Source: Thermoanaerobaculia bacterium (GTDB lineage Bacteria; Acidobacteriota; Thermoanaerobaculia; Multivoradales; Multivoraceae). Taken from it: 35,120 nt of DNA. A program made the translations under genes and the position numbers. This document shows, piece after piece, positions 1 to 35,120 of the stretch (the stretch's first letter is position 1; every line of letters begins with the position of its first letter). The stretch is taken from the NCBI GenBank assembly GCA_022824725.1, contig JAJDZH010000388.1, positions 1-35,120 on the forward strand, written 5' to 3'. The notes under the pieces are model-generated. The model was not told the origin of the DNA and did not search any database. It saw only the letters and a program-made list of their open reading frames with translations.

Positions 1-1763
1 GGTGGAGTTCCCGCCCGTATCGCATCCCATGTCGACCAGCGGCAGGTCGGATTCTCCAGGGCTCGCAGGTAGTAGAAGGCGTGCTGGCTACGGTCGAAGT
101 CGGGGTCGGTCCAGAGCGTCATGAGCTCTGTTGAACCGACGTCGGCGCTGACGCTGCAGTCGGCAAGATCGACCTGAGCGCCGTTGTCGGCGCAGCGGTG
201 GGTCTCGGAATCGACCTCCAGACCGTCGGAGCAGGCGACATCGTAGACACGTTCTTGTGGCTGCCCGTCTTCCATCCAGCCCTTGATCACCTGCACGCGC
301 TGGAGCTTCGCCGACTCGGGGTCCTGCACCGCCCAGACCAGGAACTGCGGCACGCCGCTGGGCCGGGCCGAGAGGTCGCCGCCCATCGGTACTCCGTGCT
401 CGTAGGCCTTCGCCACGAGTTCCACGTCCTGCAGCGGGTCGTCGCCGAAGCCGTAGCTGGCGAAGAAACGTACCCGAATGCGGGGTCCGCTGGTCGCGAA
501 CGTCTCCTTGCGACGGAAGGCGTCGTAGATCGATTCGCGGGTGTTCTCCTCGGCCCACACGCCCGCCAGGCCGGAAGCGCCCCAGGTCGAGAACATCTCC
601 TGTGGTGGCCGTGAGGTCGCGTCGGATTCGGGGGCTTGCTCCGAATCCTTCCAACTGGTAGCTCCTTCGGGGGGTACGGATCCCCGCCCCACCGGCATCC
701 CGTCGAGGAAGCCGACCTTGCCGATGTGGGACGACTCCTCGTACGAGGCTCCCGCATTGTGGCTGTCGCTCGCACCGATCATCCCGAACCGGTAGGGGTT
801 GAAGCCCTCCCTCTCCTCGAACTCGAGACCGGCCAGGTAGGCGTCGCGCACGTAGCCTCCGCGGATTCGGTCGAGGCTCGATTCCTCCGGGGTGAGAAGA
901 ATGATCTCGAAGTCGGCCCACTCGTCGTTGGGGGAAAGCAGGGGGTGTGTCTCCGAGGTGCCCTTGACCTGTGTCATCTCGACCAGTGGTTCATTGCGCA
1001 TCCGGAGTCGGGCGTACGCCTCGTCGAATCGCTCCCCGGACAGCTTCTGGCGTGCGAACCTGTAGCCGTCGCTCTGGTTCGAGTTGTGGGGAATGGCGAG
1101 CGCCTCGATGCCCCGTGCTCGCAAACCTTCGAGCCAGTCCCAGAGATCCTCGGGGTTCGGCGAGTCGAGTCGACTGAAGGGCTGGTCGGGCACGTTCGCG
1201 CCGCGGAAGATGACGTTGCGGTGTTGATTGGACCCCGGGGGGTACGCCGACGTGAACTCGTAGGCCACGAAGGTGGTGAGCTTGCCCGGCTCGTAGTTGC
1301 GCTCCGCCGACTCGATGATCTCCCGCCATGCCGAACGTGAGGCCCCCGGGTCGGGATGCTCCCTGAGAAACGCGCCGGCGGATCGGAAGGCCGCACGTCT
1401 TTCGTCGACGTCTTTCGGATCGAAGAAGCGACGTCTTTCGGAAGAATCGTGGAGCGGATGGGCAGGATCGGTCATCGCCGAGAACGCCCCCAGGTACATC
1501 CCGTGATCGGTGACGGCGTAGAAATCGAGCGGGCGATCGAGCTGGATCCTGTAGCCGGCGGGATGCTTGATCGCCTCCCCGCGCGCATAGCTGTAGGCAT
1601 CGTCGGGCGAAGCGCGGGTGCCGAAAACGAACGCGTCGAAGGAGTAGCGGGTGTGGATGTGCAGATCGCCGAAGTAGGCATTACGCTGCCCGCTTGCGGC
1701 GCCGGCTGCGGCGCAGGAAACGCAGACCGTCAGCGCGGCGATGCGATGGGCTCTTCTCACCAT
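1..1763 (-). CDS. DUF3604 domain protein, exported, C-terminally truncated by window edge
   Basis: Translated from ATG at 1763-1761, this frame stays open to the left edge (587 complete codons). A Sec signal peptide covers about residues 1-25 (MVRR followed by a hydrophobic Ala-rich stretch). The mature part begins with YFGDLHIHTRYSFDA (D33, H35, H37), a PHP-like metal-binding motif, followed later by the FYAVTDHGMYLG motif. The visible end, LENPTCRWSTWDAIRAG, is the typical C-terminal signature of DUF3604 proteins, so only a few dozen residues are probably missing. DUF3604 members are predicted periplasmic metal-dependent hydrolases of unknown substrate. A TTTTCTCC stretch just 5' of the start reads as a weak GGAGAAAA ribosome site on the minus strand. 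It is divergent from the liv operon. The family call is firm; a reaction cannot be given. Confidence 0.93.
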   Translation of the reverse strand, partial: MVRRAHRIAALTVCVSCAAAGAASGQRNAYFGDLHIHTRYSFDAFVFGTRASPDDAYSYARGEAIKHPAGYRIQLDRPLDFYAVTDHGMYLGAFSAMTDPAHPLHDSSERRRFFDPKDVDERRAAFRSAGAFLREHPDPGASRSAWREIIESAERNYEPGKLTTFVAYEFTSAYPPGSNQHRNVIFRGANVPDQPFSRLDSPNPEDLWDWLEGLRARGIEALAIPHNSNQSDGYRFARQKLSGERFDEAYARLRMRNEPLVEMTQVKGTSETHPLLSPNDEWADFEIILLTPEESSLDRIRGGYVRDAYLAGLEFEEREGFNPYRFGMIGASDSHNAGASYEESSHIGKVGFLDGMPVGRGSVPPEGATSWKDSEQAPESDATSRPPQEMFSTWGASGLAGVWAEENTRESIYDAFRRKETFATSGPRIRVRFFASYGFGDDPLQDVELVAKAYEHGVPMGGDLSARPSGVPQFLVWAVQDPESAKLQRVQVIKGWMEDGQPQERVYDVACSDGLEVDSETHRCADNGAQVDLADCSVSADVGSTELMTLWTDPDFDRSQHAFYYLRALENPTCRWSTWDAIRAGTP

Positions 1764-1795
1764 CGTTTTCTCCTGTGTTCGTAGGCGGCCAAGGC

Positions 1796-1801
1796 TATAC
1801 T
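1796..1801 (+). promoter_or_regulatory. possible -10 box of the liv operon
   Basis: TATACT lies in the 84-bp gap between the divergent DUF3604 gene and livH and matches five of six positions of the sigma-70 -10 consensus. No convincing -35 hexamer is seen 17 bp upstream, so the call rests on the hexamer and its position only. Confidence 0.25.
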
Positions 1802-1847
1802 CCGCCCGGTCCGGAACCCAGCACCGGCGAGCCGGGGACGCGGGACG

Positions 1848-2735
1848 GTGGAGGGAGACACTCTGAGTCAGCTCCTGCAGGTTCTCGTCAATGGTCTGGC
1901 GGTCGGCTGTATCTACGGGCTGATCGCTCTCGGTTTTGTCCTCGTCTACAAGGCGACCGAGATGGTGAACTTCGCCCAGGGCGATCTGATGATGCTGGGC
2001 GCCTTCATGGCGGTGACCCTGATCGGCGATGTCGGCATGCCCTGGGTGCTGGGGCTGGTGCTGTCGGTCCTGGCGCTGGCGGTCTTCGGCTATCTGCTCG
2101 ACGCCTTCGTGCTGCGCCGCGTTCTGGGCGAACCGCAGTTCGCCATCGTGATGCTGACGATCGGGCTGGGCTTCATCTTCCGCGCCGTGGCGGGACTCGT
2201 GTGGGGCTATGACCCGCGGAGCTTTCCCACTCCGTACACCGGCGAGTCGCTGCGTGTCGGCGGAGTCGTCGTGAGCTACGAGAACCTCGCGATCCTGCTG
2301 GGCACCCTCGTCCTCTGCGTCGTGCTCTTCCTCTTCTTCCGCCACACGCGGCTGGGCATCGGCATGCAGGCCACGTCGCAGAACCAGCTCGCGGCCTACT
2401 ACGTCGGCATCCCGGTCAAGCGGGTCTTCTCCCTGGTGTGGGCGATCTCCGCCGGAGTCGCCGCCGTGGCCGGGATCCTCCTGGCGCCCGTCTCGCTCGT
2501 CCAGCCCGGGATGGGGTTCATCGGGATCAAGGCCTTCGCGGCCGCGGTGATCGGCGGCTTCGGTTCGATCCCCGGCGCGCTGCTCGGCGGCTGGATCATC
2601 GGCGTCTCCGAGCAGTTCGCGGGGGTCTACCTGCCCGCCGGTTTCCAGGAGATGGCCGCCTACGGCATTCTCATTGTGGCCCTTATCCTGCGGCCCGAAG
2701 GCCTGTTCGCACAGATTCAGCGCAAGAAAGTCTGA
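1848..2735 (+). CDS. livH: branched-chain amino acid-type ABC transporter permease LivH
   Basis: An inner-membrane permease of the BPD_transp_2 family, 295 aa from GTG 1848, with about eight hydrophobic helices. Family marks are an early NGLAVGCIYGLIALGF helix, the FAQGDLMMLGAF segment, and the cytoplasmic loop with AIIGGFGSIPGA-like sequence (here AAAVIGGFGSIPGALLGG). It forms the translocation pore with LivM. The start is uncertain. GTG 1848 has no Shine-Dalgarno, while a good GGAGGGAG lies at 1850-1857, six bases before an in-frame CTG at 1863 that would give the family-typical short N-terminus (M)SQLLQVLVNG. First gene of a liv operon whose substrate cannot be read from sequence; the neighbouring CoA ligase suggests a carboxylate rather than an amino acid. 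Confidence 0.95.
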   Translation: MEGDTLSQLLQVLVNGLAVGCIYGLIALGFVLVYKATEMVNFAQGDLMMLGAFMAVTLIGDVGMPWVLGLVLSVLALAVFGYLLDAFVLRRVLGEPQFAIVMLTIGLGFIFRAVAGLVWGYDPRSFPTPYTGESLRVGGVVVSYENLAILLGTLVLCVVLFLFFRHTRLGIGMQATSQNQLAAYYVGIPVKRVFSLVWAISAGVAAVAGILLAPVSLVQPGMGFIGIKAFAAAVIGGFGSIPGALLGGWIIGVSEQFAGVYLPAGFQEMAAYGILIVALILRPEGLFAQIQRKKV

Positions 2736-2750
2736 CGGCCGGCGAGCATC

Positions 2751-3827
2751 ATGCGGTTCCTCTTCAAGACCCACTACAACCAGGACATCGACCACCTCAA
2801 GCACGGTGGCGACCGGTTCTGGTACGGCCTGCTCCTCGTGCTGGTCGCCGCGGCGCCGGCGGCGCTCGACACCTTCTATCTGGGCGAGCTCAACCTGGTG
2901 ATGATCTACGCGATCGCCGGCGTCGGTCTGATGCTGCTCGTGGGCTACACCGGCCAGGTGAGCCTGGGCCACGCGGCGTTCCTGGCGATCGGCGCCTACA
3001 CCCACTCGCTGCTTCTGGGCGCCGGTGTCCCGTTCCTCTTCTCGCTCGTCGCGGCGGTCCTGGTCTCGGCGCTCGTCGGCGCCGGCGTGGGGTGGATCGC
3101 GCTCCGGATGACGGGCATCTATCTCGCCATCGCCACGCTGGCCTTCGCCATGCTCACCGAGCAGACGATCTCGCGCGCCGAGTGGCTCACCGGGGGCTTC
3201 CGCGGCCTCGCCGTGCCGCAGCCGAGCCTCTTCGGGATGCCGCTCACCGAAGGCTGGCAGCGCTACTACCTGACGCTCGCGCTCCTCGTCGTGACCCTGC
3301 TCCTGGCGCTCAACATCCTGCGGTCGTCGACGGGAAGAGCCATGGTCGCCATCCGCGACTCGGAGATCTCGGCGGAGAGCGTCGGCATCAACCTGGCCGT
3401 CTACAAGACTCTCGCCTTCGCTCTCAGCGCCGGCATCACCGGCCTCGCCGGCGCTCTCTTCGCGCATCGCCTCGGCTACCTCTCGCCCGACGCCTTCACG
3501 TTCCTCATCTCGCTGCAGCTCCTCCTGATGGTGGTGGTCGGCGGAGTCGGCTCGATGCGGGGCGTCATCTACGGCGCGCTCTTCATCGGCTTCCTGCCCC
3601 AGCTTCTCGCCATCGCCCGCGACACGCTGCCGCCGCAGATCGCCCAGGCGCCCGGCCTGGAGCCGGGCATCTTCGGCCTCATCCTCGTGCTGGTGATCCT
3701 CTTCGAGCCCCAGGGCATCTTCGGCCGCTGGCTCAAGATCAAGAGCTACTTCCAGTTGTTCCCGCTCTACCGCCGGGCGACGCACCGGCGCCAGAAGACC
3801 TACCTGCGTACGGAGCGACTGAGGTGA
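2751..3827 (+). CDS. livM: branched-chain amino acid-type ABC transporter permease LivM
   Basis: Second pore subunit, 358 aa from ATG 2751, 15 bases after livH. A hydrophilic N-terminus of about 22 residues precedes the first helix. The family signature GYTGQVSLGHAAFLAIGAYT and the loop VVVGGVGSMRGVIYGA are clear, and the helices are spread over about residues 25-335. The C-terminal tail is basic (YRRATHRRQKTYLRTERLR), lies in the cytoplasm and is longer than usual. The stop overlaps the livG GTG start by four bases (GTGA), so translation is probably coupled. Function is assigned by family; the transported compound is unknown. Confidence 0.95.
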   Translation: MRFLFKTHYNQDIDHLKHGGDRFWYGLLLVLVAAAPAALDTFYLGELNLVMIYAIAGVGLMLLVGYTGQVSLGHAAFLAIGAYTHSLLLGAGVPFLFSLVAAVLVSALVGAGVGWIALRMTGIYLAIATLAFAMLTEQTISRAEWLTGGFRGLAVPQPSLFGMPLTEGWQRYYLTLALLVVTLLLALNILRSSTGRAMVAIRDSEISAESVGINLAVYKTLAFALSAGITGLAGALFAHRLGYLSPDAFTFLISLQLLLMVVVGGVGSMRGVIYGALFIGFLPQLLAIARDTLPPQIAQAPGLEPGIFGLILVLVILFEPQGIFGRWLKIKSYFQLFPLYRRATHRRQKTYLRTERLR

Positions 3828-4585
3828 GCTACCTCGCCGTTACGGACCTGTCGATCAGCTTCGGGGGCATTCGTGCCGTCGACGACGTGAGCTTCGAGGT
3901 CGAGGAGGGCGAGGTGTTCGCCATCATCGGACCGAACGGCGCCGGCAAGACGACGCTCTTCAACCTGGTGAGCGGCATCTACTTCCCCGACGGCGGCAGC
4001 GTGCGCTTCGCGGGCCGCGACATCACCTCGCTGCCGGCGCATCGCATCGCGCCGCTCGGCCTCGCGCGCACCTTCCAGAACATCGAGCTCTTCGAGCACG
4101 CCACCGTTCTGCAGAACCTCCTCATCGGCCGTCATGTCCACCGGCGCTCGACGGCGCTGTCCCATCTCCTGTTCCTCCCCGCGGTGAGGCGGGAGGAACT
4201 GGAGCACCGGCGCCGCGTGGAAGACGTGATCGACCTCCTGGAGCTCGCCCACTACCGCGAGCAGAGGATCGCGAACCTGCCCTACGGGGTGCGCAAGGTC
4301 GTCGAGGTGGGCCGCGCGCTCTGCCTGGAGCCGAAGCTGCTGCTCCTCGACGAGCCGACCTCGGGGCTCAACCCCGAGGAGAGCGAGGACATGGGGTTCT
4401 GGATCGAAGACATCAACCGCGACCTCGGCGTCACGGTCGTCATGGTGGCGCACGACATGGGTCTGGTGAGCCGGGTGGCGGGGCGTGTGCTCGCCCTCAA
4501 CGAAGGTCGCGTGATCGCGGAGGGCAGCCCCGCGGACGTGCAGAAGAACCCCGCCGTCGTCGACGCCTACCTGGGAGCGGACTGA
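3824..4585 (+). CDS. livG: branched-chain amino acid-type ABC transporter ATPase LivG
   Basis: Cytoplasmic ATPase subunit, 253 aa from GTG 3824, which overlaps the livM stop. The open frame continues far upstream through livM, but the N-terminus at 3824 (VSYLAVTDLSISFGG) fits the family. Walker A is GPNGAGKT at residues 36-43, the LivG-specific LARTFQNIELF follows, Walker B is LLLLDEPTSGLNP, and the switch His sits in MVAHDMG. The ABC signature at about residue 152 reads LPYGVRK in place of LSGGQ, a variant known in one LivG subgroup. It pairs with LivF in the heterodimeric motor. The next gene starts seven bases after the stop. Confidence 0.95.
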   Translation: MSYLAVTDLSISFGGIRAVDDVSFEVEEGEVFAIIGPNGAGKTTLFNLVSGIYFPDGGSVRFAGRDITSLPAHRIAPLGLARTFQNIELFEHATVLQNLLIGRHVHRRSTALSHLLFLPAVRREELEHRRRVEDVIDLLELAHYREQRIANLPYGVRKVVEVGRALCLEPKLLLLDEPTSGLNPEESEDMGFWIEDINRDLGVTVVMVAHDMGLVSRVAGRVLALNEGRVIAEGSPADVQKNPAVVDAYLGAD

Positions 4586-4592
4586 GGTCGGC

Positions 4593-5396
4593 ATGGCGGA
4601 ACCGCAGACTCACAGGGAGCCCGCCGCGGAGGCGCTGCTCGAGCTCAAGAACGTCGAGACCTACTACGGTCCGATCATGGCGATCCGCGGCGTCAGCCTC
4701 GCGGTGCCCGAAGGCCGGATCGTCGCCGTGCTGGGGGCCAACGGCGCGGGCAAGACGACCATCCTCCGTACGATCTCCGGCGTGATGGATCCCCAGAAAG
4801 GCGAGATCCTCTTCGCCGGCGAGGACATCGCGCGCCGCGATCCCGACGCCGTCATGCGCCTCGGCCTGAGCCACGTGCCGGAGGGCCGCGAGGTCTTTCC
4901 CTTCCTCTCGGTGAACGAGAACCTGCGGATGGGCGCCTTCAGCCGCCGCGACCGCGCCGGCATCGCCGGCGATCTCGAGCGCGTCCATGACTACTTCCCG
5001 GCGCTCGCCGACCGGGGCTCGCAACCGGCGAGCCAGCTCTCCGGCGGCGAGCAGCAGATGCTCGCCATCGGACGCGCCCTGATGGCGCATCCGAAGATGC
5101 TGCTGCTCGACGAGCCGTCGCTCGGCCTGTCCCCGATCCTGGTCCACCAGATCTTCGAGATCATCAGGCGCATCAACGAGGAGGCGGGCATGACGATCCT
5201 CGTCGTCGAGCAGAACGCCCACGTCGCGCTGCGGCACTCGCACTACGGCTACGTGCTCGAGAACGGAAGGGTGGTCATGGACGACACCTGCGAGAAGCTC
5301 GAGAGCTCGCCGGACATCCAGGAGTTCTACCTCGGCATGAAGGACCAGATGCCGAGGGGGGTCCGCCGGTGGAAGAAGCGCAAGACCTGGAGGTGA
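4593..5396 (+). CDS. livF: branched-chain amino acid-type ABC transporter ATPase LivF
   Basis: Second ATPase subunit, 267 aa from ATG 4593. Walker A GANGAGKT lies at residues 48-55, the signature is QLSGGEQQMLAIGRAL, Walker B is MLLLDEPSLGLSP, and the switch region is VVEQNAH. An acidic N-terminal extension of about 14 residues (MAEPQTHREPAAEA) and a basic C-terminal tail (RGVRRWKKRKTWR) make it longer than the usual 235 aa. The tail coincides with the Shine-Dalgarno of the next gene (GGAGG at 5389-5393), so the downstream CoA ligase is probably translated by coupling. Confidence 0.95.
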   Translation: MAEPQTHREPAAEALLELKNVETYYGPIMAIRGVSLAVPEGRIVAVLGANGAGKTTILRTISGVMDPQKGEILFAGEDIARRDPDAVMRLGLSHVPEGREVFPFLSVNENLRMGAFSRRDRAGIAGDLERVHDYFPALADRGSQPASQLSGGEQQMLAIGRALMAHPKMLLLDEPSLGLSPILVHQIFEIIRRINEEAGMTILVVEQNAHVALRHSHYGYVLENGRVVMDDTCEKLESSPDIQEFYLGMKDQMPRGVRRWKKRKTWR

Positions 5397-5398
5397 GC

Positions 5399-7294
5399 AT
5401 GGGCGGCCCCGAATCGAACCCCGATCTCGTGCGTGAGACGCGCACGGCCGACGACGGCCGCGAACTCGAGATCTGGCGCGACACGAGCTTCGCCGGCACC
5501 GTGCCGACGATGTTCTGGAGCCGCGTCGAGAGGTACGGCGACCGCATCGCGATGCGGGAGAAGGACTTCGGCATCTGGCAGGACGTCTCCTGGCGTACCT
5601 TCGGCGAGAAGGCGCGCCAGACGGGGCTGGGGCTGCGGTCGCTCGGCTTCGGCAAGGGCGACGTCGCCTGCATCCTCTCCAACACGATCGTCGAGTGGAT
5701 GTTCGCCGACATGGGGGTGCTCGGCGTCGGCGGCGTGTGCGCGGGGATCTACCCGACGGATGCGGCCGAGCAGGTGGACTACCTGGTCAACGACTCGGGC
5801 TGCAAGGTGATGTTCGTCGAGGACGAGGAGCAGCTCGACAAGGTGCTCGAGGTGCGCGAGAAGTGCCCCACGCTCGAGCAGATCGTCATCTTCGACATGG
5901 AGGGCCTGCGGGACTTCGAGGATCCGCGGGCCATGAGCTACGACGACCTGCTCGGGCTCGGACGCGAACAGGACGAGCTTCACCCCGGGGCCTGGGCCGA
6001 GTGCCTGGAGCTGGCGAATCCCGAGGACCTCGCGATCCTCGTCTACACCTCGGGCACCACCGGGCCTCCGAAGGGGGCGATGATCAGTCACCACAACCTC
6101 GTCTTCCAGTGCGTCAACGCCCCGCACGTCCTCTCGCAGGGCGAGGACGACGAGCGCATGGCCTTCCTGCCGCTCTGCCACATCGCCGAGCGGATCTTCG
6201 TCTACGGCTCCCTCTACACCGGCACGAAGCTCAACTTCGTCGAGAACCCGGAAACGGTGCCCGAGAACGCCCAGGAGATCCAGCCGACGCTGTTCTTCTC
6301 GGTGCCGCGGGTGTGGGAGAAGTTCTACTCGGCCATCAGCATCGCCCTCTCCGACGCCACCCTCCTGCAGCGATGGGCGTACGGAAAGGCGATAGGGATC
6401 GGCTTCAGACGGGCGGACAGACGTCTCGCGGGCAAGAAGCCGGGGGCGCTTCTGGAGCTCGCCTACCGCATCGGCGATGCGCTCGTGCTGCGCAACATCC
6501 GCAGGTTCCTGGGCCTTGACCGCTGTCGCTGGATCGGCACCGGTGCAGCGCCGATCTCACCCGATCTGATCCGCTGGTATCTCGCACTCGGCATCGACAT
6601 GGTGGAGGGCTACGGCCAGACCGAGAACACCGGCATCGCCTCCATGCTTCAGCCGGGCGACATCAAGCCCGGCACGGTGGGCCGCTCCGTTCCCTACGGC
6701 GAAGTGAAGATCTCCGGGGAGGGCGAGATCCTGATCCGCGGAGAGTTCGTCTTCATGGGTTACCTCAACCAGCCGGAGAAGACGGCCGAGACGATTCGCG
6801 ACGGCTGGCTCCACACTGGCGACGTCGGCGAGATCGACGACGAGGGCTTCCTCAGGATCACCGACCGCATGAAGGACATCATCATCACGGCCGGCGGCAA
6901 GAACATCACGCCGAGCGAGATCGAGAACCAGCTCAAGTTCTCGCCCTACATTGCCGACGCGGTGGTGATCGGCGACAAGCGCAAGTTCCTGACGTGTCTC
7001 GTGATGATCGACCACGACAACGTCGTCAAGTACGCTCAGGATCATCACGTGCCCTTCACCAACTACCAGAGCCTTTGCGCCGCGGAGCAGATCGTCGAGC
7101 TGATCCACGGACAGGTGGAGGCCGTCAACGCGAAGTTCGCGCGCGTCGAACAGGTGAAGAAGTTCCGCCTCATCGACCAGGAGCTGACCCCCGAGGACGA
7201 CGAGCTCACGCCGACGATGAAGCTCAAGCGCAAGTTCGTGAACGAGAAGTACCGCCCCCTGATCGATTCGATGTACGGAGGACAGCAGGCATGA
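5399..7294 (+). CDS. AMP-forming long-chain acyl-CoA synthetase (FadD15-like)
   Basis: Activates a carboxylic acid to its CoA thioester with ATP; ANL superfamily, 631 aa from ATG 5399. An upstream GTG at 5369 is in frame, but ATG 5399 has GGAGG five bases before it and is preferred. The P-loop is LVYTSGTTGPPKGAM, the A5 motif is EGYGQTENTG, and the A7/A8 region is GWLHTGDVGEIDDEGF followed by DRMKDIIITAGGKNITPSEIE. The catalytic C-terminal Lys lies in TPTMKLKRKF. The pattern is that of the FAA1/FadD15 group rather than acetyl-CoA synthetases. It sits between livF and livK in one operon, which suggests that the imported ligand is trapped as a CoA ester. The acyl substrate cannot be deduced. 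Confidence 0.93.
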   Translation: MGGPESNPDLVRETRTADDGRELEIWRDTSFAGTVPTMFWSRVERYGDRIAMREKDFGIWQDVSWRTFGEKARQTGLGLRSLGFGKGDVACILSNTIVEWMFADMGVLGVGGVCAGIYPTDAAEQVDYLVNDSGCKVMFVEDEEQLDKVLEVREKCPTLEQIVIFDMEGLRDFEDPRAMSYDDLLGLGREQDELHPGAWAECLELANPEDLAILVYTSGTTGPPKGAMISHHNLVFQCVNAPHVLSQGEDDERMAFLPLCHIAERIFVYGSLYTGTKLNFVENPETVPENAQEIQPTLFFSVPRVWEKFYSAISIALSDATLLQRWAYGKAIGIGFRRADRRLAGKKPGALLELAYRIGDALVLRNIRRFLGLDRCRWIGTGAAPISPDLIRWYLALGIDMVEGYGQTENTGIASMLQPGDIKPGTVGRSVPYGEVKISGEGEILIRGEFVFMGYLNQPEKTAETIRDGWLHTGDVGEIDDEGFLRITDRMKDIIITAGGKNITPSEIENQLKFSPYIADAVVIGDKRKFLTCLVMIDHDNVVKYAQDHHVPFTNYQSLCAAEQIVELIHGQVEAVNAKFARVEQVKKFRLIDQELTPEDDELTPTMKLKRKFVNEKYRPLIDSMYGGQQA

Positions 7295-8469
7295 CCGACA
7301 GACACCGTTTCCTGACCCTCGCTTGCCTGGTTGTCGCCGCCGTCCTGGCGGGATGCGGGGGCTCCGATCCCGAGACCGCGGAGGCGCCCGGGGAGATCGT
7401 GCTCGGCACCTACAGCGACCTGTCCGGTCCGGCCGCGGCCATCGGCGTCGGCAGCGTCAACTCGGCGCGCATGATCTTCGATCGCGCGAACGAGGAAGGC
7501 GGCATCCACGGCCGCCAGATCCGCTTCGTCGTCGAGGACGGCCAGTACCAGGTGCCTCGCGCTGTCCAGGCGGCCAACAAGCTGATCCACCGCGACAACA
7601 TCTTCGCCATGGTGGGCGCCCTCGGGACGCCGATGAACAACGCCGTGATGAGCAGCCAGTTCGAGGCGGGCGTTCCCAACATCTTCCCGCTCTCGGGCGC
7701 GCGCTCGATGGCGGAACCGCTGCATCCGCTGAAGTTCGCCGGCATCTCCACCTACTACGAACAGATACGCGCCGCCACGAAGTACTTCATCGAGGAGAGG
7801 GGCAAGGAGCGCATCTGCACGATGGCCCAGGACACCGACTTCGGAACGGAGCTGACCGACGCGGCGAACGATCAGCTCGGCGAGATGGGACGCGAGGTCA
7901 CCGACTCGACCGCCCACAGGCCTCTCGACACCGACTTCAGCGCGGCGATCCTCAAGCTCCGGCAGGCCGACTGCGACCTGATCCTGCTCGGAACGATCAT
8001 CGGCGACACGATCCTGGCGATCTCGGCGGCACGGGGGATCGACTGGGACGTCGACTTCGTCGGCACGATCGCGGCGTTCGAGTCCGAGGTCGCGGCGGCG
8101 GAGGGCGGTGTGACGAACGGCTTCTACGCGATGACGTCGTTCGAGTTTCCCTACCCCGATCATCCCCGCCAGGAGGTCCGCGACTTCGTCGCCGCTTACG
8201 ACGAACGCTACGGCCAGGAGCCCAACACCGGCTCGCTCTTCGGCTGGGTGCTGGCCGACTTCACGGTCCGTGCGCTGCGCGACGCCGGGCCGGACCTCAC
8301 GGTCGACGCACTGGTCGCGGCGATCGAGTCGGTAGACGACTACCAGGACATCTTCGGCGGCCCCGTCCTGAGCTTCGGGCCGGAGAAACACCTCGGCACG
8401 AACGAGTCCTTCCTGTCGCAAGTACAGGACGGACGCTGGGTCCGCGTGACCGAGAACCTGTCCTACTGA
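7291..8469 (+). CDS. livK: ABC transporter substrate-binding lipoprotein, LivK type
   Basis: Periplasmic ligand-binding protein, 392 aa from ATG 7291, overlapping the CoA ligase stop (ATGA). The N-terminus MTDRHRFLTLACLVVAAVLAGC is a lipoprotein signal with lipobox LAGC and acylated C22. The mature part is a Peripla_BP_6 two-lobe fold: IVLGTYSDLSGPAAAIG at the start, the FVGTIAAFE segment and a C-terminal lobe ending in QDGRWVRVTENLSY. It delivers ligand to LivHMGF and ends the operon. Sequence alone does not separate amino acids from aromatic or aliphatic acids as ligand. Palindromic repeats follow 12 bases after the stop. Confidence 0.94.
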   Translation: MTDRHRFLTLACLVVAAVLAGCGGSDPETAEAPGEIVLGTYSDLSGPAAAIGVGSVNSARMIFDRANEEGGIHGRQIRFVVEDGQYQVPRAVQAANKLIHRDNIFAMVGALGTPMNNAVMSSQFEAGVPNIFPLSGARSMAEPLHPLKFAGISTYYEQIRAATKYFIEERGKERICTMAQDTDFGTELTDAANDQLGEMGREVTDSTAHRPLDTDFSAAILKLRQADCDLILLGTIIGDTILAISAARGIDWDVDFVGTIAAFESEVAAAEGGVTNGFYAMTSFEFPYPDHPRQEVRDFVAAYDERYGQEPNTGSLFGWVLADFTVRALRDAGPDLTVDALVAAIESVDDYQDIFGGPVLSFGPEKHLGTNESFLSQVQDGRWVRVTENLSY

Positions 8470-8481
8470 CGCGGCCCTGCC

Positions 8482-8599
8482 GGGTGCGCGGGTCCTCTGA
8501 CCCGCTTCCGCTGGGTGCGCGGGTCTTCTGACCCGCTTCCGCTGGGTGCGCGGGTCCTCTGACCCGCTTCCGGCTGGGTGCGCGGGTCTTCTGACCCGC
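8482..8599 (+). repeat. tandem array of four palindromic repeats
   Basis: Four 24-bp units at 8482-8505, 8513-8536, 8544-8567 and 8576-8599. Each has the six-base lead GGGTGC followed by arms GCGGGTC and GACCCGC around a 4-nt loop (CTCT in units 1 and 3, TTCT in 2 and 4). Unit spacing is 31, 31 and 32 bp with a linker close to TTCCGCT. The array lies between the convergent livK and cytochrome c/copper monooxygenase genes, where the hairpins could stop transcription from both sides, though no T-tract follows. The same unit occurs at six further places in the window. Confidence 0.95.
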
Positions 8600-8613
8600 T
8601 TCGGGCGCTCCGC

Positions 8614-9903
8614 CTACTCGCCGCCGGTCGTCTCGATCACGCCGGGCAGGCGCGCCCTGGGCGGCTCCTCGTCGTTGTAGACGCAGGAGATGAAGCCCAT
8701 CAGCATCTCGTCGGTCGACTCCGGCCCGAACGTCACGACGCGGTCCGGGTTGAAGCCCCAGCGCTCCGCCTCCTCGGGCGAGTTGTCGAACCACATGTCG
8801 ATCCGCAGGGTGCTGCCCGCGGGCAGTACCTTCGGCTCGGAGTACCAGTAGATCTCCTGCCAGTCGAAGTCCCAGTCCGGCACGTGGAGGATCAGCTCCT
8901 GGCTGCCGTCCGGGTAGAAGGCCGTGTACTTCGCCTCGCGGCCGCGCATATGCATGTGGGGGAGCATGCCGAGAACCGTCACCTCGCGTTCGAAGGTGCG
9001 CTCGGCGGTGTCGTGCCAGTAGTCGTGGCGGGCCGGAATCTCGAACTCGAAGTTGCTGATCGGGAAGAAGTGGACCGGGTGCTCGACCGGCTTCGTCGCG
9101 AACTTGAGCGCGATGGACGACTGGTCCCAGCCGCCGCTGCCGGGGCCGGGCTCCTTGTGGTAGTGGAGGTCGAAGGTCAGCGTGTCGCCGGTCCGCAGCA
9201 GCGAGCCGTAGCCCTCCGGCCACACGTGCGGCGGCGAGCCTGACGTGGCACCACCGAGAAAGTGGCCGTCGCCGCGGGTCTCCTCGTCGTCCGGACTCTT
9301 GACGAAGATGTTGAAGTGGTGGACGAGCTCGCTGCCGCGGCGGAACTCGATCTCCTGCACCCACTTGTCCTCGGGCAGGAGGTCCGGCGTCAGGACCAGA
9401 CGGTGCTTGGTGTAGACGTCCTTGATGTCGTCCTCGACGTAGTAGGGCTCGGGCATCTTGAGCACGAGGTCGGGATCGGTGAACACCCAGCCGTCGTCGT
9501 CGGGCCACTCGATGGGCGCGGGGCCGTCCTCGGGACGGCCGGACTGCGCGCCCGCCTCGACCCAGCGCTTCAGCGTCGCGATCTCCCCGTCGGTGAGGCC
9601 GCGCTCGTTCCGGAACACGCCGTCGAAGTGCTCGGAGGCGTCCCACGGCGGCATCTCCTTCGACGCCGTCATGCGGACGATCGAGCGCGCCCAGGGCCGG
9701 GCCTCCTCGTAGGTCGTGAGCGCCATCGGCACGCCGCCCCGGTAGATCTTGCTGCCCGACGGCCGGTGACACTCCTGGCAGTTCTGCTGCAGGATGGGCA
9801 AGACATCCTCGTAGAATGTCGGCCCTTCCACCTCGGCAGCGCCGTGGGCCGCCGCGGCAAGGACCAGGCAGAGCGCAAAACCAACCAGGCGTCGACTCGT
9901 CAT
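8614..9903 (-). CDS. cytochrome c / PHM-like copper type II monooxygenase fusion, exported
   Basis: A 429-aa protein from ATG 9903-9901 with AGGAGG just upstream. A Sec signal peptide spans about residues 1-22. A c-type haem site CQECH (42-46) with a possible Met ligand in KEMPPW makes an N-terminal cytochrome domain. The C-terminal two thirds resemble the copper type II ascorbate-dependent monooxygenase fold. All six expected copper ligands can be proposed: H195-H196 (VHHFN) and H247 (DLHYH) for CuH; H316, H318 (PHMHMRG) and M400 (TDEM) for CuM. Haem-linked PHM-like proteins of this layout are widespread in Acidobacteriota and marine bacteria without known substrates. The haem probably feeds electrons to copper in place of ascorbate (inference). 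Periplasmic. Confidence 0.88.
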   Translation of the reverse strand: MTSRRLVGFALCLVLAAAAHGAAEVEGPTFYEDVLPILQQNCQECHRPSGSKIYRGGVPMALTTYEEARPWARSIVRMTASKEMPPWDASEHFDGVFRNERGLTDGEIATLKRWVEAGAQSGRPEDGPAPIEWPDDDGWVFTDPDLVLKMPEPYYVEDDIKDVYTKHRLVLTPDLLPEDKWVQEIEFRRGSELVHHFNIFVKSPDDEETRGDGHFLGGATSGSPPHVWPEGYGSLLRTGDTLTFDLHYHKEPGPGSGGWDQSSIALKFATKPVEHPVHFFPISNFEFEIPARHDYWHDTAERTFEREVTVLGMLPHMHMRGREAKYTAFYPDGSQELILHVPDWDFDWQEIYWYSEPKVLPAGSTLRIDMWFDNSPEEAERWGFNPDRVVTFGPESTDEMLMGFISCVYNDEEPPRARLPGVIETTGGE

Positions 9904-9919
9904 CGCTACCCTCCTGCAA

Positions 9920-12487
9920 GTGTCCGGATCCGCGCGAGCTTACCGCAGCCGTTGGGCCTGCGGAGTGCTTGCGCCGGCTCTGGTCCTCGGTCTGGCGGCT
10001 GGCAGCGCCGGCGCCCAGGAGACGGCGGGTCCGGACGCGGACGACTACCAGGCCGCGTCGGCGCTGGTCGAAGGCAACCTGCTCGCGCTGCTACGCAACG
10101 CGGAGGTCACGCCGCACTGGCTCGCCGCGGACCTCGAGACGACCGGCTTTTGGTACGGCCGCGACGGTGAAACCGGCCCCGAACTTGTCGTGTTCGACCT
10201 GGAGGCGCGGTCGCGCCGGCCCGCCTTCGATCATGCCCGGATGGCGGCGTCGATCGCCGAGGCCCTGGCGACCGCCGGCGGGAGCGCGGCGGAGGGCGAC
10301 GAGGAAGGCGGGGAGAGCACCCCGACCCTGGAGGGGCTGCTGGGACTCTCGCTCTCGGACGACCTGGCGACGCTGACCGCCCGTCAAGGCGCCCAGCGGG
10401 TCACCTGCTCGGTAGCCGACTTCGACTGCGCCGCGCAGGCGATCAAGCCGCCCGAGCCCGGCCTGCTGCCGTCGCCGGACGGAACCCGCGCGGCCTTCAC
10501 CCGCGACGACAACCTGTTCGTGCGCCATCTCGAGACCGGCGAAGAAACCCGCCTCACCCACGACGGCAAGACCTACTTCTCCTACGGCAAGTGGCCCGAC
10601 TCCTCGCTGCTGACGGTCGCCGCCAGGAAGACGGGCCTGCGGCAGCCGCCCTACCTGTCGAGCTGGTCGCCGGACGGCCGCTTCCTGCTCGCGCCGCGCA
10701 TGGACGAGCGGTTGCTCGAGGCCGTGCCGTTCGTCGAGTGGGTGCCGACCGACGGCAGCCGCCGGCCGGTCGTGCATCTGCTGCGCGAACCGATCGCGGG
10801 CGACGAAGACGAGATGAACGTGGACTGGCTCGTCTTCGACACGAAGAAGGGCGGTCGGGTCCAGGTCGACTTCGAGGGTGCTTCGCTGCCCGACGAGACC
10901 GACAGGCCCGGGCTCGGCGCCGTCATCGGCTGGGATCTGGAGCGGAACCGGGTCTACCTCCGGGCCGCGGGCTACGCCGGCAAGAGCGGCGCCCTGGTCG
11001 CGATCGATGTCGAGTCCGGCAAGGCGACGCCGGTGATCTGGGAGACGAACGAGACGCGGGTCGAGTCGAACACCCACATGTACAACCGGCCCAACATTCG
11101 GCTGGTGCGCGGACCGGACGACGAACGACGCGTGCTCTGGTACTCGGACCGCAGCGGTTGGGGGCACCTCTACGTCTACGAGCTGGCCGACGACGACTCG
11201 GCCGATCTCGTCGGTACGGTGACCGCGGGCGACTGGACGGTGCTCGACATCATTCACGTCGACGAGGCCGGCCAGCAGGTCTACTTCACGGGCGGCGGCC
11301 GCGAGCCCGGCCGCGACCCGTACCTGCGCCATCTCTACCGGGCGTCGTTCGACCCCGCATCGCCGCGGGCAGGCGAAGTCGTGCTGCTGACGGCGAACGA
11401 TGCCGACCACCACTTCGAGCCGGCGCCGGTGCCGATGATGGAGGCCCTGTTCGGCCTCGCCCCGCCGCCGCCCCGGATCCGGCCCGACCTCGGCGTCTTC
11501 CTCGACACCTGGTCGACCGTGGATCGCCCGCCGATCACGGTACTGCGCTCGACGGAAGACGGGAAGGTGCTGGCCGAGGTCGAGCAGGCGGACGCCTCCG
11601 CGCTGTTCGAGGCGGGCTTCGTGCCGCCGGAACGCCGGGCCTTCCTCGCCGCCGACGGGGAGACGGAGGTGTACTCGGTCTACTTCGCGCCGCAGCGCGA
11701 GGTCGAGGGCGGCCGGCACCCGGTGATCGACGCGGTCTACGGCGGCCCGCAGGTGTACGTGGCGCCGCGGAACTTCGTGCAGGCCGTGGGCGCGCGCAAC
11801 CCGTCGGCCGAGCCGGCGCTGGCCCGCCTCGGTTTCGCGGTCGTCGTCACGGACGGCCGCGGCACGCCGGGTCGCTCCAGCGCTTTCCGCGACGCGGGCT
11901 ACCCGGAGTTCACGCAGGTCGGCGTGGAGGATCACGTGGCGGTGATCCGCCAGTGGGCGGGGCTCAAGCCCGAGATGGACCCGGAGCGGGTCGGCATCTA
12001 CGGCTGGTCCTGGGGCGGGACGTTCACCGCCCAGGCCATCCTCAGCCGGCCGGACTTCTACGACGTGGCCGTCTCAGGCGCCGGCGTCTACGACTACGCG
12101 GCGATCTACCCCGGTTTCGAGGCGTTCACGGGACCCGCGGTGTACTCCGACGGCGGCAGGACGCGGACGCGGCCGGACGAGGCGCCGAAGAGCTGGGAGC
12201 CGCTTGACATCACCGCGATGGCCGGGAATCTTGAGGGCCGCCTCCTCCTCGTCTACGGCGACATGGACGAGAACGTGCCGCCGGCCCAGGCTTTCCGGAT
12301 GGTCGACGCGCTGATCAAGGCGAACAAGCCCTACGACCTCCTCTACCTTCCGAACCGCAACCACGGCGGCGGCGCCGAGCCGTACGCCCTGCTCCGCACC
12401 TGGGACTACTTCGTCGAGCACCTGCTCGGCGTCGAGCCGCCGCGCGACGTGACCTTCGAGGTCAAGCCGGCGGCGACGGTCTTCTGA
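9920..12487 (+). CDS. S9 family peptidase, dipeptidyl peptidase IV-like, exported
   Basis: An 855-aa periplasmic serine peptidase that removes N-terminal dipeptides. The start is GTG 9920, chosen because it gives a good Sec signal (basic SRWAC region, hydrophobic stretch, cleavage after AGA32). An N-terminal DPPIV beta-propeller (about 130-570; LLPSPDGTRAAFTRDDNLFVRHLETGEE is blade-like) precedes the alpha/beta hydrolase. The catalytic triad is S697 in GWSWGG, D783 in GDMDENVP and H815 in NRNHGG. No Shine-Dalgarno is visible; the start codon is only 16 bases from the start of the divergent copper monooxygenase. The TonB receptor gene follows after 40 bases, suggesting joint peptide scavenging. 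Confidence 0.93.
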   Translation: MSGSARAYRSRWACGVLAPALVLGLAAGSAGAQETAGPDADDYQAASALVEGNLLALLRNAEVTPHWLAADLETTGFWYGRDGETGPELVVFDLEARSRRPAFDHARMAASIAEALATAGGSAAEGDEEGGESTPTLEGLLGLSLSDDLATLTARQGAQRVTCSVADFDCAAQAIKPPEPGLLPSPDGTRAAFTRDDNLFVRHLETGEETRLTHDGKTYFSYGKWPDSSLLTVAARKTGLRQPPYLSSWSPDGRFLLAPRMDERLLEAVPFVEWVPTDGSRRPVVHLLREPIAGDEDEMNVDWLVFDTKKGGRVQVDFEGASLPDETDRPGLGAVIGWDLERNRVYLRAAGYAGKSGALVAIDVESGKATPVIWETNETRVESNTHMYNRPNIRLVRGPDDERRVLWYSDRSGWGHLYVYELADDDSADLVGTVTAGDWTVLDIIHVDEAGQQVYFTGGGREPGRDPYLRHLYRASFDPASPRAGEVVLLTANDADHHFEPAPVPMMEALFGLAPPPPRIRPDLGVFLDTWSTVDRPPITVLRSTEDGKVLAEVEQADASALFEAGFVPPERRAFLAADGETEVYSVYFAPQREVEGGRHPVIDAVYGGPQVYVAPRNFVQAVGARNPSAEPALARLGFAVVVTDGRGTPGRSSAFRDAGYPEFTQVGVEDHVAVIRQWAGLKPEMDPERVGIYGWSWGGTFTAQAILSRPDFYDVAVSGAGVYDYAAIYPGFEAFTGPAVYSDGGRTRTRPDEAPKSWEPLDITAMAGNLEGRLLLVYGDMDENVPPAQAFRMVDALIKANKPYDLLYLPNRNHGGGAEPYALLRTWDYFVEHLLGVEPPRDVTFEVKPAATVF

Positions 12488-12527
12488 TCGTGCAACTCAA
12501 CGACTCAATACCAGAGGGAGACAGACG

Positions 12528-14891
12528 ATGAGACGAATCCTGTTCATGGCCCTGCTCGTGGCGCTGGCCGCCGCGGGCCTGAGCGCCCAGGACACCGCGA
12601 CGGAAGACGCGCAGGCCGAGGCGGAGTCGCCGGTCGGCACCGTGATCGAGGAGGTCGTCGTCACCGCCCAGAAGCGTGAACAGGGCATCAACGACGTCGG
12701 CATCACGGTGAACGCCTTCTCGGCCGAGCAACTCGAGAACTACGGCGTCGACAACGCGGAGGAACTGGAGAAGCTGGTGCCGGGGCTCACCGTGACCAAC
12801 TCCCAGCCCTCGGGCGCGCCGGTCTACACGATCCGCGGCGTCGGCTTCAACGACTTCTCGACCTCGTCGTCGAGCACGGTCGGCATCTACAACGACGGCG
12901 TCTCCATCCTCTATCCGGTGATGAGTCGTGGCGCGCTCTTCGACATCGACCGGATCGAGGTGCTGAAGGGTCCCCAGGGCGACCTCTACGGCCGGAACAC
13001 GACGGCGGGCCAGATCAACATGATCACGAACCAGCCGACGGCGGCGACCGAGGCCGGCGTCAAGCTGGGCTACGGCACCTACGAGACCGTCGACCTCGAG
13101 GCGTTCGCCGGCGGCTCCCTGGGCGACCGGGCCCGGGCGCGGGTCGCGGTCAGGTCGACGCAGTCCGGCGAGGGCTGGCAGAAGAGCATCACCCGCCCCG
13201 GCGACGAGCTCGGCGAGCGCGACGAGCTGGGCGCCCGCGCCCTCTTCGACTTCGACCTGAGCGACAGCGCCGTGCTGCGGCTCAACGTCCACAACTACCA
13301 GAACAGGTCGGACAACATCGCGGGGACGCCGACCAGCATCTTCGGCGAGAGTGTGGCGGCGGATTACGGCAACGAGGACGCCGACTGGACACCTCACCAC
13401 CGGCCCACGAACGACGCCGTGATTCAGGGCGCCTCGGCCACCCTTTCGGCCAACGCGGGCAACGTCAGCATCACCAGCATCACGGCCTTCGACAAGTTCG
13501 AGCGGGATGCGCTGTACGACACGTCGGCGGTGCCGGAGTCCGACGCCGACATCACGAACGACTCGGAGATCGACGTCTTCTCGCAGGAGCTGCGGCTCGA
13601 GTCGACGACGGACGGCGGCACCTACTGGACCGCGGGCGTCTTCTATTCCGAGGACGAGATCACGGAGAGCTACGAGATGGACTTCACGGCGTTCCAGGGT
13701 CTCCACTTCGACAACCGCTACGTCCAGGAGAGCGATTCGCTCGCGGCCTTCGGGCACGTCGAGGTGCCGCTCGCCGACCGGTTCCAGCTCACGCTGGGGG
13801 CGCGCTTCACCGAGGAGGAGCGGAGTTTCCGGGGCTGCACCTACGACACGGGCGACGGCCTGATCGCCGGCTTCTACAACTTCTTCGTCACGCCGTTCTT
13901 CTTCAACCCGCTGGGCTTCAACCCATCGCCGCTGGCGCCGGGCGACTGCGGCGTGTTCAACGACCTCGCGGGCACGCCGGCCTACGGGCAGTTCGCCGTG
14001 TTCGACGACTCGATCAGCACGGACGACCTCATGACCAAGGTCTCGCTGAACTACAGCCCGAACGACGACGTGCTCCTCTACGGGACGATCTCGAGCGGCT
14101 TCAAGTCGGGCGGCTTCAACGGCGCCGGCGCCCTGACCCACTCCCAGTTGCAGCCCTACGACAAGGAGGAGCTGACCTCCTACGAACTGGGCCTCAAGTC
14201 GACGTTGCTGGGAAGCGCGCTGCAGCTCAACGCCGCCGCGTTCATGTACGACTACACGGACAAGCAGGAGCTGTTCAACTTCATCTCGCCCGTCGGCGAC
14301 GTCGTCGGCATCAACAACGTGCCCGAGTCCGAGGTCTTCGGCATCGAGATCGAGTCCGCGTGGTACCTCGCGACGGGCCTGCGCTGGGATCTGGGCATCG
14401 CCTACCTCGACAGCGAGATCCTCGAGTTCATCGGCAACTGCCCGGCCGGGCTGTTCTTCCCGCCGCCGCCCGAGTCGCTGCCGGCGGGCTGCCCGGCGCC
14501 GAGTTCCTTCGGCAACGTGCTGACCTTCGACGCCTCGGGCAACCGGCTCGACAACGCGCCGGAGTGGCAGATCGCGAGCACGCTGAGCTACACCTGGTCC
14601 GTCGGCAGCAGCCACTTCATGAACCTGGCCGCGGACGTGAGCTACAAGGACGACAACGAGGGCAGCGGCGCGGCGCCGACGGCTCTCAGCCTGTTCTACA
14701 TCCCGGACTACACGATCATGAACCTGAGGATCGGCTTCGGCGACGTGCTCGGCCGCTGGGACGTGGAGGTCTGGGGCCGCAACGTGACGGACGAGGAGTA
14801 CTGGCACTCCACCTCGTCCAGCAACAGCACGACGATCCGGCTGAACGGCATGCCGGCGACCTATGGCGTTTCCGTCGGTTACAAGTTCTAG
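12528..14891 (+). CDS. TonB-dependent outer-membrane receptor
   Basis: A 787-aa outer-membrane active-transport receptor from ATG 12528, with AGGGAG 10 bases upstream. The signal peptide is cut near LSA20-Q. The TonB box region EEVVVTAQKR lies at 41-50, followed by the plug domain (QLENYGVDNAEELEKLVPGL; DIDRIEVLKGPQGDLYGRNT) and a 22-strand-type barrel rich in aromatic and acidic strands. It ends in the outer-membrane signature GVSVGYKF with terminal Phe. It is the type used for unusual organic substrates as well as siderophores; no Fe-S, haem or iron-regulation gene is nearby. The surrounding peptidase and amidohydrolases suggest uptake of an organic amide or peptide. Confidence 0.94.
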   Translation: MRRILFMALLVALAAAGLSAQDTATEDAQAEAESPVGTVIEEVVVTAQKREQGINDVGITVNAFSAEQLENYGVDNAEELEKLVPGLTVTNSQPSGAPVYTIRGVGFNDFSTSSSSTVGIYNDGVSILYPVMSRGALFDIDRIEVLKGPQGDLYGRNTTAGQINMITNQPTAATEAGVKLGYGTYETVDLEAFAGGSLGDRARARVAVRSTQSGEGWQKSITRPGDELGERDELGARALFDFDLSDSAVLRLNVHNYQNRSDNIAGTPTSIFGESVAADYGNEDADWTPHHRPTNDAVIQGASATLSANAGNVSITSITAFDKFERDALYDTSAVPESDADITNDSEIDVFSQELRLESTTDGGTYWTAGVFYSEDEITESYEMDFTAFQGLHFDNRYVQESDSLAAFGHVEVPLADRFQLTLGARFTEEERSFRGCTYDTGDGLIAGFYNFFVTPFFFNPLGFNPSPLAPGDCGVFNDLAGTPAYGQFAVFDDSISTDDLMTKVSLNYSPNDDVLLYGTISSGFKSGGFNGAGALTHSQLQPYDKEELTSYELGLKSTLLGSALQLNAAAFMYDYTDKQELFNFISPVGDVVGINNVPESEVFGIEIESAWYLATGLRWDLGIAYLDSEILEFIGNCPAGLFFPPPPESLPAGCPAPSSFGNVLTFDASGNRLDNAPEWQIASTLSYTWSVGSSHFMNLAADVSYKDDNEGSGAAPTALSLFYIPDYTIMNLRIGFGDVLGRWDVEVWGRNVTDEEYWHSTSSSNSTTIRLNGMPATYGVSVGYKF

Positions 14892-14899
14892 GCGGCACT

Positions 14900-14923
14900 G
14901 GGTGCGCGGGTCTTCTGACCCGC
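14900..14923 (+). repeat. palindromic repeat at the 5' end of the first amidohydrolase gene
   Basis: A full 24-bp unit with TTCT loop, nine bases after the TonB receptor stop. It contains an in-frame GTG (14902-14904) that can start the next gene and would encode (M)RGSSDP immediately before a lipoprotein signal sequence. Confidence 0.95.
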
Positions 14924-16611
14924 TCCTGCTGCTGATCGCCCTGGCCCTCGCCTGCGCTCCCTCGGGCGACGGCGACGCCGACCTGATCCTCACCAACGGC
15001 CGCGTCTACACGCTCGACGCCGCCCGGCCCTGGGCGGAGGCGGTCGCGATCGCCGGCGGCGAGTTCACGTTCGTCGGCTCGACCGCCGACGCGCTCGCGC
15101 ACCGCGGCCCGGACACCGAAGTCCGCGATCTCGAAGGCCGGATGGCGATGCCGGGCATCTACGACGTCCACGTCCATCCGGTGCTGGGCGGGACCGAGGT
15201 GCTGCTCCAGTGCCTGTTCCCGCCCACCGCCGGGCCGGCGGAGATCGAGGAGACGCTGTCCGCCTGCGTCGCCGCCGATCCGGACGCGGCCTGGATCGAG
15301 GGCGGACGCTGGACGAGCAACTTCTTCGTCGACCACGAGATCGGCTCGCCGCGCGAGTGGCTGGACCGGTTCTCGGGCGGCGTGGCGATCAGCCTCGCGG
15401 ACGACACGGGCCACAACCGTTGGGTGAACAGCAAAGCGCTGGAGCTGGCCGGCATCGACGGCGCCACCGACGTCGAAGGCGGCGAGGTCGTGCTGGACGA
15501 GCAGACCGGCGAGCCGAACGGCCTGCTGCTCGAGGCGGCGATGTACCCGGTGTTCCAGGCGATCCCCGAGAAGACGGCGGAGCAGTTCCTGCGCGCCGCC
15601 CGCGAGTCGATCCGGACGGCGAACGGCTTCGGCATCGTCGGCCTCAAGGAAGCGGGCGACGAGGGCACGGGCGTCGCCGCCTACAAGGCGCTGGCGGACG
15701 AAGGCGCGCTCACCGTCCACATGGCCGCGTCGATCGCGATTCCGCTGGTCCCCGGCACGCTCGACCTGGACGTCGACGCCCTGGCGCGGCTGCGCGAGGA
15801 GAACCGGGCCGCCAACCTGGACGTCGACCACGTGAAGATCTTCCTCGACGGCGTGCCGTCCATCGCGCGGACGGCGGCGATGCTCGACGACTACGAGCCG
15901 GAAGTGCCGGGCGGCCCGAGCCACAACGGCGAACTGCTGGTGCCGCCGGAAGCGCTGAACGCCTGGCTGCAGCAGCTCGACGCGCTCGGCGTCACGGTGA
16001 ACATCCACACCGCGGGCGACCGGTCGGTCCGGGTCGCGCTCGATGCGATCGAGTACGCGCGTGAGGAGAACGGCGACTCCGGGCTGATGCACCAGCTCGC
16101 CCATACCGGTTTCGTCGCGGTCGAAGACGTGCCGCGCTTCGCCGAGCTCGGCGCCATCGCCGACATGTCGCCGGCGATCTGGTACCCGTCGTTGATCTCC
16201 GACTCCATCCGCGCCGCCATCGGCGACCGCGCGGACCGCTCCTGGCCGGTGCGGGAGCTGCTCGAAGCCGGCGCCCACGTCATCGTCGGCTCGGACTGGC
16301 CCGCCGTGATCCCGGACATGAACCCCTGGCCCGGCATGGAGGCGCTGGTCACCCGCGCCGACCCCTGGGGCGGGTACCCCGGCACGCTGGCGCCGGAGCA
16401 GGCCGTGACCCTGGAAGAGGCGATCGAGCTCTACACGCTGGCCGGTGCACGCCTGCTGGGCGTCGAGCCGCGGGCCGGAACGATCGCCGCCGGCAAGTCC
16501 GCCGACCTGATCGTCCTCGACCGCAACCTCTTCGAGGTGCCGATCGAGGACGTCAGCGACACGACCGTCGAGTTGACCCTCTACGCAGGAGAGATCGTCC
16601 ATGAGAAGTAG
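14902..16611 (+). CDS. Amidohydro_3 (YtcJ-like) amidohydrolase lipoprotein
   Basis: Metal-dependent hydrolase of C-N bonds, 569 aa from GTG 14902. An ATG at 14863, inside the TonB receptor gene, is an alternative start. Both precede the lipoprotein signal LLLLIALALAC (C18 counted from the GTG). Likely metal and catalytic residues are H90 and H92 (DVHVHP), K312 (VKIFLDG, possibly carboxylated), H369 (IHTAGD), H401 (QLAHTG) and D465 (GSDWP). The Amidohydro_3 family includes N-substituted formamide deformylase and N-acyl-D-amino-acid deacylases; the substrate here is unknown. The next gene is a paralogue of the same fold. The proposed start codon lies inside the palindromic repeat, and no good Shine-Dalgarno is present. 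Confidence 0.9.
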   Translation: MRGSSDPLLLLIALALACAPSGDGDADLILTNGRVYTLDAARPWAEAVAIAGGEFTFVGSTADALAHRGPDTEVRDLEGRMAMPGIYDVHVHPVLGGTEVLLQCLFPPTAGPAEIEETLSACVAADPDAAWIEGGRWTSNFFVDHEIGSPREWLDRFSGGVAISLADDTGHNRWVNSKALELAGIDGATDVEGGEVVLDEQTGEPNGLLLEAAMYPVFQAIPEKTAEQFLRAARESIRTANGFGIVGLKEAGDEGTGVAAYKALADEGALTVHMAASIAIPLVPGTLDLDVDALARLREENRAANLDVDHVKIFLDGVPSIARTAAMLDDYEPEVPGGPSHNGELLVPPEALNAWLQQLDALGVTVNIHTAGDRSVRVALDAIEYAREENGDSGLMHQLAHTGFVAVEDVPRFAELGAIADMSPAIWYPSLISDSIRAAIGDRADRSWPVRELLEAGAHVIVGSDWPAVIPDMNPWPGMEALVTRADPWGGYPGTLAPEQAVTLEEAIELYTLAGARLLGVEPRAGTIAAGKSADLIVLDRNLFEVPIEDVSDTTVELTLYAGEIVHEK

Positions 16612-16631
16612 GAGTCCTCGCCGCGAGAATC

Positions 16632-16721
16632 GTCGCCGACCTTCGGCCGGCGGCCCTGTTGTCCGGGCTGCGCCGCTTCGCGGCTCCGCCCGTAGGCGGG
16701 TCAGAAGACCCGCGCACCCAG
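16632..16721 (-). repeat. repeat unit in reverse orientation with adjoining hairpin modules
   Basis: A perfect 24-bp unit on the minus strand at 16696-16719. To its left are small palindromes of the kind found inside the 18653-18786 element: an imperfect one around CCTTCGGCCGG (about 16637-16652), GCCGC-TTC-GCGGC at 16672-16684, and CCGCC-CGTA-GGCGG at 16686-16699. No matching left-hand end is seen, so this looks like half of a composite element. It lies in the 217-bp gap between the two amidohydrolase genes. Confidence 0.8.
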
Positions 16722-16826
16722 AGAGCCATCTCGCCGGGAGCGCGCTTCTGTTCTGCAACCGTCATGGCGTCACTGCGATCGATGCGCTTACAGCAGACAC
16801 TCTCCTTCCGGCCAAGCGCGTGCTCT

Positions 16827-16850
16827 GGGTGCGCGGGTCTTCCGACCCGC
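16827..16850 (+). repeat. palindromic repeat at the 5' end of the second amidohydrolase gene
   Basis: A 24-bp unit with loop TTCC in place of TTCT. Its internal GTG (16829-16831) is in frame with the amidohydrolase that follows. Hairpin modules continue to the right (GCCGCC-GAA-GGCGGC at about 16852-16866). Between 16722 and 16826 no other feature was seen. Confidence 0.93.
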
Positions 16851-18631
16851 TGCCGCCGAAGGCGGCCGGAAACGCGCGTCGGCCGTCAGGCCGACTCCGT
16901 CTTGCCGCGCACATCCTCAGCCTGACCCTCGTCGCGATCGTCTCCCAACCCGCTCTAGCCCAGTTCCAGGCCGGCGAACCGGCGCCGTCGCGCAACGATC
17001 CCGCCGACACGATCCTCGACGGCGGCCAGGTCTACACGCCCGGCGGCTGGGCGGAGTCGATCGCGATCCGCGACGGCGTCATCGTCGCGGTCGGCGACAG
17101 CGCCTCCGTCGCCGCGTTCCGCACCGGCTCAACGGACGTGATCGACCTGGCGGGCCGGACCGTCTTCCCCGGCTTCCACGATGTCCACGTGCATCCGCTG
17201 ATCGCGGGCATGCAGAGGTTCTCCTGCCGCCTGCCTCCGGGGGCGCCGCCGGACATCATCGCGGAGTCGGTCGGCGACTGCGCCTCCCGGGCCGAGCCGG
17301 GAGAGTGGATCAACGGCGGCAACTGGGTGGCGGCGGTGTTCGAGCCTGGCCAGCAGACCAGGCAGTTCCTGGACGCGGTGGCGCCGGACAACCCGGTCTT
17401 CCTGTACGACGAGTCCCACCACAGCGTCTGGGTCAACACGAAGGCCCTGGAAGTCGCCGGCATCGACCGCGACACGCCGGATCCGGAGGGCGGCATCATC
17501 GAGCGCGGCCCGGACGGCAAGCCGAACGGCCTGCTGCGCGAGACGGCCAACGCCATGGTGGCGTCCGTGATCCCTCCCGCCTCGGACGCGCGGAAGATGG
17601 AGGGCATGAAGATCGCGACCGACGAGATGCTGGCCCACGGCATCACCTCGTTCACGGTCGCCTACGCGAACTCCTGGCAGCTCGGCGCGCTGGCCCGACT
17701 GGCGCGCGAGGGAACGTTGAAGCAGCGGGTGCGGGCCTGCGTCGCCTGGGCGCACGACCCGGCGCTGGCCTACGCCGCCGAGTCCCAGCTCGCGATCCGG
17801 GCGACCTACGAGAGCGAGCGCCTGAAGGTCGACTGCGTGAAGATCATGCTGGACGGGGTGCCGACGGAGAGCCACACCGCGTCGATGCTCGCGCCCTACG
17901 AGGACACGACCGGCGAGGACGATCCGCGGCCGAAGCTCGGGCTGCTCCTGGTTCCGCAGGAAGCGCTGAACGATGCCGTGACGGCCTTCGACCGCCAGGG
18001 TCTGCACGTGAAGATGCACGCCGCCGGCGACGGCGCGGTGCGGGCCGCGATCGACGCGGTCGCGGCCGCCCGGGAACGGAACGGCTTCGGCGGCCCGATG
18101 CACGATGTCGCCCACAGCACCTTCGCCGACCCGGCCGACATTCCCAGGCCGCGCGAGCTCGGCATGGCCTGGGAGTTCTCGCCCTACATCTGGTTCCCCA
18201 CGCCGATGGCCGCGATCGACATCCGCAAGGCGGTCGGCGACGAGCGGATGAAGCGCTGGGTGCCGATCCGGGACGCCCTCGAAACCGGCGCCCTGGTCGC
18301 GGCCGGCTCGGACTGGCCGGTCGTGCCCCTGGTCGACCCGTGGCTCGCGGTCGAGACGATGGTGACCCGCCAGGTCCCCGGCGGCAGCGAGGAAACCCTC
18401 GGCCTGCAGGAGCAGGTGACGCTGGAGGACGCGCTGCGCATCCTGACCTGGAACGGTGCCCGCCTGATGGGCCAGGGCGACAAGGTCGGCACGATCGAGG
18501 TCGGCAAGGAGGCGGACCTCGTCGTCACGTCGCAGAACCCGTTCGACGTCGAGCCGACGGCGGTCCACCGGACGAAGGTGGAAATGACGTTCATCGCCGG
18601 TGAGAGGGTGTACGCGGCCGGTGGCAACTAG
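16829..18631 (+). CDS. Amidohydro_3 (YtcJ-like) amidohydrolase, exported, second paralogue
   Basis: 600 aa if started at GTG 16829 within the repeat; the frame is open back to 16601, but that part reads through repeat DNA and shows no domain. A hydrophobic segment HILSLTLVAIVSQPALA acts as a Sec signal after an unusually long basic n-region. Key motifs parallel the preceding gene: DVHVHP (H120, H122), CVKIMLDGVP, KMHAAGD, DVAHSTF and GSDWPV, with the C-terminal GTIEVGKEADLVV of amidohydrolases. The two proteins align over their whole length (for example WVNTKALEVAGID against WVNSKALELAGID), so they are tandem duplicates that have diverged. Substrate unknown; a periplasmic amidase or deacylase role fits the peptidase and receptor neighbours. 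Confidence 0.9.
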   Translation: MRGSSDPLPPKAAGNARRPSGRLRLAAHILSLTLVAIVSQPALAQFQAGEPAPSRNDPADTILDGGQVYTPGGWAESIAIRDGVIVAVGDSASVAAFRTGSTDVIDLAGRTVFPGFHDVHVHPLIAGMQRFSCRLPPGAPPDIIAESVGDCASRAEPGEWINGGNWVAAVFEPGQQTRQFLDAVAPDNPVFLYDESHHSVWVNTKALEVAGIDRDTPDPEGGIIERGPDGKPNGLLRETANAMVASVIPPASDARKMEGMKIATDEMLAHGITSFTVAYANSWQLGALARLAREGTLKQRVRACVAWAHDPALAYAAESQLAIRATYESERLKVDCVKIMLDGVPTESHTASMLAPYEDTTGEDDPRPKLGLLLVPQEALNDAVTAFDRQGLHVKMHAAGDGAVRAAIDAVAAARERNGFGGPMHDVAHSTFADPADIPRPRELGMAWEFSPYIWFPTPMAAIDIRKAVGDERMKRWVPIRDALETGALVAAGSDWPVVPLVDPWLAVETMVTRQVPGGSEETLGLQEQVTLEDALRILTWNGARLMGQGDKVGTIEVGKEADLVVTSQNPFDVEPTAVHRTKVEMTFIAGERVYAAGGN

Positions 18632-18652
18632 GAGCAACGCCGGCGGCAGACG

Positions 18653-18786
18653 CTGGGTGCGCGGGTCTTCTGACCCGCCCGCCGGTCCTGGCGCCGCGGA
18701 GCGGCGCAGGCCGGGGAGACTGTCGGCCTTCGGCCGGCGCTTTGTCCGCCTCCGGCGGAAGCGGGTCAGAAGACCCGCGCACCCAG
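18653..18786. mobile_element. MITE-like composite element with 26-bp terminal inverted repeats
   Basis: Perfect 26-bp inverted repeats at 18653-18678 and 18761-18786 (CTG plus the repeat unit; the right copy is the exact reverse complement) enclose 82 bp. Inside are three more perfect hairpins with 3-nt loops: GCGCCGC-GGA-GCGGCGC (18691-18707), CGGCC-TTC-GGCCG (18724-18736) and TCCGCC-TCC-GGCGGA (18745-18759). With the two ends this makes five hairpins in 134 bp. No transposase and no clear target-site duplication are visible. The element covers the 5' end of the fusion gene. Confidence 0.8.
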
Positions 18787-21548
18787 TGGGAAGCGTCCTG
18801 CTTCTGTTCCTTGCCGTTCCCACGGTGGCCGCCGAACCGGACGCGCGCGCCCTGTACCGCCTCCACTGCGGCGGCTGCCACGGGCAGGCGCTCGAGGGCG
18901 GACTCGCGGAGCCGCTGATCAAGTCGGACTGGCGCTTCGGCCGGGACGGTTTCTCGGTCGAGAGCAACATCCGCCACGGCATCCCGGGCACGGACATGCC
19001 GGGCTACCTCGGCGAGCTCTCGGACGAGGAAATGTCGGCCCTGGTCGAGCTGATCTACAGCCTGCAGACGGAGCCGATCTGGATCGCCAGGCCGCTGCCG
19101 TCCGCGGTGGAGACCGAGCACTACACCCTGCGGGTCGAGTACCTGGCCACCGACGAACTGGAGAACCCCTGGGGCATCGAGTTCACCGGGCCGTCGGAGG
19201 GGCTGATCTCGGAGGACGCGGGCTACCTGCTGCGGTACCGGGACGGCAGGGTCGACCCGGAGCGGATCACCGGACTGCCGCCGGTCGACCTCGCGACCTC
19301 GACCGGCGGGCTGATGGACATCGCGCTCGACCCGGAGTACGCGGAGAACGGATGGGTCTACGCGGCGATCAGCCACTCGGAGGACCCGAACGACCGCTAC
19401 GCACCGGGGCTGACCCGGATCATCCGCGGCCGCGTCGACGGCAACCGCTGGCTGGACACGGAGTACCTGTTCCGGCTCGATCCCGGGTACCACCTGCCCG
19501 ACAGCAAACACTGGGGCGGCCGCCTGCTCTTCGACCGCGACGGCTTCCTGTACTTCTCGATCGGCGACATGAGCGCGGCGATGAACTCGCAGGACGCCGC
19601 CATGCCCTCGGGCAAGGTCTTCCGTATCCGCCCGGACGGCGGCGTCCCGGAGGACAACCCCTTTGCCGGCGAGGACGGAGCGCTCGGCGCGGTATTCACC
19701 CTCGGCAACCGGAACGTCCAGGGCATGGCCCAGCACCCGGAGACCGGCGCGATCTGGGCCGCCGAGCACGGCCCGCGCGGCGGCGACGAGCTGAACCTCC
19801 TCGCTCCGGGCGGGAACTACGGCTGGCCGGTCGTCACGTTCGGCGTCAACTACGACGGCTCGGTGATCAGCGACCGGAAGCACGCCGACGGCATCGTGCC
19901 GCCCGTCGTCGAGTGGACGCCGGGGCTCGCCGTCGGCCCGATCGAGTTCGTGTCGAGCCCCGGCTTCGAGCAGTGGCGGGGCGATCTGCTGGTGGGGTCG
20001 CTCTCGTTCGAGGAACTCCGCCGCCTGGAGATCGACGGCGGCCGCGTCACCCGCCAGGAGCTTCTGTTCAAGGGCCACGGCCGCATCCGCGACATCAAGA
20101 CCGGCCCGGACGGCGCGCTCTACCTGCTGCTCAACAACCCCGGCGCGCTCGTCCGGCTCGCCGCTGCCCAGACGACAGCATCAACCAGCGCCACCGCCAT
20201 CGAGCACGCGACCCTCATCCCGATGACCTCGCGCACGCCTTCCGTCCTCGAGGACCACACCCTGGTCATCCGCGACGAACGGATCGCCGACATCTGTCCC
20301 AGCAATCCCGGCTGCACTCCTCCCGGGGCCCAGGTCGTCGACGGCGCCGGCAGGTTCGTCATTCCGGCGCTCGCCGACATGCACAACCACTTCGGCGGCT
20401 TCGCCTGGGACGGCACGGATGCCTCCCGGATCCGGATGCGAGACCAGAACCTGAGGCAGTACGTCATGTTCGGCGTCGCCACGACGAGAGATCCGTCCGG
20501 CGGCCCCCTGATCCTGGAGATGCGCGACGCGATCGAACGCGGCGAGCTGTTCGGGCCGCGGATCTTCGTCTCGTCGCCGCTGATGGACGGCGACCCGCCC
20601 CTCTTCCCGGTGCCGCGGACGTTCACGGATCCCGGGGAGGCAGCGGAGTTCGTTCGCCGGAGCGCGGCGGCGGGGTACGACCTGGCCAAGGTCTACACCG
20701 CGCTCAGCCCGGAGGTGTTCGACGCGGTGATGACCGCCACCGCGGAAGTGGGCCTTACCGTCGCGGCCCACGTGCCGATCCTGGTGCCGCTGGAACACGC
20801 GCTGGAGCGGGGACTGCGCTCGATCGAGCACCTGACCGGCTACGACGTCGCCTGCGCGGCGCCGCACGTCAGGATGAAGCCGGTCCCGCAGGACATCTAC
20901 CAGGGCTGGGCGTGGTGCTCGCCGGAGAAGGTGGCCGAGCTGGCGGCGCTCACCGCGAGGTACGAGGTCTGGAACGTGCCGACCCTTGCCTTGTGGGACA
21001 GCACGGTGACCGAGTTCGACCGGCCGGAACGCGACGCGGGCGAGATCGGCAGGTACGAACACCCGACGACGCCCGGCGGCATCGAGTGGCTCTACAACCT
21101 CTACGGTCCGCGGGAACGGGCGGGGATCACCGGGACGCGCTCGGCGCGGCTCGGCCTGGTCAAGGCGCTCCACGACGCGGGGGCGCCCCTTCTCATCGGC
21201 ACCGACGTGTCGGCCGCCGGCTACACCGTCCACCGGGAGATGGGCCTGTTCGTCGAGGCCGGTCTCACGCCGTACCAGACGCTGGAGGCCGCGACCTCGG
21301 AGGCGGCCCGCTACATGGACCGGGAAGGCGAGTTCGGCGTGCTTGCCGTGGGCGCGCGCGGCGACGTGCTGCTCCTCGACGCGCACCCGCTCGACGACAT
21401 CGCCAACACGCGTAGGATTCGCGGCCTGATGTTCCGCGACAGGTGGTGGTCGAAGCAGGCGATCGACGCCGAGCTGGAAGCGATCCAGCGCGAGTATGCG
21501 GAAGACGAGGCGCGCCTGCGGGAACTGGGGATCGGACCCGCCCAATGA
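18657..21548 (+). CDS. cytochrome c - PQQ sugar dehydrogenase - amidohydrolase fusion protein
   Basis: 963 aa from GTG 18657 in the repeat; GTG 18600 and GTG 18786 are alternatives, none with a good Shine-Dalgarno. A Sec-type segment GSVLLLFLAVPTVAA is followed by three domains. (1) Cytochrome c, with CGGCH at 71-75 and a likely Met ligand in GTDMPGY. (2) A soluble glucose/sorbosone dehydrogenase-type PQQ propeller, about 130-500: NPWGIEF, the active-site-like H285 in SKHWGGRLLFD, FTLGNRNVQGMA, AAEHGPRGGDELN, GGNYGWP. (3) An imidazolonepropionase-like amidohydrolase, about 505-950, with complete ligands H576, H578 (DMHNHF), K678, H705, H725 and D850 (IGTDVS). Probably periplasmic. The next gene overlaps the stop by four bases. 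Domain calls are firm; the joint reaction is unknown. Confidence 0.9.
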   Translation: MRGSSDPPAGPGAAERRRPGRLSAFGRRFVRLRRKRVRRPAHPVGSVLLLFLAVPTVAAEPDARALYRLHCGGCHGQALEGGLAEPLIKSDWRFGRDGFSVESNIRHGIPGTDMPGYLGELSDEEMSALVELIYSLQTEPIWIARPLPSAVETEHYTLRVEYLATDELENPWGIEFTGPSEGLISEDAGYLLRYRDGRVDPERITGLPPVDLATSTGGLMDIALDPEYAENGWVYAAISHSEDPNDRYAPGLTRIIRGRVDGNRWLDTEYLFRLDPGYHLPDSKHWGGRLLFDRDGFLYFSIGDMSAAMNSQDAAMPSGKVFRIRPDGGVPEDNPFAGEDGALGAVFTLGNRNVQGMAQHPETGAIWAAEHGPRGGDELNLLAPGGNYGWPVVTFGVNYDGSVISDRKHADGIVPPVVEWTPGLAVGPIEFVSSPGFEQWRGDLLVGSLSFEELRRLEIDGGRVTRQELLFKGHGRIRDIKTGPDGALYLLLNNPGALVRLAAAQTTASTSATAIEHATLIPMTSRTPSVLEDHTLVIRDERIADICPSNPGCTPPGAQVVDGAGRFVIPALADMHNHFGGFAWDGTDASRIRMRDQNLRQYVMFGVATTRDPSGGPLILEMRDAIERGELFGPRIFVSSPLMDGDPPLFPVPRTFTDPGEAAEFVRRSAAAGYDLAKVYTALSPEVFDAVMTATAEVGLTVAAHVPILVPLEHALERGLRSIEHLTGYDVACAAPHVRMKPVPQDIYQGWAWCSPEKVAELAALTARYEVWNVPTLALWDSTVTEFDRPERDAGEIGRYEHPTTPGGIEWLYNLYGPRERAGITGTRSARLGLVKALHDAGAPLLIGTDVSAAGYTVHREMGLFVEAGLTPYQTLEAATSEAARYMDREGEFGVLAVGARGDVLLLDAHPLDDIANTRRIRGLMFRDRWWSKQAIDAELEAIQREYAEDEARLRELGIGPAQ

Positions 21549-23005
21549 GCGCCGGTACGCCCGAATCGCCAGGTCAGGGGACTCTGCGCTCCGGCGCGCT
21601 CGGCCTCTGGGGCATCGTGTTCCTGGTCGTCGGCTCGGCGGCGCCGCTGACCTCGATGATGGGCGCGGTGCCGCCGCCGCTGTCGATCGGCAACGGCATC
21701 GGCGCGCCCGGCGCCTGGGTGCTGACCGGTCTCGTGCTGACCCTGTTCGCCGTCGGCTACGCGACGATGAGCCGGTTCGTAACGAACGCCGGCGCCTTCT
21801 ACGCCTACATCGCGCGCGGCCTGGGGCGGCCGGCGGGCCTGGGCGGCGCGATGGTCGCGGTCCTCTCGTACAACACGATCCAGTGCGCGCTGTGGGGGCT
21901 GTTCGGCTTCTTCTCCGTGAACATCCTGAACCCGAAGCTGGGCGTCGACATCTCCTGGTACTGGTGGTCCTTCGTGCTGATGGCGATCACCGCGGTGCTC
22001 GGCTACTTCGGGATCGAGCTCTCGGCCAGGGTTCTGGGCGTGCTGCTGATCCTCGAGGTCCTGGTCCTCCTGGTGCTCGACGTCGCCGTCGTGTTCACCG
22101 GCGGCGCAAGCGGCCTCCAGCTCAACTCCTTCAACCCGGCCGAGATCTTCTCGGGAGCGCCGGGGGTGACCTTCGTTTTCGCCTTCGCCACCTTCGTCGG
22201 CTTCGAGGCGACCGCGATCTACGGGGAGGAGACCCGGGATCCGAAGCGCACCGTGCCACGGGCGACGTACGTCGCGGTGGCGATCATCACCGTCTTCTAC
22301 GCGCTGACCTCCTGGTCGATCGTCCAGGCCTACGGCGAGGACGAGGTCGTCGCCGCGGCGACCGGGAACCCGGACGGGCTGTTCCTGGACGCGAGCGCGA
22401 GCTACGTCCATCCGCTGTCGGCGAGCCTGATGGAGTGGCTGATCCTCACCTCGATCTTCGCGGCCTTGCTCGCCTTCCACAACGCGGCCGCGCGCTACTT
22501 CTTCGCGATGGCCCGCGAGGGACTGCTGCCGCGCGCGATCGCCCGCACCCACCCGCGCTACGGCTCGCCGTACCTCGCCGGCATCCTGCAGGCCGGGGTC
22601 GCCTTCGTCATCACGCTGGTGTTCGTGCTTGCGGGCCTCGATCCCTACGCCGGCCTGTTCGCCTGGCTGAGCGGCATCGCGGCGCTGGGGATCATCGGCC
22701 TGCAGTGCCTGACCTCGCTCTCCGTCATCGCGTTCTTCCGGCGGACGGGCCTGGACGCGCGGCCGTGGCAGACGAAGATGGCGCCGGGCCTGGGCGCGCT
22801 CGGTCTGGCGGCGGCGATGGTGTTCGTCGTCGTCAACTGGGACGCGCTGACCGGGGCGAGCACCGGCCTGGTCGGCTCGCTGTGGGCCGCTGTGCCCTTG
22901 TTCTTCGTGTGCGGCATCGCTTGGGCCGGCGCCATCCGCCGGCGCGACGCCGAGGCCTACGAACGCCTGGGCCATTTCATCGACGAATCAACGGACGCGG
23001 CCTAG
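21545..23005 (+). CDS. APC-superfamily amino acid/amine permease
   Basis: Inner-membrane secondary transporter, 486 aa from ATG 21545 (ATGA overlap with the previous stop). About 12 hydrophobic helices are present. Family motifs include GIVFLVVGSAAPLTSMMGAVP in helix 1, AGAFYAYIARGLGRPAG in helix 2-3, and the helix 6-7 signature FATFVGFEATAIYGEETRDPKRTVPRA. Members move amino acids, polyamines or other amines with H+ or Na+. The placement directly before a glutamine-synthetase-like ligase recalls PuuP-PuuA and points to amine uptake for gamma-glutamylation. The short cytoplasmic C-terminus ends in ERLGHFIDESTDAA. Confidence 0.93.
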   Translation: MSAGTPESPGQGTLRSGALGLWGIVFLVVGSAAPLTSMMGAVPPPLSIGNGIGAPGAWVLTGLVLTLFAVGYATMSRFVTNAGAFYAYIARGLGRPAGLGGAMVAVLSYNTIQCALWGLFGFFSVNILNPKLGVDISWYWWSFVLMAITAVLGYFGIELSARVLGVLLILEVLVLLVLDVAVVFTGGASGLQLNSFNPAEIFSGAPGVTFVFAFATFVGFEATAIYGEETRDPKRTVPRATYVAVAIITVFYALTSWSIVQAYGEDEVVAAATGNPDGLFLDASASYVHPLSASLMEWLILTSIFAALLAFHNAAARYFFAMAREGLLPRAIARTHPRYGSPYLAGILQAGVAFVITLVFVLAGLDPYAGLFAWLSGIAALGIIGLQCLTSLSVIAFFRRTGLDARPWQTKMAPGLGALGLAAAMVFVVVNWDALTGASTGLVGSLWAAVPLFFVCGIAWAGAIRRRDAEAYERLGHFIDESTDAA

Positions 23006-23033
23006 GGAGCCGTGACGTCAACAGGGGTCGAAC

Positions 23034-24350
23034 ATGAGCGACATCGAACGGCTGACGGAGCAGGGCGCCAGGACGCTGCGAGTGATGTACCCCGATCTCC
23101 ACGGCATCGCCCGCGGCAAGGACCTGGTGCTTGCCGACGCCGGCCACGAGATCGAGGGCGGCGTCGCCTTCTGCTCGGCGATCATGACGACGGACCTCGC
23201 GCATACGCCGGTGATGGGCGGCGAGATCGGCTACCCGGACTTCTTCGCCCGGCCCGACCTCTCGACCGCCGCGGTGCTGCCCTGGGCGCCGGACATCGCG
23301 GCCTGCCTGGTCGACCTGGTCGACGAGGAGGGCAATCCCCATCCGTTCGACCCGCGCGGCGCGGTGCGGCGGGCCGCGGACGGTCTGGCGGAACTCGGCC
23401 TGGCGCCGATCGTAGGCCCTGAGCTCGAGTTCTTCCTGTTCAAGCCGGACGACGACGCGCCGGAAGGCGCCGTCCGCTACGTCGACACGCTGTCGCGGGT
23501 CTACACCGTCGGCGCCGAGAGCGATCCGGGCGGCATCTCGGGCCGGATGCTCCACGCCTGCGCCGGGATGGGCCTGGGCGCCTACGCCGCGAACCACGAG
23601 TTCATGAACTCGCAGTACGAGATCAACCTGCGCCACGGCCCCGCCCTGGACGCGGCCGACCGGGCCTTTCGCCTCAAGGCGACGGTCAAGGAGATGGCGG
23701 TGCTGGAGGAGATGCGGGCCACCTTCATGGGCCGGCCCTTCAACGACCAGGGCGGCTCGGGGCTTCACCTCCACGTGTCGCTTCGGGACGGCGACGGCGC
23801 CAACCGGATCGGCGATCCGGCGGGTCCGGACGGCCTGAGCGCCGCCGCGCTCTCCTTCATCGCCGGCGTGCTGGAGCACGCCGGGGCGCTGATGGCGTTT
23901 CTCAATCCGACGGTCAACGCGTTCAAGCGGATCGCGCCCGACTCGCTGGCGCCGATCAACGTGTCCTGGGGGCTGGACAACCGGACGACCTTCGTCCGCG
24001 TGCCGCCCGAGCGCGGCAAGGCCGCCCGCCTGGAGATCCGCGTTGGCGACGGCACGGCGAACTGCCACCTGGCGATCGCCGCCCTGCTTCAGGCCGGCCT
24101 CGACGGCGTGCGCCGGCAGCTCGAAGCGCCCGAGCCGACCGCGGGCGACGCCTACCGGCGGGAGGATCTTCCGCCGTTGCCGAGTTCCCTCGACCAGGCC
24201 CTCGACGCGCTGGAGGCCGACGAACTGCTGTGCGACGGCGTCGGCCGCGAGATCGTCGACGCGTTTCTGACCCTCAAGCGCTTCGAACTCGAGCGTTACC
24301 ACGGTTGGGTGACCGACTGGGAGCGCAACGAGTACCGGATTCAGTTGTAG
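23034..24350 (+). CDS. glutamine synthetase-like gamma-glutamyl-amine ligase
   Basis: 438 aa from ATG 23034. The GS fold shows GPELEFFLF (first metal Glu pair), NHEFMNSQYEINL (H188, E189; HHE in true GlnA), GGSGLHLHVSL, PTVNAFKRI, WGLDNRTTFVRVP and ARLEIRVGDGTANCHLAIAALLQAG. The length and NHEF variant fit the GlnA-like/PuuA group (gamma-glutamylputrescine synthetase, IpuC, aniline TdnQ/AtdA1) rather than housekeeping GlnA. These enzymes join glutamate to a primary amine using ATP. An APC permease lies upstream and a class-I gamma-glutamyl hydrolase two genes downstream, both expected partners. The amine is not known. Confidence 0.9.
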   Translation: MSDIERLTEQGARTLRVMYPDLHGIARGKDLVLADAGHEIEGGVAFCSAIMTTDLAHTPVMGGEIGYPDFFARPDLSTAAVLPWAPDIAACLVDLVDEEGNPHPFDPRGAVRRAADGLAELGLAPIVGPELEFFLFKPDDDAPEGAVRYVDTLSRVYTVGAESDPGGISGRMLHACAGMGLGAYAANHEFMNSQYEINLRHGPALDAADRAFRLKATVKEMAVLEEMRATFMGRPFNDQGGSGLHLHVSLRDGDGANRIGDPAGPDGLSAAALSFIAGVLEHAGALMAFLNPTVNAFKRIAPDSLAPINVSWGLDNRTTFVRVPPERGKAARLEIRVGDGTANCHLAIAALLQAGLDGVRRQLEAPEPTAGDAYRREDLPPLPSSLDQALDALEADELLCDGVGREIVDAFLTLKRFELERYHGWVTDWERNEYRIQL

Positions 24351-24364
24351 GAGTCGGCGGGCCC

Positions 24365-25615
24365 GTGGCGCACGCAGCCAACCTCCCTGCCGTGGCCGGG
24401 ATCGACCTCTGCGATCACGACCGGTTCGCCCGGGGCGTGCCGCACGAGTGGTTCGCGCGGCTGCGGGCGGAGGCGCCGGTGTACTGGCAACCCGAGCCGA
24501 AGGGGCCGGGCTTCTGGTCGATCACGCGGCACGAGGACGTCGTCCGCGTCTCGAAGGATCCGAAGCGGTTCTCGTCCGAGGTCGGCGGCACGTCGCTCGA
24601 GGACCTGGATCCGGAGCACGTCGAGGCACGGAAGTCGATGATCGACATGGATCCGCCGCGCCACTACAAGCTGCGCGCCCTGATCAACAAGCGCTTCCTG
24701 CCGCGGGCGCTGAAGGCCTTCTCGGACCACATCCGGCAACTGTTCCGGGGCATCCTCGAGTCGGCGATCGCCCGGGGCGACTTCGACTTCGTCGACGACG
24801 TGGCGGTCGAGCTGCCGATGCGGGTGTTCGCCGAGATGCTGGGCGCGCCCCAGGAGGACCGGCGCCTCATCGTCGACATCGGCAACCGGATCCTCGGCGC
24901 GACCGACCCGGAGTACGTCGACGACTACGAGACGGAGCGCGAGCGCTTCAAGCACCTGCCGTTCTCGAGCCCGGCCAGCCTGGAGATGTTCGAGTACGGG
25001 CGCAAGCTGGCGGCCGCGCGGCGAGCCGAACCGCGCGACGACATCGTGACCGACCTGGTGTTCGCGGAGGTCGACGGCGAGCCGCTCACGCCGCACGAGT
25101 TCGACCTGTACTTCCTGCTGCTGGCGGCGGCCGGCAACGAGACGACCCGCCACTCGCTGTCGGGCGGCATGCACGAGCTGCTGCGCCACCCCGACCAAGC
25201 GGAGCGCGTCGTCGCCGGCGACGAGGATCTGGCGACCACGGCCGCCGACGAGATCCTGCGGATGGTGACGGCGGTGCACCACTTCCGGCGCACGGCGACA
25301 GAGGACGTCGAGATGCGCGGCGAGGTCATCCGCGCCGGCGACAAGGTCGCGATGTGGTACACGAGCGCCAACCGGGACGAGGACGTGTTCGAGGACCCCC
25401 ACCGTTTCGATGTCGGCCGCAAGCCGAATCGGCACCTGACCTTCGGCATCGGGCCGCACTTCTGCCTCGGCGCGTACCTGGCGAGGCTCGAGATCAGGAT
25501 CGCGCTGGAAGAGCTCCGGCCCCATCTCGGCCGGCTCGAACTCGTCTCCGAGCCGGAGCGGTTGCGCTCGAACTTCTTCAACGGCATCAAGCACATGGGG
25601 GTTCGCTACCGGTGA
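24365..25615 (+). CDS. cytochrome P450 (first of two)
   Basis: Soluble haem monooxygenase, 416 aa from GTG 24365, 14 bases after the ligase gene; the frame is open further upstream, but this start gives the usual bacterial N-terminus. The I-helix has AGNETT (A256-T261), the K-helix ExxR lies in DEILRMVTAVHHFRR, and the haem loop FGIGPHFCLG has axial C367. The AGNETTR and RSNFFNGIKHM features are shared with CYP124/125/142-type bacterial P450s acting on sterols, terpenes or acids. No ferredoxin or reductase gene is nearby. In this operon it may oxidise the gamma-glutamylated amine or hydroxylate the ring (inference). It overlaps the next gene by GTGA. Confidence 0.94.
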   Translation: MAHAANLPAVAGIDLCDHDRFARGVPHEWFARLRAEAPVYWQPEPKGPGFWSITRHEDVVRVSKDPKRFSSEVGGTSLEDLDPEHVEARKSMIDMDPPRHYKLRALINKRFLPRALKAFSDHIRQLFRGILESAIARGDFDFVDDVAVELPMRVFAEMLGAPQEDRRLIVDIGNRILGATDPEYVDDYETERERFKHLPFSSPASLEMFEYGRKLAAARRAEPRDDIVTDLVFAEVDGEPLTPHEFDLYFLLLAAAGNETTRHSLSGGMHELLRHPDQAERVVAGDEDLATTAADEILRMVTAVHHFRRTATEDVEMRGEVIRAGDKVAMWYTSANRDEDVFEDPHRFDVGRKPNRHLTFGIGPHFCLGAYLARLEIRIALEELRPHLGRLELVSEPERLRSNFFNGIKHMGVRYR

Positions 25616-26397
25616 GCGGAGGCGCTGCGGACAACTCGGGGCGCGGGCACAGGCCGCGGATCGGCATCGTCGGCGACGTCCGGGACGCGATCATCGGTCC
25701 GTGGGACGAGGTCGTCTCGATGGTCCCGCACGACTACGTGTCGGCGATTGCCGCCGCCGGCGGCGCGCCGGTCATCATCCCCAGCGTCGAGCCGTACGAC
25801 GAGGCCCCGGAGGCGGCGCTCGCGGGTCTCGACGGCATCGTCTTCATGGGCGGCAAGGACTTCGATGCGAAGATCTATGGCGCGGAGCCGCACCCGGAGA
25901 ACGACGAGCACGACGAGATGCGCGACCGCGTCGAGCTGGCGATCGGCCGCGCCGCGCTCGAACGCCGGATGCCGATCCTGGGGATCTGCCGGGGCTTCCA
26001 GCTCCTGAACCTCCTCTACGGCGGCGACCTGGAACAGCACCTCGGCGACCGGCTCGACATGAAGCCGCACCGCGACGTGCTGGGCGAGTTCACGCGGCAC
26101 ATGGTGACGATCGAGCCGGGGACGCACCTGGCGGCGGCGATGGAGGCGGGCGGGCCGCTCGCGCAGGAGGGTGACGTCGAGATCGCATCGCACCATCACC
26201 AGGGCGCCGGCCGGCTGGGGGAGGGCCTGCGGGTGGCCGCCACCGCGCCGGACGGCGTGATCGAGGCGCTCGAGGATCCCCGGCTCCCGTTCTGTCTCGG
26301 CGTGCAGTGGCACCCGGAGGTGACCGCGCCGGAGGACGGCGGCCGGCTCTTCCGCGCCCTCGTCGACTTCTGCTCATCCCATCCATCAACGGCCTGA
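25612..26397 (+). CDS. class-I glutamine amidotransferase-like gamma-glutamyl hydrolase (peptidase C26, PuuD-like)
   Basis: 261 aa from GTG 25612, overlapping the P450 stop. The nucleophile C126 lies in GICRGFQLLN and the His/Glu pair H234/E236 in GVQWHPE, so the triad is complete. The FMGGKDFDAKIYG segment matches the GG(x)D(x)(x)P(x)(x)Y region of gamma-glutamyl-GABA hydrolases, with Lys after GG instead of Gly. Expected reaction: hydrolysis of a gamma-glutamyl amide to release glutamate and the processed amine or acid. With the GS-like ligase it forms a glutamylation and deglutamylation pair, as in Puu or aniline (TdnQ/TdnT) pathways. Confidence 0.92.
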   Translation: MSGGAADNSGRGHRPRIGIVGDVRDAIIGPWDEVVSMVPHDYVSAIAAAGGAPVIIPSVEPYDEAPEAALAGLDGIVFMGGKDFDAKIYGAEPHPENDEHDEMRDRVELAIGRAALERRMPILGICRGFQLLNLLYGGDLEQHLGDRLDMKPHRDVLGEFTRHMVTIEPGTHLAAAMEAGGPLAQEGDVEIASHHHQGAGRLGEGLRVAATAPDGVIEALEDPRLPFCLGVQWHPEVTAPEDGGRLFRALVDFCSSHPSTA

Positions 26398-26410
26398 GGG
26401 TTCAACGCAC

Positions 26411-27214
26411 ATGCCACTCAAGGGCTACAGCGGCCCGCTCTCCGCCAGCGGACGCGGCGGCCTCGTGCCGGCGCCGCCCTGGCACTACTCCTGCGACTTC
26501 CTGATCGTCGAGTACAGCACCGATCCGGACGCCATCACGGCCCTGCTGCCGGCGGAGCTCGAACCGGCCGAGCGACCGGACATGGCCTGCGTCATCTTCG
26601 CCGACTGGCAGTCCTGCTCCGACGACCTGCACGAGCTGGAGGACCCGATCCAGTCCCAGTACAAGGAGTGCTTCGTCGTCGTCGGCGCGACGTGGCGCGG
26701 CGAACCGGTGTCGCGCTGCGTCTACATCTGGGTCGACAAGGACTTCGCGATGTTCCGCGGCTGGGTGCAGGGCTTCCCGAAGAAGCTCGGCTCGATCCAC
26801 ATGACCCGCAGCTTCGAGGTCGGCAAGGCGGCGTGCAGGCTCGCTCCCGGCACCCGCTTCGGAGCGACCTGCACCGCGAACGACCGGCAGATCGTCCGTG
26901 CCGTCGTCGAACTCGAGGGGATCAGCGAAACCGGACCGACGGTGAACGCTCCGCCCATGTTCAACACGCGCCACTTCCCCGCCGCGGCCGGGCTCGAACC
27001 CACGGTGTTCGAGATGGTCCGGGCCGGCGGCTACGACCGGGACTCGACCGATGTCTGGGAGGGGCCGGCCAGGCTCGCGTTCGGCGGCGACACGCTGGAG
27101 GACCTGCAGGCGATCGCGCCGCGCGAGGTGCACCGCGGCTTCCGGTTCTCCTTCGCTTACAGCGTCGACGGCGTGGAAGTCGTCGGCCCGCACGACCGGG
27201 AGCAACTGCGATGA
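26411..27214 (+). CDS. acetoacetate decarboxylase-family protein
   Basis: 267 aa from ATG 26411, 13 bases after the hydrolase gene. The ADC-family core is seen in APPWHYSCDFLIVEY near the N-terminus, WVDKDFAMFRGWVQGFPKKLGSI in the middle and FSFAYSVDGVEVV near the end. The adjacent lysines K124-K125 in GFPKK match the Schiff-base pair of acetoacetate decarboxylase. ADC-like proteins include decarboxylases and aldolase- or cyclase-like enzymes, so the reaction is open. In this operon a decarboxylation or C-C cleavage of an oxo-acid after ring opening is plausible (inference). The stop overlaps the next start (ATGA). Confidence 0.88.
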   Translation: MPLKGYSGPLSASGRGGLVPAPPWHYSCDFLIVEYSTDPDAITALLPAELEPAERPDMACVIFADWQSCSDDLHELEDPIQSQYKECFVVVGATWRGEPVSRCVYIWVDKDFAMFRGWVQGFPKKLGSIHMTRSFEVGKAACRLAPGTRFGATCTANDRQIVRAVVELEGISETGPTVNAPPMFNTRHFPAAAGLEPTVFEMVRAGGYDRDSTDVWEGPARLAFGGDTLEDLQAIAPREVHRGFRFSFAYSVDGVEVVGPHDREQLR

Positions 27215-28002
27215 AACACGAGCGCCGCGCCGGCGACGGCACCTGGCTGCCTCCTATCGATCCGCCGTCGAAGATCATCGGCGTCCACCTGAGTTACCGC
27301 TCGCGTTGCGTGGAGTACGAGATGGAGCGCATCCCGGAGGTGCCGTCCTACTTCATGAAGCCGACTTCCTCGCTGAGCGCTCACGAGGCGCCCGTGGCGC
27401 GGCCGCGCGGCTGCCGCTTCCTGAACTACGAGGGGGAGATCGCGGTCGTCATCGGCCGGCGGGCGACCGGCGTGCCGATCGACGAGGCGCTCGACTACGT
27501 GCGCGGCTACACGCTGGTCAACGACTTCGGCATCCATGACTTCCGGCACGCCGACCGCGGCTCGATGCTGCGGGTCAAGGGCCAGGACGGCTTCGGGCCG
27601 ATGGGACCGGCGCTGGTCGATGCCGGCGACGTCGACCCGAACGACCTGACGCTGCGCACCCTGGTCAACGGCGAGGTGGTGCAGGAGGGGAACACCGGGG
27701 AGGACCTCCTGTTCTCGTTCGCCTACCAGGTCGCCGACCTGAGCCGGCTGATCACGCTCGAACCCGGCGACGTCATCATGTCCGGCACGCCGGCGAACTC
27801 GCGGCCGGTCGAGCCCGGCGACGTGGTCGAGGTGCATTGCGACGAGATCGGCACGCTGCGCAACCCGATCGTCGAGCTGGACCGGGACCTGCAGCCGCTC
27901 GGCGAGCAGCCCGAGGTGACCGGCAACACGCTGCATGTCGCGCTCTGCGTGCCCGAGGACGAGGCCGAGGTGATGGCGGCGGCGGAGGCGGCGGGTTCGT
28001 GA
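27211..28002 (+). CDS. fumarylacetoacetate hydrolase-family protein (HpaG/hydratase-decarboxylase type)
   Basis: 263 aa from ATG 27211. The FAH-fold metal site is seen in NYEGEIAVVIG (E74, E76) and GYTLVNDFG (D105), with the substrate loop SYFMKPTSSLS and SGTPANSRPVEPGDVVEV near the end. Family members isomerise, decarboxylate or hydrate products of aromatic meta-cleavage, for example 2-oxo-hept-3-ene-1,7-dioate. The protein is somewhat longer at both ends than the 200-aa core. Its place next to an aldehyde dehydrogenase and an extradiol dioxygenase supports a meta-cleavage role. It overlaps both neighbours by four bases. Confidence 0.91.
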   Translation: MKHERRAGDGTWLPPIDPPSKIIGVHLSYRSRCVEYEMERIPEVPSYFMKPTSSLSAHEAPVARPRGCRFLNYEGEIAVVIGRRATGVPIDEALDYVRGYTLVNDFGIHDFRHADRGSMLRVKGQDGFGPMGPALVDAGDVDPNDLTLRTLVNGEVVQEGNTGEDLLFSFAYQVADLSRLITLEPGDVIMSGTPANSRPVEPGDVVEVHCDEIGTLRNPIVELDRDLQPLGEQPEVTGNTLHVALCVPEDEAEVMAAAEAAGS

Positions 28003-29495
28003 CGGCGGGAGGTCGAGAGGCGCGCGTCAACGTCGAAGGCGTCGCCGTACCGACCGGCCACCTGATCGGCGGCCGCCGTGTCGGTGGAGGCGGCGGTTTC
28101 GAGGTCCGTTCGCCGATCGACTGGGACTGGAAGCTGGCCGAGTTGCCCGAGGCGGGGGCGTCGGAGGTCGACGCCGCCGTCGCGGCGGCGCGCGGCGCGT
28201 TCCCGGACTGGGCGGCGCTGGGTCCCGAAGGCCGCGGGCCGTACCTGCTGCGCCTTGCTGCCGAGGTCGAGCGGAGGGCCGCCGAGATCGCCCAGGTCGA
28301 GACCGTCGACAACGGTTCCCTGCTGGAGGCGATGCGGGAGCGGGTGATTCCCCGCGGCGGGATGAACTTCCGCTTCTTCGCCGAGTACGCGGTGTCGCGC
28401 CTGGCCGAGCCGGCCCGCACGCTGCACGGCGGCGAGCGGAACACGGTCCGGCACGATCCGGCCGGAGTCGTCGCCGTGTCGACGCCCTGGAACGCACCCT
28501 TCATGCTGGCGACCTGGCGGGTCGGGCCGGCGCTCGCGGCCGGCGACACGGTCGTCCTCAAGCCGCCGGAGTGGGCGCCGCTGACCTGCTCGCTGCTCGG
28601 CGTCCTGGCTGAGGAGGCCGGTTTGCCGCCGGGGGTGCTGAACATCGTCCACGGCGGGCCGGAGACGGGGGCTCTCCTGACCGGCCACCCCGGCGTCGAC
28701 CGGATCGCCTTCACCGGCTCGCCGGCGACCGCGCGCACGGTCGGGGCCGCGGCCGCGGCGGAGCTCACTCCCGTCTCGTTCGAACTTGGCGGCAAGTCGC
28801 CGTTTCTCGTCTTCGCGGACGCCGACCTGGAGGCCGCCGCGCGCACCGCGGCGTACCAGTACGACAACTCGGGCCAGGTCTGCCTGGCCGGAACCAGGCT
28901 GCTGATCGAGCGGAGCTGCCTCGAGGCCTTCATGGAGCGGTTCCTGGCGGAAGTCGAGGCGATTCGCGTCGGCGATCCGCGGGAAGCCGCGACGACCTAC
29001 GGCCCGCTGATCCATCCTCGCGCGCTGGCGCGCGTCGAAAGCCACGTCGAGAAGGCGCTCGCTCAGGGAGCGACGCTCCGTTTCGGCGGCAAGAGCAGCG
29101 GCGGGCTGTACTACCCGCCGACCCTGTTCGCCGACGTGCCGCCCGGCGCCGACATTCTGCGCGAGGAGGTGTTCGGGCCGGTGCTCACCCTGCAGACGTT
29201 CGACGGCGACGAAGAGGCGGTCGCCCTGTCCGAGTCGACCGACTACGGGCTCGCCGCGATGATCTTCACCGGCGACGAGGCTCGTGCCGACCGTCTCTCG
29301 CGGCGGATCAGCGCCGGCACGATCTGGGTCAACTGCTTCTACGTCCGCGACCTGGAGACCCCGTTCGGCGGCACGAAGCACTCGGGCATCGGCCGCGAGG
29401 GCGGCCGCCATTCGTTCGACTTCTACTGCGACGTGAAGACGGTCTGCGAACGGACCTCCGCGTTCGCGGCCACCGCAACAGGAGACAGCCCGTGA
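27999..29495 (+). CDS. NAD(P)-dependent aldehyde dehydrogenase (HpaE-like)
   Basis: 498 aa from GTG 27999 (GTGA overlap with the FAH-family gene). The ALDH superfamily active site is complete: catalytic C295 in NSGQVCLAGTR, general base E262 in FELGGKSP, and cofactor motifs STPWNAPF and FTGSPATAR. The C-terminal ETPFGGTKHSGIGREGG and FDFYCDVKTVC resemble 5-carboxymethyl-2-hydroxymuconic-semialdehyde dehydrogenase (HpaE) and 2-hydroxymuconic-semialdehyde dehydrogenases. It would oxidise the ring-cleavage semialdehyde made by the adjacent dioxygenase; a PuuC-like aldehyde in the glutamylated branch is the alternative. Confidence 0.93.
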   Translation: MTAGGREARVNVEGVAVPTGHLIGGRRVGGGGGFEVRSPIDWDWKLAELPEAGASEVDAAVAAARGAFPDWAALGPEGRGPYLLRLAAEVERRAAEIAQVETVDNGSLLEAMRERVIPRGGMNFRFFAEYAVSRLAEPARTLHGGERNTVRHDPAGVVAVSTPWNAPFMLATWRVGPALAAGDTVVLKPPEWAPLTCSLLGVLAEEAGLPPGVLNIVHGGPETGALLTGHPGVDRIAFTGSPATARTVGAAAAAELTPVSFELGGKSPFLVFADADLEAAARTAAYQYDNSGQVCLAGTRLLIERSCLEAFMERFLAEVEAIRVGDPREAATTYGPLIHPRALARVESHVEKALAQGATLRFGGKSSGGLYYPPTLFADVPPGADILREEVFGPVLTLQTFDGDEEAVALSESTDYGLAAMIFTGDEARADRLSRRISAGTIWVNCFYVRDLETPFGGTKHSGIGREGGRHSFDFYCDVKTVCERTSAFAATATGDSP

Positions 29496-30409
29496 TCGGC
29501 GGCATCCACCACGCAGGCCTCACCGTCACCGACCTCGCCGAGGCCTCGGCCCGCTGGCAGCGCCTGCTCGGCCTCAGCCCGGCCACCGATGACGGTGCGC
29601 TGCTGCGCTGCGCCTACGAGGGCTTCTGCGTCCGCCTCTCCCCAGGCGACCGCGGCTGCGTCGACTACATCGCCTACGAGCTCGAACCCGGCGTGACCCT
29701 GGCCCAGGCCGGCGACCGGCTGTCCGACGCCGGGACGCTCGCCGTACCGATCGAACTCCCGTCCGGCCGTTTCGGGCTCCGCACCGCCGACCCGGACGGC
29801 AACGGCGTGGTCGTCGTCGAGCACACAGCACCCGACGACCCGCGGCCAGACGTCTGCAAGCAGTCGGACACCCTGCCGGGGTTTCATCCGCGCCGGCTCC
29901 AGCACGTGAACTACCTCACCGCCGACACCCCGCGCGCCGTCAAGTGGTACGTCGAGGCGCTCGGCCTCAAGATCACCGACTGGATCGGCGACGACGCCTG
30001 CTGGCTCCACGCCGACCGCGACCATCACGTGCTCGCCTTCCTCGACAAGGGCTACGCCCACATCCACCACGTCGCCTTCGAACTGGCCGACTGGGGCGAG
30101 CTGCGGGTCGGCCTCGACCACCTCGCGGCCCACCGGCGGCCGATCGTCTGGGGTCCGGGCCGCCACGGCATGGCCCAGAACCTGTTCGCCTACTGGCGGA
30201 TGCCCGAGGAGGACACCTTCATCGAGTTCTTCGCCGACATGGAAGTCCTCGGCCCGAACCACCAGGTCCGCCACTTCCCCGACGACGCCTTCGCCTCGAA
30301 CACCTGGGGCCAACTGCCCCCGCGGTCCTACTTCCGCTTCGACGAAGAAGCGATCCGCGCCGAGTGGGACCAGTCCCAGCAACTGGGCGCCCCGCTGGAA
30401 CGCGGGTAG
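29492..30409 (+). CDS. type I extradiol ring-cleavage dioxygenase (VOC fold)
   Basis: 305 aa from GTG 29492, with AGGAG nine bases before it and a GTGA overlap with the aldehyde dehydrogenase. Two vicinal-oxygen-chelate domains are visible: residues about 1-115 (GGIHHAGLTVTDLAEA) and about 130-270. The 2-His-1-carboxylate Fe or Mn site is complete: H138 (LQHVNYL), H192 or H193 (HIHHVAFEL) and E245 (FIEFFAD). This fits catechol 2,3-dioxygenase, BphC or homoprotocatechuate 2,3-dioxygenase (HPCD-like). It should cleave a catechol next to the diol, giving a semialdehyde for the upstream enzymes. Last gene of the operon. Confidence 0.91.
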   Translation: MIGGIHHAGLTVTDLAEASARWQRLLGLSPATDDGALLRCAYEGFCVRLSPGDRGCVDYIAYELEPGVTLAQAGDRLSDAGTLAVPIELPSGRFGLRTADPDGNGVVVVEHTAPDDPRPDVCKQSDTLPGFHPRRLQHVNYLTADTPRAVKWYVEALGLKITDWIGDDACWLHADRDHHVLAFLDKGYAHIHHVAFELADWGELRVGLDHLAAHRRPIVWGPGRHGMAQNLFAYWRMPEEDTFIEFFADMEVLGPNHQVRHFPDDAFASNTWGQLPPRSYFRFDEEAIRAEWDQSQQLGAPLERG

Positions 30410-30425
30410 TCGCCGCCGGTCCGCT

Positions 30426-30449
30426 GGGTGCGCGGGTATTCTGACCCGC
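30426..30449 (+). repeat. palindromic repeat between convergent genes
   Basis: A 24-bp unit with one arm mismatch (GCGGGTA-TTCT-GACCCGC), 16 bases after the dioxygenase stop. Hairpin modules follow on the right as in the other copies. Confidence 0.9.
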
Positions 30450-30450
30450 C

Positions 30451-30500
30451 GCCGCCAAAGGCGGCATTGAGACGCCGCCGCGAAGCGGCGACCTGTCTCA
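30451..30500. terminator. hairpin pair between convergent genes, possible bidirectional terminator
   Basis: GCCGCC-AAA-GGCGGC at 30451-30465 is followed by a nested hairpin: outer arms TGAGAC (30468-30473) and GTCTCA (30495-30500) around inner CGCCGC-GAA-GCGGCG (30476-30490). The outer right arm includes the stop codon of the minus-strand serine hydrolase. No T-run follows, so termination is inferred from position and structure. Confidence 0.5.
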
Positions 30501-31991
30501 CGAACGTCTCAGGTAAAGCCTTCCCCCCGTCGCTACATGCCGCATCCGGCCGTCGGCCTGCGGATTGACGAACGACAGAATCGTCTGCGGCGCGGTGGCA
30601 GCGATCGCCTCCGGCAGGGAGATGACGAAGGAGTGCTCGCCCACCGGGTCGAGCGGAAAGGCAGGCGTCGGGTCGGTCGAGGTCGTGTCGTAGAAGGCGA
30701 CCTTGGCGCGGGAACTGACGCGCAGGCGGCCGTCCTGTTCGGTGACCGTGTGCGCGGCGGCGACGTCCTCGTAGGCGCCGATGTAGAGCCGCGGGTCGAC
30801 GTCGATGTCGAGCGCGGGGAAATGCTGCGGCGCCAGCGGCTCGAAGCCGGAGGCCTTCTTCATCCAGGCGTTCACGAGTTCGAAGGCGACCAGCCCACCG
30901 TGCGCCGAGTTGGTCAGGACGACCATCGCGAAGTCGGACTCCTGGTGCGCCGAGAACCAGGAGAGGATGCCCGGGCCGCCGCCGCCGTGCCCGAAGTCGC
31001 CGTTGGGGCCCAGCATGAAGCCGAGGCCGAAGGCGCGGACGGCGCCGATCCCCTGGACCGCCGCGGTGCCGGTGCGCATCACCTTCGAGCTCTCCTCCGA
31101 GAGCAGGCGTTCGCCGTTCAATCCCTGGCCGCCGCGCAGGTGGGCGGCGGCGAAAGCGAGGAGGTCGCGCGCCGACATCATGGCCGTGGAGCCGGCCGGA
31201 GCGAAACTCAGCGGCAGGAAGGCCTGCGACGTCCTCCTCTGCTCGCCGCTGGCCGGATCGAGGAAGTGGCCGACGGAGGCGCGGTGCAGAAGGGCGTCCT
31301 GGGGCTGGACGACGGAGTGCCCGAGGCCGAGACGGCCGAAGACGCGATCCTCGATCAGGCTGTACCAACTGTCCCCGAGCACGCGCTCGGCGACGTGGCC
31401 GGCGACCACCATCGCCGTGTTGCAGTACGAGCAGTCCTCGCCGGGAGCGAACAGTTGACCGAGATCGCGGGCGCGGGCGACCGCCTGGCGGATGGCCTCC
31501 TGGTCGGGGCCGTGGTCCGGGATCATCTCGCCGTCGATACCGCTCGTGTGGTTGAGCAGCATGCCGACCCTGATCGCGCGCGTCGCCTCCGGGTCCGCGA
31601 CCGCGAAGTCGGGCACGTAGTCGAGCACCGGGGCGTCGAGCTCGACCAGCCCCTCGTCGACCAGTTGCATCACCAGGGTCGTGTTCAGGGTCTTGGTGAT
31701 CGAGCCGATGTGCATCACCGTGTCCGGCGTCACCTCGACCCCGGTCGTCGCGTTCAGAATCCCGGCCGTGGCGGTCTCGATCTCGCCGCGGTGGTAGACC
31801 GCCGCGCTCGCGCCGACGACCCGGTGGCGCTCGATCGCCTGTTCGAGATCACGCTGCAGGTCGGTGGCGCCGGGACTCTCGCCAGCCGGAGCGGTCTGAC
31901 CGCGAGCGGTCCGTAGCGGCGGGAGGGCGGCCACGGCGGCCAGGGCCGCGCTCCTGGCCAGAAGGTCGCGTCGGGTGGATTGGATGGACAC
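30498..31991 (-). CDS. Tat-exported beta-lactamase-fold serine hydrolase
   Basis: 497 aa from GTG 31991-31989, with GAGGAAGG upstream. The N-terminus has a twin-arginine signal (STRRDLLARS followed by a hydrophobic Ala-Leu segment, cleavage near TARG-Q). The class C beta-lactamase/esterase fold is shown by the nucleophile motif SITK (S97, K100), YCN (189-191) and HGG (335-337) in place of KTG. A C-terminal domain of about 120 residues follows. HGG rather than KTG, and YCN rather than YAN, fit esterases and D-amino-peptidases of this family better than true penicillin resistance. Convergent with the dioxygenase operon, so transcribed separately. Confidence 0.92.
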   Translation of the reverse strand: MSIQSTRRDLLARSAALAAVAALPPLRTARGQTAPAGESPGATDLQRDLEQAIERHRVVGASAAVYHRGEIETATAGILNATTGVEVTPDTVMHIGSITKTLNTTLVMQLVDEGLVELDAPVLDYVPDFAVADPEATRAIRVGMLLNHTSGIDGEMIPDHGPDQEAIRQAVARARDLGQLFAPGEDCSYCNTAMVVAGHVAERVLGDSWYSLIEDRVFGRLGLGHSVVQPQDALLHRASVGHFLDPASGEQRRTSQAFLPLSFAPAGSTAMMSARDLLAFAAAHLRGGQGLNGERLLSEESSKVMRTGTAAVQGIGAVRAFGLGFMLGPNGDFGHGGGGPGILSWFSAHQESDFAMVVLTNSAHGGLVAFELVNAWMKKASGFEPLAPQHFPALDIDVDPRLYIGAYEDVAAAHTVTEQDGRLRVSSRAKVAFYDTTSTDPTPAFPLDPVGEHSFVISLPEAIAATAPQTILSFVNPQADGRMRHVATGGRLYLRRS

Positions 31992-32036
31992 GGGGAGCCT
32001 TCCTCAGACAACAGCAGGCGCGAGTGGCTGGATGCC

Positions 32037-32063
32037 AGTTGTCAGAGTTGTCAAGATGGCAAC
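32037..32063. promoter_or_regulatory. operator-like repeats between divergent genes
   Basis: Two direct copies of AGTTGTCA (32037-32044 and 32046-32053) are followed by TGGCAAC, which forms an inverted pair GTTGTCA-AGA-TGGCAAC (32047-32063) with one G/T wobble. It lies in the relatively AT-rich 133-bp gap between the serine hydrolase and the ATPase gene. No regulator is encoded nearby, so this is only a candidate site. Confidence 0.3.
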
Positions 32064-32124
32064 GGCGGGAGGTGCGTAATCTCGACAGGAATGTGGCGAT
32101 TTTACGCTAAGATTGCCACTTCAC

Positions 32125-33387
32125 ATGAAGAATCGCGCCATGGAGTCTCGGTTGAGAAAGCGTGCCGCCAGCAGGCTCGCGCGGCTTCTCGTCGTGACCG
32201 GTTCGCGGCAGACCGGCAAGACCACGCTGATCCGGAGGTGCTTTCCCGACGTACCTTACATCTCGCTGGAGGACCCGGCGGTGCGGCCGGGCTTCTCCCG
32301 GATGACAGCTGCGGAGTGGATCGAACGGTACCCGAACGCCATTCTCGACGAGGTCCAGAAGGCGCCGTCTCTAGTCGAAACGGTCAAGGCAGCCTACGAC
32401 CAGTCGCCGGCCGTGCGCTACTTCCTTCTGGGCAGCAGCCAGATTCTGTTGCTTTCCCGCGTCAAGGAGAGTCTGGCCGGTCGCGTGGCGATCGAGGAGC
32501 TCTGGCCCCTGACGCTGCCCGAGATGGCGACGTGTTCCTGGGACGATCCGCTGGCGCCTTCGCGGCTCGTCCTGTGGCTTGAGGACGGGTGCCGTCGGGA
32601 TGACGTGCTGCTCGGCCAGCCAGCCGCGGATCGCACGTACGCACGCTACGCCGGGATCCTGGAGCACTACCTCTGCTTCGGCGGCATGCCGGTCGTTCAT
32701 CACGACGATCTGACCGACGACGAACGCAGTAGCTGGCTGCGGGACTTCCAGCGGACCTACCTCGAGCGGGACGTGGCCGATCTCGCGGCCCTGCGGGACC
32801 TGGAGCCCTTCGTCGTGGCGCAGAAGGTCCTCGCCACCCGCACCGGCAGGGCCGTCAATTTCAGCGATCTGGCGCGGTCGGCGGGCATCGCGCCGGCGAC
32901 GGCGCGCCGCTTCCTGCGCTACCTGGAGTTGAGCTACCAGGTGATTCAACTGCCTCCGTTCTTCCGGAACTCCGAGAAGCGCTTGGCGAAGATGCCGAAG
33001 GTGCACTTCGTGGATCCCGGGATCCTGCGCACGATCCTCAATCGAACCGGCGACTGGACCGGCGAGGAGTTCGAATCGGCCCTGGTGGCGGAGATCGTCA
33101 AGCAGATGCGGAACGCCGGCGTGCTCGCGGACTTCTTCCACCTGCGGACGTACGATCGGCGGGAAGTGGACCTGCTGATCGAACTCGAGAAGGGGTTCGT
33201 CGGCATCGAGATCAAGGCGTCGCGCAGAGTCACGAGAGCCGACGCGCGGACACTACGTGGCCTGGATGCGTTTCTCGACAAGCCGTTGCTGGGCGCCGTC
33301 GTCGTGTCGCTCGACCTTAACGTTCGCTACCTGGCCCCAGGAGTGCTGGCCGTGCCGGCCGGTTGGTTGTTCTCGCCTCCGGGATGA
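32125..33387 (+). CDS. AAA_14 / DUF4143 ATP-binding protein
   Basis: 420 aa from ATG 32125; TTG 32113 and ATG 32140 are alternatives. The N-terminal P-loop is GSRQTGKTTL with YISLEDP after it and Walker B-like AILDEVQKAP. The sensor segment FLLGSSQILLL and GRVAIEELWPLTLPE are characteristic of this family. The C-terminal DUF4143 half contains the winged-helix-like VNFSDLARSAGIAPATARRFLRYLE and the nuclease-like pocket REVDLLIELEKGFVGIEIKASRR, a D-ExK arrangement. These proteins are common, patchily distributed and of unknown function, often spread by transfer. It is flanked by unrelated metabolic genes and appears monocistronic. Confidence 0.93.
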   Translation: MKNRAMESRLRKRAASRLARLLVVTGSRQTGKTTLIRRCFPDVPYISLEDPAVRPGFSRMTAAEWIERYPNAILDEVQKAPSLVETVKAAYDQSPAVRYFLLGSSQILLLSRVKESLAGRVAIEELWPLTLPEMATCSWDDPLAPSRLVLWLEDGCRRDDVLLGQPAADRTYARYAGILEHYLCFGGMPVVHHDDLTDDERSSWLRDFQRTYLERDVADLAALRDLEPFVVAQKVLATRTGRAVNFSDLARSAGIAPATARRFLRYLELSYQVIQLPPFFRNSEKRLAKMPKVHFVDPGILRTILNRTGDWTGEEFESALVAEIVKQMRNAGVLADFFHLRTYDRREVDLLIELEKGFVGIEIKASRRVTRADARTLRGLDAFLDKPLLGAVVVSLDLNVRYLAPGVLAVPAGWLFSPPG

Positions 33388-33452
33388 GCCCAGGAGACCC
33401 CACGGCATGACTCACGGGTCCTCTCCAGACGACGGAGGATCCCCGCGCTAGG

Positions 33453-34760
33453 ATGCGGACCCTGACCGGTAGCGATAAGACGATGTCGGCGACCACCAAC
33501 GCCATGCGCCCGCCCGCCGAGCCGATCCCGGACCTGCGTGATCCGGAGTTCTACCTGGACGGGATTCCGCACGGGATCTTCACGCGCCTGCGGCGGGAGA
33601 ACCCGGTGTTCTGGAATCCCGAGCCGGACGACCCGAAGCACGATGGCTTCTGGGGTCTGACGAAGTACGACGATGTCGTCGCGGTATCGAAGAACCCGAA
33701 GCTGTTCTCCTCGGACTCCGATTGGGGCGGACACCGGATTTTCGACGAGGACCAGCGGCGACTCGGCGGCGACGGAGACGGGGCCAGCGACATCAAGTCG
33801 ATGATCAGCATGGACCCGCCGGAGCACTCCAAGTACCGGGCAACCGTTCTACCGGGGCTGATGAGCAAGCGAGTGCTGGCGATGGAGGACGGCATCCGCC
33901 GGCGCGCCCGGGCGATCCTCGACGAGTTCGAGGTGGCGCTGGAGGAGGAGACGACGCCGGACTTCGTTGCCCGGGTCGCCGTGGAACTGCCGATCCAGAT
34001 GCTGGCCGAGCTCTTCCAGGTGCCGGACGAACGCCGGCAGGACCTGTTCCGCTGGAGCAACGCGATCGTCGCCGAAGACGACCCCGACATGCGGGCCTCG
34101 GACGAGTACATGGCGCAGTGCTGGGCGGAACTGACCCAGTACGGACTGGAGCTCTACCAGGAGCGTGCCGCGAAGCCCGGCGACGACCTGATCTCGATGA
34201 TGGTCCACGCCCGCATCGACGGCGAGCCGATGTCGCTGGAGCGCTACCTGGCTGCTTTCGGCCTGCTGATCGTGGCGGGCAATGAGACGACGCGGAACTC
34301 GATCTCCGGCGGTCTGCTCGCGCTCTCCGAGCACCCCGAGCAACGCCGGCTGCTCCTCGAACGGCCGGAGCGGATCGCCGGCGCGGCGACCGAGATCGTC
34401 CGCTGGGTAACGCCGGTCATCCACATGCGGCGCACCGCCACCGCCGACACGGAGATCCGAGGCCGGACGATCCGGCGTGGCGAGAAGGTCGTTCTTTGGT
34501 ACTGCTCGGCCAACCGCGACGAGGACGCGTTCGAACGCCCCTTCGAGTTCGACGTGCTGCGCAAGCCGAAGCCGATGCAACTCGGCTTCGGCATCGGCCA
34601 GCACTTCTGCCTCGGCGCCCGGCTGGCGGAACTGCAGCTACGGGTCGTTGTCGAGGAGCTGCTGCCGCGCTTCCCCGACCTGCAGCCGAGCACCGAGGTC
34701 AGGCGGCTCCGCTCGAACTTCATCGCCGGTATCAAGGAGATGCGGGTGCGGAGGAGCTAG
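33453..34760 (+). CDS. cytochrome P450 (second of two)
   Basis: 435 aa from ATG 33453; ATG 33483 (MSATTNAMRPP) is a shorter alternative. The I-helix is VAGNETTRNS (AGNETT 275-280), the K-helix is TEIVRWVTPVIHMRR, and the haem loop LGFGIGQHFCLG carries axial C386. The sequence parallels the first P450 (SANRDEDAFERPFEFDV against SANRDEDVFEDPHRFDV; RSNFIAGIKEM against RSNFFNGIKHM), so they are paralogues of a CYP124/125/142-like group. An acidic insert EDQRRLGGDGDGASD near residue 95 is absent from the first copy. It stands alone, with no redox partner gene in view; its 3' end overlaps the convergent PIN-domain gene by 29 bases. Confidence 0.93.
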   Translation: MRTLTGSDKTMSATTNAMRPPAEPIPDLRDPEFYLDGIPHGIFTRLRRENPVFWNPEPDDPKHDGFWGLTKYDDVVAVSKNPKLFSSDSDWGGHRIFDEDQRRLGGDGDGASDIKSMISMDPPEHSKYRATVLPGLMSKRVLAMEDGIRRRARAILDEFEVALEEETTPDFVARVAVELPIQMLAELFQVPDERRQDLFRWSNAIVAEDDPDMRASDEYMAQCWAELTQYGLELYQERAAKPGDDLISMMVHARIDGEPMSLERYLAAFGLLIVAGNETTRNSISGGLLALSEHPEQRRLLLERPERIAGAATEIVRWVTPVIHMRRTATADTEIRGRTIRRGEKVVLWYCSANRDEDAFERPFEFDVLRKPKPMQLGFGIGQHFCLGARLAELQLRVVVEELLPRFPDLQPSTEVRRLRSNFIAGIKEMRVRRS

Positions 34761-35120
34761 GGGCCGGCGTGAGTGGATAGTGGCAGACCACTTCCGGAAA
34801 GCGCCGGAAGTCGTGATCCGCGGTGTGCACTTCGCCTCGATGGGCGCGGGCCAGCGCGGCAATCTGCGCGTCGGTGACGAGATCGCCGCCCGCGGGTCCC
34901 GCGGCGGCGAGCAGTTCCACGACGTGTCGCACGTGGTCTTCACCCGGCAACAGGAGGCGCGTGACGGGATGGGCGGTCCATTCGGCGACCAGATCGCCGG
35001 CAGTCTCGAGCGGGAGCGGTTCCCTGAAGGCGCGCCGGTTCGTGCTGATCCGGAGGAAGGCGAAGAGAACCGGCTGACAGAGTCCTACCGGAACCGAGCC
35101 GCTCAGACAGCCGTTCCACC
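34732..35120 (-). CDS. vapC: VapC-type PIN-domain toxin, N-terminally truncated by window edge
   Basis: The minus-strand frame is open from the right edge to TGA at 34734-34732 (about 129 codons). It reads LFAFLRISTNRRAFREPLP, LVAEWTAHPVTRLLLPG, GGDLVTDAQIAALARAHRGE and VHTADHDFRRFPEV, the standard second half of a VapC PIN ribonuclease. Acidic metal residues D in LVTDAQ and D in TADHDF are present; the first acidic residue lies beyond the window. It cleaves RNA when freed from its antitoxin, which would be expected just outside the window. The last 15 residues (TPAPSSSAPASP) are low-complexity and encoded across the P450 3' end, so they may be a read-on tail. Confidence 0.85.
   Translation of the reverse strand, partial: WNGCLSGSVPVGLCQPVLFAFLRISTNRRAFREPLPLETAGDLVAEWTAHPVTRLLLPGEDHVRHVVELLAAAGPAGGDLVTDAQIAALARAHRGEVHTADHDFRRFPEVVCHYPLTPAPSSSAPASP

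Follow-up and report, generated by a model that had tools for sequence, protein, structure and literature searches.

Soluble aldose sugar dehydrogenases, among them E. coli Asd (2g8s), 7cdy and the Acinetobacter soluble glucose dehydrogenase (sGDH; 1c9u/5min), are propeller enzymes without a fused haem or hydrolase domain. Haem and PQQ dehydrogenase domains are combined within one three-domain enzyme in the Coprinopsis quinohaemoprotein pyranose dehydrogenase, a fungal protein whose cytochrome domain carries haem b, unlike the haem c of the fusion described here (PMC4332668). Two-domain cytochrome c-GSDH proteins, which like this fusion begin with a class I haem c domain and continue with a GSDH/PQQ propeller, are common in Acidobacteriota (37–45% identity), but they end after the propeller, with no amidohydrolase fused to them or encoded within their 1.5-kb flanks. 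COG1228-type amidohydrolases such as 2p9b, 3mtw and 4c5y are, in turn, stand-alone enzymes. We found no description in the literature of a cytochrome c-GSDH-amidohydrolase architecture, and the third domain of the Coprinopsis enzyme is presumably not an amidohydrolase.

The locus investigated here unites these modules. It lies in a window of 35,120 nucleotides (the whole stretch of DNA that was analysed), which is one contig of a 3.7-Mb draft genome comprising 490 contigs. A preliminary description had read positions 18657–21548 (+) as one uninterrupted frame with cytochrome c, PQQ dehydrogenase and amidohydrolase domains. This frame of 963 aa is indeed free of internal stops, and all three domains exceed the curated Pfam cut-offs. 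The class I cytochrome c domain (18840–19049, +; Cytochrome_CBB3, residues 62–131; 35 bits, cut-off 27) contains the haem motif C71-GG-C74-H75 (18867–18881, +) and, in GTDMPGY, the candidate distal ligand M114, both invariant in the orthologues and in two-domain homologues. It is followed by a GSDH/PQQ aldose sugar dehydrogenase propeller (19158–20156, +; Pfam GSDH, residues 168–500; 331 bits, E 8e-99, cut-off 25), in which H285 (19509–19511, +) aligns with H144 of Acinetobacter sGDH (5min alignment) and further motifs are R352-N353, EHGPRGGDE and R476/R478. The PQQ/Ca-binding residues in LGNRNVQG, EHGPRGGDE and RIRD, aligned with solved sugar dehydrogenases, are invariant in the orthologues; the propeller fold, the H144 equivalent and the RN and EHGPRGGDE motifs are common to the soluble aldose sugar dehydrogenases. 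A linker rich in Ala, Thr and Ser (residues 501–513; 20157–20195, +) leads into the COG1228/imidazolonepropionase-like amidohydrolase (20196–21545, +; Pfam Amidohydro_1, residues 567–920; 51 bits, cut-off 25). This domain is distant from 2p9b, 3mtw and 4c5y but shares their fold and aligns with their HxH, H, H and D motifs. Its HxH, K, H, H, D metal site is formed by H576, H578, K678, H705, H725 and D850. All catalytic residues named earlier (CGGCH 71–75, H285 and these six) were present and did not vary among seven fused orthologues, and the two-domain proteins found elsewhere in the phylum bear out the claim that cytochrome c and GSDH form a known pairing.

The start at position 18657, in contrast, could not be upheld. 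This codon falls within a copy of a 26-bp interspersed palindromic repeat (18653–18678, +), and the first ~43 residues of the 963-aa frame have no counterpart except in G000 and G013. An inverted repeat copy (18761–18786, −) ends on the G of a GTG codon at 18786; this codon, immediately after the second copy, is the probable true start in view of the repeat position and the start codons of the orthologues. The gene would then extend from 18786 to 21548 (+) and encode ~920 aa, consisting of signal peptide, cytochrome c, GSDH propeller, linker and amidohydrolase. The predicted signal peptide (MGSVLLLFLAVPTVAA; 18786–18833, +), as read from the sequence, has a weak N-terminal positive charge in the window species. 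The charge is clear in relatives, where the short signal peptide at the start of the gene reads MRTSLLVSVLLAAVPVAAA in G017 and MAQNPNRMPRAARLPAG... in G001; these signal peptides agree with the earlier prediction that the protein is exported. The repeat itself (CTGGGTGCGCGGGTCTTCTGACCCGC) occurs in ten copies in the window, four in tandem and the others single or in inverted pairs (8478–8599, 14898–14923, 16696–16721, 16825–16850, 18653–18678, 18761–18786 and 30424–30450). It lengthens the N-terminal ORFs of several window genes and is scarcer in the syntenic regions of relatives.

Among the 21 species examined in this Thermoanaerobaculia genus (phylum Acidobacteriota; the named relatives are MAGs), the full-length fusion was present in seven (G000, G001, G005, G011, G013, G017 and G018) at 90–96% identity. 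The linker differs in length between species (e.g. ...LVRLTAAETTNVTAIEH vs ...LVRLTAAETVGATSPDDASGVTAIEH), always by whole codons. Median dN/dS was 0.10 in the cytochrome, 0.13 in the GSDH domain, 0.14 in the amidohydrolase and 0.45 in the linker. Purifying selection acts on both halves, and variation is confined to the linker. The three-domain fusion is thereby confirmed as real, and it is maintained by selection.

Other species exhibited different states at the same locus. In G003, G006 and G008 the gene encodes the cytochrome-GSDH part only and stops where the linker begins, ending in ...LVRLTAVGSAAR with a stop codon that overlaps a downstream ATG. These unfused alleles and that of G010 have a common tail (...LTAVGSAAR, then stop). 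G010 has also lost ~28 codons in frame (residues 342–369; L029, around 10604–10628), including the R352-N353 PQQ-site motif, and this deletion makes it unlikely that its cytochrome-GSDH functions as a PQQ enzyme. No other close hydrolase copy was found in these four genomes. The preliminary description had named separate halves, with a stop and a start near position 20150, as evidence that would speak against a fusion; these four relatives stop there, but without a hydrolase, and none of the genomes examined carries both halves as separate genes in fusion order. G020 encodes the amidohydrolase only, behind a signal peptide that matches that of the cytochrome-GSDH gene (63/70 nt to G008). Its breakpoint lies in GGCCGCnGAG, a sequence that flanks the missing part on either side, and the gene looks like an in-frame deletion derived from a fused one. 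Decayed remnants were found in G012 and G016, with an amidohydrolase fragment kept in G012. Because species with one module exist (G003, G006 and G008; G020), the halves are separable and their joint action is not obligatory. Elsewhere in its genome, G001 carries an additional, stand-alone copy of the amidohydrolase (L031, G001:C186, 4361–5746), which has its own signal peptide and adjoins a prolyl-oligopeptidase-type gene. Two candidate signals were rejected. A comparison of the unfused tail (GGATCGGCGGCC) with the fused 3' end as a deletion scar was unconvincing, as stand-alone amidohydrolases have similar ends, and a match (168–678) in a paralogue (G004:C11) that seemed to run from GSDH through a TAG into an amidohydrolase proved false, since the DNA beyond the stop does not encode one.

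Beyond the genus, no match spanning both halves was obtained in 396 Acidobacteriota and 395 Gemmatimonadota genomes, and the three-domain combination is apparently restricted to this one genus. A scan of a species-genome collection used amidohydrolase-derived peptide patterns only, which fusions with a divergent hydrolase could escape; a scan of viral contigs returned two uninformative GSDH fragments. Close stand-alone amidohydrolases (66–74% identity) were found in one Steroidobacter MAG and in two members each of the Gemmatimonadota and Gammaproteobacteria. In the Steroidobacter MAG (MAG-237), the 66%-identical amidohydrolase gene comes first, and its stop codon shares bases with the GTG that starts the following cytochrome c-GSDH gene (GTGA), an order that is the reverse of that in the fusion. 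This second, separate pairing is the main evidence supporting a functional link between the two functions. In the flanking sequence examined of the other Gemmatimonadota and Gammaproteobacteria loci, no GSDH stands beside the hydrolase.

A lactone or an N-acylated sugar had been suggested earlier as the substrate, which the nearest solved amidohydrolases do not favor. These include the possible prolidase 2p9b, 8ihq and its relatives, the arginine carboxypeptidase Cc2672 (3mtw) and ochratoxinase (4c5y); the 8ihq group we take to be the ochratoxin-hydrolysing ADH3. ADH3 hydrolyses an amide bond (PMC9430628). The best NCBIfam amidohydrolase match, Xaa-Pro dipeptidase (NF051886), missed its cut-off (88 vs 500 bits), as did the HutI equivalog TIGR01224 (38 vs 298 bits). 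Judged by these distant relatives, a peptide or N-acyl-amino-acid-like (amide) bond is a likelier target of the hydrolase than a lactone.

Two Amidohydro_3 genes (14863–16611 and 16601–18631, +) lie directly upstream of the fused gene and are collinear in relatives; the upstream region also holds genes for a prolyl-oligopeptidase-type peptidase and, from a reading of its sequence, a TonB-dependent receptor. Downstream, the start of an amino-acid/amine permease gene (21545–23005, +) overlaps the stop of the fused gene (ATGA), followed by glutamine-synthetase-like, P450, peptidase C26, ADC-like, FAA hydrolase, HpaE-like ALDH and HpaD-like dioxygenase genes (23034–30409, +) that are collinear in most relatives. 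The glutamine-synthetase-like gene resembles gamma-glutamyl-amine synthetases. By its gene content, the 21545–30409 set looks like a pathway that degrades aromatic amines through gamma-glutamylation and meta-cleavage, and up- and downstream genes together suggest, as a hypothesis, the catabolism of a conjugated, possibly aromatic amine.

We consider it likely that the gene product is a single bifunctional protein with both halves active, and rather favor, with less assurance, a genuine single exported polypeptide in which all three modules work. That both halves act on one pathway substrate falls slightly short of an even chance; the two catalytic halves may plausibly be coupled in function. 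In such a protein, the signal peptide would direct export to the periplasm, where haem c would be attached. The amidohydrolase, presumably a binuclear metal enzyme of the prolidase or N-acyl-amino-acid-hydrolase type, would split an amide-like bond in a conjugate derived from the host or the community, and the propeller, if loaded with PQQ, would oxidise the released product or a related compound at a hydroxyl, aldose or similar group. Electrons would pass through the tethered haem to respiratory cytochromes. The fusion would contribute tethering, co-export and equal dosage, and no obligatory tunnel is expected, because species with just one half exist. Against this reading of a three-module enzyme stand the one-module species, the decayed remnants in G012 and G016, the absence of PqqC (see below) and the hydrolases that have no GSDH neighbour outside Steroidobacter.

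A serious competitor, to which we nevertheless assign a clearly smaller chance, is co-export without shared chemistry: two independent periplasmic enzymes of one catabolic cluster, acting on different compounds, would have been placed on one signal peptide and one transcript. The persistence of either half alone in some species agrees with this, as do the short, variable and fast-evolving linker and the close packing of the gene, with some overlaps, among genes for other hydrolases and a permease. The adjacency of the 66%-identical amidohydrolase and cytochrome c-GSDH in Steroidobacter, however, suggests that the pairing matters.

The history of the locus bears on a further alternative, a largely neutral fusion in which a chance deletion or insertion joined the genes and the product spread by recombination with little effect. 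On the rpoB tree, fused and unfused states are intermixed and require at least four changes. The amidohydrolase DNA tree separates G000 and G013 from the rest, as do the GSDH half and the flanking genes; the module was therefore at the locus before this split. The near-identity of the unfused tail across this split means that the unfused allele, too, is old or that alleles undergo recombination. The change may thus have been a gain of the fusion or a loss of the amidohydrolase accompanied by allele exchange, with neither direction preferred. The intermixing of alleles, their apparent exchange (one tail in G003, G006, G008 and G010) and the decayed copies speak for a neutral fusion. We nevertheless regard it as improbable, given that the frame has been retained in seven species despite repeated linker indels and that dN/dS is ~0.10–0.14 across all three domains.

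Equally doubtful is the idea that one of the halves has no enzymatic activity and is retained as a scaffold, as would be the case for a PQQ-free apo-GSDH. PqqC was absent from all 21 genus genomes in a model search. The same model yielded copies above its cut-off in 8 of 119 genomes of the phylum, so the search works, and its strong matches in other Acidobacteriota make the absence of PqqC from this genus a point for a dead half. PqqE was uninformative, with just sub-cut-off radical-SAM matches, controls included. GSDH-type proteins are present in nearly all of the 21 genomes despite the missing PqqC. E. coli Asd (2g8s), the nearest solved relative of the propeller by sequence (213 bits), was solved in its apo form. 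In structural comparisons, the partial AlphaFold propeller reached TM-scores of 0.85 and 0.83 (by target length) against 7cdy and 2g8s, respectively; the whole-protein models, with mean pLDDT values of 52.7 and 34.4, are usable for the propeller alone and not for the linker or the domain geometry. What weakens the idea of a dead half is the invariance of the catalytic and PQQ/Ca residues, together with the possibility of external PQQ uptake. A propeller that does use PQQ would probably depend on import of the cofactor by the cell; alternatively, the propeller may be in apo form or have another use.

A sequencing or assembly artefact that joined two genes is highly improbable and excluded in practice, because the assemblies of six other species contain the full-length frame, the linker indels come in whole codons and dN/dS is low in all three domains, even though the window is only one contig of a 490-contig draft.

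The window bacterium is probably sponge-associated, and several of its relatives come from sponges, as inferred from project names. In its most specific form, the three-module reading would make the exported protein a natural hydrolase tethered to a quinohaemoprotein, able to split an amide conjugate and to respire the moiety set free, in symbionts that rely on PQQ from their neighbours, a scenario that we regard as speculative and unlikely in full.

What is new at this locus is the addition of a hydrolase to a known haem-quinoprotein pairing, apparently in a single genus. Within that genus, one locus displays fused, oxidase-only, hydrolase-only and decayed states, which together offer a natural comparison for what a fusion of redox enzyme and hydrolase contributes. 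For the biology of these bacteria, the fusion points to a conjugated substrate in their habitat.
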